A stretch of DNA of 64,000 bases from Salinibacter pepae (lineage in GTDB: Bacteria > Bacteroidota > Rhodothermia > Rhodothermales > Salinibacteraceae), in contig NZ_CAMTTE010000001.1 in NCBI RefSeq assembly GCF_947077775.1, positions 2,074,501-2,138,500 on the forward strand. The letters are read 5' to 3'. Under the pieces are notes generated by a model. It worked only from the letters and a program-made list of their open reading frames with translations. It searched no databases and was not told the origin of the DNA. Numbering within the stretch: the first letter of the stretch is position 1; every line of letters begins with the position of its first letter. The position numbers were made by a program, and so were the translations under genes. This document shows positions 1 through 64,000 of the stretch, one piece after another.

Positions 1-1
1 G

Positions 2-1000
2 ATTGAGGAGACCGGCGACTTCTTCGCGATGATCCACCGCGGCCCGGCGGGCCTTGCGCCGAATCCGAACCTCGCAGGTCCAGGCGCGGCGACGGGCACG
101 CCTCCCTTCCTCGGTGATGCGGATGGCTACCGCGTTCCGGCCCAGCAGCCCGCCCTCGCGACGACTACTGGTCCGGGGACCGGCGGCGACTTCGCGAATG
201 TTGAAGTCAACGTGCCGGACGTAAGACTATCGGACCTCCCAACGACCACCTACGAGGCGACAATCGAGGGCTCGCAAATCACCGACGATGCACGAGGTTC
301 TGCACCGGGTGCAATTCCGACGAGTGAAACGTCAACTGGAAGTGGGTCCGCGGAGCTCGAATTTGTCGTGCGTGACGGGGAGATCCAGCTCGACTACACG
401 ATTACCCTTCAGGGCTTGAACTTCGATAAGGTCCTTCGAGGCACGAAGAACGCCAACGCCTCCAGCCAAGACCTAAACAAGCTGATTGGGCTTCACCTCC
501 ACACCAACGTCCGTGGGCGGCTCGGCCCGGTGTCCTTTGCGGTCGTGGGACAGGGCGACCCGCAAACTACCGTGACTCGTGGCGTGGAGCTTTCCAACGG
601 CGACCTGGTGAATACGTCTCATCTAATCGCATCCAACGTGCCGGCCAGCCGCCCGAATCGGGCCATTGGCTTCAATCCCGGCATCGCGGCGGAGGGGCTC
701 ACCGGCGATTCGGACCGGACGTTGACCTACGATTCTGCGAACAACGAGCTCACGATTGAAGGCACCTGGACCCGAGAGGAAGGAGACGCTGAGGGCCTTT
801 CCTCAGCCCGCGCGCCAGCCGGGGATGCCTCGATCGAGCCGGCCGGTGGGATCGAGTTCGTGACGACGCCGGCGCAGATGGCCCAACGGATCGTGGACCA
901 GAACATCCAGCCCGGTGGGGACACGCCGTTCTCCCTCAACCACCACACCGCCGAGAACCTTAACGGCGAGATGCGCGGCCAGATTGTCGCGACGCAGTAG
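2..1000 (+). CDS. CHRD-domain protein, 5' end outside window
   Basis: The reading frame is already open at base 2, so this is the C-terminal part (about 332 residues) of a longer, probably secreted or cell-surface protein. From about residue 80 it reads as a CHRD domain, a beta-rich extracellular fold. The signs are the strand ELEFVVRDGEIQLDYTI, the histidine segment IGLHLHTNVRG followed by a GPV-type strand, and the closing NHHTAENLNGEMRGQI, which is the usual CHRD ending (HT...GEMRGQI). CHRD proteins have no established catalytic role. The first visible part, rich in Gly, Pro and Ala, could be a linker or the end of another beta domain. The first in-frame ATG (29) is not a convincing start because coding sequence continues upstream. 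A terminator-like hairpin follows about 60 bases downstream. Confidence 0.75.
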   Translation: MEETGDFFAMIHRGPAGLAPNPNLAGPGAATGTPPFLGDADGYRVPAQQPALATTTGPGTGGDFANVEVNVPDVRLSDLPTTTYEATIEGSQITDDARGSAPGAIPTSETSTGSGSAELEFVVRDGEIQLDYTITLQGLNFDKVLRGTKNANASSQDLNKLIGLHLHTNVRGRLGPVSFAVVGQGDPQTTVTRGVELSNGDLVNTSHLIASNVPASRPNRAIGFNPGIAAEGLTGDSDRTLTYDSANNELTIEGTWTREEGDAEGLSSARAPAGDASIEPAGGIEFVTTPAQMAQRIVDQNIQPGGDTPFSLNHHTAENLNGEMRGQIVATQ

Positions 1001-1062
1001 GACCTCTGCTGTACGGCCGAGCAGTGCGCAGAGAAGTTCCCCTTGCCAAGCGCCCACGCCAA

Positions 1063-1100
1063 GAAAGCCCCCATCGGCACGAGGCCGGTGGGGGGCTTTT
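1063..1100 (+). terminator. rho-independent terminator
   Basis: The arms AAAGCCCCC and GGGGGGCTTTT enclose a short inner stem and loop and end in a T run. It sits about 60 bases after the CHRD gene stop and before the next plus-strand gene, so it probably ends that transcript. Confidence 0.7.
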
Positions 1101-1228
1101 CGGAGCGCAGCTTTTTGGAGAGCAGCTTTCAAAAAGGTGGCACGCCGCAACCAATCGCCTTAGATACTTCCTCTTGGGCGCGTCCCCAAGGGTCTCCCAC
1201 TCTACTCTTTACACAAACCACCAAGCTC

Positions 1229-1750
1229 ATGAGTATCACCCGTTCTACCGTCGTGAAGACATGGGGCCTGGCCGTTCTTATCGGCTGGGTTGGGTCCCAA
1301 GTCATCACCTCACTTTCCTCTACCTTCTCGAACGTGCCGTTTGCGATCACTGCCCTGTGGCTGGTCGGGGCCTTGCTTCCGATCACGGTGTCCTTTTTCT
1401 GGGACCGACCAGAGCCTAGCGACCAGACCCTCTCCCTCCTGTGGCCGGCGCTGGGCGTGACTGGGATTCTGATCAATTTTGGGGTCTCACTTGGGGCCAT
1501 TCCCGCCGGCGAGACGATTGAGGTGCTGGCCTATGGAGTGCTCTGGTTCGCGGGCCCCGGGATCGGATTTGCGGCAACCGCCGCCCTCACGGCCGGGCCG
1601 AATGCCTCGGTGTACGGATGGGCCGCCGTTGCAAACTTCGCCGGAGCGGTCGCAGCCCTTGTCGCGCCGATGGCACTCCTTCCGGCCTACTTCCTCGGGG
1701 CTGCCGTGCTTCAGGCCACACCGATGCTCTACGATGGGTTCAGCGGATAA
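1229..1750 (+). CDS. small integral membrane protein, unknown function
   Basis: This is a 173-residue hydrophobic protein with about five predicted membrane segments: near residues 10-30, 38-58, 70-95, 100-125 and 130-160. It has no recognisable catalytic motif. The frame stays open upstream to 1043, but the ATG at 1229 starts directly before the first membrane helix and is the sensible start. The Gly- and Ala-rich later helices (GPGIGFAATAALTAGP) suggest tight helix packing. It lies about 55 bases before a flavoprotein reductase gene on the same strand, so the two may be cotranscribed. I do not recognise a family. Confidence 0.6.
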   Translation: MSITRSTVVKTWGLAVLIGWVGSQVITSLSSTFSNVPFAITALWLVGALLPITVSFFWDRPEPSDQTLSLLWPALGVTGILINFGVSLGAIPAGETIEVLAYGVLWFAGPGIGFAATAALTAGPNASVYGWAAVANFAGAVAALVAPMALLPAYFLGAAVLQATPMLYDGFSG

Positions 1751-1806
1751 CCCCGGGTCCCCGTTCTCCCTGCTCATCCTCCCACGTCACACGTTCCAAT
1801 CCTGCC

Positions 1807-2514
1807 ATGGCTTCCGACACGCTAGAGACCACACTTACCTCCATCCACGAAATGACCCCTCGGGTCAAGCAATTCGTGCTGGAGGCAAACGGACACACCT
1901 TCTCGTACGAACCAGGCCAGCACATCGTCATCGAATTTGAGCAGGATGGGGACACGGTGCAGCGCCCCTACACGCCGGTCAACCTGCCGGGCACCGGGGC
2001 CCTAGCCCTCGGCATCAAGCGCTACGAGGACGGCACGGCCTCGACCTGGATGCACGACCGGTCGGTAGGGGAGGAGATCACAATTACCAAGCCCAGCGGC
2101 AACCTGCATCTGCGCGACTTGGACCGAGATGTCGTGTTCCTCTCGACCGGGACGGGCATCACCCCAATGATCGCGATGCTCAAGCAGTACTTTAGCGAGG
2201 GCAGCGGCCGGGCGGCGTTCCTCTACGGGGAGCGGACGCAGGAGGACATCATGTACCGGGAGACCCTTGACCACCTGTCCGCGGGCCGCGACAATCTGGA
2301 GGTGCTCTACTCCCTGTCCGACGAGGACTGGGACGGGCCGACCGGGCACGTACAGACCCACCTGGGCGATGTGGTGGACGGGCGCTTCGAGGACCCGCAC
2401 TACTACATCTGCGGGATCCCCCCGATGGTGGTCGACAGCGAAGAGATGCTGCAGGAGGAGGGCGTCGACGACGGCCGCATCTTCACCGAGGGCTGGGAAA
2501 GCGACGCGGTATAA
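1807..2514 (+). CDS. ferredoxin reductase-type FAD/NAD(P)H oxidoreductase
   Basis: This is a 235-residue protein of the ferredoxin-NADP reductase/cytochrome b5 reductase superfamily. It transfers electrons between NAD(P)H and a one-electron partner through FAD, in the cytoplasm. The FAD-binding strand RPYTPV is near residues 53-58. The NAD(P)-binding GTGITPM is near 116-122, and the CGIPPMV motif of the nucleotide-binding domain is near 202-208. The length fits a bare FAD plus NAD module with no fused iron-sulfur domain, so the acceptor must be a separate protein, not identifiable here. The start at 1807 was chosen because homology to the FAD barrel begins a few residues later; an upstream extension in the same frame is out-of-frame sequence of the preceding gene. 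Physiological partner and substrate are unknown. Confidence 0.85.
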   Translation: MASDTLETTLTSIHEMTPRVKQFVLEANGHTFSYEPGQHIVIEFEQDGDTVQRPYTPVNLPGTGALALGIKRYEDGTASTWMHDRSVGEEITITKPSGNLHLRDLDRDVVFLSTGTGITPMIAMLKQYFSEGSGRAAFLYGERTQEDIMYRETLDHLSAGRDNLEVLYSLSDEDWDGPTGHVQTHLGDVVDGRFEDPHYYICGIPPMVVDSEEMLQEEGVDDGRIFTEGWESDAV

Positions 2515-2982
2515 GCGACGCAGTGTAGCAGCCACAGCGTAGATCCCTGCCTGCTGCCGTTGCTTCTGCACGCACAGTTGGCCAACTGCCTGCAGAGGAC
2601 CGGCTGTCTCCGAGGAAGAAAAGCTTTCTCTTTTCGAGGGGCTGTACTGGAGTTCCGTCCCGCTTCGAAGACCGCTTGTATGCGCCATCCCCCCAGCAGC
2701 TGTGCTCGACGTGGTTCTGTTTTCCCTGCCACCTGTCCTCCGTGGCAGCCATTCCAGGGGGGTGGATTTCCCCTCATCTTTTTTGTCCACTACGCTCTTG
2801 GTCTCATCCACTCGCCCATGTTGATGCCTGATTCGGGTCAAGATTCTGCACCGCTCCCGACTGGAGGAGACCGTGAAGCCCTCTGCGACTGAAAAGAAAC
2901 CAAATGTCTGTTTCAGGTATTCCAGACAGCTATGAAGCGCAAACGTTGAGTCTCATTGTCCTTCACCTCCGATCAACCCTCA
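2515..2982. other. gene-free stretch
   Basis: About 470 bases between the reductase and the regulator. Nothing supportable is seen. It is less GC-rich than its neighbours towards 2880-2980 and probably carries the promoter of the downstream regulator. Confidence 0.5.
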
Positions 2983-3621
2983 ATGGACGAGCCCCCGCTT
3001 CTGCAAGCCCTCCTTGGTGGAACCCGTCGCCAGATCGTTCAGCTGCTTCGGCCGGAGGACCGCACGGTTCGAGAACTGGCCGACCACCTGGGGCTTACGC
3101 GAAATGCCGTCCGAGCACAGCTCTCGAATCTGAAGTCCGACGGCATCGTGGAGGTTACAGGCCGGCGCCCCACTGAGCGGAAGCCGGAGCACGTCTACGG
3201 GCTCACCCGGAAGGCGGAAGATCTCTTTCCGAAGCCGTACGATACGCTTTTGAACACCCTCCTCTCCGTTCTTCAGAAGACGGAATGGGTGAATGCAGAC
3301 CCAATCCTTGAGGAAACCGGGCGGCGGCTCGGGCAGATGGAAAAACCGGATGTGCTGGTTTCGGAAGCTTCCGTGCGGGTCGGCCACGCCCGCGACGTGC
3401 TTGAAGAGATGGGCGGTCTTCCGCAAGTGCATGAGGAAGGACAACAGTACCGCCTGGAGGGCAGCAGCTGCCCCCTGTCCGCCAGCGTGCGGGCTCACGG
3501 AGAGGTAGCCTGTGACCTGGCACGGGCAATGATTGAGGAGCTGACCGAGCTCCCCGTTGAGCGGCGCTGCGACGCTGATGGGGAGTGTCCTCAGTGCGAG
3601 TTTGTCGTCGATGCGACGTAG
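2983..3621 (+). CDS. winged-helix regulator with C-terminal cysteine cluster (ArsR/SufR-like)
   Basis: This 212-residue transcription factor has an N-terminal winged helix (about residues 5-75). The helix-turn-helix reads TVRELADHLGLTRNAVRAQL, followed by a wing containing RRPTERKPEHVYGLT. The C-terminal third holds cysteines in the order SSCPLSA, VACDLA, RRCDAD, GECPQC. This matches the general layout of SufR-type regulators, in which C-terminal cysteines bind an iron-sulfur cluster and sense iron or oxidative state. The spacing is not identical to the classic cyanobacterial SufR pattern, so cluster binding is an inference. The ATG at 2983 is preferred over an upstream TTG (2956) because the domain begins immediately after it. 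No suf genes lie nearby, so the targets are unknown. Confidence 0.75.
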   Translation: MDEPPLLQALLGGTRRQIVQLLRPEDRTVRELADHLGLTRNAVRAQLSNLKSDGIVEVTGRRPTERKPEHVYGLTRKAEDLFPKPYDTLLNTLLSVLQKTEWVNADPILEETGRRLGQMEKPDVLVSEASVRVGHARDVLEEMGGLPQVHEEGQQYRLEGSSCPLSASVRAHGEVACDLARAMIEELTELPVERRCDADGECPQCEFVVDAT

Positions 3622-4308
3622 AACGTTTGCCCGCCTTCCGGCAGCATTGCCCCTCACCACGGGGACTTCGCCGTGGGGCACCGTCTACCGTTGGGCACCG
3701 CATTCCGTGTCGGGTAACCTTCTTCATCAAAGGGAAAAGAAAGAGCAATCTCCGCTCCTCCGACCGATGCAGGCTGCGATTTGGAAAGCGACGTGTAGGC
3801 CGAGGGCCGCGGAATTGAAGTCCCCTTTGTCTCCGCGAGCGTACTGATCTGTCGGACGCCGCGGGCGGGTGGTTTGCACCAGAAGAAGCTCTCTCCTCGG
3901 GCCTAGGACTCGAAAGAGCACACCGCCAGTCCGGCCGAGGCCGAGGTCATAGCTAATCGAAACGAGAAGGCTACTGCCAGTAGCCTTCCGGCTCTCCAAC
4001 AACCTGAGATGTTCGGAGACGCCACAGGGAGAACCGCGAGGGCCGCCCCCGGCACGCCCCCCTGTCGGCGACCCGGAAGCAGGCGCTACCGGGCAGACGT
4101 TCCACGTCTGTATGATCTTTTAGAATCAGTTTGCAGAGCCTCGTATTCCAAAAAGTGGGTTTTACCCCGTGGCCTCCGTCACCCTGAGGCAAACCGGTTG
4201 CCCGACGATCCCCCACCAGGAGTCGTCAGGCGCCTGCAAGGGAGCCGAGGGGAGACCGTGACGGGAGGCAGGGCCCGCGCAACGACATCCATCGACCAAT
4301 AGTCCTCA
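3622..4308. other. gene-free stretch
   Basis: About 690 bases with no ORF I would support. It contains a weak hairpin near 3655-3680 (CCACGG / CCGTGG arms) just after the regulator gene and the stronger hairpin at 3967-3987. Confidence 0.5.
3967..3987. repeat. perfect hairpin, 9-bp arms
   Basis: AAGGCTACT and its exact complement AGTAGCCTT are separated by three bases. No T run follows on either strand. It could be an RNA hairpin, a weak terminator or a protein-binding site. Confidence 0.5.
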
Positions 4309-4779
4309 ATGGGTCAACAGCAACTTCTTCTGCTCGCACTTTCTGCGGTAATCGTTGGCCTCTCCGTCGTCGCCGGGATCGAGGCGTTCGGCGAGGGCCA
4401 GCGGCAGGCCACCCAGGACGCCCTCGCTCAACGGTCCGTCTTGATCGGCACCGACATCGTCGTGGCCCACAAAAAGCCCTCTCAGCTTGGGGGCATCGAC
4501 GTGAGCCATCCCTACCCGAGCGACGAAGCAATTGCCAGCGCGGTGGCGCCCGAGAGCTCCGGCCGGTACGGAAGTGGGATTTTGGCGATCGGGGCCGGGG
4601 AAACCGCCACCTGCGACATCGACCACTCCGACGGGGGCACTGTGGTGTACGTCGACTGTGGAAGCGAGCAGACCGGCCAGGGATACCCGGACGGGCAAAT
4701 TGTGAAGGCAAAGGTCGAGCCGGGGGCCGAGGACCCGGTGAAGGTCGTCGACACCGACGCCGACGGGCACAGCAACTGA
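4309..4779 (+). CDS. pilin-like secreted peptide, unknown function
   Basis: This 156-residue protein begins MGQQQLLLLALSAVIVGLSV, a hydrophobic helix starting almost at the first residue and followed by a Gln/Ala-rich amphipathic stretch (GEGQRQATQDALAQ). That layout resembles mature type IV pilins and pseudopilins. The usual charged prepilin leader with a G/F cleavage site is absent, so export by a pilin peptidase is not supported. The C-terminal two thirds is a hydrophilic acidic domain with two cysteines (ATCDID and VDCGSE) that could pair. I believe similar MGQQQ-starting proteins occur in Salinibacter, but this is from memory. It could equally be a membrane-anchored periplasmic protein. 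Confidence 0.55.
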   Translation: MGQQQLLLLALSAVIVGLSVVAGIEAFGEGQRQATQDALAQRSVLIGTDIVVAHKKPSQLGGIDVSHPYPSDEAIASAVAPESSGRYGSGILAIGAGETATCDIDHSDGGTVVYVDCGSEQTGQGYPDGQIVKAKVEPGAEDPVKVVDTDADGHSN

Positions 4780-4876
4780 AGCAGAGCGCCAGGCGGGGCA
4801 CGAGGCACGTCGAAGGGAAGCGGGGCCGCCAGCCCATCCCCGCGCGATTTGTGGATTCCAGCACCCCCCCGACGAA

Positions 4877-5122
4877 ATGTGGACTGAAATCGCCATTGCA
4901 CTGGTCGTGATCGCCGCCGCCGGCACGGCGTTCCTGGTCCTCAGGGGAGGCGCCTCCCCACGACCGTCGAGCCGCCACCGCCAGACTGAAACCCACCGGC
5001 GACGAAGACGACAGGCCCGGACGAAAGACGCCAGCCAGGACGACGGGATCGGGGAGGCAAACCCCACTGAGGACAGGCGCCCCGGGACAGATGCGATCTC
5101 GCGGTGGTCAGACTCGGCGTGA
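4877..5122 (+). CDS. small single-pass membrane protein, hypothetical
   Basis: This 81-residue ORF has one clear N-terminal membrane helix (IAIALVVIAAAGTAFLVL) followed by a basic, Arg-rich tail and an acidic end. It follows the pilin-like gene by about 100 bases on the same strand. The tail composition is what GC-rich noncoding DNA would also give, so only the helix argues for a real gene. Confidence 0.4.
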   Translation: MWTEIAIALVVIAAAGTAFLVLRGGASPRPSSRHRQTETHRRRRRQARTKDASQDDGIGEANPTEDRRPGTDAISRWSDSA

Positions 5123-5294
5123 GGCGACAGTGAGTCGGGGGCGATCCGCGTCCTCGTACGTCGGAAGCGGGGACCAGAGGGCCCGGTCGTTCCGTTGGGG
5201 CGCCCCGAATGTCCACAGTCCGAACCGAGAAGCTGAAGCTTGATCCAGGCACGCGTGCTCGGAGGGGCTGGGGGCCGCCGGCGTGGGACTGCGC

Positions 5295-5717
5295 CTACCA
5301 CGGGCGCGGGGACCTGAATGGCAGCCAGTGCAGGGGACGCGTGCCGGGGGGCGAGGCGCCGTGCCGTCGGTCAAGATGGGGCCGTTGGTCAAGATGGGCG
5401 TGGAGGGAGCGAACCGACGGGCGGGGCCGGTCCATGGAGCCGAGTTGACTGTGGGGCCTTGGCAGGCCGGAGCGGCGGGAAGAGGCGCCTGGAGGCCCAA
5501 CCGGCCCGTCTGCATTGTGGGGCCCGGTCCCGGATGCCGTTCTGTAGGGGCCGGAGACACGCGGGGGAGGACCGTCCCAAGCGGGGAGCCGGGTTGGCCC
5601 TTCGTGTTCCGTCGGGGCGAAAGAAGAGATCAGAAGCGTCAGCGTGCCTGCCGCCCAGATTGCGGCTGCGCCCCAGACGACCACCGACCCAAACAGCACG
5701 CCGGACGTCCCAAACAT
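5295..5717 (-). CDS. possible small membrane protein (doubtful)
   Basis: This 140-residue ORF starts at an ATG followed by FGTSGVLFGSVVVWGAAAIW and a further hydrophobic run to LLISSF, a credible single or paired membrane helix. After about residue 45 the sequence turns Pro-, Arg- and Gly-rich and looks like translated GC-rich noncoding DNA. If real, the gene may be only the first part, or be decayed. No neighbour supports it. Confidence 0.25.
   Translation of the reverse strand: MFGTSGVLFGSVVVWGAAAIWAAGTLTLLISSFAPTEHEGPTRLPAWDGPPPRVSGPYRTASGTGPHNADGPVGPPGASSRRSGLPRPHSQLGSMDRPRPSVRSLHAHLDQRPHLDRRHGASPPGTRPLHWLPFRSPRPW
5369..5398 (+). repeat. two-copy direct repeat, 18-bp period
   Basis: GGTCAAGATGGG occurs at 5369-5380 and again at 5387-5398, within a gene-free region. 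Confidence 0.5.
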
Positions 5718-6484
5718 GGCAGAGAAAGCTAGGGGAGGTTCAGATCGAGTGGCGCCTGGGCCCGGTGTGTTGGACCCGAGCGCCAGACGGAGCACCTGCG
5801 CTTCCGCTCGGTCACAGCGTTCGCTCTGCCGCGGTGACAGCCCATCCACGGCCCCCGCTTGGCCGCCCTGACCCTGAGCTCCGATGTTCGGGCTGTGCGG
5901 GATGGACTGCCCGGCAGGGGCGGGTCCTCCGTTCAGACAGCGAGGCAGAGAAACCACAGGGCCAGTCCGGCCCGGCAGGGTCTTCTCTCGGAGGCAACGC
6001 CTGCTGCGCCTGTAGGGGCTGCAGCCGGTGGCCCGCCCCTCCCAGCGGCGTTCAGGTTATCGGGCGCCCCTCCCCCTTTTTATCGATTCAGCACGTCAAG
6101 GGCACACACATCGAGCGTGGAAGGGCTTTTTTAGATGGCGTGAAGAGACTTTAAGTTTTCAGTCTCCACATGGACGCACTCTAGGAGCGGAAACCGTGAC
6201 GCGATTTTCCCTCTTTGGGAGAACTCATGCGGGCCGTTCCAGATCACTACGTCTGGACTCAAGTGGCCTCCTTGCCAAAGTGGAATTCCAGTCCGGTGCC
6301 GGGAAGAAGCCTTTTCGCATGGGGAGGATGCGCGCATTGTCTGGTGGCCGTGTGAGCAGATCCCTCAACGCACTGGCGCACAGTCTCGGGCCCGTGGCGG
6401 CCGGGCCCGCCCGGGTCGGACCTGTTCCGACGGAAAGCGGGTTCCGTTGACCGGCAGCCCTCTGGTTTGCCTCTTCCCCGACCG

Positions 6485-7528
6485 ATGGACAACGTCGAGC
6501 TTCCCAGCGTGATTGAAAACGATTCCGACTTGCAGGTGCCCCCGCTTCCCTGGGCGCTTCCTGAAGTTCTGGGGCCTCTCCACGAGTCAGGCTTCGCCGG
6601 CGCGGAGGCCGTTTCTGCGGCGGTAGACTGCGACCCCCGGCTTGAGAGCGGGATCCTACGCCGCATCAACAGCCATCTTCGACGGCCGATCGGCGAGCTG
6701 GGCCCGGCCGTTCAAATGATCGGTCCGGTCACGGCGGCGGGGCTGGTCGTTGAGCTGAGCATGCGAAGGTGGCGCCCCCTTCGAGACGGGCCGGCCGGCC
6801 CGCAACTGACCCGCCTCATCTACCACAGCGAAGCGACGGCCGCTCTCACCCAACGGCTGTTGCGCGGGTCGTCGGGCGGGGGCGAGCCGCCGGACGGGGA
6901 CGACCCGTCGAAGGAGGCGCCCGACCCCTCCCGGGACCACCCGCCTCGGAACCAGCCGGAGCCCTCCGCGGAGGAGGCCGCCCCGACGCAATCCGCCCCG
7001 ATGTGGGCCTCCTTCGAGTGGAAGGGATTCGCCCAGGGACTCATCTGCGACCTGGGCAAACTCGTGCTTCTCCACAGCTACCCGGAGAAAGCGGCCGCCC
7101 TCTACAGCCAGGACCGAACGGACCGGGGATACGGGAACGCGGATCCGCAGGTCATGGAGCAGGCGGCCTTCGGGTGCGATCACGTCGAGGCCGCAGCGTG
7201 GGCGGCCGAGACGCTGCATCTCCCTGAGCCCCTGGCCGATGCCGCGACGCAGCGCCGCGGCAGCACCGTGGGGGGGAATCAGGGCGTGCATGCGGCCCGA
7301 GTGGCGAATCTGTTGACGAAAACGATGGCCCCGGAGCTCGCAGGGATCAGCGCAACCAGTGCGACGCGCGACTGGGAGACGTGCGCCGAGCATCCGGCCT
7401 GGAAGGCCTGGGTGGAAGACGCTTCGAGGCCGAGCCTGGAGGCCGTGACGGAGGAGTTTTCGAAGGAGACGGTCCTCTACACCCGGTTCCTTCTGGACCT
7501 GCCGGTGGCGGAGTCGTTCTCGGATTGA
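6485..7528 (+). CDS. HDOD-domain signalling protein
   Basis: This 347-residue cytoplasmic protein carries an HDOD domain, a catalytically inactive relative of HD phosphohydrolases found in regulatory proteins. The LPxLP-type opening is VPPLPWALPEVLGPL (residues about 17-31). It continues with SAAVDCDPRLESGILRRIN and a GPVTAAGLVVELSM helix, then the later HDOD helices (FAQGLICDLGKLVLLHSYPE, FGCDHVEAAAWAAETL). A Pro-, Asp- and Glu-rich loop at roughly residues 135-175 interrupts the domain and is probably a disordered halophilic insertion. There is no fused GGDEF, EAL or kinase domain, so its partner is not visible. It is convergent with the chemoreceptor gene at 7627-9219, and in bacteria HDOD proteins often act in chemotaxis and c-di-GMP networks. 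ATG 6485 is chosen over an upstream in-frame alternative start (6467). Confidence 0.75.
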   Translation: MDNVELPSVIENDSDLQVPPLPWALPEVLGPLHESGFAGAEAVSAAVDCDPRLESGILRRINSHLRRPIGELGPAVQMIGPVTAAGLVVELSMRRWRPLRDGPAGPQLTRLIYHSEATAALTQRLLRGSSGGGEPPDGDDPSKEAPDPSRDHPPRNQPEPSAEEAAPTQSAPMWASFEWKGFAQGLICDLGKLVLLHSYPEKAAALYSQDRTDRGYGNADPQVMEQAAFGCDHVEAAAWAAETLHLPEPLADAATQRRGSTVGGNQGVHAARVANLLTKTMAPELAGISATSATRDWETCAEHPAWKAWVEDASRPSLEAVTEEFSKETVLYTRFLLDLPVAESFSD

Positions 7529-7626
7529 TCAATCTCAGGTTGTCGAGGCGGCTCTCTCGGGCCCTCTTTTCGAGGCACAGAGCCTGCACGCTTCTGCCCA
7601 TTCATTCAGAGTCTTCTGCATTCCTC

Positions 7627-9219
7627 TCACAAAGACACCTGTTCCGACCGGTGCCCATCGCCTCCGTGGTTCTGCGGCGCTGACCTGCCCGGGCCTTTTC
7701 GGGGGGATTCGGCCTCCTTATCAAGATCGAACCGCTGGACCGCGCCGCGAAGGCGCTCGGTGAGGGCGTCGAGCTCATCGGCCGAATCGGCCACCTGGGT
7801 TACGCCGGCCGCCGACCCCTGAGCCGCCGTCGAGATCGACTGGACGCTCTGTGCAATTTGCTCGCTGGTGGCGCTTTGCTGCTCAGAGGCGGTCGCGATC
7901 TCCTCCGCCTGCTCCTCCACCGTACCGATGGAGGTGATCACTTCCTCGATGGCCCCACCAGTCCGGTCGGCAAGCTCCATTCCCTCTTCGGCCTTCTGGC
8001 TGCTTCGGCGTGCTGCCTCGACCGCGCCGCTGGTTTCTCGTTGAACCTGCTCGATCATCTCAGCGATTTCATCAGTCGCCGTGTCGGCCTCCTCGGCGAG
8101 CTCGCGCACCTCTTCGGCAACGACGGCAAACCCCTGGCCGGTGCCCGCCCCGTCTTCTCCGGCCCGGGCGGCCTCGATTGCCGCGTTCAGCGCAAGCAGG
8201 TTTGTCTGGTTGGCAATCTCATCGATCTGATCGACAACCCGGCCGATCTTTTCGCTAGAGGTGGCAAGCCCCTCGATGACCGAAGCGGTCTCTTGGGCCG
8301 CGCTCACAATTTCTTCCATCTTCTCGGTCGTCTTTTCGACGACCTCGCCGCCCTCTCGCGCCTTCTGGCCACCGGCCTCGGCGGCCTCGGCGACCGACTG
8401 GACACTACGGGCGTTTTCGTCGATCGTCTGGTTGAGCTCCTCCACCGCCGCGGCCACCTCCTCTGCCTGTGCAGACTGCTCCTCGGTCGAGGCGGCCATC
8501 TGATCCGACGACGAGCTGATCTGACCGGCCGACGCCATGGTCGATTGGGCCACCTCTCGGATTTGCTCGACCATCCGCTGGAGGTTGTCCACCGATCGGT
8601 TGAAGCCGTCGTAGAGGCGCCCGATGTCTCCGTCCGCCTCCGCATCGATCCGTACGGTCAGGTCCCCATCCGCGAACCGGTCCATCGCGCCCAAGAGGAT
8701 CTCCACCTGCTCGGTGAGGGTGTCCCGCTTGTTTTCGGCCTCGACCCGATCGGTGATGTCGTTTGCGATTTTGACGATCCTCCGGACCTCCTCCCCCTCC
8801 CCAAACACCGGAACGTATGTGCCCTGAAGCCACAGCACGCGACCGTCCTTGTCGACTCGTTTCAGGCGGCCTTCGTGCGGCTCCCCGCGCCGAAGCTTCT
8901 CCCAGAAGGCGCGGTACTCCTCCGACCGGGCATATTCGTCCTCCACAAAGATGCGGTGATGCTCGCCCTTGATCTCCCCGAGCTCGTACCCGATGAGATC
9001 GAGGAAATTTTCGTTGGCGGCCTCAACGGTCCCGTCGGGGCGAAATTCGATGACACCCATCGACCGGTGGACGCCCTCAATGAGGGCGGCCTCGGTCACT
9101 CCTGAGCTGCCCTCGTCGTCCTGGATGGGGCTGCCGTCGGCGTCGTGTCCAGCGTTGCCCACAGGTGATTGTGCGTCCGTCCGTGTAGAGTCTCCAGATC
9201 CGAAGAGTTGGGTAAGCAT
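7627..9219 (-). CDS. soluble methyl-accepting chemotaxis protein with PAS sensor
   Basis: This is a 530-residue receptor with no membrane segment. A PAS/PAC domain occupies about residues 45-165 (GYELGEIKGEHHRIF ... IVKIANDITDR). A HAMP-like linker at about 170-235 follows (MDRFADGDLTVRIDAEADGDIGRLYDGF). The long coiled-coil signalling domain has the highly conserved tip [20 protein letters not shown] then [16 protein letters not shown]. The tip contacts CheA/CheW; the PAS would sense a cytoplasmic cue such as redox state or oxygen. No heme or flavin ligand can be assigned by eye. It lacks a C-terminal CheR-binding pentapeptide. It shares its signalling-domain wording with the tandem receptors at 32-36 kb. 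An AT-rich region upstream (about 9260-9320) probably holds its promoter. Confidence 0.92.
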   Translation of the reverse strand: MLTQLFGSGDSTRTDAQSPVGNAGHDADGSPIQDDEGSSGVTEAALIEGVHRSMGVIEFRPDGTVEAANENFLDLIGYELGEIKGEHHRIFVEDEYARSEEYRAFWEKLRRGEPHEGRLKRVDKDGRVLWLQGTYVPVFGEGEEVRRIVKIANDITDRVEAENKRDTLTEQVEILLGAMDRFADGDLTVRIDAEADGDIGRLYDGFNRSVDNLQRMVEQIREVAQSTMASAGQISSSSDQMAASTEEQSAQAEEVAAAVEELNQTIDENARSVQSVAEAAEAGGQKAREGGEVVEKTTEKMEEIVSAAQETASVIEGLATSSEKIGRVVDQIDEIANQTNLLALNAAIEAARAGEDGAGTGQGFAVVAEEVRELAEEADTATDEIAEMIEQVQRETSGAVEAARRSSQKAEEGMELADRTGGAIEEVITSIGTVEEQAEEIATASEQQSATSEQIAQSVQSISTAAQGSAAGVTQVADSADELDALTERLRGAVQRFDLDKEAESPRKGPGRSAPQNHGGDGHRSEQVSL

Positions 9220-9683
9220 GGCACTTGTCTCTGACCGTGAAGGGAGGCCAAGCTCGGAACGTGTTCTAGATTATCGGACCGTGTTACAAAAAATTAAACT
9301 CAGTACTACGGTAATGTTACAGAACGGCCGAAATATACGGGGACACATCGCAGAAACAAGGACGTTGGGGTAACAAATGGATGTTAGATGATGGCTTCGC
9401 CGCGCTGCTCCCCGAAGAGCTTCGTCATCAGATGGCTTTGCCGTCAGATGATCCGCCCGCTCTGGCTTGTAAGCCGCTCAGGTCTGCCCAGCTTTCCGAT
9501 TCCGCTGTCGGCGTGGCTTGAAGGATACAGCGCAGCGCACCGGCACGAGCAGAACGATTGAACCGGAGCACGTCCCGTCACCCTTGACGTTAGACCGTCG
9601 GGGTCACATGTGCCTATCCGAATCCGTTCCCCGAAGGTAGCCCCGCACTCGGTCCACCACTTGCTCAGGGCCACGAAGGAAAA
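9220..9683. other. gene-free stretch with AT-rich promoter region
   Basis: About 460 bases between divergently transcribed genes. The part at 9260-9320 is conspicuously AT-rich for this window and probably drives the chemoreceptor. Around 9385-9450 short GATGGCTT.GCC and CATCAGATG-like words recur, perhaps a decayed repeat. No ORF is supported. Confidence 0.45.
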
Positions 9684-10163
9684 ATGGATGAGCCTATAAA
9701 GGATGAGCCTAAGAACATGGACGAGACTTTGAATGCCGAGGTCCGGCAAACGGATCTGATTCTTACCCTCGTTTCTGGTGCTATCGTTGGACTTGCAGTT
9801 GGCGGGTTCGGGAGTTGGTTGCTTTTCATCCCGGACATGGGAGTGGTGGAGTTCCTAGCGGCTACATTCGTGATCGGTGGAGTTGGGGTATCACCTTTTC
9901 TCGGCGTGATGTACATGAACCGCCGGGGGTTCGTCCCGACCGAGGTGTGGGCCGAGGAGGACCGATTGGTCGTCCAGAGCCCGAGCGAGTGGTGGTTTAA
10001 ACCCGAGAAGCAGTTCCATCTGGAGGTCGAATCTGCCGAGCAGGCCGAGGCCGGTCTGGTGATCACAGGGACTCTTAGCAGGTGGTGGGATTGGGGACGG
10101 CATGAGGTCCGAGTGGAGCCGGAAGAAGCCGACGCCCTGGACGCCTGGCTAGGCACTGTCTGA
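9684..10163 (+). CDS. two-helix membrane protein with PH-like C-terminus, hypothetical
   Basis: This 159-residue protein has an acidic, Lys-containing cytoplasmic start and two membrane helices near residues 25-50 and 55-75. The soluble C-terminal half of about 80 residues has alternating strands (RLVVQSPSEWWFKPEKQFHLEVE ... ending in a helix EEADALDAWLGTV). This resembles bacterial PH-like domains of small two-helix membrane proteins, but no defining motif exists, so the fold is a guess. The start is supported by an AAGGA ribosome-binding site about 5 bases before ATG 9684. Codon use is less GC-extreme than its neighbours, which together with the transposase scrap just downstream hints at acquired DNA. 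Confidence 0.55.
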   Translation: MDEPIKDEPKNMDETLNAEVRQTDLILTLVSGAIVGLAVGGFGSWLLFIPDMGVVEFLAATFVIGGVGVSPFLGVMYMNRRGFVPTEVWAEEDRLVVQSPSEWWFKPEKQFHLEVESAEQAEAGLVITGTLSRWWDWGRHEVRVEPEEADALDAWLGTV

Positions 10164-10177
10164 TAAAAAGGCCGTAT

Positions 10178-10286
10178 GAACGGTTCGCATAAATTTTAGG
10201 ACCAAGCGAGCCGTTCTGACATGCCTCGACGCCGCTGTGAACTCACCGACGAGCAATACGAACGTATCGAGCCTCTTCTTCCAGAA
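10178..10286 (+). mobile_element. IS5-type insertion sequence left-end fragment with truncated transposase
   Basis: The ATG at 10221 opens MPRRRCELTDEQYERIEPLL, the characteristic N-terminus of IS5-family (DDE) transposases. The similarity stops after about 22 residues (10286) and the frame continues into unrelated sequence, so only a stub remains. Immediately upstream, GAACGGTTCGC (10178-10188) and GCGAGCCGTTC (10206-10216) form an inverted repeat with one mismatch, likely part of the element's left end. No matching right end is seen before the stress-protein gene at 10535. The remaining bases up to 10534 show nothing supportable. Confidence 0.6.
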
Positions 10287-10534
10287 GTCGAAAGCATTTG
10301 CGGAGCGCATTCTGTCCGTGCCCAATGTCACTGTTACAAAAGGTGCAAGGCCACTTCCCTCTTTGTACAGGGCCCTCGTGCCAAATGGATTTGCTCCCGG
10401 GACAGGCCGGCTAGGGGGGACAGGCTCGATGCCTCTGAAGTAGTGGGGGCGGTCCTACCGGAGAGGCCCCAAATGTCCGATCCGGTGGAACGCGCCGCTC
10501 GCGGGCGCCGACGGGCAGTGGGGGCGCCCTGGCC

Positions 10535-11572
10535 CTACTCGTCCGCCGAAGACGCCCCGTGGGCGGAGGCGGGCACCGCCAGAACGGGCCCGTCGGACGC
10601 CCGGATGACGGCCTCGGTCACGCTCCCGAGCATGACGCGGCGCAGTCCAGACAGGCCTTTCGTTCCCATTACGGTCAGGGTGTCCCGGTGGCCCGTGGCC
10701 TCCACGACGGTGCTGGTGGTCTGCCCTCGGTGGACGAGATAGGACACCGACACGCCCGTTTCTTCGATCGGCGCCCCCAGCGATTGAAGCGCCTCCTCTG
10801 CCCGTTGCTCGGCCGCGCGGGCCCGCACCGCGGAGGCGTTCACCTCGTAGACGGACGGCATGGTCGGGTCCTCCACGACGTGCACGAGCGTCACCGGGAC
10901 GTCGTAGAGGGGCGCAAGCTGGGCCACGTGCCGCAGGGCCACCTCCGTGAGATCGGAAAAGTCGACCGGTGCGACGATCTGCTCCACCGCAAAGCGGGGG
11001 TCCTCATCCGCAGAGCCGGAGGCGTCATCCGCCTCGCCCGTGGACCCGGACGCCCCGCCGGCCTCTCGCTGTCGGACCGTCAGGACCGGGCAGGGCGCCG
11101 TGCGGAGCACCTCCTCCGCCACGCTGCCGACGATGAGCCGCCGGGCGCCGCGGCGTCCCTCGGTCCCGGTCACGATGAGGTCGGCGTCGATCTCTTCGGC
11201 CTTCTCCACGAGCAGGGGCGCCGGGGACACGCCCCGCACCGCGTGGCACACGACTCGGTCCTCGGCTGGGGAACGGTCGTGCGGGGCAAGCGACGCGTGG
11301 CACCGTTCCTCGAACCGGTCCTGCAGCTCGTCGTCCGGGGGCGCCTTTCCGCCCTCAAACAGCACGCCCTCGGCCGTTCGGTCCACGTACATCAGATGGA
11401 GGGTGGCTCCGGTCCGGGCGGCAAGGTCCACCGCGTGGGCCAGGGCGCGGCTGGAGGAGGGGGAGAAGTCATGGGCAACCAGAAGCGTTTGAAACACGGG
11501 CTCGGAAGCGGTGACGACTGAGAACGACGGAGGGTCGCGAGGGCCCCTGCGGCGGCCTTGGGGCGCCTGCAT
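10535..11572 (-). CDS. tandem universal stress protein (two Usp domains)
   Basis: About 345 residues with two UspA-type domains. The first opens TLLVAHDFSPSSSRALAHAV and contains ADLIVTGTEGRRGARRLIVG plus SVAEEVLRTAPCPVLTV. The second opens IVAPVDFSDLTEVALRHVA and contains LTVMGTKGLSGLRRVMLGSV and PVLAVPA. The G-x2-G-x9-G(S/T) ATP-binding pattern is visible in both. Such proteins act in the cytoplasm in stress survival. A Ser-, Gly- and Asp-rich linker joins the domains. The start is uncertain: the ATG at 11572 gives an extra 25-residue basic lead, while a GTG at 11497 would start exactly at the first strand and is structurally the better fit. It stands alone, convergent with the IS fragment. 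Confidence 0.85.
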   Translation of the reverse strand: MQAPQGRRRGPRDPPSFSVVTASEPVFQTLLVAHDFSPSSSRALAHAVDLAARTGATLHLMYVDRTAEGVLFEGGKAPPDDELQDRFEERCHASLAPHDRSPAEDRVVCHAVRGVSPAPLLVEKAEEIDADLIVTGTEGRRGARRLIVGSVAEEVLRTAPCPVLTVRQREAGGASGSTGEADDASGSADEDPRFAVEQIVAPVDFSDLTEVALRHVAQLAPLYDVPVTLVHVVEDPTMPSVYEVNASAVRARAAEQRAEEALQSLGAPIEETGVSVSYLVHRGQTTSTVVEATGHRDTLTVMGTKGLSGLRRVMLGSVTEAVIRASDGPVLAVPASAHGASSADE

Positions 11573-12294
11573 CAGGACGCGTGCGGGGGGCTGCCCGCTG
11601 CCGGACCGACCGATGGCGGGACGGCCGGCGATGGGGCCCGTTGAGTGCTGCATTCGGGCGGTACGGTTGCAGCGCGTGGCGACCGCCTCGTTCCCCTCCG
11701 GACATTTCTCCAACGTGAACGTTGCCGTCTGGTGCGAAAATGTCCTCCTCAGATCGAATGGGTTCTGCCCCTTGCGCGTGACGCGACGAGAGACGCCGAT
11801 GGTGCAGAGAAGAGCCGCAGGAGCGGTGCCTGTCCAGCGTCCGGCGGCCCCCGAAAGAAAGGCGGGCCGACGGGGCGGGGGGCTGGCGCAGGGCGTTCCC
11901 GGGGCCCTCCCCGCATGCCGGGCATGCGCCCCCGTCCGGTTTTCCCGCCCCGGTCTCGTTCTCGTGCAGCGGGCATCTAAAAACGACTCGTGCCGGACGG
12001 ACCCGCTCCCGTCACGGGGCGGCGACGATGGCGTCCCCGCAGTGGCCAGAAGGTCACTCTCGCATGATTATTGCACCTATGACGGCAGCACCTTCGGCGT
12101 GACGGTCTTTTCGACACGACGGTGCCCTCTGCGTGATGCGACATCCCGAGCACATGGCGTGTAGTGCCCTTGGCGGATTGAGGGCAACAGGGCCGGCGGA
12201 GAGCGCAAATGCGCACGCTTTTCCGCTTGGGGGCCGTCCCGCCCGGAGAGGCCGCTCGTTCGATAGCACATGCCTCCCCTGACAGATTTTTGTC
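11573..12294. other. gene-free stretch
   Basis: About 720 bases between the stress-protein gene and a divergent kinase gene. It contains a near-perfect hairpin at 11912-11928 (CGCATGCC/GGCATGCG arms). No ORF has protein-like composition. The 3' part presumably carries the kinase promoter. Confidence 0.45.
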
Positions 12295-14484
12295 ATGAGC
12301 GACCTGGCCTGGCCCCCGTTCTCAATCCTTCGGCCCGAGGGGGAGGAGCTGTCCGGCGAGCAGCAGTCGGACGTGCAGGCCTACCGCCTGCTCGGTCTTC
12401 TGGGGGCCGTGGTGGTGCCAGTGTTTGGCGTCCTTCTCGCGGCCCCCGATCCCCAGGCGACCGACCCAATGTGGGCCCGCCTCGGGCTGTCGGCCCTTCT
12501 CGTCGGACTGGTCGGGGCGTCCTACGCGTCAGGTGCGGTCCGGCGCCGGTTTGCGGTGTGGGCAAGGGGCGCATGCTATATTCTCATGGCGTGGTACTGC
12601 TCGGTGGCCACGCTCAACGGGTTTGCCGGGAGCTACGACATGGGACTTGTGCTCCTCTACGGCATTCTTCCGTTTGCCGTAGCCATCGGGGCCCCGTCCA
12701 TGAGGCCCGTCTGGTGGTTTTTGGGGGGTGGGCTTCTGGCCGGCACGGCGGGGGCGGCGTTCGGCCCCGTCCGTGCCGCCGAGGCGCTGCCCACGGTCGG
12801 GGGACTGGCGACGGTCGCCTTCGTGGAAGGGGTGGTTATTTGGAGCCAACTCGACGCCCGCGAGCGGCTGGAGCGCCAGAACGATCTGTTCAGGCGGGCC
12901 CAGAAGCTCGCCAACATCGGCGCGTGGGAGTATGAGGTCTCGTCCGGGGAGGTCTTCTGGACCCGGCAGGTGCGGGAGATCCACGGCCTCCCGCAAGGCT
13001 ACGAGCCGACCGCAGAGGAGGCGATCGCGGCGTACCATCCCGAAGACCAGCCTGTCATTCAAGGGATGATCGAGCGTGCCGTTGAGGAGGAAGTGCCCTT
13101 CGACCGAGAGTTGCGGCTCGGCGGGGAGGCGTTGCCGGTCGGGCACGAGCAGAGAGAGGGGCGGTGGGTGCGGGCCCGCGGGACGCCCCAGATCGAAGCG
13201 GGAGAAGTCACCAGCGTCCGGGGCACGTTTCAGGACATCACCGAGCGAAAGGCGCGGGAGCACGTCCTAGAAAACGAGCGGGAGGCGCTGCGGTCGATGT
13301 ACCGCATCACGGCCGATCGGGAGGCAGGCTTCGAAGAGAAGGCACGGCGCCTCATCGACCTGGGGCGGGAGCACCTGGGGCTTCCGTACGGCTTTCTGAC
13401 GCGCATTACGGACGAGACGCAGGAGATCGTTTTTGCCTCGGGCACCCATCCACTTCTTCAGCCGGGGGAGAGCTGCCCGTTGTCCCGGTCGTACTGCCGG
13501 AACACGATTCAAAAAGAACGCTCGCTGGTCGTGCAGGACGCCGTCGCCGAGGGCTGGGCCGGCGACCCGGCGCATCAGACGTTTGAACTCGGGGCGTACG
13601 TTGGGGCGCAGATCATTATGGAGGGGGAGCTCTACGGCACGTTTTGCTTCGCGGCCGAGGAACCTCGAGAACAGGCATTTGCCGGGCGCGAGCGCGTCTT
13701 TGTGGAGCTGATGGCGCAGTGGGCCAGCTACGAGCTGGGGCAGCGCCGCGCCAAGGCCCAACTCAAGCGCCAGAACGCCCGGCTCGATAGCTTCGCGGGC
13801 CTGGTGGCCCACGACCTCCGGAACCCGCTGAACGTGGCGACGGGACGCCTCCGTCTGGCCCGTGAGGAGCGGGCCCCGGAGAAGACCCGGAGTCACCTGG
13901 CGGCGGTGGACCGATCCCTAAGCCGCATGGACGAGATTATCGAGGACGTGCTGACCCTGACCTGGGGCGGGCAGGACATCGGCCCGGAGGAGCTATCGAC
14001 GCATGGCCTGGCGGCCATGGCCGAGGCGAGCTGGGACCAGGTCGGTACGGACCAGGTCGGTACGGACCAGGTCGGTACGGACCAGGACGGTGCAGACCAG
14101 GGCAGCGCCGAAGGGGCAACCCTCCAGTTCGAGGGGGCGTGCCGGCTACGGTGCAGCGCGGAGCGGGTCCGGCGACTGTTGGAGAATCTGTTCCGCAACG
14201 CCATTGAGCACGGAGGGGACACCGTAACCGTGCGGGTCGGGGCACTGAGTGATGGGTTTTACGTGGAGGACGACGGGGCGGGCTTTTCCGGGGACGACCC
14301 CGAGGCGGTTTTCGAGGCGGGCTATTCCTCCAGCGACGAGGGGACGGGGCTGGGCCTTTCCATCGTGGAGTCCATCGCGAAGGCGCACGGGTGGAGCCTC
14401 TCGGCCACCCAAAGCGAGGCGGGGGGCGCGCGGTTCGAGGTCACAGGGGTCGACGTTGAGGCCGTAGGCAGTGCGCACTCGTAG
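12295..14484 (+). CDS. membrane-bound PAS-GAF histidine kinase, haloarchaeal-like
   Basis: This is a 729-residue sensor kinase. Residues 30-180 form about five membrane helices. A PAS/PAC domain follows at about 190-325 (ANIGAWEYEVSSGEVFW ... GTFQDITERKAREH). A GAF domain lies at about 330-485 (MYRITADREAGFEEKARRL ... ELYGTFCFAAEEPRE). HisKA has its phospho-acceptor His in LVAHDLRNPLNVA near residue 507, and a HATPase_c domain has LENLFRNAIEHGG, DDGAGF and GTGLGLSIVESIAKAHGWSL. The GAF, HisKA and final AHGW...ESxxGGARFEVTGV wording is, from memory, that of haloarchaeal kinases, suggesting ancient transfer. No receiver domain or response-regulator gene is adjacent. A 15-bp repeat array encodes (DQVGT)3 between HisKA and HATPase. 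The ligand is unknown. Confidence 0.9.
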   Translation: MSDLAWPPFSILRPEGEELSGEQQSDVQAYRLLGLLGAVVVPVFGVLLAAPDPQATDPMWARLGLSALLVGLVGASYASGAVRRRFAVWARGACYILMAWYCSVATLNGFAGSYDMGLVLLYGILPFAVAIGAPSMRPVWWFLGGGLLAGTAGAAFGPVRAAEALPTVGGLATVAFVEGVVIWSQLDARERLERQNDLFRRAQKLANIGAWEYEVSSGEVFWTRQVREIHGLPQGYEPTAEEAIAAYHPEDQPVIQGMIERAVEEEVPFDRELRLGGEALPVGHEQREGRWVRARGTPQIEAGEVTSVRGTFQDITERKAREHVLENEREALRSMYRITADREAGFEEKARRLIDLGREHLGLPYGFLTRITDETQEIVFASGTHPLLQPGESCPLSRSYCRNTIQKERSLVVQDAVAEGWAGDPAHQTFELGAYVGAQIIMEGELYGTFCFAAEEPREQAFAGRERVFVELMAQWASYELGQRRAKAQLKRQNARLDSFAGLVAHDLRNPLNVATGRLRLAREERAPEKTRSHLAAVDRSLSRMDEIIEDVLTLTWGGQDIGPEELSTHGLAAMAEASWDQVGTDQVGTDQVGTDQDGADQGSAEGATLQFEGACRLRCSAERVRRLLENLFRNAIEHGGDTVTVRVGALSDGFYVEDDGAGFSGDDPEAVFEAGYSSSDEGTGLGLSIVESIAKAHGWSLSATQSEAGGARFEVTGVDVEAVGSAHS
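14035..14094 (+). repeat. in-frame 15-bp tandem repeat inside kinase gene
   Basis: The unit GACCAGGTCGGTACG occurs three times exactly (14035, 14050, 14065), then a fourth diverged copy (14080-14094). It encodes DQVGT repeats in the linker between the dimerisation and ATPase domains. Copy changes would keep the frame and alter linker length only. Confidence 0.85.
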
Positions 14485-14488
14485 AGAG

Positions 14489-14530
14489 CGCACCCGCAGA
14501 AACCGCACCCGCAGAAACCGCACCCGCCGG
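14489..14530 (+). repeat. 15-bp tandem repeat after kinase stop
   Basis: The unit CGCACCCGCAGAAAC occurs at 14489-14503 and 14504-14518, with a partial third copy (CGCACCCGC) from 14519. It begins within 5 bases of the stop codon of the kinase gene. Confidence 0.8.
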
Positions 14531-14733
14531 GGCAGGCCTGCTTTCGGATCTGGTCGTTTCTGCCTGTCCAACTGGTCCCATCCGCTCCGGCCGAAGGTTC
14601 GGCTGGGCCCCGAGGGTTCGTTGTGCCGTACTGGTTTGATTTACACGCCGAGACAAAAGTAAAACGACAAAGCAAGAGACGAATCCTACATTCGCGAAGG
14701 AGGTTTGGGTTGAAAACAGCGTAATGCTTCGCC

Positions 14734-14739
14734 GGAGGA
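14734..14739 (+). promoter_or_regulatory. strong Shine-Dalgarno GGAGGA
   Basis: GGAGGA lies 9 bases before the ATG at 14749 and decides this start over a nearby out-of-frame ATG at 14744. Such a clear site is uncommon in this window. Confidence 0.6.
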
Positions 14740-14748
14740 AAATATGAC

Positions 14749-17700
14749 ATGTTTATGTGGCCACCGCCTCTTGGTAAACCCGTCTATTTAATATACATCT
14801 CGGTGTTCGGGGGGGCGGCCCTGTCCTGCCTGCTCGGGGCGTGGCGGGCCCAGCGGATTGCGGGTTCGGACGTACGCCGCGGGTTGGTTGCCCTGCTGTC
14901 CACGAGCGGCCTCTGGGCCGTTGCGCACGTCGGAATGCTTCTCGCCCCGGGCCTGCAGTGGAAAACCGTCTTTTACGAGGCCGGGCTCGTCGTCGGGTTC
15001 GGCACGGTCTGGGCCTGGGGCTGGCTCTGCTCCGCCTACAGCGGGCGCAGGCTGCACCGGCGCCGAATGGTTCAAGGAATTGCTCTCGTCGTGTTTGTGG
15101 TGGTGACGCTCACAAAGTTGACCAACGCCTGGCACGGGCTGTACTTCGCGGCCGGGTGGCACACCACCCCGTTTGCTCATCTCCAGATCGACCACCGAAC
15201 GCTTTACTGGATCACCGCCGCTCTGTCTTACACCTTGGCGGCAGTCGGCTTCTTCATGGTCGCCGAGCCGTTGCGGCGCGTTCAGGTTGGGGCCGGGCAG
15301 CTGGCGGGCCTGTTCGGGCTGACGGCCCTTCCGCTCATCGCGAACGGGCTGGGGTACCTTAGCCCCGCACTGCTGGACGTGAGTCACGAGCCGGTCGGCG
15401 TGGCGGCGTTTGCGATCGGCGTGCTGTTTGTTTACCAGGATCGGTTTGAAGAGACGGGCCGGACGGGCACTCAGGCAAATCCGGCCTTAGTGCTCTCCAA
15501 GGGGGGACGGCTGCGAAACTACAACGAGGCGGCCGCCACGCTCTTTCCGGCCTTGGCGGAAGAGAGCGCCGTCGGCCGACGCCTTTCGGATCTCCTTCCG
15601 GAGGTGGCGGAGGCGATTGCGGAGGGGGCGGAGCCCCTCCAGGTCGACGAGAGCGGGACCGCCCGATACTTCCGCCTGTCCCAAAGCAGGTACGGGCGGG
15701 GCGGAGGGCGGCAGGTGGTCCTAAAAGACGTGACCGAGCGTGTGCTGCGGCGCCGGGTCCGGGAGCAGGAGCACCGCTTTCTGGCCGAGGCGGTGGGGCA
15801 GGCCCGGGAGGCCGTACTGGTCACGGAGGCCGGGCCGCTCGACGAGCCCGGGCCCCGGATTGTCTACGCCAACGAGGCCTTCGAGGCGATGACCGGCTAC
15901 CGGGAGGCAGAGGTGCTCGGCCGAACGCCCCGCGTCTTGCAGGGCCCAGAGACCGACGAGGCAGTGCTCGGCTCGCTCCGCGCAGCCCTGGAGGCGGGGG
16001 AGCACTGGCAGGGGGAGACGGTCAACTACCGGAAGGACGGAACGCCGTACGTGGTGCAGTGGAACGTGGCCCCAGTGACAGGGGAAGGGGGAGAGATTCA
16101 GCACTGGGTCTCCGTCCAGCGGGACGTGACCGAGGAGCGAGAGCAAGAGGAACAGCTCCGCAGGCAGAAGGGCCTCCTGGAGCAAACCCAGCGGCTGGCG
16201 GGGGCGTGGGAGGTTGATGTGGAGACCGGAGAAGGGACCGGGTCGGAGGCGTTCTACCAAATCTTGGAGATGGAGGGCGAACCGGCACTCACCGCGGAGA
16301 AGGGATTCCAGTTTTTTGCTCCCGAGGCGCGCCCGCAGGTCAGGGAGGCGTTTGAGCGCTGTGTGGAGACGGGAACGCCCTATGACCTGGAGCTCCCGGT
16401 CGTCACCGCGGAGGGACACCGCCGGTGGGTCCGCACCGTGGGGGGCCCGTCCGAGACGTCCGAGGGGGAGGTGACAAAAGTAGCCGGGGCCCTCCAGGAC
16501 ATTACCCCGCGGAAGGAAACCGAGGAGAAGCTTCGGCGCAGCCGCGAGCAGCTGTCGATGGCCGTGGAGGGGGGCAACGTGGGCACTTGGAACTGGGACC
16601 TGGAGACCGACGAGGTGATTTTTAACCGGCGGTGGGCCGAAATGCTGGGCTACTCCCGTGAGGAGTTGGACTTCGATTTCAGCACCTGGGAGGCGCTAGT
16701 GCATCCGGAGGACCTGCCCCGTGCCCTCCAGATGCTGGAGACCTACATCGAGGGAGATGCCGGCACCTACGACCCGGAAATCCGAATGCGAACGAAGTCC
16801 GGCGGCTGGAAGTGGATCCAGACGATCGGCAGGGTGGTCGAGCGGGATGGGGAGGGCGCCGTCACCCGCGCCGCGGGCATCCACCTCGACATCGACGAGC
16901 GCAAGCGGGCCGAGGCCGAGCTCCAGCGCAGCCGCGAGCGCTACCGGTCGCTGTTCGAAGACTCCTCCAGCGCCATCCTGGTCCACGACCTGGAGGGCCG
17001 GATCCAGGAGGCCAACCCGCAGGCCGAGTCGCTCTTCGGTCGCAGTACAGGCGCGCTTGAGGGCCTGTCGGTACGCGACCTCCACCCGTCAGGAGAAAGC
17101 GAGGTCGCCACGGAAAAACGGGCTGCCCTCCGGGACGGAGCGGCGTACCAGGCCGTTGCCCGGTACGAACGGGCCGACGGATCGGCGTTTTGGGGCGAGG
17201 TCTCCGCCAGCGTAACCGAAATTGGGGGCCGGGCCGTGGCGCGCACCCTGATCCAAGACGTGACCGAGCGGGTACGGAGCCGCAAAAAGCTTGAGCACTA
17301 CCGGGAGTACACCGATCGCCTGCTCGACGCGATCGACGATCTGTTCCTCGTGTTCGACGAGGAGGCCAAGCTTACGCGCTGGAACGACCGCGTTGTGGAG
17401 GTCACCGGCTACGCCGATGAAGCCCTTGGGGGCATGGAGGCCCTCGGCTTCGTCCCCGAAGAGGAGCGGGAGCGGGTCGCATCCCAGATTGCCGACGGGT
17501 TCATGACCGGCCATGCAAAGATGGACATCCCGCTCCGCCGCGCGGACGGGACCACGGTGCCCTACGAGATTGCGGGAAACCTGGTCGACCGCCCCGGGGA
17601 GGGGTTCCGGGTGGTGTGTATCGGCCGGGACATCACTGCGCGAAGGCGACGAAAGCAGCGCCTGGAGCGGCAAAACGACCTCTTTGAGCGGGCGCAGGAG

Positions 17701-19755
17701 ATTGCCAATGTGGGCGCCTGGGAGTACGACGTGCGGAAGGAGAGAAGCGTGCTGACGGACCAGGCATGCCGCATCCACGGGATTTCGCCGGACCGCGACC
17801 TGACCCCGGAGCAAAGTCTGGCGTTTTACCACCCGGACGACCGGGATGCGGTCGCAGCGGCGTTCCGGAGGGCCGTCGAGGAGGGCGTGCCCTACGACAT
17901 GGAGGTTCGCCTGATGACCCAGGAAGGGGAGGAGCGGTGGGTCCGCACCCGCGGGGAGCCGCAACTCGACACCAGTGCGGCCGAGGCCGCGAATGGAGAT
18001 GCCTCGAAGGGGCAGGACAGCTCGCAGGGCGAGATCGTCCGGGTGCGGGGGACGGTCCAGGACATCACCGAGCGCAGGGAGCGCCGCCGGGAGCTGGAGC
18101 AGGCCGACACGATGTTTCGGGGCGCCCAGGATGCTCTGTTCCTGATCGACGTCGACCACGCCGGCGGCGAGCCGTCGTTTGCGATTGAGAAGCTCAATCC
18201 CGCCTACGAGGAGGCCACCGGGATGTCCGCAGCGTCCGTTCGGGGGAAAACGCCAGTGGAAGCCATTGGAGACGAGGCCGGCCGGTTTCGGAAGGCACGG
18301 TACCAGAAGTGCCTCGACCAGGAGAAGCCCCTCGAATACGAAGAAGAGATTCCCCTGGAGGGGGAAATGACCTACTGGGAGACCCGAATCACGCCGGTCT
18401 TGGTGGGGGGAACGGCCGAGAAAATCGTCGGCTCTACCCGCGAGGTGACCGGCCGCAAGCAGCGGGAGCAGTTTCGCCGCCAGCGGCGCCAGAAGGTCGA
18501 GGCCCTCTACGAGGCCACCAACCAGTTGCTTCGGGCCGAGGGCAAGGAGGCCGTGGGGGCGCTGCTCGTGGACCTCGTCGACGAAACGTTCGACTTCGCG
18601 GGCACGGCCGTCCGCTTCGCGAAAGACGGCCGGCTGGTCCCCACCAGCGTCTCCCCTGCGCTCCAGGCGCACATGCCGGAGCGCCAGTCCTATAATTTTG
18701 ACGAAGAGACGCCCGTGGCCGAATCGTACCGGACGGGTCAGACCCAGGTCTACCACAACCTCCGAGAGGGAGACAGCGCAGTGAACCGGGGGGATATTCG
18801 GGCGGCGGCCTACGTGCCGATGGGCCGCCACGGCACCCTCTCGGTGGGCAGTCGCCGGGTTGGAGGAATTGACTCTTTTGACCGCCGCCTCGTCGAAGTG
18901 ATAGCCGACTACGCCACCCTGGTGCTCGGTCGCGTGGATCGGGAAGCGGTTCTCCGCGGGGCGAAAGAGGAGGCCGAACGGGCCCGCCAAGAGGCGGAGG
19001 CGGCAAGCCAGGCGAAGTCCGTCTTCCTGGCGAACATGAGCCACGAGATCCGCACGCCGCTGACCTCCATCCTCGGCTTTGCGGAGGCCATCGGGGAGGA
19101 GGTCGGCGGGGACGACCAGACCGAGAAGACCGACCGGTCGGACGTGGACCTGCCGGCGCTCCGTCAGTTTGCCGCCCTGATCGAAAGCAGCGGAGAGCGC
19201 CTCATGAACACGCTCACCGGTGTGCTCAACCTTTCGAAGCTGGAGGCCGGTGAGATGAACCTTGCCCCCGAGCCGGTTGACCTGGCCGCGGAGGCCGAGA
19301 AGGCCGTTCAGGAGTTCGACCCGCAGGCGCGAGACGCCGGGGTTGACCTGGCGGCGGAGGGAGGCCAAGACGCAGTCTGGGCCCGGGCCGACGAGGGCGG
19401 CGTGCAGATCGTGCTCCGCAATCTCTTGAGCAACGCCGTTAAGTACACGGGAGAGGGCGGTGCGGTGCGAGTTTCTGCCCGGACGGACGGGAAACAGGAC
19501 GCCGTGCTGGAGGTGGTGGACACCGGCATTGGGATGGACCCGGCCCAGGTGGAGGATCTGTTCGAGCCGTTCCGTCAGGAGTCCGAGGGCCTGGCCCGGG
19601 AGTACGAGGGCACTGGGCTGGGCCTGGCGGTGACCTGGAAGGCCCTCCAGCAGATGGAGGGGGGCGTCGAGGTGGAGACCGAAAAGGGCGAGGGCACCTG
19701 CTTCACGGTCCGGCTTCCGGCGGCACGTGTGGAGAACGGCCTAGACGAGCCCTGA
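14749..19755 (+). CDS. giant 7TM multi-PAS GAF histidine kinase
   Basis: This is a 1668-residue sensor kinase. Residues 1-225 form a seven-helix membrane module like the N-terminal 7TM sensor of bacterial kinases. A short PAS-like segment follows (about 235-325), then seven PAS/PAC repeats starting near residues 338, 471, 594, 726, 852, 974 and 1119, each ending in a D(I/V)T(E/P)R-type PAC motif. A GAF-like domain (about 1247-1400) precedes HisKA, whose phospho-acceptor His in NMSHEIRTPLTSILGF is near residue 1428. The HATPase_c domain has NLLSNAVKYTGEGG, DTGIGMDP and GTGLGLAV. There is no receiver or Hpt domain. The sixth PAS strongly resembles the single PAS of the upstream kinase. The kinase core resembles that of the kinase at 61900-63768 (FRQESEGLAREYEG shared). 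It probably integrates several small-molecule or redox cues; its partner is unknown. Confidence 0.92.
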   Translation: MFMWPPPLGKPVYLIYISVFGGAALSCLLGAWRAQRIAGSDVRRGLVALLSTSGLWAVAHVGMLLAPGLQWKTVFYEAGLVVGFGTVWAWGWLCSAYSGRRLHRRRMVQGIALVVFVVVTLTKLTNAWHGLYFAAGWHTTPFAHLQIDHRTLYWITAALSYTLAAVGFFMVAEPLRRVQVGAGQLAGLFGLTALPLIANGLGYLSPALLDVSHEPVGVAAFAIGVLFVYQDRFEETGRTGTQANPALVLSKGGRLRNYNEAAATLFPALAEESAVGRRLSDLLPEVAEAIAEGAEPLQVDESGTARYFRLSQSRYGRGGGRQVVLKDVTERVLRRRVREQEHRFLAEAVGQAREAVLVTEAGPLDEPGPRIVYANEAFEAMTGYREAEVLGRTPRVLQGPETDEAVLGSLRAALEAGEHWQGETVNYRKDGTPYVVQWNVAPVTGEGGEIQHWVSVQRDVTEEREQEEQLRRQKGLLEQTQRLAGAWEVDVETGEGTGSEAFYQILEMEGEPALTAEKGFQFFAPEARPQVREAFERCVETGTPYDLELPVVTAEGHRRWVRTVGGPSETSEGEVTKVAGALQDITPRKETEEKLRRSREQLSMAVEGGNVGTWNWDLETDEVIFNRRWAEMLGYSREELDFDFSTWEALVHPEDLPRALQMLETYIEGDAGTYDPEIRMRTKSGGWKWIQTIGRVVERDGEGAVTRAAGIHLDIDERKRAEAELQRSRERYRSLFEDSSSAILVHDLEGRIQEANPQAESLFGRSTGALEGLSVRDLHPSGESEVATEKRAALRDGAAYQAVARYERADGSAFWGEVSASVTEIGGRAVARTLIQDVTERVRSRKKLEHYREYTDRLLDAIDDLFLVFDEEAKLTRWNDRVVEVTGYADEALGGMEALGFVPEEERERVASQIADGFMTGHAKMDIPLRRADGTTVPYEIAGNLVDRPGEGFRVVCIGRDITARRRRKQRLERQNDLFERAQEIANVGAWEYDVRKERSVLTDQACRIHGISPDRDLTPEQSLAFYHPDDRDAVAAAFRRAVEEGVPYDMEVRLMTQEGEERWVRTRGEPQLDTSAAEAANGDASKGQDSSQGEIVRVRGTVQDITERRERRRELEQADTMFRGAQDALFLIDVDHAGGEPSFAIEKLNPAYEEATGMSAASVRGKTPVEAIGDEAGRFRKARYQKCLDQEKPLEYEEEIPLEGEMTYWETRITPVLVGGTAEKIVGSTREVTGRKQREQFRRQRRQKVEALYEATNQLLRAEGKEAVGALLVDLVDETFDFAGTAVRFAKDGRLVPTSVSPALQAHMPERQSYNFDEETPVAESYRTGQTQVYHNLREGDSAVNRGDIRAAAYVPMGRHGTLSVGSRRVGGIDSFDRRLVEVIADYATLVLGRVDREAVLRGAKEEAERARQEAEAASQAKSVFLANMSHEIRTPLTSILGFAEAIGEEVGGDDQTEKTDRSDVDLPALRQFAALIESSGERLMNTLTGVLNLSKLEAGEMNLAPEPVDLAAEAEKAVQEFDPQARDAGVDLAAEGGQDAVWARADEGGVQIVLRNLLSNAVKYTGEGGAVRVSARTDGKQDAVLEVVDTGIGMDPAQVEDLFEPFRQESEGLAREYEGTGLGLAVTWKALQQMEGGVEVETEKGEGTCFTVRLPAARVENGLDEP

Positions 19756-20096
19756 GTCGTGCGCCGGACACAGAACAGCGCACACAGAACAGCGCACACA
19801 GAACAGCGCACACAGAACAGCGCACACAGAACAGTGCGCGGAGGGCGTCGCATGGTGCACCGTTGCGGACGGCCGTCCAGAGGGGGTGGCACAGGAGACA
19901 CGCCCATCGGCAACATCCGGGACGTCGCTCCTCCTCGACCAGGCCTTCGGGCCCGCCTCCAGGCCCCAGCGGGGCAGGCCCGGGCCTCGGGGATTACTCT
20001 GAATCCGTCTCTCCGGATGCCGTGCCTGCAAACTGAGACGGGAGTTGAGAGTAGAACACATCGTCCCGCTTCTCCTCTTCTTTGTGCACCGACGCC
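19756..20096. other. gene-free stretch containing a repeat array
   Basis: About 340 bases between the giant kinase and a small membrane protein. It starts with the 14-bp array at 19768-19837. The rest shows nothing supportable. Confidence 0.5.
19768..19837 (+). repeat. 14-bp tandem repeat, five copies
   Basis: The unit ACACAGAACAGCGC runs in five uninterrupted copies at 19768, 19782, 19796, 19810 and 19824; the last differs at one base. It begins 13 bases after the kinase stop. A period of 14 would shift frame on copy change, but it lies outside any supported gene. Confidence 0.9.
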
Positions 20097-20306
20097 ATGA
20101 CCATTGCGCTGATTGTTGTCTTGGGAGGGATTGTGGCCGTCCTCTTCTTCCTGGTGATGATTGCCCGGCTCAGTACCGAGGAGGAAAAGAGAGCGCCTCG
20201 GAAACGCGACGAGGGGATTCTGAGGGAGGTGCTCACCGGATTTGTCGTTGGCATTGCGCTGCCCGCAATCGTCTTCCTCTCCTTTTTCCTGTTCTTCGCC
20301 GGGTGA
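20097..20306 (+). CDS. small two-helix membrane protein, hypothetical
   Basis: This 69-residue protein has two strong membrane helices: TIALIVVLGGIVAVLFFLVM at the start and VVGIALPAIVFLSFFLFF at the end. They are joined by a charged cytoplasmic loop (STEEEKRAPRKRDEG). The hydrophobic pattern is too regular to be chance. ATG 20097 is chosen because a further five codons upstream add only polar residues. Function is unknown; it is not obviously linked to the kinase or to the ABC exporter that converges on it. Confidence 0.6.
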   Translation: MTIALIVVLGGIVAVLFFLVMIARLSTEEEKRAPRKRDEGILREVLTGFVVGIALPAIVFLSFFLFFAG

Positions 20307-20485
20307 TTTTCGATGCCCGGGCCGACGACGGGGGCTCACGTAGGGACCGGGGCCTCCAGCGGCGCGGCCGCCGACGCCGTGCTGCCGACGCGGTGCCGGG
20401 CGGAGGCGCCGGGCAATCCATCTTCGCAAACGCACTGCCCGGCCGACGCGTCCCGGGCGGGAGCGCAGCGCCCGAGGGGGGGTGA

Positions 20486-22105
20486 TTACGCGGTGCGGGG
20501 CGCCGTCACCGCACCGACGAGAAGCACCGCGGCGGCAAGGCCATAGCCGACGAGCGTGCCCGGCGGGGCGTGCGCGACGCCCCCGAAATCGAGCGCGGCC
20601 TGCCGGCTGGCGAGCCCAACGTACCAGAGCACGAGGTAGACGATTTCGAAGAGGCGGGGCGTGCCGGACAGGCGCCCGGCGGCGAGGCCGAGCGCGGGGA
20701 CGAACAAGACCCCCACCAGCGCCCGCCAATGGCCGCCCAGCAAAAGCGGGCCGGCCAGTAGCGCCAGGGGCACCGCGGCCCCCACCGCCCACGCCGCCAC
20801 GCGCTGGGCACGGGGATAGGGCGAGGAGGCCACCAGCGGCGCGGTGCGCGTGGCCGTCTCGCGCACCCCGAGGTCCGACCAGAGCGGCAGGGGCCAGAGC
20901 CACGCGACGACGAGGAGGCCGGTGCTTCCCGGGACCCACAGCCCCGCCCCGACCAGGACCAGGGCGCCCACCTGCCAGGTCCCGGACCGCCGCCGCAGGG
21001 CCCGCCGACACTCCACCGCGAAGAGGCCGAACGGCCGGAGGGCAACAAGGGCCGAGAGGGACCCAAGCAGGGACCAAGGGGCCGACTCCGCAGGGCCCGG
21101 TGCATCGGGGCGTCCCTCAGGCCCCGAAGAATGTCCTGCGGTCGGAGGCCCGGCCGTAGCAGGGGGCTCAGTAGAGGTCGCTTCGGTTTTCGGCGTGGAC
21201 GTGTTGGGGCCGGGCAATGCTGATCGCAGGGTCGCCCGCCAGCTTGGGCTCGGGTCGAAGCGGTCAAACGGGAGCGCGGCCCCTGCAGCCAGCGCTCCGC
21301 CGGCCAGGACGAGTCCGGCGCGGCGCGCAAGGAGGTCGGCCGTAACGGCGACGCCGTCCCACTGAACGGTCTTTAGCTGCTCGGCGGGGGCCCGGTAGTA
21401 TCCGAAACTAAACATTGCCCCCGGGTCGGCCTCCGGATACTGCGCAAGCACGGCCTGGCTCATGCTGTCGTGAATCACGCCCATGCCCAGCAGGTCCACC
21501 GGTGCGGCGCCGAGGACCGGTGCGACGGTCGCCGCCACGGCGCCGAAGAAGTAGAGAATGCCGCCCACGGTCCCCCCAAGACCGGGCAGGCACTCAAAGG
21601 CGAGCGCAACGGCCGTCACGACGGCCGCCGTGGGCACCACGAACAGAAGGAACGGCGTTAGGAGCGGGGCAGGGGCGGGGAGGCCCTCGCCTCGTAGCAC
21701 GAACAGGACCGCCAGGCTCACGGCCATGCTGCCGGCCAGAACCAGGAGAAACAACGTGCCGCTCGTCCATTTGCCGAGCAGATACGTCACCGAGCGAACG
21801 GGAGACGCGGCCACGAGCGGCGCCGTGCGCCCCTGCCGCTCGCGGGAGAGGGCGCCGCGGACGAGGTAGAAGCCGAAGAGAGTGAGGAGAAAGGCCGCCG
21901 TAAGCGACAAGACCGTGCCCATCCAGGCGGCATTCGCGGCCCCTCGGTACGAGCGATCCACGAGGGTGAGCTCGATCCGGCCGGCCAGAACCAGGTGGCC
22001 GAGATAAACGCAGGCCGCCACCATCATCAGGAGGCGGCGGTCCCGGAGGCGCGTCCGCAGGTCGGACAGGGCGGTGTGGAGCCAGGCGCGAAGGGCACTA
22101 CTCAT
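20486..22105 (-). CDS. ABC-2-type transporter permease
   Basis: This 539-residue membrane protein has about twelve predicted helices in two halves: residues about 25-275 and about 350-539. They are joined by a Pro-, Thr- and Ser-rich soluble linker (about 285-345). The first half contains the ABC-2 permease feel of LTLFGFYLVRGALSRERQGRTAPLVA and the recurring phrase PLVAxSPxxR (PLVAASPVRSVTYL; PLVASSPYPRAQRV) in both halves. This suggests internal duplication of two permease units. Its ATG overlaps the stop of the ATP-binding subunit gene by 4 bases, typical of translational coupling. The substrate is unknown; such pairs usually export lipids, peptides or drugs. The adjacent linker and tail are unusually GC-rich. 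Confidence 0.8.
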   Translation of the reverse strand: MSSALRAWLHTALSDLRTRLRDRRLLMMVAACVYLGHLVLAGRIELTLVDRSYRGAANAAWMGTVLSLTAAFLLTLFGFYLVRGALSRERQGRTAPLVAASPVRSVTYLLGKWTSGTLFLLVLAGSMAVSLAVLFVLRGEGLPAPAPLLTPFLLFVVPTAAVVTAVALAFECLPGLGGTVGGILYFFGAVAATVAPVLGAAPVDLLGMGVIHDSMSQAVLAQYPEADPGAMFSFGYYRAPAEQLKTVQWDGVAVTADLLARRAGLVLAGGALAAGAALPFDRFDPSPSWRATLRSALPGPNTSTPKTEATSTEPPATAGPPTAGHSSGPEGRPDAPGPAESAPWSLLGSLSALVALRPFGLFAVECRRALRRRSGTWQVGALVLVGAGLWVPGSTGLLVVAWLWPLPLWSDLGVRETATRTAPLVASSPYPRAQRVAAWAVGAAVPLALLAGPLLLGGHWRALVGVLFVPALGLAAGRLSGTPRLFEIVYLVLWYVGLASRQAALDFGGVAHAPPGTLVGYGLAAAVLLVGAVTAPRTA

Positions 22106-22980
22106 CGAGGCGAGGTGGGGCCGCTCAAAAGCGAGAGATAGGCGTCTTCGAGGGTCGGCTCGGCGGGGGTGGCCTCCGCGCTCGGGGGCTGCTCGGCCAC
22201 CGCGTGGACGCGGACGCCGCCTGGGCCGCGAGTCGCCTTCGTCACCCGATACGCGTCGCGGACACGGCCCAGCTCATCGTGCCCGACGACCCACTCCCAG
22301 ACGCGGTCGCGCACCCGGTCGATGAGCGCCTCCGGGGCGGCGGTGGCGGCGAGGCGGCCGTCGTGCATGATGGCAAGGCGGCTGGCCGTGGCTTCCACGT
22401 CCGACACGATGTGGGTGGAGAGGAGCACCACGCGCTCCTCGGCCAGGTCGGTCAGCAGGGCGCGGAAGCGGGCCCGTTCCTCCGGATCGAGGCCGACCGT
22501 CGGCTCGTCGGCCACCAGCAGGTCGGGGTCGTTCAGCAGGGCGCAGGCAATGCCCACCCGCTGGATCATGCCCCCCGAGAACCCGCCCAGCCGGCGGCCT
22601 CGGGCCTCCTCCAACCTGGCGGTCTCCAGAAGCGCGTCGATCCGGGGGCGTGCGGCGCCGCTCGGCACGCCCTTCAGGGCAGCCATGTGGTGCAGAAACT
22701 CCTCGGCGGTCAGCTCGGGGTAGACCCCAAAGTCCTGAGGCAGGTAGCCCAGCGTCCGCCGCATGGCGACGGGCCGGTCCACGATGTCGGTGCCGTTCCA
22801 ACGGAGGGTGCCCGCCGTGGGCGTCGTGATCGTCGCTATGAGCCGCATGAGTGTCGACTTGCCGGCCCCGTTGGGGCCCAGCAGCCCGATGAGGCCCTCC
22901 GACACCGTGAGGGAGACGTCCCGGACGGCCTCGGTGCCGTCGCCGTAGGTCTTCGACACGTCGTCGATCTGGAGCTCCAT
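22102..22980 (-). CDS. ABC transporter ATP-binding protein
   Basis: This 292-residue cytoplasmic ATPase energises the permease encoded immediately downstream. It has Walker A GPNGAGKST (near residue 35), the ABC signature FSGGMIQRV, Walker B LLVADEPTVGLDPEE and the switch His in LLSTHIV. The order and the C-terminal extension of about 70 residues (VVGHDELGRVRDAYRV ...) match CcmA/ABC-2 exporters. The start at 22980 (MELQIDDVSKTYGDG) is used because the first strand of the fold begins there; the frame stays open about 110 bases upstream without protein-like sequence. The 4-base overlap with the permease start indicates a two-gene operon. Confidence 0.92.
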   Translation of the reverse strand: MELQIDDVSKTYGDGTEAVRDVSLTVSEGLIGLLGPNGAGKSTLMRLIATITTPTAGTLRWNGTDIVDRPVAMRRTLGYLPQDFGVYPELTAEEFLHHMAALKGVPSGAARPRIDALLETARLEEARGRRLGGFSGGMIQRVGIACALLNDPDLLVADEPTVGLDPEERARFRALLTDLAEERVVLLSTHIVSDVEATASRLAIMHDGRLAATAAPEALIDRVRDRVWEWVVGHDELGRVRDAYRVTKATRGPGGVRVHAVAEQPPSAEATPAEPTLEDAYLSLLSGPTSPR

Positions 22981-23560
22981 GCGGAACGGGGGGCTGAGAA
23001 AGAGAGGGAAACCAGGGCCCGGTTCGCGCACCCAACCGGCGACGGGAGTCACTCGGCGGGGGAACCCCTCCGCCACGATCCCCCGGTGCACCCCAATGCA
23101 GGCGCGTCAGCTCAGAATTGTCGGTCTAGCGGCATCGCGTAGAGGGGCACGCGCGGTCCGCCGGAGCGTTCGGGGGGCGTCGCTGAGCCGGTTGGACTGT
23201 GCGACGAGTGGGGCCGAGGGGGGATCCTTCGGACACGGATCCCGAACGAAAGGGGGGCTTCGGCCTAGAGATGAAACGCGCCGGCCTGCTTGAGATCGAG
23301 ACCGAAAGGGAACCCGTCCCCTCTGAGTGCCTGCGGTCGCCATTCAAGGCCGAACGACTCTCTGCCCCTCGGCATATGGGACACGAAGACCAACAAAAGA
23401 GCCCGCCCCAACGCGTTGAGGGCCGACCGGTCGCCCCAGTGACTTCGATGCGTCGGATACGTCTACGGGCGTGTCCGCACCCGTCGGTCCATCGACGCCC
23501 GTCTACCGGTGTCCGCCCGATCCGCCGGCACCTGGTTACTGGAGCCCATCGACATCGGAT
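22981..23560. other. gene-free stretch upstream of ABC operon
   Basis: About 580 GC-rich bases between the ABC operon start and the IS200/IS605 remnant. No supportable ORF. The promoter of the ABC operon must lie here. Confidence 0.4.
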
Positions 23561-23815
23561 TGACTTCTCCCCCGGCTGAAGCGCGGGGGATTCTTCCTCA
23601 CGGAAAAGAATTTCTGTTTCAAAAGACCAGCCTTGACCATTCGCTTGCTCCCACCGACAGTTTTCCGGTTTAGCAGAGGCGGACCAAGGTGTTACGTGTC
23701 CTCCGCAGACATTAGCACCTTCCGGTGCTCCCGTCAGCCCGACGGTACAGATGCTCTTTAGCTGTGTTGCCCTTGGTTATCGGTACAACATTAGGTGGGA
23801 CTTGAAGGCGACTCT
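23561..23815 (-). mobile_element. IS200/IS605-type right end with TnpB C-terminal remnant and omega-RNA-like hairpin
   Basis: On the minus strand, reading downward from 23776, an open frame gives TQLKSICTVGLTG, ANVCGGHV and later EEESPALQPGEK. This has the look of the very C-terminus of IS605 TnpB proteins, where LTG...CGG precedes a tail running through the element end. The tail covers a CCCCCG...CGGGGG hairpin (23569-23589) with a GGC/TGAA/GC inner stem. This is the classic terminal hairpin of these elements and the 3' end of the guide (omega) RNA in active copies. A stop (23777-23779) and no TnpB catalytic region upstream show it is a remnant. The segment 23790-23940 may be more decayed element sequence. 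Family assignment is from pattern memory. Confidence 0.55.
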
Positions 23816-23945
23816 GCTGTTTCGCTAGGCTTGCGAGAGAGTCCCCGAACCGACAGGTTCATATCTCCCAAGGAGCGACAGCTCCATAAATCCAGGAGTT
23901 TTACTGCTCTCTCGCGCTCACTCAATACTATAAATCCACGCTTGC

Positions 23946-24419
23946 ATGAACGAGCAGGAGACAACCCTTCGGCGCGCCTGGTCTTGGGCCTCAAGAATAG
24001 GGGGCGCGGCCCTGATGCTCTTTCTGATTGGGGTCCTGGCCTGGGTGTTCGCTCCTCCGGGCGGAGGGTGGCTTCCGGCCGGCGGAGCGGCGATCGGCGG
24101 GCTCATCGGATGGAAAAGCCCCACGTCCGGATCAGACGTCACGTCCGGCTCAGGCAGGATCGACGCTGGGCTCACCTACGCCGTGCGGGGAGCCGCGCTG
24201 GGCCTGCTTGTCCTGTTCCTCTACCAGAGCGTGTGCATGTCCCCCCCGAAGGAGCCGGACGGGCAAGAGCCGGAGCGGGAGACCCTCGCCCCGGCCCGGC
24301 CGTTGCCCTCCACTGAGAGCGCCCGGCCCCTGGGGGCCGGTCGGGGCCCCACCGAGACCGACAGTGTGGGGCCGGGCCCCCGCCTGAAGGAGATTCGGCT
24401 TGGAGGGGCCTCAGATTAG
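23946..24419 (+). CDS. membrane protein with acidic Pro-rich tail, hypothetical
   Basis: This 157-residue protein has a charged N-terminus (MNEQETTLRRAWSWASR) and a helical pair near residues 17-50 (GGAALMLFLIGVLAWVF, then a Gly-rich GGAAIGGLIGW). A third helix lies near 78-97 (GAALGLLVLFLYQSVCM). The C-terminal 60 residues are hydrophilic and Pro/Glu-rich. The Gly-rich second segment resembles glycine-zipper helices. The start lies right at the edge of the IS remnant, so the gene's upstream region may derive from the element. It converges with the methyltransferase gene, separated by 29 bases. Function is unknown. Confidence 0.55.
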   Translation: MNEQETTLRRAWSWASRIGGAALMLFLIGVLAWVFAPPGGGWLPAGGAAIGGLIGWKSPTSGSDVTSGSGRIDAGLTYAVRGAALGLLVLFLYQSVCMSPPKEPDGQEPERETLAPARPLPSTESARPLGAGRGPTETDSVGPGPRLKEIRLGGASD

Positions 24420-24448
24420 AGGGGGTCCACCTCGCCGAGCCAAGCCCT

Positions 24449-25411
24449 TTACTCCGCCGCCCGGCGCGCATCCGCTGCGCCATCGGCCGTGGTGCGCAGG
24501 TGGGCGATGTGCCCCGGCCTCACCTCGCAGCACCCGCCGACGATGTCGGCACCGGCGCTCAGCCAGTCTTCGACGTGCCTGCCGTAGGCCTCGGGAGCAA
24601 AGTCCTCGCGCCGGTCGGGCCCGGCATCCGAGTCCAGCGCGTCCGCGCGCTCGTCGAAGCCGTCCGGAATGTGGGTGAACGCGTTGGCGTAAGCGCCGAC
24701 TGCCCGGTCGGTCAGCTGGCGGAGGACCGGCACGGCCGCCGAGATGCTTTCGGGATGGGAGCAGTTCAGCAGCACGCCCGCCACCGGAAGCCCCGACAGC
24801 GCCTCGACCGCCTCCTCAAGGGACTCGCCGTTGCGAAGGCGCGGCTCGGCGTCCTCCGGCGACGACGGGTCTGCAATTGTGTACGAGACCAGCACCGGAA
24901 GGCCGGTCGACGCGGCCCCTCGGGCCGCCGCCCGGGCCTCGCCCGGGGTCGACATGGTCTCACAGAGGAAGAGGTCGACGTGGGGGGCCAGGTAGCCGGC
25001 CTGCTCGCGGTACTGGGGTTCGATCTCGCCCGCCTCGCCCACCAGGTCGGGCCGGTAACTCCCCCGAATCGGGGGCAGCGATCCCGCAATGAGGGCGTCG
25101 CGGCCGACCGCCGCCCGTGCGCGCTCCGCCAGGCGGCCCGCCTCTCGGTTGAGCGCCTCCGCCCGCCCGTCTAGTCCAGCCTCCGAGAGGCGCTCCGGGG
25201 GCGTGGCGTAGGTGTTGGTGGTGATCACGTCTGCGCCTGCACGCAGGTACTCTTCGTGCACCTCCTGCACCAGGTCGGGGGCTTCGGTCAGGGCATTGGC
25301 GGACCAGAGTGACGGCTCTGTGCTTGGCATGCCCCGGCGGATGAGCTCCTGGCCCAGGCCGCCGTCGAGCAGCACGGGGCCGCCGGAGAGTCGCGTCGAA
25401 AGATCGCGCAT
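24449..25411 (-). CDS. homocysteine S-methyltransferase family protein (MmuM-like)
   Basis: This 320-residue cytoplasmic enzyme is of the Pfam S-methyl_trans family (TIM barrel). It moves a methyl group from a donor such as S-methylmethionine or betaine to homocysteine, giving methionine. The start LLDGGLGQELIRRG is the family opening. ADVITTNTYATPPERL follows, and the zinc-binding cysteines are VLLNCSHPE (near 215) and GGCCEVRPGHI (near 291). The length matches stand-alone MmuM/BHMT-like enzymes rather than MetH, with no cobalamin domain. The methyl donor cannot be told from sequence. It is monocistronic as far as can be seen. Confidence 0.88.
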   Translation of the reverse strand: MRDLSTRLSGGPVLLDGGLGQELIRRGMPSTEPSLWSANALTEAPDLVQEVHEEYLRAGADVITTNTYATPPERLSEAGLDGRAEALNREAGRLAERARAAVGRDALIAGSLPPIRGSYRPDLVGEAGEIEPQYREQAGYLAPHVDLFLCETMSTPGEARAAARGAASTGLPVLVSYTIADPSSPEDAEPRLRNGESLEEAVEALSGLPVAGVLLNCSHPESISAAVPVLRQLTDRAVGAYANAFTHIPDGFDERADALDSDAGPDRREDFAPEAYGRHVEDWLSAGADIVGGCCEVRPGHIAHLRTTADGAADARRAAE

Positions 25412-25822
25412 GACGAGAGACGGTCCGTATCGAAAGATTGGTCACCCGGTCGGGAAAAGGCCGTCCGGGCAGGCGCGTTCGGAGGGGTCGCGGTCCCTGA
25501 GGCCACCGCATCGTTCGGTTGATCGAACCTCGGGCGGCCCCACGAAGGGCGGTCGCTCCGGCGCGATTTCCACCGTGGAGCCTATCTGTGTCTTGCCCCC
25601 AGGGCGCTTGTTGCGATTTGCCTTGGAGCAGGCGAAGGCTGGCCTGCAGGTCCAATGTCGTTTATCCCCGCTGTGCTGCAGGGCGTGGAATTACGCTTCA
25701 GAAGTCCGGAGATGGATTCCTGAATTCCCGGGCACTGGTGTTTTCCAAGGAAAGGTACTTGCAGTGGATGCGGAAAGACAGGCGCTCCTTCAGAGGACCG
25801 GCGTCTTCGCAATCCCTGTCTT
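25412..25822. other. gene-free stretch
   Basis: About 410 bases between the peptide gene and the methyltransferase gene, both on the minus strand. No supportable ORF; it should hold the methyltransferase promoter and the peptide transcript end. Confidence 0.4.
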
Positions 25823-26221
25823 TTAGTTTCCGTATTTCTCGTCCGCGTATTCTCCGTCTACGTACTGATCATCCGTGTACTGATTGTCCGTGTGTTGACC
25901 GCTTGCGTGTCTCTTGACTTGTCCTGGGTCCGCTGGAGGTCCTCCATCCCCCGGATTGCCTTCTCCTGGCGTTTCTTCTGGAGGACCGTGGCATTCGGGT
26001 CCTCTTTTAGGAGGATTGCATGAGGAAGAAGGCGCGCCTTCAGCAAATCTCGGCACGCTGCCGATGGTCATGATTGCCGGCGCGGCGTAGGCACTCTTCT
26101 TGAGCATGTCCCGCCTTGACATTGACGGCCCTTCGCTCTCGTTTTCGTGGGCGGGCGGGGATTGGTCGGGCTTCTCGTTCGTGTTTTCAGGGCGTTCGGG
26201 GGCGTCGCGTCCGCGGGGCAT
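25823..26221 (-). CDS. small Tat-leader peptide with acidic Tyr repeats, candidate kinase substrate or RiPP-like precursor
   Basis: This 132-residue protein has a 33-residue Pro/Glu-rich lead, then a twin-arginine motif SRRDMLK (residues about 35-41) and a short hydrophobic stretch SAYAAPAIMTIGSV ending in a possible cleavage site FAEG. Next comes a Cys- and Pro-containing spacer (SSSCNPPKRGPECHG). The tail consists of five-residue units HTDNQ, YTDDQ, YVDGE and YADEK, then YGN. It lies 130 bases downstream of, and on the same strand as, a PqqD-HprK-like kinase, so the two are likely one operon. Small RR-leader proteins with an AYAAPA-type h-region beside PqqD/HprK genes are, as I recall, a recurring arrangement, which suggests this is the protein the kinase acts on. 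The start could also be the Met at 26122, right before SRRD. No modification is proven. Confidence 0.6.
   Translation of the reverse strand: MPRGRDAPERPENTNEKPDQSPPAHENESEGPSMSRRDMLKKSAYAAPAIMTIGSVPRFAEGAPSSSCNPPKRGPECHGPPEETPGEGNPGDGGPPADPGQVKRHASGQHTDNQYTDDQYVDGEYADEKYGN
25826..25894 (-). repeat. degenerate 15-bp coding repeat at peptide C-terminus
   Basis: Four to five 15-bp units in frame encode the pattern [H/Y]-x-D-x-[Q/E/K], ending with Tyr-Gly-Asn and the stop. At DNA level the first two copies are closest (ACGGA.AATCAG / ACGGATGATCAG). Confidence 0.75.
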
Positions 26222-26351
26222 GGCGTCGAATGGGTGGCTTCGGGGGTGGGGGATGCGGCAAGAGCCACATGGTACTACTTAAGACCTTCGGAAAAGATAA
26301 TTGTTCTTTCTGACGGTCTTCCTGAAGTCCATATCCCGATACGTATTTTGA

Positions 26352-27488
26352 TCACCCCAGCACGGGCGCCAACAGCCCGCCAATGTCGGTCTGCCCGTCG
26401 TGGCGCAGCCGAAAGGAGGAGACTCGGCCGGCCAGCCGAGACAGTTCCCGCACCGCCTCTCCCCGGTGGCGGCTTGCGTTTTGGCAGCTTTCTACGAGTG
26501 ATACCGCGGCTTCGGGGGCGGCTTGCTCTTCGACCCCCGCCGGGCGGTCCGCCTCGAAAGCCGGAAAGAAAACGGCCTCCGGCCGGACGGGCGCGTTTTG
26601 AAGACGGCCGGCCTCCAGGTCCACGTGCGTCTTTGGAAGCCCGGACGGCCCTTCCTCCAGGGACTGGTTCTCGCCGGGCTGGCGGTACGCGATCGTCACT
26701 GGAAGGGGGACGACCCGGCCCGTGTCGGGGTCGTACGGCGTGAGGTCGTCGGACACGTGCGTCCATCCGGAGCGACAGAGGTCCGCAATCGTCGTGCTTT
26801 TTCCACCGCCGGATGGCCCGGCCACCAGGACGGCGGTTCCGTTTCGGGCTGCCGCCCCGGCGTGAAGCCAGATCAGGTCCCGGCGCGCTTCCATGAACCG
26901 GAGTAGAACCGTGCGCTTCAGGTGCTGCACTGCGGCTGTGAGCGGGCGTGCCTCGCCGCCCCGTGCCTGCGGGGACCGGACGGAGACCCCGTCGCCCGCC
27001 TCCTCCGCGGTAAGCACGTCGACGGTCTCGGCGCCCGTCTCCCTGCCGATCAGGCCGTGGAACAGGCGGCGCACGGCTCGCTCGAATCTCGGCGTGGTGG
27101 TCTTCACTTTCACCTGGTGGCTCCCAAACACAACGTTCAGCGTCGTTGCCCCCGGTCCATCGGCCTGGTCGCCGCGGCTCACCGCCGTGCCGCCGTCGGC
27201 GGTCGGATCAGGGCGATGGACGAACAGGAGGTCCTGGTCGCTCAAATGAGAAACGACTTGTCGTAGACCGTCGGGGGACGTGGGCGAGGGGATGTCGGCA
27301 CGATCACTGACCCTCCGGTCGATCTTTTGGAGGGGCGTGTTGCCGTCACAGTGCTCCCAGACCTCTCGTGCGAGGGCGGTTACCGCAAAGACCTGGTCCC
27401 GCCCCAAGTCGTGCAGGACGGCACCGCCTGTGACGCGGTGGGCCTCCACCGACGGATTGCGGAGGAGAATGTCTTCGTCTCGTATCAT
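26352..27488 (-). CDS. PqqD-HprK fusion: putative peptide-recognising serine/HPr-type kinase
   Basis: This is a 378-residue cytoplasmic protein. Residues about 5-90 form a PqqD-like winged-helix domain (the RiPP leader-binding fold), with AVLHDLGRDQVFAVTALARE. Residues about 130-378 look like the HPr kinase/phosphorylase C-terminal catalytic fold. The P-loop is GPSGGGKSTTIADL (near 240), and HVSDDLTPYD provides the following acidic residues. In known lasso-peptide systems such as paeninodin, HprK-like kinases phosphorylate the precursor peptide, and PqqD domains present it. Here no lasso cyclase or protease is adjacent, only the small RR-leader peptide downstream. The start at 27488 is where PqqD homology begins; about 490 bases of open frame upstream are not protein-like. 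Substrate is inferred from context. Confidence 0.75.
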   Translation of the reverse strand: MIRDEDILLRNPSVEAHRVTGGAVLHDLGRDQVFAVTALAREVWEHCDGNTPLQKIDRRVSDRADIPSPTSPDGLRQVVSHLSDQDLLFVHRPDPTADGGTAVSRGDQADGPGATTLNVVFGSHQVKVKTTTPRFERAVRRLFHGLIGRETGAETVDVLTAEEAGDGVSVRSPQARGGEARPLTAAVQHLKRTVLLRFMEARRDLIWLHAGAAARNGTAVLVAGPSGGGKSTTIADLCRSGWTHVSDDLTPYDPDTGRVVPLPVTIAYRQPGENQSLEEGPSGLPKTHVDLEAGRLQNAPVRPEAVFFPAFEADRPAGVEEQAAPEAAVSLVESCQNASRHRGEAVRELSRLAGRVSSFRLRHDGQTDIGGLLAPVLG

Positions 27489-28010
27489 GTCGTCGTTCAG
27501 GGGCTTTTGCGTCTTGATGCCCGCCTGCGGGCCGCCCAACTGACACGAGGCGTGGCGGCCGGCGTTCTCCTCCCCGGTGAAGTGCTGAGTGCCCGCGGCC
27601 CTGCTGGGGCCAGACCGAACCGGGGGGAAGACATCGACACGGAAGGGGCCCCAGAATGGGGCAGAGAAGAGGCCCACGACCTGCCTCGCGTGGGCGGGAG
27701 GCCGTCCCTCGTGTGGGGGAACCGGCAGCCGGGCCCTTCCCGCACGGCCTGGCGGCGAAGGCCAGGGCACTGGTCCCCAGCTCAGCTGCTCATAACGACC
27801 GCCGTCCCCAGGTCGCCCCGCCGAACATCGGATGGCACATTGAATGGCGATCGCCGCGGGCGTGAACGAGCCGCTTCCGCTCAACGCGCCCCCTTCTCTC
27901 GTTGAAATTCCGTTGCATCCCTCGGTTTCAAGGAAGAGGGTGTAACAACCGACCGGTGCCAAGCCGCTTGGGCCATGCACGTTCTGCGCAAAACCTCACA
28001 CATCTCGCCA
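27489..28010. other. divergent intergenic region
   Basis: About 520 bases between the kinase (minus) and the barrel protein (plus). No supportable gene. It should contain both promoters. Confidence 0.4.
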
Positions 28011-28694
28011 ATGCTCCGCTTCTTCTCGTCCGTCTGGTCGCGCTCGCTTCTGTGCCTCTTTCTGCTGGCCGCCGTTGCGTCGACATGCGGCATCGCTCCT
28101 GCTCTCGCCCAGGAAAACGGAGCCCCCCGTGACGAAACGCTCTTTGGAAGCGTCCAGTCCAGCGGGGGCTACGGCGCCCCGACGGTCGCTCTGACGACCC
28201 TGAACGGCGAGACAGCCGCCATGGTCGGTGGGCAGGGCGGCTGGGTGCTCAACCGGCGCTTTGTGGTTGGGGGCGCCCTGCGCGGCATCGCCCCGCGCCC
28301 GGACGTCACGTTGCAGGGCCGCTCGTCGAGCGCCCCCGAGTCGGCGCAGGTGCAGCTGGGATACGCGGGCCTGCTTCTCGAATACATCGGCGCCTCGTCC
28401 AATCTCCTCCACTACGGCGGCACGCTCGTCGTCGGCGGGGGAAATGTGGAGCTCGTCGGCGATCAAGGCTTCCGGGCCGGCCCGTCGGTCTCGGACGACA
28501 GCGTCGAGCGGTCCGCGGTGTTTGCCGCGGAGGTGGGGGCCCGCGCCGAGCTCAACGTGACCCGCTTCTTTCGAATCGGGCTCAGCGGGGGATACCGTCT
28601 CGTCTCAGGCGCCGCCCTCGAGAAGGCGGCCGTATCGGACGGCGACCTCAGCGCCCCGTACGGCCAGCTCTCGCTTCGTTTCGGGAGCTTCTGA
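28011..28694 (+). CDS. probable outer-membrane beta-barrel protein
   Basis: This 227-residue protein has a signal peptide (SLLCLFLLAAVASTCGIAPA then LAQ as cleavage site). It is followed by repeated amphipathic strands rich in Gly and aromatic residues, and the chain ends in SAPYGQLSLRFGSF, with the C-terminal Phe typical of outer-membrane barrels. Size and strand count suggest an 8- to 10-strand barrel. There is no ligand-binding motif, so the role is unknown. The start at 28011 gives a normal signal peptide; an in-frame ATG at 27975 would add 12 residues. A weak GC hairpin (GGGCCC at 28722-28727 and 28737-28742, followed by TTT) about 30 bases after the stop could end the transcript. The gene is divergent from the PqqD-HprK kinase. 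Confidence 0.65.
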   Translation: MLRFFSSVWSRSLLCLFLLAAVASTCGIAPALAQENGAPRDETLFGSVQSSGGYGAPTVALTTLNGETAAMVGGQGGWVLNRRFVVGGALRGIAPRPDVTLQGRSSSAPESAQVQLGYAGLLLEYIGASSNLLHYGGTLVVGGGNVELVGDQGFRAGPSVSDDSVERSAVFAAEVGARAELNVTRFFRIGLSGGYRLVSGAALEKAAVSDGDLSAPYGQLSLRFGSF

Positions 28695-29115
28695 GGGGGG
28701 CGTGATTCCGCAATCTTTTGCGGGCCCTCCTGGCGCGGGCCCTTTGGGGGAGCAGGGCCGGCCCCCAACTCCGTTCCAAAGCAAAAGTAGATCGAGGAGG
28801 GGGATGGACGTCCGGGCGTGAGGCCTCGGGCCAGGCCCACGGGCCTTCCGGCCGCAACAATCTCCTTGCTCGTGTGGCCGTGTGCCTCAGCGGCAATACG
28901 TGCATCAACTCGGGCACTGGAACGAGTGAACTGGTCTGATCTTTTGCAAAACGACCCGTCACGGCTTGCACGTACACCCTGTATCATTCGAATCAAAACT
29001 GTCTCTCACAGAGAGGCACTCGTGGAGGCGTGCGCGTCTCCACCCGGCGGGCCGTGCGTGTTGGGCCTTCGATTCAGGGGCGATCCACTGCGCTGACAGC
29101 CAATTCGAGTCCGCC
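28695..29115. other. gene-free stretch
   Basis: About 420 bases. Apart from the weak GGGCCC hairpin after the barrel gene, nothing is seen. The 3' part presumably promotes the membrane-protein gene at 29116. Confidence 0.4.
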
Positions 29116-29754
29116 ATGAGCCAACTTGAGTATCTCGTCGCCCTCATCTCGATCATCGTTGGGCTCGGGCTGACGGACCTGGCCCAGAGCGTCCGGGAAT
29201 TGATCCGCCCGGGCTACACCGTGAAGTGGGACGGGCTCCCCCTCGCCTGGTCGGTGTTTGTGTTTCTCATGACCATCCTCCTCTGGTGGCAGGGATTCGC
29301 TGCCCTGAAGGAGCCGGACATCGGGGGCGGGGCGGGTCCCTTCTTCCTGTCGTTCTTGCTGTATTTCCTCATCCTGTACCTCTGCTGCGCGTTTGCGCTT
29401 CCGGACCCGGATTGGGAGAGGGCTTCCGTCGGCTCCGGGCCGGCAGGGGCGACCAACCCAACAGGCCCCGCCGAACGCGGGGTAGACCTGGAGGCCTTCT
29501 ACTTCTCGACTGGGCACCGGAGGTGGTTTTTCGGGCTCCTGATCGGGTTCTGGGTGGCGCTCATGGTTGCGGATCAGCTCACGTTCGAATCGGGCGGTCC
29601 GGCCCAGCGCCTGCGGTCGGCCCTGCCAGTTGTGGGGCTGTGCGCGATCACGGCGATTCCCATTCTGACAGACCGCCGGTGGGCACACTGGGTCGTGGTG
29701 ACGGTGTTGGGGGGGCTGGTTGGTGCGCAAGCGGTCAGGGACATCCTTCTTTGA
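29116..29754 (+). CDS. six-helix membrane protein, copy 1 of a paralogous pair
   Basis: This 212-residue integral membrane protein starts MSQLEYLVALISIIVGLGLT. It has about six helices, near residues 5-22, 43-60, 75-95, 135-152, 165-182 and 190-208, and a charged loop at 95-130. Signature phrases are DLAQSVRELIRPGY, VKWDGLPLAWS, CCAFALPDPDWE and DLEAFYF..GHRRWFFGLL. The same phrases in the same order occur in the gene at 36669-37283, so the two are paralogues. The family is unknown to me. The conserved DPDWE and GHRRWFF cytoplasmic or interfacial motifs could be functional. ATG 29116 is chosen because the paralogue starts identically. Confidence 0.7.
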   Translation: MSQLEYLVALISIIVGLGLTDLAQSVRELIRPGYTVKWDGLPLAWSVFVFLMTILLWWQGFAALKEPDIGGGAGPFFLSFLLYFLILYLCCAFALPDPDWERASVGSGPAGATNPTGPAERGVDLEAFYFSTGHRRWFFGLLIGFWVALMVADQLTFESGGPAQRLRSALPVVGLCAITAIPILTDRRWAHWVVVTVLGGLVGAQAVRDILL

Positions 29755-29776
29755 GCAGAGGCTCTGGCGCGGCCCC

Positions 29777-29978
29777 TGTCGGTCAGCATGCGGAGCGAAT
29801 CGCCCTCCGTCGTCACGGCGGTGACGTAAATGCGGTGTTGAACGAAGTCGGCAGGGAGAACGCGGCCCCCTGGACGCGGCTGTGCAAAGCTCGTTTTGGC
29901 GCCGAGCAGGCCGGCCAGAAGTCCGAAGGCGAGAATTGCGACGGGCCGCCGCGGGAACGAGACGGAGAAGCAGCGCAC
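29777..29978 (-). pseudogene. truncated secreted aspartyl-protease-like gene
   Basis: On the minus strand from a possible GTG at 29978, the frame gives a signal-peptide-like stretch (VAILAFGLLAGLLGAKTSFAQ), then LPADFVQHRIYVTAVTTEGD and SLRMLTDRG. The pattern F-V-x-x-R-I-Y-V ... T-x-x-G-D-x-L-x-x-x-T-D resembles the N-terminus of retropepsin-like aspartyl proteases of Bacteroidota-type bacteria, where TDTGG would be the active site. Here it reads TDRGR and similarity ends at about 29777, beside the stop of the convergent membrane-protein gene. The rest of the protease is missing. The family is from memory. Confidence 0.4.
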
Positions 29979-30508
29979 GGTTGCGTGAACGAGCGCAATG
30001 AGCAGAGTGCGATCGTGCAACGCCGTCCGGGACGCGCGCCGTCTGGGAAACGAGCCCCGACATCGCGATCCCCTGTTCGGCATCGCAGTCCCCTGTATAC
30101 TCCGGCACAGGTCCGGTTGCCCCCTGATCGACGAACGGCCTCGGTGCGTCGACGAACGTCCAGTCCGCATCGACGAACACGGGGCGGGGCAACCTGAACC
30201 GCGCCGTCATGCGTCGCCGCCGCCGGACGCCCAGGGCGCGGCGCCGCCGGGTCGTGCGGTGCGAAAAGAAAGCGGGCCGCTCCAGAGCGGCAGCGTGACG
30301 GCCATGCCCCTCTGGGCCTTTGTTCGAAGGGCCCTGAAACGACAGTCATCGGGCGCAGCCTGGATGGGGCGCCGGAAGGGGACGAAACGGGGGCCGCGCC
30401 CGAGACCTAAATGGAACGATTCGTCCCGTCTGGTCATGGCCCCGAACCCGTTCGGGAGGGTCGCCCCCCCTTCCTCGCAGGTCTTCTTTCGGAGCGTCTT
30501 TTGATAGC
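29979..30508. other. gene-free stretch
   Basis: About 530 GC-rich bases between the truncated gene and the thioredoxin gene. It may include more remains of the broken gene's upstream region. No supportable ORF. Confidence 0.4.
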
Positions 30509-31087
30509 ATGCCCAACCCATCGGTGCCCCACTGCTACTTGAAAGCGCGGGTTCTCGTCCTCGCCGTGTCGGCCGCGTCGCTACTGGGCCTGTCGGCGGG
30601 GGCGGCACGGGCACAACCCGGGCCCGCCGAGATTGGGAAGCAGGTGCCCGGCTTCGAGATCGAGGCGCTCCGAGACTCGGGGCGCGCCATCACGCCCTCC
30701 GATTTCGAGGGCCGGTACGTGCTGCTCAACCTCTGGGCCACATGGTGCGCGCCCTGCATTGAAAAACTCCCCGCTCTCCGGGAGGCGCGGCGGCGCTACT
30801 CGCCGGAACGGCTCGCCATCCTGAACGTCTCGTTCGACCGGTCTCGGCCCAAGGCGACGGCGTTTTTGGAGAAGCGCGAGATGCCGGGGCGGCACGCACA
30901 TGCGAGCGGGGGCCTCATGGGCGAATTTGGAGACAAGTTCGCCCGGATGCCGACCGAGTCGGCCTCGATGCAAATGCGAGGGCTTCCCAACATGACCCTC
31001 ATCGGGCCGAAGGGAAAGGTTGCCGACATAGCAGCTGGAGAGTCGGCCGACCTCCTCGAGATGTTGAGCGAACGTCTCGGGCGTTGA
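30509..31087 (+). CDS. TlpA/ResA-family thioredoxin-like protein
   Basis: This 192-residue exported thiol-disulfide oxidoreductase has a signal peptide (VLVLAVSAASLLGLSAGAARA then QPGP). It is followed by the AhpC/TSA-thioredoxin fold: VPGFEIEALRDSGRAITPSDFEGRY as the family opening, VLLNLWATWCAPC with the redox pair Cys-Ala-Pro-Cys near residues 80-83, and LPNMTLIGPKGKV with the cis-Pro loop (GLPNMTL). These proteins work outside the cytoplasmic membrane in cytochrome c maturation or envelope disulfide reduction. No cytochrome or CcdA gene is adjacent, so the partner is unknown. It is monocistronic. Confidence 0.88.
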   Translation: MPNPSVPHCYLKARVLVLAVSAASLLGLSAGAARAQPGPAEIGKQVPGFEIEALRDSGRAITPSDFEGRYVLLNLWATWCAPCIEKLPALREARRRYSPERLAILNVSFDRSRPKATAFLEKREMPGRHAHASGGLMGEFGDKFARMPTESASMQMRGLPNMTLIGPKGKVADIAAGESADLLEMLSERLGR

Positions 31088-31210
31088 GCGGGCACCTGTC
31101 AGGTCGCCGCCCCGAACGCCCCTCGATCGTGCTCCCGGGCCCTCCCCCCCGCTCGGAGGCCCGCCGCCTCGCCCCGGATCCCGCTCGGCCCGACCCCGAA
31201 GCGCCCGTCG

Positions 31211-31843
31211 TCAGAACTGGAGCGTTACCGAGAGGCCCACCTGCTCCCCCCGAGGGCCGCCGGCGGTTGGCGTGACGCGAGCCCGAAGGCCGTGCGTCCT
31301 GTTGTATTCTCGGGCCGCCGTTCCTGCCGTGGCGGTGTCGTAGATGCCGCTGCCAAGTACGGCGGCTGCCCCAATGAGGAGCCATTCCAGGCCATCGAAA
31401 GTCGGCGCCTCACTGACGCCCTGCTGATTCTGCGCCGATTCGGCCGCGCTGATCGCCACCAGGGCCGTTCCGGTACGGATTCCGATCCCGACCCACGCCT
31501 GCGAGTGGTTCTCCGCGTAGAAGTGGCCGAAGGCCGGCCCGACGAAAAGCCCGGCCCCGTAGGCGGGCGCAAGGAGCAGGGTGCCCCCGAGCGACAGGGC
31601 CACGGCCCGCCCGGGGCGTTTCGGCGAGGTGGCGGCGGCCTTCTGAGGGGGGCGATGGGGCTCCGGTTGGGGATGTGCTGCCGGTCGGGAGGCCGTGTCC
31701 CGATCAGTGGGGCCGGTCGGCTGGCCGTGGATGAGAGGGCCGTGGATGGGGCGGGCCCGGACGGACTGGCCCTGGGCGGCCTGTCCCGACAGGAACGCGG
31801 CAACGAGAAGAAGGCAAAGGCAGATCGAATGGACGTAGCGCAT
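31211..31843 (-). CDS. exported membrane-associated protein, copy 1 of a second paralogous pair
   Basis: This 210-residue protein has a signal peptide (HSICLCLLLVAAFLSGQAAQG) and a Pro/His-rich spacer. A hydrophobic body follows: RAVALSLGGTLLLAPAYGAGLFVGPAFGHFYAEN, AWVGIGIRTGTALVAI, a helix near residues 150-170, then REYNRTHGLRARVTPTAGG and a beta-like end GLSVTLQF. The phrases GPAxGHFYAxN, AWVGIGIRTG and NRxHGLR recur in the gene at 39493-40074. The Phe-ending final strand suggests periplasmic or outer-membrane location. The body resembles DUF5683-like proteins only vaguely. Function is unknown. Confidence 0.65.
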   Translation of the reverse strand: MRYVHSICLCLLLVAAFLSGQAAQGQSVRARPIHGPLIHGQPTGPTDRDTASRPAAHPQPEPHRPPQKAAATSPKRPGRAVALSLGGTLLLAPAYGAGLFVGPAFGHFYAENHSQAWVGIGIRTGTALVAISAAESAQNQQGVSEAPTFDGLEWLLIGAAAVLGSGIYDTATAGTAAREYNRTHGLRARVTPTAGGPRGEQVGLSVTLQF

Positions 31844-32299
31844 CGGTCGTTGGTTGCGTGTGGACCGGTGTTGAGAACATGCGCTCCCATGATCGGACCC
31901 GCCCGGGCGGAAAAACCGGACACGGGTCCGGAGAACGGGGACTTGTCCGCTCGGTCCGGGGGACGTGTCCGCTCAGTTGCGAGGGGCGCGCCGACGTTGA
32001 CCCCGAGGCCTTCAATACCGCCGCAACACCGGACCGGCGGGTCCCCTCCTGCTTGAAAGCGTGGGCCCGACAGAACCGACTTCACCAAGCAATGCGGGGG
32101 ACGGCGCAGGTCCCGCCAGCCGTCGGCGGCCTCGACTGGCCACCTGGACGTGGGCCGCCGGACTGCCTGCAGGGGGCAGTGCTCCCGCGCTCCTGCGGCA
32201 GGCGACAAGACTGACTTAAGGCCTAAACCTTTGAGGCCGATAACGTGAAGCAGAGGTCAAACCCTAGTCTTCAGGTCACATGTCTTGTCTCCCAACGTC
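31844..32299. other. gene-free stretch before tandem chemoreceptors
   Basis: About 455 bases. GGCCT and AGGCC (near 32220-32236) flank CTTTG just upstream of the receptor gene and may form a weak hairpin at its promoter. No supportable ORF. Confidence 0.4.
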
Positions 32300-33895
32300 A
32301 TGAGCAGTACCACAGCGTCCAGGGGCAAAGAAGGGGTGGTCTCCAAAGCATTGTACAGTATTGGGGCGCTCGCCACGGCACTGGAAACGGCAACCCCGGA
32401 TTTTCTACGTCGCCGTTTTGGGCTTAGGGTCCTTCTGGCAGGGCCGCTCTGTTCGGTGATCGGGTTCCCGTTCGCCGCCGCGTATCTGATCGAGAACGCC
32501 CACCTTTCCTTTGTCGTCGCCGGGGGCGGTGTGGCCGTGACTGGATTCATGGTCTACGCCGAGATGTACTGGCTGCTCCGGAAGATGAACGAGAAGGTTA
32601 TCGAGATCGAGGGTAGGACTCACGACATATCCTTCGACTACGAGCGGCTTGACAGAATCGGGGTCATCTTCGAAACCTTCGAGGGGGTGGCGAGGGACCT
32701 GGGAGATTCAATAGAAGAGGCGAATGCCGCCCAGAGGCGAGCCGAAAAAGAGGCCGAGCAGGCCCGGGAGGCCGAGCAGAAGGCAGCCGAGCGGAAAGAG
32801 CGTCTTCAGGACGGCGTCGACACGATGCTGAAGGCGACCGACCGCCTAGCTGAGGGAGACCTGACGCCCCGACTTCCCGAGGGGCAGGGTGGAGCAATCG
32901 GCCGCCTGTTTGAGGGCTTCAACGAGGCGGCAGAGACGATGGGCCAGGCGATGGGAGAGGTCCGCAGGGCGATAAAGTCTGTCGCCTCAGCGGCGGAGGA
33001 AATCAGCAGTTCCTCCGACCAGATGGCCGCCAGCGCGGAGGAGCAATCCGCCCAGGCCGAGGAGGTGGCCGCGGCCGTTGAGGAGCTCAACCAGACGATC
33101 GGGGAGAATGCCCGGAGCGTTCAGTCCGTCGCCGATTCGGCCAGCGACGGCAGCCAGCAGGCCCAGGACGGGCAAGATGTGGTTTTGGAGGCCACCGCGA
33201 AGATGGAGGAGATTGCGGAAGAGGTTCAAGAGACCGCCGATCGGATTGAGCGGCTGCAGGCCTCTAGTGAAGAGATCAGTCAGGTGGTGGAGACGATCGA
33301 CGACATCGCAGGGCAGACGAATCTCCTTGCCCTGAACGCGGCGATTGAGGCTGCGCGAGCAGGGGGGGAGGGCGAGGGCACCGGGCAAGGGTTTGGTGTG
33401 GTTGCCGAGGAGGTCCGAGAGCTAGCGGAGGACACCGACCAGGCGACCTCTGAGATTGGCGAGATCATCGGGGAGGTGCAGTCCGAAATCAAAGAGGCCG
33501 TCGAGTCGGCCCGGCGCTCGCGGAGCAATGCGGAGGACGGCATCGATCTGGCCCGGAGGGCCAGCGGCAGGCTGGAAGAGATCGTGCGGTCCATCGAAGC
33601 GGTCGAGGCAAAAGCCGACGAGATCGCGGCGGCCTCCGAAGAGCAGTCCACCACGAGCGAGGAGATCGCCCGGAGCGTACAGTCGATCTCGACGGCGGCC
33701 CAGCAGTCGGCTGAGGGCGTCACGGACGTGTCAGATGTTTCAGAGCGCCTCCGGGAAGTCACCAGCACGCTGCAGCAGCGGGTCCGGGCGTTCGAGATCG
33801 AACGAGAGACAAGGCAGGGGCCGTCGAGCCCCAGTCCCGCGTCCGGCCCCGTCCCGCATCAGCAGGGAGATGGGGCGCGGAATGAGAAGCGGTAG
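32300..33895 (+). CDS. transmembrane methyl-accepting chemotaxis protein
   Basis: This 531-residue receptor has two adjacent membrane helices near residues 45-85 ([40 protein letters not shown]) with almost no extracellular part. A coiled region follows (Glu/Ala-rich, about 135-175), then a HAMP-like segment ([20 protein letters not shown]) and the cytoplasmic signalling domain with tip [20 protein letters not shown] and [16 protein letters not shown]. Lacking a sensory ectodomain, it may sense membrane state or a cytoplasmic cue. The ATG at 32300 is preferred over a TTG 15 bases upstream. It is 67 bases upstream of a second receptor gene with a very similar signalling domain, so the two are probably one transcription unit. 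Confidence 0.9.
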
Positions 33896-33962
33896 GCTTC
33901 AGAAACGGACAAAAGCGCCCCCAGAACTTCCAGGCTTCAACCCCAAAGGCACAGACAGCAGA

Positions 33963-35798
33963 ATGGCCACGCTTGTCAACTTTTTTCTTCCCGACTCGCT
34001 CCCTGAAGGCTCCTCCAAACGGGACTTGGGGTACCTGACGGTCACGATGACATCCATCATCGTGGCGGCTGCGATCTCATACTCGGCGATGTACTTCAGG
34101 TGGGAGTTCTACTCAGGGATCGCGGTTCTCTGGGGAAGTGCGGCAGTACTTTCGCTCGTGCCGATAGCGGTAAAAAGTGGAGCCCCGCCGTCTATGGGGG
34201 CAAAGCTCACGCCTACCATAATGCTGGTGCTGATCTCCCTGCTTGTGATGCTGGACGGGGGGCTTTCGTCAATCACGACGCCTTGGTTTATCGTCGCTCC
34301 ACTCATGGCACTTCTTCTGACGGAGAAGTGGTTTGCGGGATTACTGGCCGGAATTACCGCCCTCGAGGTGATTCTGATTTACGTGCTACAGGCCACAGGA
34401 GCCGTCTCGTTTCCGGCAGGGATAGCCGAAGTGATGACGAGTGAAGCCAGGGCCACTTCATACGTAGGACTCGTCTTCGTCATCTTCGCCGTCGCTCAGG
34501 TTTTCAAAAGCAGGCAGGTGCGGGCGATGAAAGAGGCGAAGTCCGCCACCGAAGAGGCCAAGGCCCAGAAGCAAGAGACCGAAGAAATGGCCGAGCGGCT
34601 TAAACGCCAGAAGGACTCTGTTGAAGAACGGGTCGAAGAAGCAACACAAGAACTCCAGGCACAGAAGGACGCCCTGTCGGAGCACGCGGGACAGATGCTT
34701 AAAGCCATGAACCGGTTTGCTGATGGGGACTTGAGCGTGCGGGTCCGTACCGACCGGGACGACGAGATTGGCGACCTCTTCGACGGGTTCAATCAAGCGG
34801 TCGGCAGCGTCCAACAGATCCTCAGTGACGTGAAGGAGGCAACCCGACAAACCGCCTCCACGGCGGATCAAATCAGTTCGTCGTCCGACCAGATGGCCGC
34901 CAGCGCGGAGGAGCAGTCCGCCCAGTCTGAGGAGGTCGCCGCGGCCGTCGAGGAGCTCAACCAGACGATCGGGGAGAACGCCAAAAGCGTTCAGTCGGTC
35001 GCCGAGGCGGCCGGCGAGGGCAGCCGCCAGGCCCGAAACGGGCAGGAAGTGGTCTCGGAGGCCACCGCGAAGATCAAAGAGATTGCGGCCGATGTGCAGG
35101 ACACGGCCGAAACCATTGGCCGCCTCCAGGACTCCAGCGAGCAGATCAGCACGGTGGTCGAGACGATTGACGAGATCGCCGGCCAGACAAACCTATTGGC
35201 CCTAAACGCAGCCATCGAAGCGGCGCGGGCCGGCGGGGACGAGTCCGGTGCCGAGACCGGACAGGGGTTTGCCGTGGTTGCCGAGGAGGTGCGGGAGCTC
35301 GCAGACGAGACCGACCAGGCCACCTCCGAGATCTCTAGTATCATCGGGGAGGTGCAGTCGGAAATCGACGAAGCCGTGGAGGCGGCGCGGCGAAGCAGTT
35401 CGAACGCCAAAGACGGAATTGACCTGTCCGAGAAGGCGAGCGAGACCCTCGGCGAGATCGTCTCTTCCATCGAGCGGGTTGAGCAGAAAGCCGACGAGAT
35501 CGCGGCGGCCTCCGAAGAGCAGTCTACCACCAGCGAGGAGATCGCCCAGAGCGTGCAGTCGATCTCGACGGCGGCCCAGCAGTCGGCGGCAGGGGTCACT
35601 CAGGTCTCCGACGTCGCTGGTGAGCTGGAGAGCGTCACCGGGAAGCTGAAACGGCGCCTCCAGCGGTTCACCGTCGATGAAGAGGGCAGGGGTCCAGGAG
35701 AGGCGGAGAGGGGCGAGACGGCTGGCCCGGCGGGGTCGGGCCGAACCGGAGCGGTGTCGGGGGGACGGCCGCTCGGGGACGGTGCGCAGGCTGCCTAG
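33963..35798 (+). CDS. multi-helix transmembrane methyl-accepting chemotaxis protein
   Basis: This 611-residue receptor has an N-terminal module of about six helices (residues 20-185: [86 protein letters not shown]). A long coiled coil, a HAMP domain ([28 protein letters not shown]) and the signalling domain with [20 protein letters not shown] and [16 protein letters not shown] follow. The polytopic sensor resembles MASE-like modules that detect membrane-dissolved or internal signals. The body from [16 protein letters not shown] onwards is nearly word-for-word that of the preceding receptor, suggesting tandem duplication with replaced N-termini. The start at 33963 is the first Met that precedes only the membrane module. 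Confidence 0.9.
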
Positions 35799-36286
35799 AG
35801 ATAGACGGGTCGAGTCGGCCGTCGGCGTTGTCCTCATGAATCGTGCAGCCGCGAAAGGCACCGGGCGCCTCCCGAGACGGGGGCGTTTGGGACGTCCATT
35901 TCACCGCAGCCGACGGCCTCCCCCGTCCGGGTTGAGTAGACCTGTCTCCACGTAACTGTCCACCGGACAGGAGACGCTGCCCCGCCCCTCGACTGCCTCG
36001 TCCGGAAACGGTGCCCCCGACCAATCGGTGAGAGCTAGTGCCTCTTCGGTGTGTCTCTCTGAAGTGGCCTGACTGCCGCGAGAAAGCCTCTGCACGAGCG
36101 CCCGCCGACCTTCGGAAGACCCACCGGCCCACGTGCACGTGCCGGGGACGGATGCGCTCTGTGGTCGTGTTGAACCAGGGCCGTCTCTGTTTCCGGCGGC
36201 TGGTGGCCGGGACCTCCCAACGGCGGTCCCGCCGACGGCAGTCACCCTGACCTCCCAGTTTCATTGGACGCGTCCCTGCTCAGACC
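35799..36286. other. gene-free stretch
   Basis: About 490 bases after the receptor pair. No supportable ORF on either strand and no clear terminator. Confidence 0.4.
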
Positions 36287-36604
36287 ATGACCGTTGAGGT
36301 CTACCACCGCCAGCACTCCCCAACCGGCACCGGATACAACGTCTTTGAGGAGCGGCCCGACGTGGCCTGGAGCGACCGCCAGCACGAGTATGAGCGCTCG
36401 GCGACCGTCGAGGTGGAGGCGCCCGATCGCCGCGACGCGCTGAGGCGAACCTTTCGTCTGATGCGACACAAGCCGTCGACGACCGATTCGGGCGCCGTGG
36501 TGAAACTCTACCGCGACAGCGTGCGCCGCTCCTCGATCGGAGACGTGCTTGTGGTGGACGGGGCGGCCTATGAAGTGCAGGACGGAGGCTTCGAGCGAAT
36601 TTGA
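36287..36604 (+). CDS. small conserved-looking protein, unknown function
   Basis: This 105-residue acidic/basic protein has no signal peptide or membrane segment. It alternates strands and one central helix (DALRRTFRLMRHK) and ends SSIGDVLVVDGAAYEVQDGGFERI. That ending, a GDVxVVxGxAYxVxxxGFxxI motif, resembles small proteins I associate with haloarchaea and Salinibacter, including some on plasmids, but I cannot name a family. Balanced amino-acid composition and a good ATG argue for a real gene. It is convergent with the membrane-protein paralogue. Confidence 0.55.
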   Translation: MTVEVYHRQHSPTGTGYNVFEERPDVAWSDRQHEYERSATVEVEAPDRRDALRRTFRLMRHKPSTTDSGAVVKLYRDSVRRSSIGDVLVVDGAAYEVQDGGFERI

Positions 36605-36668
36605 GGACCCGCTCCGGCCGGGCCACCGGGACGTGTTGGCGTGGGGAAGACCCGTTGCCCGCGGCCGC

Positions 36669-37283
36669 TCAGAACAGAATGCGTCGGGCCGCCCGCCACC
36701 CGACCAGGCCGAGTGTCATCGCTACCGCTGTCCAGTGCGCCCAGCGCTGGTCCGTGACCATCGGCACCGCCGAGGCCGTGGCCAGCCCCCCGATCGCCAG
36801 GGCCGACACCAGACGGTCCTGCATGCTTCCCCACGCGAAGGAGATCTGGTTGTCCACCCCCAGTGCCACGAACAGCCCGGTCAAGAGCCCGAAAAACCAC
36901 CGTCTGTGTCCCGCTGAAAAGTAGAAGGCTTCCAGGTCGACCGCCGGCTCGGAACCGTCCCCTGAACCGGCGACGGACGTCTCCCAATCGGGGTCCGGAA
37001 GCGCGAATGCGCAGCACAGGTACAGGAGAAAGAAAAACAGCAGGTACGACAGGAAGCGCGGCCCGGCCTCGCCTGCACTGCTTGCGCTTTCCAGCACGCT
37101 GAACCCGTTCCACCAAAGCAAAATCGTGAAGAGGAACACGAACGCCGACCAGGCGAGAGGGAGCCCATCCCACTTCACGGCGTAGCCCGGGCGGATCAGC
37201 TCTCGAACGCTCTGGGCCAGGTCCGTCAGGCCGAGGCCGACAATGATGGAGACGAGGGCAACCAGATATTCAAGCTGGCTCAT
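36669..37283 (-). CDS. six-helix membrane protein, copy 2 of a paralogous pair
   Basis: This 204-residue paralogue of the protein at 29116-29754 starts MSQLEYLVALVSIIVGLGLT. It then shares DLAQSVRELIRPGY, VKWDGLPLAWS, CCAFALPDPDWE, DLEAFYFSAGHRRWFFGLL and the TDxRWAHW near the C-terminus. Divergence is concentrated in the charged loop (about 95-120) and the last helices, as expected for functional conservation of the N-terminal half. The copies lie about 7 kb apart and in opposite orientation. The role is unknown; no shared neighbour gene type explains it. Confidence 0.7.
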   Translation of the reverse strand: MSQLEYLVALVSIIVGLGLTDLAQSVRELIRPGYAVKWDGLPLAWSAFVFLFTILLWWNGFSVLESASSAGEAGPRFLSYLLFFFLLYLCCAFALPDPDWETSVAGSGDGSEPAVDLEAFYFSAGHRRWFFGLLTGLFVALGVDNQISFAWGSMQDRLVSALAIGGLATASAVPMVTDQRWAHWTAVAMTLGLVGWRAARRILF

Positions 37284-37402
37284 GGCTCGGGGCGGTTCAG
37301 GCTATGCGGCCCAGCAGGCTCCCTTTGAGGCAGAAGACCTTTGAAGTGGAGGACTTGTTCGGAACCGGTCTCTGCGCTGTGGCACGGCGATCCCGTCCCG
37401 CG

Positions 37403-37612
37403 TCAGTCTTTGTCCTCAACACAGTCGAGGCAGAAAATCAGGTGGTCGGTTCTGATCCATCCGCGCTGGTAGAGGACGGCGTTGACCGTGTCGACGGAAT
37501 CGAGGTCTGGCTCCGTGAACCGGAATGTACCTCGAACGGTCTTCCGGTCAATCACGATCTCATTTTCGCAACTGGCACACTCGAAGACAAAGGGATAGCC
37601 CAGACCGGACAT
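37403..37612 (-). CDS. small zinc-ribbon-like protein
   Basis: This 69-residue protein has FECASCEN near residue 12 and FCLDCVED at the end: two Cys-x-x-Cys pairs about 47 residues apart, the usual arrangement of a treble-clef or zinc-ribbon module. Between them it has FRFTEPDLDSVDTVNAVLY and GWIRTDHLIF, a strand-helix-strand pattern. Zinc binding is inferred. It starts at the ATG at 37612. It could be a small nucleic-acid or protein adaptor. No neighbour suggests a pathway. Confidence 0.6.
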   Translation of the reverse strand: MSGLGYPFVFECASCENEIVIDRKTVRGTFRFTEPDLDSVDTVNAVLYQRGWIRTDHLIFCLDCVEDKD

Positions 37613-37773
37613 GGCGAATAGGGGGCTGGTCAGTGATCTGCCCTCAGCACGGAGATCGAACGGCGCGTTCGGCCGGCCACTACGCTGCTGGCCCGCCCAC
37701 GGAGGCGGGATTCGTCCTTGCGTCCGCGAAGCGACACCAGGGGGGCGGGAAGCGCAGGAGGCTCATTCCCGGC

Positions 37774-38160
37774 TCACGGTGCCGTTCCGGCCGGCAGGAA
37801 TTCGTCGGCGAGCGCATGGGCGTCTTCCTTGGCCTCCTCGACCGTGCAGGCGCCCGTTTGACGCTTTTCTTCGACCGCGTCTTCGCGGATGGCGTACCTC
37901 CATCTGACCGACGTGCCTGGTTGGGCACGAGGAGCGTAGGCGCTGACGACTTCGTCCTTCCCGTGCAGGCCCTCCCAGTCGAGAAGATGTCCGGAGGGGT
38001 GCTCGACGGTCCAGTGCAGGGCCGGGCCGCCGGAGGCCCTTGGCCCACCGGTGTGCCGGCGCGCATTCTGCTCGTCGACAATCTTGACGAGCCGCCACCG
38101 CGTGATGTCGTGAAGCGCGATGGCAAGAGAAACGCAGGAGCCGCGCATGTAATCGGGCAT
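37774..38160 (-). CDS. orphan protein with Cys-His-Asp arrangement, possible cysteine-peptidase fold
   Basis: This 128-residue protein starts MPDYMRGSCVSLAIALHDIT, followed by RWRLVKIVDEQN, ALHWTVEHPSGHLLDWEGLHG and an acidic C-terminal helix (VEEAKEDAHALADEF). The order GxC...A.ALH...T.W.LV, then H.TVE.P.G.LLD..G, resembles small papain-like or phage-related proteins in which a Cys near the N-terminus, a His and an Asp form the catalytic set. The similarity is by pattern only. It stands alone between gene-poor stretches, suggesting accessory DNA. It could be an effector, a toxin or a decayed phage gene. Confidence 0.5.
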   Translation of the reverse strand: MPDYMRGSCVSLAIALHDITRWRLVKIVDEQNARRHTGGPRASGGPALHWTVEHPSGHLLDWEGLHGKDEVVSAYAPRAQPGTSVRWRYAIREDAVEEKRQTGACTVEEAKEDAHALADEFLPAGTAP

Positions 38161-38656
38161 GGCGTTCTGATCGGCTGCAACTGTGCTAAATCAGCTTGTT
38201 GTTTCGAAGCCAGGCGTGGACGCCGCTGGCGAGAATGCATTCGCAACCGCTTGCGCTGGCCCGGACGAGCGGCGGTCGGGACCCAGGGCAAACGGAAGAG
38301 CACCAACACGCGTTTTACATGACGTGCTGGGCGATGTTGTACGGAGCGTCAAGCGTTGTGCCCCATCCGATTGCAGGTTCGAGGCAGGCGCCAGTGGGGG
38401 CTGATCCGCATGTCCTCAACCAAGCGGCACGGCGGCCAATCCGGCCGTAGACGTGGGGCGGTCTCCTCTCTCCTCGGCGTCGGCCCGCAACGCATTCTCC
38501 GCGAGCGTCAATCCCTCCCGCCTTTTTGTGATTCGCCACTGCTGGCCTGCGAGTTTCCTGCCGGTGCCCCCCCATCCGCCACACGCCCCACCGAGGTGTT
38601 TTCTTGGCGGGAAAGCGCGTTTCCTGCACCGACCCACACGACAGTGCCCGTTCACT

Positions 38657-38690
38657 AAAAAAGCCCGGCCCCCCACCAGAGAGACCAGGC
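38657..38690 (-). terminator. minus-strand terminator-like hairpin
   Basis: Read on the minus strand: GCCTGG, a loop of about 16 bases, CCGGGC, then six T (38662 down to 38657). The stem has one G-T pair. Confidence 0.4.
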
Positions 38691-38771
38691 GCTGGCAGAA
38701 TCGATGGCCAGATTGATATGCGGTTTTAACTAAGGGGTCCTCGCCTAAAGCGTAAAGGAAGTGCCAATGAA

Positions 38772-38821
38772 AAGCGCCCGCCCCAGCGGAGCCGACGGGC
38801 TCGCTACTGAGGCGGGCGCTT
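38772..38821 (-). terminator. minus-strand hairpin, 11-bp perfect arms
   Basis: AAGCGCCCGCC (38821-38811 read on the minus strand) and GGCGGGCGCTT (38782-38772) pair perfectly and are followed by TTC. The 28-base loop contains a further small inverted repeat (GAGCC/GGCTC). It could be a terminator or a structured RNA. Confidence 0.5.
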
Positions 38822-39492
38822 GCCTTGATCCCCTGGTGGGGGGCCGGGAAGGTATGCATACTAGGTAGCTTTTGCGCCTCGGTCCATCAAGCGCGGCGAC
38901 GTAACCAAGCCTCAACGCAGCCGCCGAGAGGTTATGGGTAGGTAACGCCCCCACGATGAACATCCTGGCACGGCTGTGAAAGGGAGCCGAGTACGCCATC
39001 GGGCACTTCAGGCGGCCCCAGACGCGGAGCGGTCGGGGCGCAGAATCTTTTCCGGCAGGCCCTGCCGGTCGCCCTGCTCGTCTCATTGGGGCACGTCCCT
39101 CCGCACACGAACTGCCCCCCTGCGGCGCTGCAGGGGCCGCCCCCGCCAGCCGCTGTTCTCGCCAGTCGCTGTTCGCGCCGGTCGCTGTACTTGACAGGGG
39201 GCCTTGTCGACGGGGGCGTTCCCTCGCCCGGCCCTGCTCGCATCAGTGAAAGGAACGCCGGCCAAAAAGAAAGCACCGGAGGTTGCTGCCAGCGCACGTT
39301 CCTGCGCAAGAAGGCCGGTAGTCAAATACGGGCGCGGTGCCGGGACTCTAGCGAGGCGACGGGCCCAAAGTGGCAGCACGCGTCGGGTCCGATCCATCCC
39401 GCCCGAGATGAGCACGGGCAAGGCACTCGGGCTGGCTCATGGCTCGACCCTGCGTCGTGCCGCAAGATGGGCACGGCGCGGGCTGTTGTGCT

Positions 39493-40074
39493 TCACAGCC
39501 CCACCTCCACGGTAAGCCCGACCTGGTTCCCCGTGGGCCTACCGGCGGTGGGGGCCACCCGGACGTCGGAGACGCGCAGGCCGTGGGCGCGGTTGTGCTG
39601 GCGGGCCGCATTGTCGGCAACGACGATGTCGTAAATGGCGCTGACGAGGATCACGGCCCCTCCGATGGGGGCCGTCACGAGAAAGGCCCCCAGCCCCGCG
39701 TATCCCGAGCGGCCCGCCGTGGCGAGTATCGGCAGGAGCGCGCCGCCAGTCCGAATGCCGATGCCAACCCACGCCCTCCTGTTGTTGTCGGCGTAGAAGT
39801 GGCCGGCGGCCGGGCCCAGCAGGAGCCCGGCGCCGAAGAGGGGCGCGCCCAGCACCGTCCCGCCGACCGAGTACCAGACGGCCCGCTGCGGGTCTTTCCG
39901 CTGGGGCTCGGCCCCGGGTGCTTCTGGGGCATGAGGGGCTGAGGCGCGAGACGCATCCGGGGCGGGACGGCTTTGCGAGTGTGCCGGCGCCGCCAGCAAA
40001 ACGGCAAAAGCGAAGGCGGCGAGGTAGGCTTTTCGGTGGCGTCCGGCTTCCGTGGGGGCTTTGGGGAGGTACAT
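39493..40074 (-). CDS. exported membrane-associated protein, copy 2 of a second paralogous pair
   Basis: This 193-residue protein starts MYLPKAPTEAGRHRKAYLAA and continues as a signal peptide ending AAPAHSQS. A Pro/Ala-rich spacer follows, then a hydrophobic body with GAGLLLGPAAGHFYADN, AWVGIGIRTGGALLPI, a helix (IGGAVILVSAIYDIVV), HNRAHGLRVSDVRVAPTAG and a final strand QVGLTVEVGL. These phrases match the gene at 31211-31843 in the same order. The ATG at 40074 is preferred because it gives a compact signal peptide; in-frame ATGs at 40095, 40101 and 40140 are possible. Function is unknown. Confidence 0.6.
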   Translation of the reverse strand: MYLPKAPTEAGRHRKAYLAAFAFAVLLAAPAHSQSRPAPDASRASAPHAPEAPGAEPQRKDPQRAVWYSVGGTVLGAPLFGAGLLLGPAAGHFYADNNRRAWVGIGIRTGGALLPILATAGRSGYAGLGAFLVTAPIGGAVILVSAIYDIVVADNAARQHNRAHGLRVSDVRVAPTAGRPTGNQVGLTVEVGL

Positions 40075-40482
40075 GGAGACAGGACAGCAGCACATGGACA
40101 TGGGAGAGTCTGCTGGTGTTGGGAGAGCGATGTCGAGCATGTGGCCCTTTAGATACGCAGCTCGGGGCCGGAAGCCCGGACATCGGTCCGTGCCACGCGG
40201 ACATGTCCGCTCTTGAGGCACGGAAGCCGGCCTCCTACGCGCACCCTCTGTGGTGATGGGGGGCACCAGGGGGCCTGCCCCGTTTCCCGGGCCGGACTGG
40301 AGGGGCACTGCCCTCCTGCGCCTTCCTGGTACTGCAACCCCAGGCGGGCTTGGCCCCGGTCCGGGCGGCTGACACGGTCTCACGAGGCACGCCTCATCCC
40401 AGAAAGCAAGGTCGGGCCGCTTGGGGACGGTCTTCCGGTGCCGTCCCGGACGGCGCGCACGCTGGGCCGGTTCTGTCCCCGC
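40075..40482. other. gene-free stretch
   Basis: About 410 GC-rich bases between two minus-strand genes. No supportable ORF; it should contain the promoter of the paralogue gene. Confidence 0.4.
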
Positions 40483-41046
40483 TCAGGCCGACACGGTGGC
40501 CGCTACAGTGAACCCTGCCTGCGTGCGCGCGGCGGCCCCGTTTCTCCCCTCCACCTTGAGAATTGCGCTGTAATCCCCCGGCACCGAGAAGGACACTGAA
40601 AGCGTCTCGCCGGTGCCGCGTGCAGGTTCGGGCCCGTCGATTGTCCATTCGTATCCGGTGGCATCCCCCGCCGAGGCCCCTGCGTCGAAGGTTACGGGCG
40701 CCCCCGTGGGCACCGTGCCGCTGGGACTGATGTTTAGGTGAGGGCGCGGCGCGATGCAAACGGGCTTGCTCAAGATGGCATCCACCGACTCCCCCGTCCC
40801 GCTCCCGTCATCGACGTAGGCCGTTACGTTGTAGGTGCCGTAGCTCGGGAAACGGGCCTCGATGCGGGATCCATCCGTGAGGGCCGGGTCCTGCGCCTCG
40901 TCGGAGAGCTCGTACTCGAGAATGGTGCCGCCGGAGACGGAGATGACGACCGTCTCTTCGGGCACCGTGGCGCCCCCAATGTGAAGGGTGGGGCGCCCGC
41001 GGCCAGGGGCTGTGGGGGCTTCAGGATCAGAAGGTGGGTCAGACAT
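40483..41046 (-). CDS. PKD-domain (Ig-like) protein
   Basis: This is a 187-residue protein. After an acidic Pro-rich start (MSDPPSDPEAPTAPGRGRPT) it has an Ig-like strand region (residues 25-95, with FPSYGTYNVTAYVDDGSG). A PKD domain follows at about 105-187: APVTFDAGASAGDATGYEWTIDG and SVSFSVPGDYSAILKVEGRNG contain the usual W-x-(I/F)-x-G and G-x-Y-x-(V/A)-x-L-x-V pattern. PKD domains are normally extracellular, but no signal peptide is visible from this start. An open frame extends about 90 bases further upstream without looking like a signal either. It lies 83 bases downstream of the HAD gene on the same strand. It may be a scaffold or binding protein. Confidence 0.65.
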   Translation of the reverse strand: MSDPPSDPEAPTAPGRGRPTLHIGGATVPEETVVISVSGGTILEYELSDEAQDPALTDGSRIEARFPSYGTYNVTAYVDDGSGTGESVDAILSKPVCIAPRPHLNISPSGTVPTGAPVTFDAGASAGDATGYEWTIDGPEPARGTGETLSVSFSVPGDYSAILKVEGRNGAAARTQAGFTVAATVSA

Positions 41047-41129
41047 CATCGGAAGGGGGCTGGGTGAGCGTGCTTGTTGCGGCCTGTGCCGGTGGGGCGT
41101 CACGGGAGGGGCCCTTTTGCGTCGACCCG

Positions 41130-42041
41130 TCACAGATCCAGAATGCGCAGGGCCTCATCGAGCGTGCCGAGGGTGTAGTCCGGCTGCTCCGACGCCGCCT
41201 CCGGCGTTTCGCGGCCCCACAGGTCCCCCGGGCAGTACAGGGTCGTGCAGCCGGTGGCGTTTGCCGGCCGGATGTCCCGCTGCAGCGAATCGCCGATCAC
41301 GACGACCTCAGCCGCCTGCGGCTCCGAGAGATCGACCGCGTTGCCGATGGCATGGCACACGTCTCGAAACGTGTCGGGCGTCTTCTCCCGAAGCACGATG
41401 TCGTCGAAATATTGGCCCCCTCCGATCCCGTGGGCGTCAAACGCCACCTCGAGGCGATCGGGCGCGCCCTCCGAAAAGAGGACGGACGTGCGGCGGTCGG
41501 GCCGGGCGGTCCGCCACGCCCGGACGCCCCGGAGGAGGGAAGCGGCCCCGTCCAGGAGGGGCGGTGGTGCGCTTAGCGCAGACCGGAACGCCTCGGCCGC
41601 CTTCCGCGCCCGGCTCCTGTCGCACCCTGGAGGCTGGCGGCCGGCCCGGACCTGCTCGGACGCCCAGCGAAGACGAGACGTCTGGATGCCGGCCTCAGGT
41701 CCGCCCCGAAGCCCCGACACGTAGAACGCCGCCGCCCGGGCCAACTGCTCCAGGTCCGGCCCTTCGCCCCCGGAGGACGGGAGGTGCTGGCTCAGGCGAT
41801 ACAGGACATCGGTCGTTTCGAGGCGCTTCTCCCCGTCGGGACGCGCCTCCTCGCCGGGCGGGTCCGCGGGCGAGGGGGCGGCGTCGTGGGGCCCGTCACC
41901 AGACGACGGGCCCGGGCCGGGTTGGGGGTCCGCCCCCTGCAGGACCTGAATCATGGCGCTTCGTGCCCGCCTGAAGGTCACATTGGTATCCCAGAGGGTG
42001 TTGTCGGCGTCCAGGACCAGCGCGTGTGGGGAAACCGGCAT
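41130..42041 (-). CDS. HAD-superfamily hydrolase
   Basis: This is a 303-residue cytoplasmic HAD phosphatase. Motif I is LVLDADNTLWDTN (nucleophile Asp near residue 10, acid-base Asp near 12). Motif II is around TSVLFSEG, motif III the Lys in REKTPDTFRDV and motif IV VVVIGDSLQRDIRPANATGC. A long helical cap with a Pro/Asp-rich disordered insert (about 35-75) lies between motifs I and II. The DNTLWDTN motif is typical of HAD phosphatases acting on sugar or nucleoside phosphates. It lies 213 bases downstream of the inositol-YcaO gene cluster on the same strand, separated by a 20-bp repeat array. It may serve as a phosphatase for it, but this is speculative. The start at 42041 places motif I near the N-terminus as usual. 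Confidence 0.8.
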   Translation of the reverse strand: MPVSPHALVLDADNTLWDTNVTFRRARSAMIQVLQGADPQPGPGPSSGDGPHDAAPSPADPPGEEARPDGEKRLETTDVLYRLSQHLPSSGGEGPDLEQLARAAAFYVSGLRGGPEAGIQTSRLRWASEQVRAGRQPPGCDRSRARKAAEAFRSALSAPPPLLDGAASLLRGVRAWRTARPDRRTSVLFSEGAPDRLEVAFDAHGIGGGQYFDDIVLREKTPDTFRDVCHAIGNAVDLSEPQAAEVVVIGDSLQRDIRPANATGCTTLYCPGDLWGRETPEAASEQPDYTLGTLDEALRILDL

Positions 42042-42173
42042 CGGGGGACACGATTGGAAACGTCTGAGTGGGGCTTCGCTTTGGCCGAATCCGCCTTTGG
42101 CCAAGTGTCCTTCAGGGCAGCACGCTCTACGGGGCGCAGGTAGGTTTTCTAAAGAAGTTTAGGGGGCGACAAT

Positions 42174-42233
42174 TGGACGCGAGGCAGGATTGATGGACGC
42201 GAGGCAGGATTGACGGATGTGATGCAGGATCGG
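42174..42233 (-). repeat. 20-bp tandem repeat, three copies
   Basis: TGGACGCGAGGCAGGATTGA occurs at 42174-42193 and 42194-42213; a third diverged copy fills 42214-42233. The array lies immediately after the epimerase stop, between the cluster and the HAD gene. Confidence 0.8.
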
Positions 42234-42254
42234 ATGGTACTGGAAGCGTCTGAC

Positions 42255-43190
42255 TCAGGGGGCCTGCACGGGGGCGTCACTTGAAAACCACTCAACTGTC
42301 TTGCCGAGCCCTTCACGGAGAGGTGTCTCCGGCTTCCATCCCAGTACCGACTGTGCCTTTGCGTAATCAAGAACGCTTCTCTTCTGCTCCCCGGGCAGGG
42401 ACGGACCGTGCTTCTCGGCAACGTCCGCACCGGTCGTTGCTTTGATCAACCGAAAGAGGTCCGTGACGCTTGTTTCCTGGGCAGTCCCAATGTTGACAAG
42501 GTCACAACCTTCGTGGTCGAGGGCCTGTACGTTGGCCCTGGCGACATCGGCGACGTACACGTAGTCTCGTGTTTGATCGCCGGCGCCGTTGATCACCGGC
42601 TGTGTGCCGCCAAGCATTTCGCCGACAAAGATCGCGACCACACCGGCGTCGCCAGTGGGGTCCTGTCGGGGACCGTACACGTTGGCGTACCGGAGCGAGA
42701 CGACGTCAATGCCGAACTGCCGGGCGTAGTACTGAAGGTAGTGCTCAGCGGAGAGCTTCGCGACCCCGTACGGAGACACCGGGCGTTCCGGGTGAGTCTC
42801 GTCCTGTGGCGTGTACTCCGGCTCCCCGTAAATGGCCCCACCCGTGGAGGCAAACACGACGTTCTGAAGGCTACCCCGGCGCCCCGCTTCCATCAGGTTG
42901 AGCAGTCCAAGCACATTCACACCAGCGTCGTGCGTCGGGTCTTCCACAGACGCGCGGACATCGATCTGAGCGGCATGATGGACCAGCGCATCGAAAGATC
43001 GGGCCCGAACCAGGTCGGCGGCAGCTTCGGATCGGACATCGAGAACGTGAAGGGTAGCCTCATCGGGGACATACTCGCGCCGTCCCGCCGAGAGATTGTC
43101 CATGACATCCACGCAGTGGCCCCTTTCGACGAGCATGTCAGCGACATGCGATCCGATGAATCCAGCTCCTCCTGTGACGAGGACGTCCAT
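42255..43190 (-). CDS. NAD-dependent epimerase/dehydratase (UDP-glucose 4-epimerase-like)
   Basis: This 311-residue extended short-chain dehydrogenase/reductase is of the nucleotide-sugar type. It has the NAD-binding GGAGFIGSHVADML at the start, NLSAGRREYV, the active-site ASTGGAIYG ... SPYGVAKLSAEHYL (Tyr-x3-Lys, near residues 145-150) and RYANVYGPRQDPTGDAGV. This pattern is usual for GalE and related epimerases of UDP-sugars such as UDP-glucose, UDP-GlcNAc and UDP-glucuronate. The sugar cannot be assigned by eye. It is the last gene of the eight-gene inositol-YcaO cluster (62 bases after the deacetylase), and may make the donor for the cluster's glycosyltransferase. The start at 43190 is at the first strand. 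Confidence 0.9.
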   Translation of the reverse strand: MDVLVTGGAGFIGSHVADMLVERGHCVDVMDNLSAGRREYVPDEATLHVLDVRSEAAADLVRARSFDALVHHAAQIDVRASVEDPTHDAGVNVLGLLNLMEAGRRGSLQNVVFASTGGAIYGEPEYTPQDETHPERPVSPYGVAKLSAEHYLQYYARQFGIDVVSLRYANVYGPRQDPTGDAGVVAIFVGEMLGGTQPVINGAGDQTRDYVYVADVARANVQALDHEGCDLVNIGTAQETSVTDLFRLIKATTGADVAEKHGPSLPGEQKRSVLDYAKAQSVLGWKPETPLREGLGKTVEWFSSDAPVQAP

Positions 43191-43252
43191 GCTGTTGAAG
43201 TCGGATGTTGGATTGAGAGGCATCACGGGTGAGAAGGCACGCAGCGGGGACG

Positions 43253-44197
43253 TCAGCAGTGCGTCCTCAGCAGCAATGCATCGAGCCTCCCTGCGGCATC
43301 GGCATTCCCGCGGAACCGCTCGACGGCCGAAGGAACCCCCTCGCGGTTTGACAAGGAGCCTTGAGAGCTCGCGCCGTCGGCGTCGCCCTGTATGCGGCGG
43401 GCCTCTTCGTGGGCGAGGTAGGTCAAGGCACGCCGCATGATGGCATGCTCCGCGTCCCGATCCTCTTTGGGCGTCGCTCCACCCCGGCTGCTGGCAGGCT
43501 GACTTTCGGCAGAGGCCCAGTCACGGTCAGAAAACCGACGCGTAAACTGGCGTCCAAGCTGCGACTCGTAGGCGGCCGCCCCGTTGAGCTTCTGCCGCAG
43601 AACCGGCTCTACGTCGACGGCGAGCGGGCTGCGCTTGCGAACGCGGGGGAATGGAGAGTGGGCGCCGAGATGCTCGATGACGTACGGCGCGTCGCGATAC
43701 CAGACGAGCGGCGGGCAGGTATCCAGCGATTCCACACGGCCGACGGCATTGACGAGCTGGACGTGATCGACATGCCCGCCGATGGCCTGCGGAAGGGCGA
43801 GGAGGTCCGGCTTGTGCTCGCGGAGCAGGGCACGCAAATAGCCGCAGAGGGGATCCACCACAGAATCGTCGTCACGAATGGGGCCGAAAAGAGCATCGGG
43901 CGACGAGTAGCCGCGATGCGGGGCCTCCGGAAACGGTCCGTGCACGACGTTGGAGGCCCCGACCTGCTCGGCGAACACGCGGTCTTCGTCCCGACGGAGC
44001 GCCATGTAGTCCACGTCCGCACCGATGCCCTTGTCCAATTGGCACCTGAGCGCAAAGCCGGACGGGTCCGGCACCGGTGCGGCGAACAGCGTCGCGTGCA
44101 CGACCTGCCAGTCCGCATCGGCGAGCCGGGCCATCAGCCCGCCGCACGAGAAGGCAGCATCGTCCAAATGAGGGGACAAGACCGCGGCTGTCGGCAT
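43253..44197 (-). CDS. PIG-L/LmbE-family N-deacetylase
   Basis: This 314-residue enzyme belongs to the zinc-dependent PIG-L family, which includes MshB (mycothiol) and BshB (bacillithiol). The metal-binding SPHLDDAAFSCGG is at residues 8-20, where the family has A-H-P-D-D-E; here it is PHLDDA. GGHVDHVQ near 142-149 supplies the distal His. The family removes the acetyl group from a GlcNAc-linked aglycone. Encoded 33 bases downstream of a GT4 glycosyltransferase, it fits a GlcNAc-inositol deacetylation step in the cluster, though its true substrate is unproven. The C-terminus has a long acidic, Ser-rich region (about 225-290). There is no signal peptide, so it is cytoplasmic. Confidence 0.85.
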   Translation of the reverse strand: MPTAAVLSPHLDDAAFSCGGLMARLADADWQVVHATLFAAPVPDPSGFALRCQLDKGIGADVDYMALRRDEDRVFAEQVGASNVVHGPFPEAPHRGYSSPDALFGPIRDDDSVVDPLCGYLRALLREHKPDLLALPQAIGGHVDHVQLVNAVGRVESLDTCPPLVWYRDAPYVIEHLGAHSPFPRVRKRSPLAVDVEPVLRQKLNGAAAYESQLGRQFTRRFSDRDWASAESQPASSRGGATPKEDRDAEHAIMRRALTYLAHEEARRIQGDADGASSQGSLSNREGVPSAVERFRGNADAAGRLDALLLRTHC

Positions 44198-44230
44198 GGA
44201 GAAGGAAAAACGAGACCACAGAGGGCGAGA

Positions 44231-45460
44231 CTACAGAAGGTGTGGCTTCTCGTGGTAGATGCACCGGTCGACGGGCCCATCCGGCAGTGACCAACTCGTG
44301 TCCGGCTCCGTGCCCCTTATGTCCCGGTAAATGTCTGCGATCTGGCGGGCAATGACCGACCACGCATACGTCGACCGGCATTCCGCAAGTGCATCCTCAG
44401 CGAGGCGGGTGCGCAGGTCGTCATTCTCGACCATCCGGTAGAGGGCCTCGGCCAACCCATCGGGGTCGCCCGGAGAGACGAGGAGCGCATTGTCTTCGTC
44501 TCGCAGGCAGTCCACCACGCCAACCGTCTCGGTCGAGACGATGGGCACCCCGCTCGCCATTGCTTCAAGGATCGTGTTCGAAAAGCCCTCTGCGTACGTC
44601 GGCGAGACAAACACGTCCCCTCGGCGGTAGATGTCCGGGACGGTATCGTAGGGCGCGTAGCCGGTCATCTCCACCCGGTCCTCCACGCCCAGCGTACGGA
44701 TGCGCTCCTCGACAGCGCCGACGTCCGGGCCGATGCCGGACATGATGAGACGTACCGAGTCCGGAAGCTTGGCAACCGCATCGATCATGTCGACTGCTCC
44801 CTTGCGCTCGTCCACCCGCCCGTGGTAAAGGAGTGTCGGGGCGGTGCTGTCCTGGAGGGCACCGACAGCCTCCTCGTCCCGTGGGGCAAAGCGGTCGACG
44901 TCTACCGCACCGGGAACGATCGTAAAGCGGTCCAGGGGCGTGCCGTGGTTTTCACGCACCTCCTTCGCGAAGGACCGAGAGCCGATGAGCAGTCGGTCGG
45001 CGTGGCCGAGGACAGCCTGCATTGCGGCTTCTAGGGTCTTGGATTTCGTCCCAACCCAGTGCCCGTCCCCTCCTTGAATGGAGACGACGTTTGGGATGCC
45101 GAGCTTCCGGCTGGCCTTCAAGGCCGCGAGCCCAGGCGGGTAGCCGTACTGCGCGTGGATGATGTCGAACGGTTCAGCCTCGTGTTCTGCCACGACACGG
45201 TCGACGATCGCATCGATGTCGCGCTCGAAGTCTCCATTCTCGGCCTCGCCCTTCGACTCCATCCCGATCACCGTTACGTCCTCTACGTCGTTGGGCGGTC
45301 CCCCTCCGTACACGCCCTTTCCTTCGGGATCATCGCGGTACTGGGCGAGCATCGTCATGTCGTGCCCCAGATCCACCATCTCGCGGAGCAGGTTGAGCGC
45401 GTAGACGCTCATCCCGGAGATGGTGGGAAAGAAACGGCGGGAAATGAAGCAGATGCGCAT
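44231..45460 (-). CDS. GT4-family glycosyltransferase (MshA-like)
   Basis: This is a 409-residue retaining glycosyltransferase of the GT-B fold. The N-terminus MRICFISRRFFPTISGMSVY corresponds to the acceptor-side loop (MshA has a GGMNVY-like segment). The donor domain has LLYHGRVDERKGAVDMI (near residue 215) and SPTYAEGFSNTILEAMASG (near 290), the E-x7-E motif of GT4. The frame upstream of 45460 is not protein-like, so ATG 45460 is the start. With an inositol-phosphate synthase and a deacetylase in the same cluster, the simplest inference is transfer of an N-acetylhexosamine or other sugar to an inositol phosphate. Spacing to its neighbours is 33 and 47 bases. Confidence 0.88.
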   Translation of the reverse strand: MRICFISRRFFPTISGMSVYALNLLREMVDLGHDMTMLAQYRDDPEGKGVYGGGPPNDVEDVTVIGMESKGEAENGDFERDIDAIVDRVVAEHEAEPFDIIHAQYGYPPGLAALKASRKLGIPNVVSIQGGDGHWVGTKSKTLEAAMQAVLGHADRLLIGSRSFAKEVRENHGTPLDRFTIVPGAVDVDRFAPRDEEAVGALQDSTAPTLLYHGRVDERKGAVDMIDAVAKLPDSVRLIMSGIGPDVGAVEERIRTLGVEDRVEMTGYAPYDTVPDIYRRGDVFVSPTYAEGFSNTILEAMASGVPIVSTETVGVVDCLRDEDNALLVSPGDPDGLAEALYRMVENDDLRTRLAEDALAECRSTYAWSVIARQIADIYRDIRGTEPDTSWSLPDGPVDRCIYHEKPHLL

Positions 45461-45507
45461 TGTGTCGTTGAGATGGATGCATAGAGTCAGAACGTGGCGA
45501 ACGCCCC

Positions 45508-46350
45508 TCACGCATCGGGGGAGACTCGTTCGGCGCTTCGGAGATAGTCGAGGGCGTCGGGGACTGTCTCGTGGGCGGTCGGGGACGCGCGCGAGAGCTC
45601 CACACAGACGAGACGCCCGAAGCCAACTTCTTCGAGCGCATCGAGAATAGCGGGAATGTCCATGTCGCCCTCTCCGAAGAACAGATGCTCGTGGATGCCC
45701 CGCTTCATGTCCTCGATGGCGACGGTCCCAAGGTCCGACTCGCACTCCCGAACGGCCGCCTGAGGGGCTCGCTCTTCCGTCACCAGACAGTGGCCCGTGT
45801 CGAGCGCGAGCCGAAGCCCGGGAACTTGGTCCTGTAGGCGATAGAAGTCGCCGACGGTCTCGACCAACATTCCGGGCTCAGGTTCGAACGCCGGCGTCAC
45901 GCCCCGCTCTTCTGCGGCTTCGACGACCTGCCCCACCCCCTCCACGAGCCAAGACCACGCTTCGTCCACGCCGACCCCTTCCTGGGGGCGTCCCGCCCAA
46001 AACGATACGGCTTCCCCATCGCAGATCGCCGCAACGTCGAGGGCTCGCGTCAAGAACTCGATCCGGCGATCGCGACCGTCCTCGGTCGGGTGGATCAGTG
46101 TCGGCTCGTGCTTCTCACGCGGGTTGAGAAGGAACCGTGCGCCCGTTTCCACCACGAGGTCCAGCCCTAGCTTGTCGAGGCGCGAGGACAGCTTGGATGC
46201 GCGGTGGTCAAGCCGCGGCGCGAACGGGTCAAAGTGGTGGTGATCCAGCGTTAGCGCGACGCCGTCGTACCCGGAGCCGGCGATCAGGCCAAGGGCGTCT
46301 TCGAGCCGGTGGTTCGAAGCACCGTTCGTGTTGTATGCGAACCGGAGCAT
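45508..46350 (-). CDS. sugar-phosphate isomerase/epimerase-type TIM-barrel enzyme
   Basis: This 280-residue protein of the xylose-isomerase-like TIM-barrel superfamily has LALDTGHCLVTEE and a metal-binding set ETGAR, FEPEPG, DTGHC and HEHLFFGEGDM. This is consistent with the Glu-Asp-His-Glu divalent-metal site. IPAILDALEEVGFGRLVCVE is the usual C-terminal strand-loop. Members isomerise or epimerise sugars and inosose derivatives, for example in inositol metabolism (IolE, IolH-like proteins). Here it follows the MBL-YcaO gene by 53 bases. With the Gfo/Idh oxidoreductase it could act on an oxidised cyclitol. Substrate not determined. Confidence 0.85.
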   Translation of the reverse strand: MLRFAYNTNGASNHRLEDALGLIAGSGYDGVALTLDHHHFDPFAPRLDHRASKLSSRLDKLGLDLVVETGARFLLNPREKHEPTLIHPTEDGRDRRIEFLTRALDVAAICDGEAVSFWAGRPQEGVGVDEAWSWLVEGVGQVVEAAEERGVTPAFEPEPGMLVETVGDFYRLQDQVPGLRLALDTGHCLVTEERAPQAAVRECESDLGTVAIEDMKRGIHEHLFFGEGDMDIPAILDALEEVGFGRLVCVELSRASPTAHETVPDALDYLRSAERVSPDA

Positions 46351-46403
46351 GTGTGCGGGCGCGGGTCGGGAGGATCAGTGTGACTGTTGGGAACTGGCCG
46401 TCG

Positions 46404-48746
46404 CTAGGAACGCTCTGCCTCGAGAGCAAGGACGTGGCGTTTCGGCTCGCGGTACATGGCGTACAGCCCGTCAACCGCCTCACGCATACGTCCCGGGTGA
46501 AACCAAGCCTGGTCGCCGAGTGCCTCCTCGTCGGCCGGAGGAAGCGGGACGCGCTGGGCACCGTTGGGCGGCTCCCCCAGCCCGGCAATGTCGCTCCCGC
46601 GCCGCACAAGGCGGCGGATGTTACGCCGCCCAATCCGATCGTACGTCGCTGTCTCCACCTCCAGGGGCGGCACGATTGCCTTCACAGCGTGCGCAGGACC
46701 TCCCTCTGGAGAGTAGTCGACATAGAAAATGTCGAGGCCCGCGTCGAGAAACCGCCCGGCAACGAGGTCGAGGAGGGCCTCCGGGGACTGCAGTGTGCCG
46801 GGCGCAACAGTGGGGAGGGACGAGAGGCGAACCGTCTCGTCGACCCGGAGGGAGAAGTCAATTCGGTCATGCAGGGCTTCTACGCTCAGGTCACTCCACT
46901 CCTTCAGGGCCTGGAACGACCGTGATTCTTCGTTGGCGGGGGACTGCTGGCGCACGTGCTCCTCGTACCCGTCCGGAAACACCTGGCGGATGTCGTCCAG
47001 CATGCCGTGGTTGAACCGCTTGCGGACGCGGGACGACGCGTATTCGCGCAGCGCCTTGGCCAGGGCAATCTCCCGGTCCGGGTGGACCCCTTCTCCACAA
47101 CCGGTAATCATGAGCGGATGCGGCGCGTCCTCCAGGTTGCGCTCGTGACCGACGACATAGAAATTTGCCATGCCGAACGCCGTGTCGGCAAGCTTGATGA
47201 TGGGCTCGACCCCGGCCGCGTCGAACTGATCGAGAAGCCGGCGAATGTCGGGATCGGCGACGCTGTCGACCGATACCCCGACGCCCTGGTCGAGGGCGCG
47301 GTAGGTGACGCTGTTTCCGTCCCGCTGCACCAGCTCCATGAGACCGTGCCCCAGGGCACGCTCGAAGGAGTCCCCCGCGCCGAGGCCGTTGGTGATGGGC
47401 GTGTAGAGCCAGCCGTCCTCACGCGCCGGAGAAATGCCGTCAAGGTCTCCGAAGTAGGCGGCGGCCTCCTCGATGGGAATCCAGACCGGATCGTGGGACG
47501 GGTACCGGCGCGCCTGCGCCCACACCAGGGGCTGGTCGTGGGCGTATGTTGTGCCCACCGGCAGGCGCAAGCGCCGAGGATCGAGGGCAGGCTCGCCGGC
47601 CGCGGCAAGATCCTCGTACGATGCCGTGCGGCGGGGGAGCTCCGGAACGGCCTGCCGACTGGAGGCCTTCTCGTATAGTTCCCCCCACGCGCCGATCCGG
47701 GCCGACGCGTCCGTCGACCCGTAGCCGGCAGACGTGTTCATGCCGGGGCGCTCCTCCGGGAAGTGCGCGACGGTCCACACCGGAATGTCCGTCCGGTCAA
47801 GGTCCGTGATGGGAAACGCAAACGTTTCCCCGGGGGGCATGGCCTCCTGATACGCACGCGCAGGATCTGCCGTGTGCGAACCCTCTGCGCGATCCGGGGC
47901 GGCATCTGCCTCCTCGACGGTTTCGCGCAGGGGGAGTGGGTCAGCGAACGGGCGGCCGCTGAGTTGCTCCGCGAACAGATGGAGGGCGGCGTCTTTGCCG
48001 CCGGATGGAACGACCTCCCACGGCGTGATGACGGCATCGAAGTCGAGCGGCTCCATCAGGTCGCGGTACTGCCGAATGTCCGCGTGGGTGAGCGGAATGT
48101 GGGCGTCGTACGCCCTGTGCGTGGAGATCGAGACAGCGTCGCCAACGGGGTACTCGTCAAGCGTATACTTGAGCGCGTCCCCGCAGAAAAGCAGGCGGCG
48201 ATCCTCGAGGTGAAGCACGGCGTGGCCGGGCGTGTGGCCGCCGGTGTGATGCAGGGTAGCGCCGGCAGTAAGTTCGGCGCGCCCGTCGAACGGCCAGGTC
48301 ACCGGAAATGCCTGCGCGTACGGGAGTTCGGCCTCCTGGATGACCGTCTCCGGTGAGAATCGCTCCGACAGCCGCCAGAGCGCGCCGTACACGTGGGCAT
48401 GCGAGGCGGACAGGTACTGGATCCCCCCAAGAGACTCAATGTGATCGAGCGCCGCGTCGTCGTACCACGTCGCCCCCTCGAACGCGATGTTGCCGTTCGG
48501 GTGCTCGACCAGGAATCCCCGCGAGCCGACCCCAATCTGGGGCTCGGTCCAGAACATCGTGATGCCGGGCAGCACCTCTGTCCAGTCCACGGACACGTGG
48601 TCGTCAACCTCGCCCGGCGTCAGAAATTCGTACCCGTCTGGGGGGAGTGGATGCCGGTAATCTTCGCAGACCGGGCACGATTCTGGCGGTGAGGGCCGTT
48701 TCTGCCAGAAGCCGGAGTGCTCTGTGCAGTAATGCGAGAGGGGCAT
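46404..48746 (-). CDS. metallo-beta-lactamase-YcaO fusion enzyme
   Basis: This is a 780-residue fusion. Residues 1-30 form a small Cys-rich start (HYCTEHSGFW ... SCPVCEDYRH) that may bind metal. Residues about 40-260 are a metallo-beta-lactamase fold with a degenerate first motif (SASHAHVYGALW instead of HxHxDH) but intact later ones: TGGHTPGHAVLHL and LLFCGDALKYT. Residues about 315-740 are a YcaO domain: GYGSTDASARIGAWGELYE contains the Glu-rich ATP/Mg-binding helix of YcaO enzymes, and FERALGHGLMELVQRDGNS and EIALAKALREYASSR supply further Glu and Arg. YcaO proteins use ATP to activate amide oxygens, making azolines, thioamides or amidines, or act on small molecules. No precursor peptide lies nearby, so this one likely acts on a cyclitol-sugar intermediate. 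It is the largest enzyme of the cluster and looks cytoplasmic. Confidence 0.8.
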   Translation of the reverse strand: MPLSHYCTEHSGFWQKRPSPPESCPVCEDYRHPLPPDGYEFLTPGEVDDHVSVDWTEVLPGITMFWTEPQIGVGSRGFLVEHPNGNIAFEGATWYDDAALDHIESLGGIQYLSASHAHVYGALWRLSERFSPETVIQEAELPYAQAFPVTWPFDGRAELTAGATLHHTGGHTPGHAVLHLEDRRLLFCGDALKYTLDEYPVGDAVSISTHRAYDAHIPLTHADIRQYRDLMEPLDFDAVITPWEVVPSGGKDAALHLFAEQLSGRPFADPLPLRETVEEADAAPDRAEGSHTADPARAYQEAMPPGETFAFPITDLDRTDIPVWTVAHFPEERPGMNTSAGYGSTDASARIGAWGELYEKASSRQAVPELPRRTASYEDLAAAGEPALDPRRLRLPVGTTYAHDQPLVWAQARRYPSHDPVWIPIEEAAAYFGDLDGISPAREDGWLYTPITNGLGAGDSFERALGHGLMELVQRDGNSVTYRALDQGVGVSVDSVADPDIRRLLDQFDAAGVEPIIKLADTAFGMANFYVVGHERNLEDAPHPLMITGCGEGVHPDREIALAKALREYASSRVRKRFNHGMLDDIRQVFPDGYEEHVRQQSPANEESRSFQALKEWSDLSVEALHDRIDFSLRVDETVRLSSLPTVAPGTLQSPEALLDLVAGRFLDAGLDIFYVDYSPEGGPAHAVKAIVPPLEVETATYDRIGRRNIRRLVRRGSDIAGLGEPPNGAQRVPLPPADEEALGDQAWFHPGRMREAVDGLYAMYREPKRHVLALEAERS

Positions 48747-48881
48747 GGTCGGCTAGCAGGAGAGGGGGCAAGTGAGCGTAGAAACGACTCGTCGTGAGAA
48801 CTACGTGTCATCGGACACGGATCATCGGACACGGATCGGGGCGTCGCGGGGCGCCAGGCCACACGACACCGGGCGACAGCG

Positions 48882-49943
48882 TCAGGCGGCAGGGGCCGGA
48901 GACACCGGGACCTCGGTACTGGGGGACTCGACTGCGGCGTCGACGAGGCGCATGATGTGGAGGTCGTGGGCCGGAGAGAAGGGAAACGGCTCGACGGTAC
49001 GCACCGAACGGGCGAAGGCGTCCACCTGCCCGAGAAACGGCGACCGGTCCTTGTCAAAATCAATCGCCGTTTCGGTGCCATCGCTGCGCGTAAGCGTGAC
49101 CTCGCCTCCTTCGTCCTGTCCCATCGTGTTGACCGCCAGTGCGCGCCCCTCGGTCCCGATGACTTCCAGGCGGCGTCGCGGAAACACGTCGGGGCAGTTG
49201 TAGGCGACGGACTGTGACAGGAGGGTGCCGCTCTCCGACCGTGCGATGAGGGCCGCACCGTCGTCCACCGGATAATCGAAGACCTGCCCCTGCAACAGGG
49301 CCGACACGGAGGTGAGCGGCTCCCCCAAAATCATCTGGGTGAGATCGAGGCCGTGGGGAGCGAGGTCGATGAATGCACCGCCGCCCGCGCGGTCGGGATC
49401 AACACGCCAGTTGTCGAGGCTGATGCCATCGGGAGTCCAGTCGGCCGGGGTCCAGCAGGCGTAATGGATCCGAACAGTGGTCACGGTACCCAGCGTGCCG
49501 TCCGCGACAAGATCCTGAAGCCGACGGTGAGCGGGGTGGAAGCGCTGGTCGAACGCTGTCGCGTAGCGGACACCGGCAGTGCGGCAGGCGTCTACCAAGG
49601 ATTCGGCCTCGGGCGTTGTGCGGGCCATGGGCTTTTCGCACAGCACATGCTTCCCTGCCTCCGCGCAGGCAGACACGAGCTCAGCGTGGCTGTCGTTGGG
49701 GGTTGCAACGTATACAGCGTCGAGGTCGTCGCGCCGGAGCAGCTCGCCGGTCCGCTGGGTTCTGCATGGCACACTGGTGTCAGGAAGCGTGGCCGCCAGG
49801 GCATCCCCGTCCCGGTCGCAAAGCCCCACGAGTCGGCTGTTCGAGGCGTTTTGGATTGCGGGAATGCCAAAGTCGCGGGCCACCCACCCGCATCCGATGA
49901 CCCCCCATCCGACCGTATCGACGTTCTGAGCGGGAGCGTCCAT
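48882..49943 (-). CDS. Gfo/Idh/MocA-family oxidoreductase
   Basis: This 353-residue NAD(P)-dependent dehydrogenase is of the inositol-dehydrogenase/glucose-fructose oxidoreductase family. The Rossmann start WGVIGCGWVARDFGIPAIQN is followed by LDAVYVATPNDSHAEL, GKHVLCEKPMART (the EKP motif near residue 102), WRVDPDRAGGGAFIDLAPHGLDL (the family's D-x3-H active-site region) and RRLEVIGTEG. Such enzymes oxidise a secondary hydroxyl of inositols or sugars to a ketone, or reduce ketones. Within the cluster it probably oxidises the inositol or glycoside. It lies 72 bases downstream of the HD gene and 135 bases upstream of the YcaO gene. The precise substrate cannot be read from the sequence. Confidence 0.9.
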   Translation of the reverse strand: MDAPAQNVDTVGWGVIGCGWVARDFGIPAIQNASNSRLVGLCDRDGDALAATLPDTSVPCRTQRTGELLRRDDLDAVYVATPNDSHAELVSACAEAGKHVLCEKPMARTTPEAESLVDACRTAGVRYATAFDQRFHPAHRRLQDLVADGTLGTVTTVRIHYACWTPADWTPDGISLDNWRVDPDRAGGGAFIDLAPHGLDLTQMILGEPLTSVSALLQGQVFDYPVDDGAALIARSESGTLLSQSVAYNCPDVFPRRRLEVIGTEGRALAVNTMGQDEGGEVTLTRSDGTETAIDFDKDRSPFLGQVDAFARSVRTVEPFPFSPAHDLHIMRLVDAAVESPSTEVPVSPAPAA

Positions 49944-50015
49944 GTTGGGGCTGTCGTTGAGAGTGTTGGGGTGCGCGGTAGAAGAAAAAAAGTGGCGAGC
50001 CGGGCGGACCGGAAG

Positions 50016-50957
50016 TCAGGAGAAGACTGAGGCGTCGAGCACGCGCTGCTGCCAGTCCTGTGCGAAGCCCTCGTGGACAAGGTTGTATTCGTCCAGCGCC
50101 ACGTCGAGGGAAAAGTCCGCCGTCTGCGCGTGCCAGGCGATTTCCAAAACCCGGTCTAGTGCATCGGCAGCGTGGAAGGTTCGCGCTTCTGGAGAATCGA
50201 CGTGTTCGGTGTGGGCAAGAGCGGAGTGGATCGGGTCGTGGAGCTCCTCTGGAATCGCCCGCATTGCCCGCTCGCGGCCTGCGTCGATGAGGGCGCCCGC
50301 CGAATCGCCGAGGATGACATCGCCCGCATGCCCTGCGTCCGGGAGCGTTGCGTTGTGCAGGTGATGAGCAAGGCCGATCAGGTATGTTGTTGCAACATCG
50401 GCCCCAAAAAGCGGAGCGAGCAGGACCCCGAAGACGGCAACAGCGCCACAATGGTCCCCGTGGCTCTCAGTCGGGGTCAGCATCAACCGAGACGTCCCTG
50501 GGGCAGTCACGCCCGCTCGCGGTTGCTCGCAGAGCGCGTCGACGAACCCAGGAGACTCTCCTCCGTCCCGCACTGGCTCCCCTGCGGCGTCCTTGCTGGA
50601 AATTGCCTCACGCAGCGAATCGCGGAGCGGGGAGTCGGGAAGCGGGGCTTCCTCGAAACCACGGACGCGGATCTCACGCGTGGTTTCCGCGCTCAGTCCA
50701 TGCTCGCGGAGGACAGGAGCGGATACGTCGGCAAGCCGCGTTGCCAGGATGGCCTCGGCGGTTTCTTCGATTGCGGCAGGCCGGAATGATGCAGTTTCCG
50801 GGGCGTCCTCAACATGGAGAATCCGGCTCCATCCTCTCCGAAAACTCCGCTCCATCCAACTTCCGGTGCGGCCCGCCGATCGGACCCGCTTGAGGTTGAC
50901 GATGTCGCGGAGCAGCGGTTCGTACGCGGGCAGGGTTGCCAATCCAGGGTCGGACAT
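50016..50957 (-). CDS. HD-domain phosphohydrolase-like protein
   Basis: This 313-residue protein has HD-superfamily features in its second half: SHGDHCGAVAVFGVLLAPLF, then YLIGLAHHLHNATLPDAG, a His/His-Asn-type metal-binding helix pair with an Asp. SPEARTFHAADALDRVLEI, where the HD fold places another Asp, comes later. The N-terminal half (residues 1-150) is not recognised, with a Gly/Asp/Glu-rich stretch near 120-145. HD proteins are mostly phosphohydrolases of nucleotides or phosphate esters. Between the inositol-phosphate synthase (58 bases upstream) and the oxidoreductase, it is a candidate for removing the inositol phosphate. The ATG at 50957 is preferred over an upstream TTG (50981). 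Confidence 0.7.
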   Translation of the reverse strand: MSDPGLATLPAYEPLLRDIVNLKRVRSAGRTGSWMERSFRRGWSRILHVEDAPETASFRPAAIEETAEAILATRLADVSAPVLREHGLSAETTREIRVRGFEEAPLPDSPLRDSLREAISSKDAAGEPVRDGGESPGFVDALCEQPRAGVTAPGTSRLMLTPTESHGDHCGAVAVFGVLLAPLFGADVATTYLIGLAHHLHNATLPDAGHAGDVILGDSAGALIDAGRERAMRAIPEELHDPIHSALAHTEHVDSPEARTFHAADALDRVLEIAWHAQTADFSLDVALDEYNLVHEGFAQDWQQRVLDASVFS

Positions 50958-51014
50958 GTCGGGGCCATCGATCAGGCTCAAGAACGCGGCGGGCGCACTG
51001 CCAGGGGGGTACGC

Positions 51015-52376
51015 TCACCTGTCTGCGACGGATGAGGACGGGCTGCCCGACGGCGCCGCCGACTCCGGGGCCTTGCCGTTGCTCTCAGTGCCACTGCTTT
51101 CGGTGCCGTTGCTCGCGGGAATGCCTGCCTCTCCATTTTCCTCCGATGGAGACGCCCCGTCCTTCGAGCTGTGAACTCGCTCAAGCCACTGATGGAGGGC
51201 CCTCTGCTGAGAGGGGAGGCCGTGCTCCGGAACGTGGCCCTTCTCCACCATGGGGGACTTGAAAAACACCCCGAGATGCTCCTGGACGCCGCCCTGTTCG
51301 GTGCGATCGGCAAGATCGACACACCGAACCAACTCGATCACGAGCGGGGCCGCCAGGATGGAATCGCGGCAGAGAAAGTTGAGCTTCAGCTGCATCTTCT
51401 TTCCAAGAAACCCCGTCAGGTCGATGTTGTCCCACGCCTCCTTGTTGTCGCCACGGGGGCCGTAATACCGGATGTCGACAATGTGGTCCTCAACCTCATA
51501 CCCCAGTATGGAGTCGAGCACAGACCCTTTGGTCTCAACCTTCGAGGCGAGAGAGTCCTCGTCGCTGAGAGCACGGCCGTCGCGGTTGCCGAGGATGTTG
51601 GTCGAGTACCACCCGTCCACGTTCAGTGCTCGTGACCTCAGGCCCGGTGCTAAAATGGTTTTCAGGAGCGTCTGTCCGGTCTTGCCGTCCTTTCCGGCCA
51701 CGGGAACGTTCAGGCGCGAGGCCATCTCCCGAAGGGCAGGGGTGTCGGCGGCCAGGCTGGGCGTAAAGTTGACGTACGGCACGCCGGCATCGATCGCAGC
51801 GAACGCGTAGAGCATCGCCGGACTGATGGCCTCGTGGTTTTCCTCGATCCCGTTGCGAAACGCCTCCTCAGAACCGTATACAGGCAGAGAGGGATCGGCC
51901 CGAGCCTCCGTGGAGGCCAAATTCACGACCACGAGGTTGTCCAGGTCGTTCTCGCTTTTGAAGCGACGCAGGTCATCCTGTAGCGTGTCGACCGTCTCTC
52001 GGTGTCCCGACGTGGCCACTTGGTGGTCCCCAGTTACCTCCCGACAGAACCGCTCATTGCCCACCGCGGGCCAGGGGCTGAGTGATCCCAAGCTAGAGCG
52101 AACCTTCTCCAACTGACCTGGATCGAGCACATCATGGTTCTCTGCGGCCTGCTCGAGGTCTACGTCGTAGAAGTCCCAGCCGCCGAACACAAGCGACTCG
52201 TAGGAGGCAAGGCCCTGCGTGAGGCTCTCATCAAGGGCTGCGAGGGGAAGCCCGTGGTGCTTGGCATTGCCGGAGCGCATCAATTCAATCCCGGCGACCG
52301 TCGTCGTCGCGACCGCGCCGCCAAGTCCCACTATGGCAACACCGAGTCGTCCAGAGGGGGAGTCAGAAGAGGCCAT
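51015..52376 (-). CDS. ino1: myo-inositol-1-phosphate synthase
   Basis: This 453-residue NAD-dependent enzyme converts glucose-6-phosphate to inositol phosphate. The NAD-binding start is AIVGLGGAVATTTVAGIELM. Family phrases follow in order: SPAMLYAFAAIDAGVPYVNFTPS (about 190-215), AGKDGKTGQTLLKT (about 225-240), LNVDGWYSTNILGNRDG, VLDSILGY and YGPRGDNKEAWDNIDLTGFLG. The Lys residues of GKDGKTGQTLLKT and GDNKEAWD are the conserved catalytic lysines. The C-terminal 60 residues are a Ser-, Gly- and Glu-rich tail not needed by the family, with a short repeat near 51062-51115. As first gene of the cluster it supplies the inositol core. Start at the ATG at 52376. Confidence 0.95.
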   Translation of the reverse strand: MASSDSPSGRLGVAIVGLGGAVATTTVAGIELMRSGNAKHHGLPLAALDESLTQGLASYESLVFGGWDFYDVDLEQAAENHDVLDPGQLEKVRSSLGSLSPWPAVGNERFCREVTGDHQVATSGHRETVDTLQDDLRRFKSENDLDNLVVVNLASTEARADPSLPVYGSEEAFRNGIEENHEAISPAMLYAFAAIDAGVPYVNFTPSLAADTPALREMASRLNVPVAGKDGKTGQTLLKTILAPGLRSRALNVDGWYSTNILGNRDGRALSDEDSLASKVETKGSVLDSILGYEVEDHIVDIRYYGPRGDNKEAWDNIDLTGFLGKKMQLKLNFLCRDSILAAPLVIELVRCVDLADRTEQGGVQEHLGVFFKSPMVEKGHVPEHGLPSQQRALHQWLERVHSSKDGASPSEENGEAGIPASNGTESSGTESNGKAPESAAPSGSPSSSVADR

Positions 52377-52706
52377 CCGTTCGTTTCTCTGCGTGTGAGA
52401 GCATCAAAATTGCCGTCTAGTGTAATAGCTCTCATTGCCTTTTCTCTCCCTTCTCTTCACAACGGTTGTGTAAAGTATGTGCGTGCGGGTGCCTTCTCCC
52501 AATCAGCGTCGCGGCGAAGCGATACGCGCGTACTCCATGCGAGACTCCTGCCGTCCAATCCTGCCGTCCATCCAGCGAGGCTCTCGGGCCTTTCGCCCAA
52601 CCCCCCCTCGGCTCGGTTGACTGCGACGGGGTCGGGTCACGATGAGAGATCAGAGGCCCCCAGGATCGTTGCTGCTCGCGGTCCCACCTGATGCCCCCAG
52701 AAACGA
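52377..52706. promoter_or_regulatory. divergent promoter region of inositol cluster and EamA transporter
   Basis: A 330-base region with lower GC than its surroundings, between ino1 (minus) and an EamA-type transporter (plus). It holds TGAGAGC (52395-52401) and GCTCTCA (52427-52433), an inverted repeat with a 25-base gap, and a perfect palindrome at 52458-52470. No exact promoter boxes can be fixed by eye. Confidence 0.45.
52458..52470. promoter_or_regulatory. 13-bp perfect palindrome, possible operator
   Basis: CACAAC-G-GTTGTG. Its position about 80 bases upstream of ino1 and about 240 bases upstream of the transporter gene, in an AT-richer stretch, is where a repressor or activator site would be expected. 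No matching regulator gene lies in the cluster. Confidence 0.45.
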
Positions 52707-53597
52707 ATGAGTTCATCCACTAAGCCACTGGTTGGCGCCTACTCGGGGATTTTTTACATCGTGGGTGCTGCGTTCTTCTGGAGCCTAACGAGCGCCTTTG
52801 TCAAAGTCGTTGGCCAGGGGGGCGTGTCGAGTCAGCAGATTGTCCTCACCCGTGCCGCCGTCACTTTAATCTATAGCTACGTCCTCGTCCGATGGTCTGA
52901 CGAGGCCTCTCTGTGGGGAACGGACCTGACGTTGCTCTGGCTCAGGGGCTTTTTCGGATTTGCAACCCTCAGTTGCTTTTTCTTTGCCCTCACGAAGCTT
53001 CCCCTGGCAGATGCCACCGTAATCCACTACACCAATCCCGTATTCACTGCCCTCATTGCCGCGGCAGTGCTTGGGGAGGAACTACGCACGTCGGAGCTTC
53101 TTGGGGCGCTTGCGAGTCTTGCAGGGGTCGCCCTTATCACACAGCCCTCGTTTCTATTTGGAGGCTCTGGCGCGGCACTCGATCTCACCTATGTCGGAAT
53201 TGCCCTCCTGGGGGCCGTGTGCGCCTCGTCGGCGCAAGTACTGATCCGCAGGCTCCGCAAGACCGAGCACCCACTGGTGGTGGTGTTCTACTTTCCCTTC
53301 GTCGCCACGATCGGGGGACTTCCGACGGCAGCGGTCACCGATCTGCAGTGGCCGACGTTCTGGGAGTGGATCATGCTGATCGGAGGGGTTGCCGGCTGTG
53401 CTCAAGTTGCACAAATTCTGCTCACGAAGGGGCTCCACAATGAGAAAGCCGGTCGTGCCATGGCCGTGTCGTATCTCCAGATCGTCTTCGCCGCCGGGCT
53501 GGGGCTTCTCGTGTTTGGGGAAGCGGTCGACCTCTGGAGCATAGCGGGGGCGCTCCTCGTGGTTGCCGGGACAGGATTTGCCGCCTGGAAGCGGTAG
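52707..53597 (+). CDS. EamA/DMT-superfamily transporter
   Basis: This 296-residue membrane protein has about ten helices in two EamA repeats. The first repeat includes GAAFFWSLTSAFVKVVGQGG and LRGFFGFATLSCFFFALTKL. The second includes YVGIALLGAVCASSAQVLIR and GRAMAVSYLQIVFAAGLGLL. It ends VVAGTGFAAWKR. EamA proteins of this size export metabolites such as amino acids or small organic compounds. It is divergent from the inositol-YcaO cluster and shares its upstream region, so it is a candidate exporter or importer of the cluster's product. Its start is ATG 52707. Confidence 0.85.
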   Translation: MSSSTKPLVGAYSGIFYIVGAAFFWSLTSAFVKVVGQGGVSSQQIVLTRAAVTLIYSYVLVRWSDEASLWGTDLTLLWLRGFFGFATLSCFFFALTKLPLADATVIHYTNPVFTALIAAAVLGEELRTSELLGALASLAGVALITQPSFLFGGSGAALDLTYVGIALLGAVCASSAQVLIRRLRKTEHPLVVVFYFPFVATIGGLPTAAVTDLQWPTFWEWIMLIGGVAGCAQVAQILLTKGLHNEKAGRAMAVSYLQIVFAAGLGLLVFGEAVDLWSIAGALLVVAGTGFAAWKR

Positions 53598-53645
53598 GTC
53601 GGTCCTTGCCGCGGCCCAAGCGTCACGCACCGGGGGCCAGGTCCC

Positions 53646-55043
53646 TCAGGATGCGTCGTCGGAGCCAGTCTTTTGACTGTCGGGCAGATCGGCGCGGGCC
53701 AGGTCCCCTTCCATCTCCTCAGGCAGGTCCTTGCTGTTTTCCGCGCCCAGCTCCCTCAGCATCTCGACCTGCCGGAGCAGGTTGCCGCGCCCGTCGGTGA
53801 GCCGCTTCCGGGCGGTGTGGTAGCTCTCCTGGGCCTGATCGATCCGCTGGCCCACCTCCTCCAGCGCCTCGGCAAAGAGCACGAACTTGTCGTAGAGCCG
53901 CCCGCCCCGCTCGGCGATCTCCCGGGCGTTTTGGGTCTGCCGCTCCTGCCGCCAGATGTTGGCGATCGTCAGGGTCGTGGCCTGAAGCGTCGTCGGGCTT
54001 ACGATCACCACCCCCTGGTCGAAGGCGCTCTGGTAGAGGCCCTCGTCGTTTTGCAGGGCCAGGGCGAAGGCCGGCTCGATCGGCATGAACATCAATGCAA
54101 AGTCCGGGCTCCGCTCGCCATAGAGGCTCCCGTAGTCCTTCGAGGCGAGCCCCTCGACGTGACTCCGAACCGACTGGAGGTGGTCCTTGAGGTGGCTCTG
54201 CCGCTCCTCCTCTCCATCTGCGGAGCTGAAGCGCCGGTACGCCGTGAGCGATACCTTCGAGTCGACCACGACAAATCGGTCCTCCGGCAGCTCAATCACG
54301 CAGTCCGGCCGGAGCCGCTTGCCCTGCCCGTTGGTCCGGCTGACCTGCGTGTGGTACTCCCGGCCCTCCTTCAGGCCGGACTCCTCCAGGATGCGCTTCA
54401 AGACCATCTCGCCCCAGTCGCCCTGGGTTTTGGACTGGCCCTCAAGGGCGCCCACGAGATCCTCGGCCCGCTCGGACATCGTCTCGTTCAGGTCGCTCAG
54501 CTGCTCGATCTGCGTCTCCAGCTGGCTACGCTCCTTAAGGCCCTTCTCGTAGGTCTCCTCGACCTTCTCCTTGAAGCCTTCCAGCTTCTCCTGAAGCGGA
54601 CCGAGCAGCTGATCCAGGTTCTCCTCGTTTTGCTCGGTGAACTTCTCGGTCTTCTCCTCCAAGATCTCGTTGGCCAGGTTCTTGAACTGGTCCCTGAGCT
54701 CCTCCTGCTGCTTTTCGATGCGGCCCTCCTGCTCCTCCAGCCGGCTTCGGAGGTTTTCGTTTTTGGTCTTGAGGGTAGACGTCTCTTCCCTGAGGTCGCC
54801 GACCTGGCCGCTGAGCTCGTCCCGCTCGGCCTTGACGTCGCCGAGCTGGGACGTGAGGCTTTCGGTCTCCTGCTGGAGGGCGGAGACCTTCTGCTTCAGC
54901 GCAGAGACGTCCTCCTCCCGGTCCGCGAGGCCGCGCTCGTAGGCCGCCTCGACGCGGCGTTTCAAAGCCAACCACGCGATCCCGCCGCCGAGAAGGGCCG
55001 AGCCGAGGGCTAGAGCGAAAGAAAGAATGAGGATGTTGGGCAT
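53646..55043 (-). CDS. rmuC: RmuC-family protein (DNA recombination-associated)
   Basis: This is a 465-residue protein with an N-terminal membrane anchor (NILILSFALALGSALLGGGI) and then a long coiled coil (about 30-190). The RmuC nuclease-like domain (about 200-430) has GDWGEMVLKRILEESGLKEG, RLRPDCVIELPEDRFVVVDSKVSLTAY, LMFMPIEPAFALAL, VSPTTLQATTLTIANIWRQE and the closing YDKFVLFAEALEEVG. The D...P-D-x-V-I-x-L...D-S-K motif is the PD-(D/E)xK-like signature of this family. RmuC limits inversions at short inverted repeats in Escherichia coli; its biochemistry is poorly known. It converges with the EamA gene at 52707 and has its own neighbour 157 bases upstream (another EamA gene) on the same strand. 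Confidence 0.92.
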   Translation of the reverse strand: MPNILILSFALALGSALLGGGIAWLALKRRVEAAYERGLADREEDVSALKQKVSALQQETESLTSQLGDVKAERDELSGQVGDLREETSTLKTKNENLRSRLEEQEGRIEKQQEELRDQFKNLANEILEEKTEKFTEQNEENLDQLLGPLQEKLEGFKEKVEETYEKGLKERSQLETQIEQLSDLNETMSERAEDLVGALEGQSKTQGDWGEMVLKRILEESGLKEGREYHTQVSRTNGQGKRLRPDCVIELPEDRFVVVDSKVSLTAYRRFSSADGEEERQSHLKDHLQSVRSHVEGLASKDYGSLYGERSPDFALMFMPIEPAFALALQNDEGLYQSAFDQGVVIVSPTTLQATTLTIANIWRQERQTQNAREIAERGGRLYDKFVLFAEALEEVGQRIDQAQESYHTARKRLTDGRGNLLRQVEMLRELGAENSKDLPEEMEGDLARADLPDSQKTGSDDAS

Positions 55044-55199
55044 GCGTCAATAGGCTGGTTAATGCAGACGTGGAGAGCGCCGGTTCCCCCAGGAACGAAT
55101 CCAGAGGGACTCCTGCTTTTGAGCTTTGCTTTTGAGCTTCCCCAGGCCCGTCGAAGAGCGTCCGGAAAGGGACAACTCTGGACCGCCCTGTAAAGTGCC

Positions 55200-56117
55200 T
55201 TATTCCCGCTTCTCCCCTTCCCCGTCGATGACCATCAAAAAGGCCGCCGTGATGGCCATGGCAATGCCGGTCAGCTTGACGGGAATATCCAACGGATCGG
55301 TCGAGTAGATGTAGAGCGACAGCATCACGGTAATCATTGGCGCCGCGGCGCTCGTCATGGGCGAGACAATGATGGCACGCCCGTACCGGTACGCGTACAC
55401 GACGCAGAGAGCCCCAACTGCGTTGAGCAGCTGTATCGGAACGGCCAGCCCGGCCCCTCGCAGTCCCCAGTTGATCCTCTGTGAGAAGTCCGTCATCGCG
55501 ATCGCGATCGGCACGAGAAGCAGAGCCGAGGCAGCCATGTAAAAAAAGACGCTCTCTGCCCTCATGGTCCGGTTCGCCCGCTTGATAATGTACCCTTGAA
55601 TCCCCCATGCCGAAAACACGAGGAGCGCCAACCCGAGCCACGCGATCCCTCCACCGGCGGCTGTGGCGTCAGAGGACGGGCCCTCGGTTGACAGAAGAAC
55701 GATCGCCACCAGTGCAGACGCGACTCCCACCCAGCCCTTCGGCCCAGCCCGTTCCCCGATCAACCACGCAGAAAGCAGGACCGTGACGACGGGAGACAGG
55801 GACACGATTGGAAACACGATGTATGCAGGTCCCAATCTAAGAACCTCAAATAGAATCAACTGCCCCCCTGCCCCGAGTCCCCCCGCCGCCATCCCCATAC
55901 AGACAGAGTACACGTCGCAGTCCAGATCCCAATCGGCTATGCCCAGTGCCACGATCGCGGGAGGGACCATCGTGACCGCCCACACAGAGTATCCCAGTGG
56001 AGGGGGAAACCCGGCCTTTTCCGGAATCTCGATCAGAGCTCCCCAGGTTCCCCAAAGCATCGTTGTGACTGCGGCGAAGCCAATCCAAGCCCGTCTCTTC
56101 CCGACGTAGTGCCTCAC
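55200..56117 (-). CDS. EamA/DMT-superfamily transporter, second in the region
   Basis: This 305-residue membrane protein has about ten helices and two EamA repeats (WGTWGALIEIPEKAGFPPPL, LGPAYIVFPIVSLSPVVTVL; GIQGYIIKRANRTMRAESVFF, GRAIIVSPMTSAAAPMITVM). It ends with a charged tail GEGEKRE. The general layout matches the transporter at 52707, but I saw no strong word-for-word identity, so they are probably not recent duplicates. It is upstream of rmuC on the same strand with a 156-base gap, perhaps independent. Substrate unknown. Confidence 0.82.
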   Translation of the reverse strand: MRHYVGKRRAWIGFAAVTTMLWGTWGALIEIPEKAGFPPPLGYSVWAVTMVPPAIVALGIADWDLDCDVYSVCMGMAAGGLGAGGQLILFEVLRLGPAYIVFPIVSLSPVVTVLLSAWLIGERAGPKGWVGVASALVAIVLLSTEGPSSDATAAGGGIAWLGLALLVFSAWGIQGYIIKRANRTMRAESVFFYMAASALLLVPIAIAMTDFSQRINWGLRGAGLAVPIQLLNAVGALCVVYAYRYGRAIIVSPMTSAAAPMITVMLSLYIYSTDPLDIPVKLTGIAMAITAAFLMVIDGEGEKRE

Positions 56118-56412
56118 AGACGTGGTTCAGGTGAAAGTGTAGGAGCGAACTCGTTCCGGCCCACCTCCGCGCCACCGATTCCGAAATTGAGCGGAGAACC
56201 GCGTTGGGGAGTGGGCATGCGCGCCGAAAGGCAAACACGCCGCAGCGCTGTTTGGCTCTCCGGCATGTCAGGCGTCCGGGCCGAAACGAGACTCCGATTA
56301 GAAGCGCCCTTTTTCTCTTCCGAAGCGTCCCTGCAAGGGATGCGCTTGTGCCCTGCTCAACAGGCTGCTCCGGACCCATGGGATCCCTTCCGCCGCGCCG
56401 AAAAGGAAGTCA

Positions 56413-57384
56413 TCAGGGCCGCAGCGGGACGTCGTCGCCCGTTAGGTTTGGTGGGCGAATGAGGACCTTTCCGCTGGCCTCAGCAAAGCTTCCAAATATG
56501 CCGGTTCCGTTCTCGATGTCCTCGTCAACGTTCGGAATCTCGCCGGGGGCCAGGCTCATCTGCTGGGCCGACTGCGTGCGCAGAAAGTCGTAAAGGTTGT
56601 CGTCCACCACGCTTGCGCGGACCTGGTTCGGCCCGTAGAAGGCCACGGCAAGCCAGGGGAGCGTGATGCTGACGGTGCCGTCGTCGTTGGAGGTGAAGTT
56701 CGCCTCGTTCAGGAGGCCCGACGAGTTGACGCGGAACGACGCCAGGGTGTCGCTGTCGGCATCGTATTGTTCGAGATAGAATGGGGTCAGCAGGCGTCCG
56801 GCGACGCTATCGGGCGGGCTGGCGGGAATGGACTGCAGCTCAAGCAGGGACCGCGACGTGAGAACGTAAACGTTTTGCCGCTCCAGGGCAGACGGCCCGG
56901 GCCGGACCGTCAGTTCGAACTGGGGCGGGTCGGAGTTCTCGTCGTCCGGGTCCGGGTATGTCGTCGTGTCGTTCTGGGTCCGCACGGCCTCGACGGGGGC
57001 CGGCACGGTGGTCTCCGCAGTGACGACAGGGCCTTCCGGCGGGGCGGCCCGCAGCCGGTACGTGCCCTGAGGCTTGACGGTGGCTGGTGTCTCGGGGATG
57101 TAGAGCCCGTCCGTGCTGTCCGTCTCCGTGTACGGCACGGTCGCCGCGACGCCGCCGCTGTCGTTCAGGCGCTGCACCTGCACGTCCGCGCCCTGAACGG
57201 CCGTCCGCTCGGGGGTGTACTCCGCACTTGCCCGTGCGGTGCGCGTGAGCCGGACGGAGTCCATCGGCTCACCGGCCTCCAGGTAGGCTTCGACGACGAC
57301 CTGGGATTCGGTCTCCAGGGCGGCCGTATCGCAGCCGACGAGGGCAGCAAGGCCAAAAATGGCGAAAAGCAGAAGGCGTCGCAT
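56413..57384 (-). CDS. DUF4249-type outer-membrane lipoprotein (TonB-receptor partner)
   Basis: This is a 323-residue lipoprotein. The signal LLLFAIFGLAALVGC ends in a lipobox Cys near residue 18. The body has the DUF4249 features LETESQVVVEAYLEAGEPMDSVRLTRT, AVQGADVQVQ, GTYRLRAAPPEGPVVTAETTVP and a C-terminal region with tyrosines (VVDDNLYDFLRTQSAQQ). In Bacteroidota these proteins are encoded beside TonB-dependent receptors and probably assist uptake at the outer membrane. Here it follows the receptor gene by 70 bases on the same strand. Its start is the Met at 57384, directly before the lipoprotein signal; a longer frame upstream (57420) is not signal-like. Confidence 0.85.
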   Translation of the reverse strand: MRRLLLFAIFGLAALVGCDTAALETESQVVVEAYLEAGEPMDSVRLTRTARASAEYTPERTAVQGADVQVQRLNDSGGVAATVPYTETDSTDGLYIPETPATVKPQGTYRLRAAPPEGPVVTAETTVPAPVEAVRTQNDTTTYPDPDDENSDPPQFELTVRPGPSALERQNVYVLTSRSLLELQSIPASPPDSVAGRLLTPFYLEQYDADSDTLASFRVNSSGLLNEANFTSNDDGTVSITLPWLAVAFYGPNQVRASVVDDNLYDFLRTQSAQQMSLAPGEIPNVDEDIENGTGIFGSFAEASGKVLIRPPNLTGDDVPLRP

Positions 57385-57454
57385 ACAGGAGGGGGCGGTG
57401 TGCCGGGTGCGAGAGCGCACAGGTCAACGGCAATGCTCAGCGGCAATACTCCGT

Positions 57455-59764
57455 CTAGAACGTGAGCGTGAACGACAGGTTGGGGATCGGGACCGGGATT
57501 TGGGGGATCTCGGTGCGCTCGAGGCTCCCGTCGTCCTGGCGCTCGTACTGGTAAAACCAGACGTTCCGCCGGGCATACGCGTTGATGAGCTGTATCTTGA
57601 ACTCGTAGTCCGCAATCCCGAAGAATTTCCCGCTGCGGGTCGCCCCGATGTCGAGGCGATGGTAGGGGGGGAGCCGGGCGTTGTTGAAGGGGCTGATCAG
57701 CACCGTTCGCTCGTCGGTGGCGGACTGAAAGGGACTGTCCACGGTGCTAAACTGCCGTTCGGGGCGGGTGTAGGGCTGGCCCGTGCTGTAGCTGAACGTG
57801 CTGGTGAGGCGCCAGCCCCTGGTGAGCCGATAGTTCGCAACGAGCGTCAGGTCGTGAGTCCGGTCGTACTTCGGCGTGTAGTACTGAGGCCCCCCTGCCT
57901 GGGTCTCATTGATGTTCGGGAACCGGCGTTCGGTGCGCCCCAGCGTGTAGCTGAGGAAGCCGGTGAAGTCCCCGGTCTCTCGGCGCAGCAGCGCCTCCAA
58001 CCCGTAAGCCCGCCCGTCGCCGATCTGGAACCGCTCGGCGTAGGGCACCCCTGCCGTGCCGGACGAAAACGGGTCCTCCCGGAACAGGCCGGGCATGGTG
58101 CGGCCATAGCCCTCAACCTCCGCCTGCCAGCCGTCCCCGAATTGCGTGGTCAGCCCCAGCGCCAGCTGGTCGCCCGAAGACGGGGGCACGCCTTCGTCGG
58201 ACATCAGCCACGTGTCGAAGCCCGTAAAGAGCTGGCTGGTCTCCAGCGTGATGTACTGGTGGTAGCGCCCGTACGCCGCCTGCAGCTGCACGGAGGGGGA
58301 CAAGGAGTATTCGGCCGAAAGGCGAGGGGAGAGGCGCCAAAAACTGCCCTTCTGGAAGTACGAGCCCCGAAGGCCCGCCTTGAGGGTCCAGTCGCCGGTC
58401 GGTTTGTACGTGTCCTGAACGTAGAGGGCCGCCTGCTGGCTGCGAAGGTCCTGGTCGAAGGTCACGGAGCCGTCGAAGGACTCCTGCAGCTGGAACGAGA
58501 GCAGGCTCCACTGGGCGCCGCCCTTCAGGGTGTGGTTCGAGCCGGGGGTGTACTCGATATCCGCATTCACCGACAGGTCGTCGACCCCGTTCGTCTGTTC
58601 GAACTCGGTGTTCGCGATGTTGGCCACCGGGGTGCTGCGGTACCGCGACCCGGTGACCTGCAGGGTCGAGAAGGCCTGGCTTCCGAAGAGGTGCGTCCAG
58701 TCCGCACTGATCGTCTGATTTCCGTAGTCGATGTCGAAGCGCCCGGCGGTTTGAAACTGCAGGTCCAGGCGGTCCTGCCCCCCGTACAGGGACAGAGAGA
58801 GCTTGTCGTCGGGGCCCGCGTCGTAGTTGACCTTCGCGTTCACGTCGTAAAACGCGAAGGCGTCCGGGATGCCATCCGTACCGGTGCGCCGCAGCCCCGC
58901 CAGCACGGGCTCAAGGGTCGAGCGGCGCACGGCGACCATGTACGAGCCGTCCGCCGAGTCGCCGCTTCCCCCGTAGGGCCCCTCGATGTACGCCCGGGAC
59001 GCGAGCAGCCCCACGCTCAGCCCCCCGCTGGTCTCGCGGCGGTTTCCGTCCTTGTTGCGGATGTCGACCACCCCCCCGAGGCGCCCGCCGTACTCCACCG
59101 GATACGCCCCCTTGTACAGCTCCACGTCCTTGATCGCATCGGGGTTGAACGTGGAGAAGAAGCCGAAGAAATGGGTCGGGTTGTACACCGTGGTGCCGTC
59201 GAGCAGAATTAGGTTCTGGCCCGGCCCCCCGCCGCGGATGTAGAGGTTGCTGGAGTAGTCCGAGGCGGTTTTAATGCCGGGAAGCAGCTTCAGCGTGCGG
59301 AAGACGTCCGGCTGGAACGCGGTGGGGAGCTCCTTAATCAGGGCCGTCTCCACTTGGTCCATGCTCACGGAGCCCTCCTCGTCGGCCGCTTCGCCGGTCA
59401 CGACGACCTCCTCGCCCGCCACGCCCGCCGGCTGAAGCTCGACGTCGAGACGGCGCGCCTCGCCGGCCGACAGGGTGATTTTCTCCACGCGGTTCTGGTA
59501 GCCGATGTAGGAGAACACAATCGTGTACGTGCCGGCGGAGAGGTCCTGAATCGTGTAGTAGCCCTCGCTGTTGGTGGCCGCCCCGCGGCTGGTCCCCTTG
59601 ACGAGAGCGCTTGCCTGAATCAGCGTCTCGCCGGTCTCGGCGTCCCGCACGTAGCCGCTCAGGGACGCGCTCTCCTGGGCCCCGGCGGGGATGGGCCCCA
59701 GGGTCAGGAGAAGGGCTGCGCACAAGCCGGCGAGGGTGAAGACGGAACGGGAGTGCTCAGTCAT
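57455..59764 (-). CDS. TonB-dependent outer-membrane receptor with carboxypeptidase-like N-domain
   Basis: This is a 769-residue receptor. The signal peptide (FTLAGLCAALLLTLGPIPAGAQ) ends near residue 32. A carboxypeptidase-regulatory-like beta domain (about 35-110: SLSGYVRDAETGETLIQAS, GYYTIQDLSAGTYTIVFSYI) precedes the plug (about 125-230: IKELPTAFQPDVFRTLKLL, YIRGGGPGQNLILLDGTTVY, GGRLGGVVDI). The barrel runs to the end with a terminal Phe (NLSFTLTF). Such receptors import bulky substrates using TonB and proton-motive force. With the DUF4249 gene it forms a two-gene uptake unit; the substrate is not predictable here. No TonB-box motif is evident. Confidence 0.92.
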   Translation of the reverse strand: MTEHSRSVFTLAGLCAALLLTLGPIPAGAQESASLSGYVRDAETGETLIQASALVKGTSRGAATNSEGYYTIQDLSAGTYTIVFSYIGYQNRVEKITLSAGEARRLDVELQPAGVAGEEVVVTGEAADEEGSVSMDQVETALIKELPTAFQPDVFRTLKLLPGIKTASDYSSNLYIRGGGPGQNLILLDGTTVYNPTHFFGFFSTFNPDAIKDVELYKGAYPVEYGGRLGGVVDIRNKDGNRRETSGGLSVGLLASRAYIEGPYGGSGDSADGSYMVAVRRSTLEPVLAGLRRTGTDGIPDAFAFYDVNAKVNYDAGPDDKLSLSLYGGQDRLDLQFQTAGRFDIDYGNQTISADWTHLFGSQAFSTLQVTGSRYRSTPVANIANTEFEQTNGVDDLSVNADIEYTPGSNHTLKGGAQWSLLSFQLQESFDGSVTFDQDLRSQQAALYVQDTYKPTGDWTLKAGLRGSYFQKGSFWRLSPRLSAEYSLSPSVQLQAAYGRYHQYITLETSQLFTGFDTWLMSDEGVPPSSGDQLALGLTTQFGDGWQAEVEGYGRTMPGLFREDPFSSGTAGVPYAERFQIGDGRAYGLEALLRRETGDFTGFLSYTLGRTERRFPNINETQAGGPQYYTPKYDRTHDLTLVANYRLTRGWRLTSTFSYSTGQPYTRPERQFSTVDSPFQSATDERTVLISPFNNARLPPYHRLDIGATRSGKFFGIADYEFKIQLINAYARRNVWFYQYERQDDGSLERTEIPQIPVPIPNLSFTLTF

Positions 59765-60220
59765 ACAACTGGGAGGCACACTTGGAATGTATTCAGGCCA
59801 CGCGGGCAGAGCAGGCGACCGGACCGGCGGCATTCATCGGCGTGATTTCCTGTAGAACGGGCCCCTCATGCTCGATGCCCCCATGCTCGAGTCCGGCGGG
59901 GCCCTGTCGGTACGAGACTCTCTACCGGCACGGCGGGGGCTGCTGGTGAGAAGGCCCCTCCCGGCAACGAACCGCACGCTGGCAATGGGTCCTTTGGCGT
60001 GAGGGCACCCTCGGCGAACGTGGGGGCTTGGCAACCCAGGTCAGCGCTCCGGGGATCGGAGAGCACGCCCCCTCGCGCGCATCTCAGCGACTGGGCTCGG
60101 GGGCCTGGAGGCGCCTGCGGGTTCAAGGTCTCGAATCGACGGTTGGGAACGTCCCCTGCTCACGTCTGCAACGCGTCGCCCCTGAAGGAATGATTTCGCC
60201 TCAGAAAAAGAGGCCCCGCT
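59765..60220. other. gene-free stretch
   Basis: About 455 bases between two minus-strand genes. Nothing supportable is seen except GCTCGATG-type words repeated near 59868-59892. It presumably carries the receptor promoter. Confidence 0.4.
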
Positions 60221-61252
60221 TCAGGAGGCGCCCCCCGACACTCCGATCTCCCGAAGAAGGTCTGAGAGCGGCTCGGTCGTGCCGTCGGTATACTCCACGA
60301 TTACCTGCTCGGCAGACCCGTCGTACCGGAGCGTCGCCACCTGGTTGCCCTGCAGCAGCACATCGACGCTCACGCGGTCACTGATCTCGTCCGCCGACGC
60401 GTCTTCGAGGGCAGAGAGCGCCCCAACGTCCGCTGCGTACTCGATCGCAAGGTCCTGCCCAACCTGCGTCGTGCCCTCGACGCGGCCAAGCGTGCTGTCA
60501 TCGCCTTCGGCATCGTCCGGGGAGAGGTCCACGGTCGCTGTGGTGGCGGTCACTGGTTGACCATCGTTTCGAAACCGGTCTTCGTACTGGAATGTCCCGT
60601 TCTGACCACGCTTGAGACTGGTGGTGAAGGCAAGCGGATTCGCCGTCACGTCCAGCGAAAACGACTGCGGAATTCCAAGAAACGTGAACCCAACGTCCCT
60701 CAGGTCTACAGAGAAGATCTCTCCCTCATTTTCCAGTGCAAGCGAGGCTCCAATCTCGGTTGGTATCTGCTCTGTTGAACCTCCGACTGTGACCGACTGG
60801 GTCTCGTAGCGGCTCAGCGTAAAGGTTGCGTTGTTGCTCGGTGCGTCTGGGGACTCTGGAAACCGGAGAATGAGGCTGTCGGCCGGGCGCTCCTGGCGCC
60901 AGGCCTGCGTGTCCGAGGTCCAGACATAGACGCCTGTGCTGGCGTCGTAGTTGAAGTTCCCACCCGTCGTGTCGAGCACGGCCCCGAGGCCAGAGGTCAG
61001 CGCTTTGCCCCAACGCGAGACGGTCCTCCCCTCGGACCCTGAGGTCATCATCGCCTCGGACAGGCGGGCGAGAGGGGTCTGTTCAAACGTCGCGGCTGCT
61101 CCCTGCAGGCCACTCGCCGACTCGATGATCTGGGGTCGGGCCTCCTCCGCGGTCATGGGAGGAGAGGTTCCCCCTTGGTCGCAACCGAGAAGCCCGGCGC
61201 CGACCAGCGCGAACGCGAGCAAAAGTGCAGCACTGCGCAAACGGGTCCGCAT
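60221..61252 (-). CDS. lipoprotein, unknown function
   Basis: This 343-residue lipoprotein has a signal LLLAFALVGAGLLGCDQGG with the lipobox Cys near residue 24. The mature part begins with a Glu/Ala-rich helix (MTAEEARPQIIESASGLQGA), then beta-rich regions (GGNFNYDASTGVYVWTSD; TFTLSRYETQSVTVGG) and an acidic C-terminal region ending DLLREIGVSGGAS. There is no enzymatic motif. The start ATG at 61252 is supported by an AGGAGA ribosome-binding site and a possible promoter (61261-61298). It could be an envelope binding protein; I cannot name a family. Confidence 0.7.
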   Translation of the reverse strand: MRTRLRSAALLLAFALVGAGLLGCDQGGTSPPMTAEEARPQIIESASGLQGAAATFEQTPLARLSEAMMTSGSEGRTVSRWGKALTSGLGAVLDTTGGNFNYDASTGVYVWTSDTQAWRQERPADSLILRFPESPDAPSNNATFTLSRYETQSVTVGGSTEQIPTEIGASLALENEGEIFSVDLRDVGFTFLGIPQSFSLDVTANPLAFTTSLKRGQNGTFQYEDRFRNDGQPVTATTATVDLSPDDAEGDDSTLGRVEGTTQVGQDLAIEYAADVGALSALEDASADEISDRVSVDVLLQGNQVATLRYDGSAEQVIVEYTDGTTEPLSDLLREIGVSGGAS

Positions 61253-61260
61253 GGCGCGAT

Positions 61261-61298
61261 TCTCCTACTAGCAAAAGTGTCTGGACCTGTGTTAACAA
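61261..61298 (-). promoter_or_regulatory. putative Bacteroidota-type promoter and ribosome-binding site
   Basis: On the minus strand, AGGAGA (61266-61261) lies 8 bases before the ATG at 61252. CACTTTTG (61279-61272) differs by one base from the TAnnTTTG -7 box of Bacteroidota sigma-70. A TTG (61298-61296) 16 bases upstream could be the -33 element. The boxes are weak matches. Confidence 0.4.
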
Positions 61299-61899
61299 CG
61301 GGCCGCCGGAAGAGTGCCACTCGGCCGCCAGACATCACCCATTCGGAAAAGTGTGAGGCCCGCTGGGCCGGACGAAACCCGGGCTGTACAAGCGTGAATG
61401 GGCCTGGCGCCGCATGGCCGTGAGCCAAGCCACAGCCTCGTCGGCCACCAGTTCCTCATGCCACGGGTCGGGCGTGATACATGGCCAGCGTTCTTTCTGT
61501 CCCTCACAAGGCCCTGAGAGGCTATGCGGACCCCAAGGGTCTCAAGGCTGGTGCGAATCCGATACCTGCAAATATGAATTAGGTAAACCGAGGTGGAGAG
61601 AACGAAACTGGTCTTGGAAAAATGTTTTGTTTCAACGGCATTCATCGCGGCCGTACGTAGAGACAAAATTGCGGTGGATCCCCCTTCGAGAAATGCGAGC
61701 ACACCGGGCGGGTCCCACCCCGAACTATCCCCCAGTAGGGATCGTCTCTGAACAGAAGGATCGTTCTCAGACAGGGGAGCAGGCTTGAGGACGTGCCGTG
61801 GGCACGGGCGTAACGCTGCCCTTCCGTTCCCAAAGAGCCATTTTCTGCTGGGAGCCGTTCCGGTGCCAAAAGCTCTTCGGGCCGCACTCGCAAGTTCCC
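61299..61899. other. gene-free stretch
   Basis: About 600 bases between divergent genes. An open frame from 61798 leads into the kinase gene but is not protein-like. No other supportable ORF. Confidence 0.4.
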
Positions 61900-63768
61900 A
61901 TGTTCGATTCGGCCACCGATGCCCTCTCCCGTCCTTCAGCACTGGGCCGGCGCAGTGCCTTTCAGCTGTTGCTCGTCGTCGGTCTGACGCTGACGTCCTC
62001 CCTTCTGTTTGATGTCTACGCGGACTGGGTCCGCCAGGGAGACCCGCTGTGGACGACGGTACTGGAAAATTTGGTGCCGATCCTCCTGGCCCTGGCGCTT
62101 CCCTACGTCGGGTGGAGGCCTCTTCAAAGCCCATCCGGTGCTCCCTACCTACCGGACGTGGCGAAATACGCGTTGGTGGGAAGTCTTGGGCTGGGGCTTC
62201 TTGCTGGGCTCGTGGTGGGAGTGCAGGTCCTGCAGGAAGAAATCAAGCCTGCCGTCATCGTTCTGCAACTAACCACAGTCGGTGGAATCGCGGGCCTCTG
62301 CGTAGGATACAGTACCGCCCAGTTGAAGGAAGCCACACGCGACGCGCAGGACGACCGCAATCGGCTCGAAAATCTCTTGGACGGCCTTCCGGTTCCTGTC
62401 GTCCACGGGCGGGTTGAGGGAGAAACGCTCAACATCCTGGCTGCCAACGCTGCGTTCGAGAGGGCGTTCGGCCATGACCCCGAGGAATCCATCGGGGAGA
62501 ACCTGTACGACCTCATCCGTCCGGGGGACACGCAGCGGGGCACCGGAAGAATTAATCACCAGGCCCTGGACTCGGGGGCCTCAGAGACGTATTCCGTATA
62601 CACGGACATCACCAAGCGGAAGCGGCGGGAGGAGCGGCTTCAGACGCTGTATGCTCGCCTTCAGCTTGCGCTCGACGTGTCGGACACGGGGACGTTTGAC
62701 TGGGAAATCCAGGCCGACGAGGTGATCTGGGACGAGACCTCCGAGCGGCTTTTTGGGTATGAGCCTGGGGGGTTCCCAGGAACGTTTGCGGCCTGGGCCC
62801 AGCGCGTTCATCCCGATGATCTTCCGGGTGTCCGGGAGGACATCGAGCAGGCAATCGATGCTCAAGAGGAGTTCAGGACGGAATTCCGGGCGCAGATCCC
62901 CGGTGGTCAGCAACGGTGGATTGAAGGCCGCGGTATTGTCGAGTATGACGATAGAGGAGAGCCGATTCGGATGCTGGGGATCCACACCGACATCACCGAG
63001 CGAAAGAAGCGCGAACAGACGCTCCGTGAGGCAAAAGAAAGGGCAGAGGAGGCCGCCCGGCTCAAGTCCGCGATGCTGGCAAACATGAGCCACGAGATCC
63101 GCACGCCCCTCACCTCCATCACCGGCTTCTCGGAGGTGCTGGAACAGAACCTCAGTGGCCAGCACGGAGACTTCGCCACCAAGATACGCAAAAGCAGTGA
63201 GCGGCTTCAGCGGACGCTCGAGTCGGTGCTCCATCTCTCAAAACTGGAGTCCAGCGTCCACAAGCTCAAGCGGGAGGAGGTCTCGCTGAGGGCTGTCGTC
63301 GAGGACGTTACCGCAGCGCTCCGTGACGACCTCACTGAAAAATCCCTCGCTCTGCAAACTGAGATCCCGGACTCACCAGTCAGCGGCATCTCGAACGAGG
63401 ACGCCCTCCACCGAATCTGCCGAAACCTGCTAGAGAACGCGATTAAGTTTACGCCGGCGGGAGGCTGCGTGGGGATTCGCCTCCTGGATGAGGGCCGAAG
63501 CGCAACCCTTGAGATTGAGGACTCCGGGATCGGAATGGACCCGGAGAACGTGCCGGGGCTCTTTCAGGCCTTCAGACAAGAGTCGGAGGGGATGGCCCGT
63601 GAGTACGAGGGCAGCGGCCTGGGGCTGTCGATCGTGAAGCGGCTTACCGACGAGCTTGGGGGCGAGGTCGATGTCGAGACCGAAAAGGGCGAGGGCACCT
63701 GCTTTGCCGTAACGCTTCCCCTGACCGACGACGCGCACGAGCGCTCCGACGAGACCGTAGGTGGCTGA
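61900..63768 (+). CDS. membrane histidine kinase with PAS domains, haloarchaeal-like
   Basis: This is a 622-residue sensor kinase. Residues 15-160 contain about four membrane helices. A first, short PAS-like domain (about 175-260: NRLENLLDGLPVPVVHG, ANAAFERAFGHDPEES) ends with a shortened PAC part (YSVYTDITKRKRREER). A second PAS follows (about 260-400: LDVSDTGTFDWEIQADEVIW ... GIHTDITERKKREQ). HisKA is next, with His in LANMSHEIRTPLTSITGFSEVL near 428, then HATPase_c with NLLENAIKFTPAGG, DSGIGMDP and GSGLGLSIVKRL. The haloarchaeal-like short PAS is from memory. The core shares FRQESEGMAREYEG with the giant kinase. No response regulator is adjacent. ATG 61900 is chosen because the upstream GTG (61798) leads through non-protein-like sequence. 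Confidence 0.88.
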   Translation: MFDSATDALSRPSALGRRSAFQLLLVVGLTLTSSLLFDVYADWVRQGDPLWTTVLENLVPILLALALPYVGWRPLQSPSGAPYLPDVAKYALVGSLGLGLLAGLVVGVQVLQEEIKPAVIVLQLTTVGGIAGLCVGYSTAQLKEATRDAQDDRNRLENLLDGLPVPVVHGRVEGETLNILAANAAFERAFGHDPEESIGENLYDLIRPGDTQRGTGRINHQALDSGASETYSVYTDITKRKRREERLQTLYARLQLALDVSDTGTFDWEIQADEVIWDETSERLFGYEPGGFPGTFAAWAQRVHPDDLPGVREDIEQAIDAQEEFRTEFRAQIPGGQQRWIEGRGIVEYDDRGEPIRMLGIHTDITERKKREQTLREAKERAEEAARLKSAMLANMSHEIRTPLTSITGFSEVLEQNLSGQHGDFATKIRKSSERLQRTLESVLHLSKLESSVHKLKREEVSLRAVVEDVTAALRDDLTEKSLALQTEIPDSPVSGISNEDALHRICRNLLENAIKFTPAGGCVGIRLLDEGRSATLEIEDSGIGMDPENVPGLFQAFRQESEGMAREYEGSGLGLSIVKRLTDELGGEVDVETEKGEGTCFAVTLPLTDDAHERSDETVGG

Positions 63769-63780
63769 GGGGGGGCGCCG

Positions 63781-64000
63781 TCAAAGCCCGAGCAGTTCCC
63801 CAAATTGCGTCCAGCCCAGGATGGTCGCGAGCGTGGACCACCCGATTCCCAGAAAGCAGAGCACCGAAATCACCGCGTGGGCCCACTTTCGGCCCGTCCA
63901 CACGAGCGTGCCGAGAAGGGCGACCAGGACCAGGTTGCCCGGGATCTCTTGGGGGTTGACGCTCCGCTCGGCAAACAGACTCGCGATCTGGCTGCTGATC
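63781..64000 (-). CDS. membrane protein, 5' part outside window
   Basis: Read on the minus strand from the window edge, 72 codons stay open to a TGA at 63783-63781. The peptide contains IPGNLVLVALLGTLVWTG and a second helix AVISVLCFLGIGWSTLATIL, ending TQFGELLGL. This is the C-terminal tail of a membrane protein with at least two helices here. It converges with the kinase gene, 12 bases apart. No family can be assigned from the fragment. Confidence 0.6.
   Translation of the reverse strand, partial: ISSQIASLFAERSVNPQEIPGNLVLVALLGTLVWTGRKWAHAVISVLCFLGIGWSTLATILGWTQFGELLGL

Follow-up and report, generated by a model that had tools for sequence, protein, structure and literature searches.

Several described pathways share parts with the gene cluster reported here. 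The mycosporine-like amino acid pathway (MysA–MysD) likewise builds on a cyclitol and includes a step that depends on ATP, but it uses an ATP-grasp enzyme where our cluster has a YcaO protein and has no counterpart of the GT4 and PIG-L genes. Mycothiol synthesis (MshA–MshD) groups the same Ino1, GT4 and PIG-L families, whereas YcaO, MBL, Gfo, TIM and HD proteins are foreign to it, and bacillithiol synthesis (BshA, BshB, BshC) follows the same GT4 plus PIG-L logic. The YcaO enzymes of RiPP and McrA-thioamidation systems have the same fold as ours; they are accompanied by E1-like or TfuA proteins, whereas here the partner is an MBL protein and the cluster offers no peptide or protein substrate. 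The ebo cluster (EboA–F; Yurchenko 2016, PMC5133447) shares the opening step, a cyclitol-forming start that comes in the same two interchangeable forms.

The window, a 64,000-nucleotide stretch of Salinibacter pepae DNA, holds eight ORFs with no internal stops on its minus strand between 42255 and 52376:

51015..52376, minus strand: ino1, inositol-3-phosphate synthase homologue, 453 aa (Pfam, 225.9 and 111.4 bits)
50016..50981, minus strand: HD-like protein, 321 aa (predicted structure and a homologue's sub-cut-off HD_3 match)
48882..49943, minus strand: Gfo/Idh/MocA oxidoreductase, 353 aa (Pfam)
46404..48746, minus strand: MBL-YcaO fusion, 780 aa (Pfam, YcaO 171.8 bits, Lactamase_B 33 bits)
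45508..46350, minus strand: TIM-barrel protein, 280 aa (Pfam AP_endonuc_2)
44231..45460, minus strand: GT4 glycosyltransferase, 409 aa from its ATG (Pfam GT4)
43253..44197, minus strand: PIG-L family deacetylase, 314 aa (Pfam, 49.1 bits)
42255..43226, minus strand: NDP-sugar epimerase, an optional accessory outside the core (Pfam)

Families were assigned by Pfam and NCBIfam scans of the ten proteins encoded between 41130 and 53597. From the coordinates, successive genes are separated by 33 (ino1–HD), 72 (HD–Gfo), 135 (Gfo–YcaO), 53 (YcaO–TIM), 47 (TIM–GT4) and 33 bases (GT4–PIG-L), and the epimerase follows after 26 bases if it starts at GTG or 62 if at ATG. The GT4 start was taken as the ATG at 45460; its ORF as listed opens at 45745. 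The eight closely spaced same-strand genes of the initial annotation were borne out, with gaps of 26–135 bases and families mostly as named. As a conserved unit, seven of them (ino1, HD, Gfo/Idh, MBL-YcaO, TIM barrel, GT4 and PIG-L) stood and the epimerase did not: it is missing from the conserved gene order, with relatives (31–45% identity) in 9 of 85 other loci.

A single-sequence search of genome contigs with the 780-aa MBL-YcaO protein returned no relatives; a profile search of such contigs, built from a five-sequence alignment, matched 213, of which 80 were viewed. HD, Gfo, YcaO and GT4 genes occurred together in 73 of the 86 loci examined, spanning eight phyla, with PIG-L present in 71 of those 73 and a nearly invariant gene order. 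Because an identical order recurs across eight phyla, the cluster reflects more than chance, and its retention as a single block argues against two unrelated operons. The neighbourhood check thus carried the earlier proposal of a pathway uniting Ino1, GT4, PIG-L and YcaO far beyond the source strain. Methylobacterium and Methylorubrum account for 34 of the 73 loci; in M. aquaticum 22A the cluster is carried on a plasmid. A YcaO orthologue was found in 108 of 111 Methylobacterium genomes and, of 385 genomes sampled from their class, in a single other one; in Hymenobacter, 5 of 120 genomes carry the cluster. The MBL-YcaO protein was matched in 16 of 394 genomes of a phylum sample; beyond the window's own genome these matches were partial, covering part of the MBL or YcaO half at 25–41% identity, and none of the four genus-mates in the sample gave one. 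Base composition carried no signal of foreign origin (GC 0.648 in the cluster, 0.656 in the rest of the window). A comparison of 12 genus-mates through the neighbouring EamA gene yielded no clean empty site; the gene had one 55% homologue and one weak match among them. A search of open-access literature found no paper on this YcaO-cyclitol cluster. In the part considered of the one paper linking Methylobacterium and YcaO (PMC8776678), a Roseomonas mucosa YcaO is filed as a RiPP enzyme, and may or may not be the YcaO of this cluster. The best reading, from comparison of sequences, is that the cluster encodes an undescribed biosynthetic pathway widespread among bacteria; four YcaO relatives that sit outside such a cluster (L041, L064, L078 and L090) count against it.

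The first step takes two forms. Among the 73 loci, 66 carry ino1 with the TIM gene, 4 carry an EboD-type sugar phosphate cyclase, 3 have the TIM gene with no ino1 in view, and none has both forms; without Methylobacterium and Methylorubrum these counts are 32, 4, 3 and 0. Locus L057, which has TIM without ino1 although it is not truncated by a contig end, counts against a strict swap. The TIM gene goes with ino1, a pairing the initial annotation overlooked. In three cyclase-type genomes neither ino1 nor TIM had an orthologue, the best matches reaching 41.6 and 23.6 bits. In ebo clusters on 48 plasmid records, 29 have ino1 and TIM, 15 have EboD, 4 have neither and none has both. The TIM proteins of those 29 are 45–50% identical to that of the window, EboD and the cyclase at locus L027 share 44–55% identity, and the cyclase of cyclase-type clusters is related to DDGS and EEVS (PDB 5tpr, 4p53). 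Beyond this step the two clusters differ: ebo carries a UbiA prenyltransferase (EboC), a TatD hydrolase (EboB), EboA, EboE and EboF. None of these five families had a member among the ten window proteins, and YcaO, PIG-L and HD genes were not annotated in the ebo regions viewed. Given a mutually exclusive swap here and the same swap in ebo, Ino1 with TIM and EboD probably supply equivalent cyclitols. EboD has been proposed to use a C7 sugar, in the portion of PMC5133447 considered; if so, and if Ino1 acts canonically on C6 glucose 6-phosphate, the two forms cannot yield the same compound.

Ino1 matches the Ino1 structure PDB 7nwr at E 1.2e-91. The predicted model of the TIM protein (pLDDT 93.9) resembles ketose 3-epimerases, with Z as high as 31.6. 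Its best single-sequence PDB match was the dehydratase IolE (E 6.6e-5); that assignment was not retained, since the family profile prefers UlaE (E 2.9e-12 versus 1e-7 for IolE) and other ketose 3-epimerases, a preference that counts against the pathway proposed below. For the Gfo/Idh/MocA protein the best NCBIfam models scored 142 and 115 bits, both under cut-off. The HD-like protein had no Pfam or NCBIfam match at E 0.001, and its Roseomonas homologue reached 21.7 bits against HD_3, just below the cut-off of 22.5. Its predicted model gave no Foldseek match at E<=0.001; residues 142–288 superpose on HD phosphohydrolases with Z up to 11.9, and a MIOX-type oxygenase was absent among the structural matches listed. 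HD domains carry HD where this protein has HH at 206–207, and H174, H177, H206, H207 and D273 are invariant in 25 sequences. Assignment as an HD phosphohydrolase thus fits only structurally and weakly. All four relatives found on plasmids lie within this cluster, the only setting in which we know the protein. The initial annotation cast it as a phosphatase of inositol phosphate, which is not supported: it is kept in the 4 clusters where a cyclase replaces ino1, and sugar phosphate cyclases yield an unphosphorylated cyclitol, according to the part of PMC5133447 considered.

Ino1, GT4 and PIG-L fall far under the thiol-pathway models: 46.9 bits for Ino1 against mycothiol_INO1 (cut-off 638), 101.1 for GT4 against MshA (462.5) and 96.5 against BshA (273.7), and 19.5 for PIG-L against BshB1 (182.5). 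The best family for GT4 was the unrelated TuaC (113 bits); since unrelated GT4 families score as well, an MshA-type acceptor is not singled out, which weighs against the reading proposed below. Of 24 homologues of PIG-L, at least 90% retain its PHLDD motif.

In the MBL-YcaO fusion, a zinc-ribbon-like Cys motif accompanies an MBL domain extending to about residue 280, where the Lactamase_B match is weak, and a YcaO domain spanning about 340–696 that clears the Pfam cut-off of 25.7. The YcaO core aligns lengthwise to MJ1094 (E 9e-27), and its profile also finds M. kandleri YcaO, LynD and TruD. The fusion noted initially turned out not to be general: the two proteins are joined at 5 of 86 loci, while beyond the window's group most loci encode MBL and YcaO separately, and all 4 Methylobacterium genomes checked lack MBL in the cluster but have a homologue (40–42%) elsewhere. 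The only lead to a function for the MBL protein was a resemblance to PqsE-type thioesterases over 50 residues (E 5e-4).

With moderate confidence, we propose that the cluster makes a small cyclitol-aminosugar metabolite finished by YcaO and MBL. The Ino1–TIM pair or the EboD-type cyclase would deliver the cyclitol, GT4 would add an N-acetylhexosamine following MshA logic, and PIG-L would free the amine by deacetylation, as MshB does. Gfo may oxidise a hydroxyl of the ring or of the sugar, giving a ketone, and HD may take off a phosphate or otherwise process an intermediate. YcaO, with MBL, would then activate a carbonyl oxygen in the small molecule at the expense of ATP, opening the way for attack by a nitrogen (or sulfur) nucleophile, with no part for a peptide substrate; later methylation may follow in most lineages, the window's excepted.

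What the product might be is more tentative. It is possible, though doubtful, that it is a mycosporine-like UV absorber, the cyclitol becoming a cyclic enolone by oxidation and TIM-type rearrangement, and that the Methylobacterium product is methylobamine. YcaO would take the role of MysC, the ATP-grasp enzyme of mycosporine synthesis, and phosphorylate a vinylogous acid for attack by the glucosamine nitrogen, giving a conjugated enaminone or imine; by Pfam, no ATP-grasp ligase of the MysC type occurs among the ten window proteins. When about 200 leaf isolates were screened, the UVA absorbers were reportedly all Methylobacterium, and the compound is said to be very polar. Many of the named cluster hosts, judged from record titles, presumably come from leaves, air, deserts, crusts or glaciers. 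Methylobacteria do produce UVA-absorbing compounds including methylobamine, according to part of one source (PMC9664959), which accords with the near-universal YcaO orthologue in that genus, but a genus-wide gene tracks every genus-wide trait. According to part of PMC5133447, EEVS and DDGS, both related to the cyclase, feed into sunscreen synthesis. The gene uvsE and two genes for spore photoproduct lyase (SPL) stand within 15 kb of the cluster in Roseomonas haemaphysalidis, and another SPL gene is near it in Rubrobacter; of 213 flanking ORFs chosen, however, 111 were scanned and only 3 of these were SPL, which speaks against a systematic UV-repair neighbourhood. Carriage in Hymenobacter, often a sun-exposed genus, is low, and the chromophore-forming step is proposed by analogy. 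It is rather unlikely that the cluster represents a new, horizontally spread sunscreen family, in which Ino1 with TIM or the EboD-type cyclase would lead to the enolone precursor, GT4 and PIG-L would add a free-amine hexosamine, and vinylogous amidation by YcaO and MBL would form the UVA chromophore, with methylobamine or a related compound as the product in Methylobacterium.

A protective thiol or thioamide is unlikely. Here YcaO and the zinc-ribbon MBL would place sulfur on the aminosugar-cyclitol (as thioamide, thione or thiazoline), by analogy with methanogen YcaO action on the McrA glycine. The McrA-glycine thioamidation protein is indeed the top NCBIfam model for YcaO, at 107.6 bits against 89.5 for SagD, but lies far under its cut-off of 365; four MBL cysteines are conserved across 21 sequences at 90% or more, but histidine replaces one in the window protein, and the cluster showed neither a sulfur-carrier nor a TfuA-like gene. 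The genome also has one BshC, encoded at C1:997999-999093 and so more than a megabase away from the window; as BshC is the last enzyme of bacillithiol synthesis, the initial suggestion that the product replaces the low-molecular-weight thiol of the cell is not supported.

A TOMM/RiPP cluster with an overlooked precursor peptide is very improbable. YcaO exceeds the cut-off of TIGR00702, the generic model for YcaO-type kinases (81.2 versus 75.65), but SagD requires 219.25 bits, no E1-like partner occurs among the ten proteins scanned, and Ino1, GT4 and PIG-L would go unexplained. We found no conserved peptide gene in the cluster; from HD through PIG-L the Roseomonas genes overlap by 4–10 bases at all seven junctions, leaving no room for one, which excludes a linked precursor from that stretch only. 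Mycothiol or bacillithiol synthesis, or two unrelated operons side by side, can be set aside as extremely improbable despite the shared Ino1, GT4 and PIG-L families, given the sub-cut-off scores, the one-block order, a BshC encoded elsewhere and, as first annotated and now seen genome-wide, no MshC above cut-off (best 201.7 bits versus 485.1, such matches also occurring in 14 of 14 control genomes).

The swap rule ties together two unexplained clusters, the present one and ebo; if it is true, the products of Ino1 with TIM and of EboD would be interchangeable, which would settle the EboD reaction. A cyclitol-aminosugar metabolite finished by YcaO and MBL would extend YcaO chemistry from peptides and proteins into small-molecule biosynthesis, and wherever genome mining files loci of this kind as azol(in)e RiPPs, the label would be wrong. 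Should the product prove to be a sunscreen, this would be the first YcaO acting on a non-peptide metabolite. With the cluster near-universal in Methylobacterium, its product would be accessible in tractable laboratory strains.

The eight open reading frames lie on the minus strand as the initial annotation had placed them, with intergenic gaps of 26–135 bases. Its family assignments stood for the named families, which Pfam or NCBIfam models matched; the exception was the HD protein, which had no match of its own there. The HD model (pLDDT 89.4) aligns over residues 142–288 with HD phosphohydrolases, including a Pyrococcus protein (Z 11.9), HDDC2 (11.5), YfbR (10.4) and OxsA (9.7), scores within the range where chance matches of helical proteins can occur; Foldseek returned zero matches to this model at E ≤ 0.001. 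The TIM-barrel model (pLDDT 93.9) has a ketose 3-epimerase fold, with a Z score of 31.6 over 259 residues and an rmsd of 2.0, and the YcaO core can be aligned with MJ1094 along its length. This YcaO gene is the sole one in its 3.63-Mb, three-contig genome, and GC content gave no sign of a recent arrival in the window.

The co-occurrence of ino1, GT4, PIG-L and YcaO, on which the initial annotation's pathway depended, extends beyond the source strain, and the gene order recurs across eight phyla. Scanning one genome per species with a profile yielded 213 relatives, of which 80 were kept; the 86 loci compared are 84 that were fetched, one added later and that of the window. HD, Gfo, YcaO and GT4 occur together in 73 of the 86, with PIG-L in 71 of these 73. 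Record titles and the tree listing place these 73 loci in Bacteroidota, Pseudomonadota, Actinomycetota, Myxococcota, Chloroflexota, Verrucomicrobiota, Planctomycetota and Armatimonadota; Methylobacterium and Methylorubrum contribute 34. The commonest order is ino1-HD-MT-Gfo-YcaO-TIM-GT4-PIG-L (n = 35), followed by the same order plus MBL before YcaO (n = 20). The methyltransferase (MT) is present in 61 of the 73 loci and absent from the window. Some of the other 13 loci are truncated by contig ends, and the YcaO relatives of four loci (L041, L064, L078 and L090) lie outside such a cluster, adjoining ABC permease genes, a domain confirmed in L041, the one of the four checked.

By tblastn against plasmids, the fusion protein was at least 80% covered in two records, from Hymenobacter volaticus and Roseomonas haemaphysalidis, and in the next two, both Methylobacterium, similarity was confined to the YcaO part. 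All four records have the complete gene order, save that MBL is missing from the Methylobacterium pair. Outside Methylobacterium, MBL is its own gene in most loci; it is fused to YcaO in 5 of 86, and it lies on a different contig from the cluster in all four Methylobacterium genomes checked. From this pattern, YcaO probably needs MBL as a partner.

Several loci carry further variations. In the H. volaticus plasmid (L018), Gfo is annotated as two overlapping pieces (12935–13983) and the similarity to GT4 is broken into two stretches (17204–18435), which suggests frameshifts or sequencing errors. Extra YcaO copies occur as a tandem run of three in a cluster from a Myxococcaceae MAG (L037, 272–4806), and as a second copy after PIG-L in an armatimonadote (L027, 13101–14567) and a verrucomicrobial locus (L031, 13512–15017). 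In the R. haemaphysalidis plasmid (L019), PIG-L is followed by a gene with an MdoH glucosyltransferase annotation (19108–20670); it belongs to a family with 13 members across the loci, under 7 genus labels, and could add further sugars to the product. The same cluster adjoins uvsE together with two genes for spore photoproduct lyase (1–151 and 20658–22779); one further gene for this lyase is found near a Rubrobacter cluster (L028, 962–2074).

The first step of the pathway takes two forms. Both ino1 and TIM are missing from L027, from the verrucomicrobial loci L031 and L132 (the latter obtained with the cyclase as query) and from the planctomycete locus L034, where a DHQ-synthase-like sugar phosphate cyclase replaces them (549 and 483 bits against NCBIfam PRK06203 in L027 and L034, respectively). 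Across the 73 loci, 66 have ino1 and TIM, four the cyclase and three TIM without ino1 in view; none is mixed. Two of those three (L043 and L046) start inside HD at a contig end, and the third (L057) is uncut. No ino1 or TIM orthologues were found elsewhere in the genomes of L027, L031 and L132. The Isosphaeraceae MAG containing L034 has both forms in different clusters: its YcaO cluster uses the cyclase, and a separate 6.6-kb contig bears ino1-TIM-UbiA-TIM in an ebo-like arrangement (L135, 1241–5410). Since L034 stands apart from L027 and L031 in the GT4 tree, the swap must have taken place at least twice.

The same exchange is seen in the otherwise different ebo clusters. The closest plasmid relatives of the cyclase are EboD proteins (44–55%), of which 15 of 16 are in records with EboE and the sixteenth (Gloeothece) adjoins a TatD gene. 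For TIM, the closest relatives (at least 45%) fall in 33 records; four of these are the YcaO clusters, and the other 29 are precisely the ebo clusters with ino1. Among 48 EboE plasmid records, 15 have EboD, 29 ino1 and TIM, four neither and none both; as Streptomyces supplies 25 of the 29, many of them near-identical (the remainder being Nonomuraea, Embleya and Gemmatirosa), independent events are far fewer than 29. In an ebo-like archaeal cluster on a plasmid of the haloarchaeon Halocatena salina (L142), ino1 is accompanied by three genes of sugar isomerase type along with UbiA, TatD and a phosphodiesterase; its TIM is only 32% identical. We infer that Ino1 with TIM and EboD supply equivalent cyclitols. 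In PMC5133447, EboD is proposed to be cyclitol-forming, its substrate probably sedoheptulose 7-phosphate; the word 'inositol' is absent from that paper and from PMC6282210. If Ino1 uses glucose 6-phosphate, either the EboD product is not C7 or downstream enzymes tolerate both.

Of 111 Methylobacterium genomes, 108 have a YcaO orthologue with 80% identity or more; of the remaining three, one has only a 29% match and two have none. Among 385 sampled genomes of its class there were three matches at E ≤ 1e-20, two being Methylobacterium, and 5 of 120 Hymenobacter genomes had a match. Well-supported branches of the GT4 tree (36 rows) require that Alphaproteobacteria be placed separately at least twice, on one occasion with Myxococcota and a planctomycete (support 98/95), which indicates that the cluster has been transferred between phyla.

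An MshC homologue elsewhere in the genome would have pointed to plain mycothiol. The best match scored 201.7 bits, below the cut-off of 485.1, with a model that also matches all 14 control genomes, one of them above the cut-off; BshC clears its cut-off of 27 bits with a score of 353. With BshC present and no MshC above the cut-off, the cluster is not needed for the usual thiol, though its product may be a second, unusual one.

Onto the gene content, gene order, two-form first step and MBL-YcaO fusion established here, we place a mechanism in which GT4 and PIG-L would yield an aminosugar-cyclitol with a free amine, Gfo would introduce a ketone, and YcaO with MBL would finish the molecule using ATP. 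YcaO enzymes phosphorylate, and thereby activate, amide oxygens; an oxidised cyclitol would offer an enolone, a vinylogous acid, as the counterpart of the amide. A bold reading is that amine attack on this enolone would produce a UV chromophore. Such a product fits the distribution of the cluster in Methylobacterium and the UVA absorbers that the genus makes, as described in PMC9664959; methylobamine, one of these absorbers, would be a candidate product of the cluster.

No prior description of the cluster was found in the open-access literature, the kind covered. Its enzyme families are already known; what appears new is the pathway as a whole, since each of the known pathways compared did not match on at least one defining feature that was tested.
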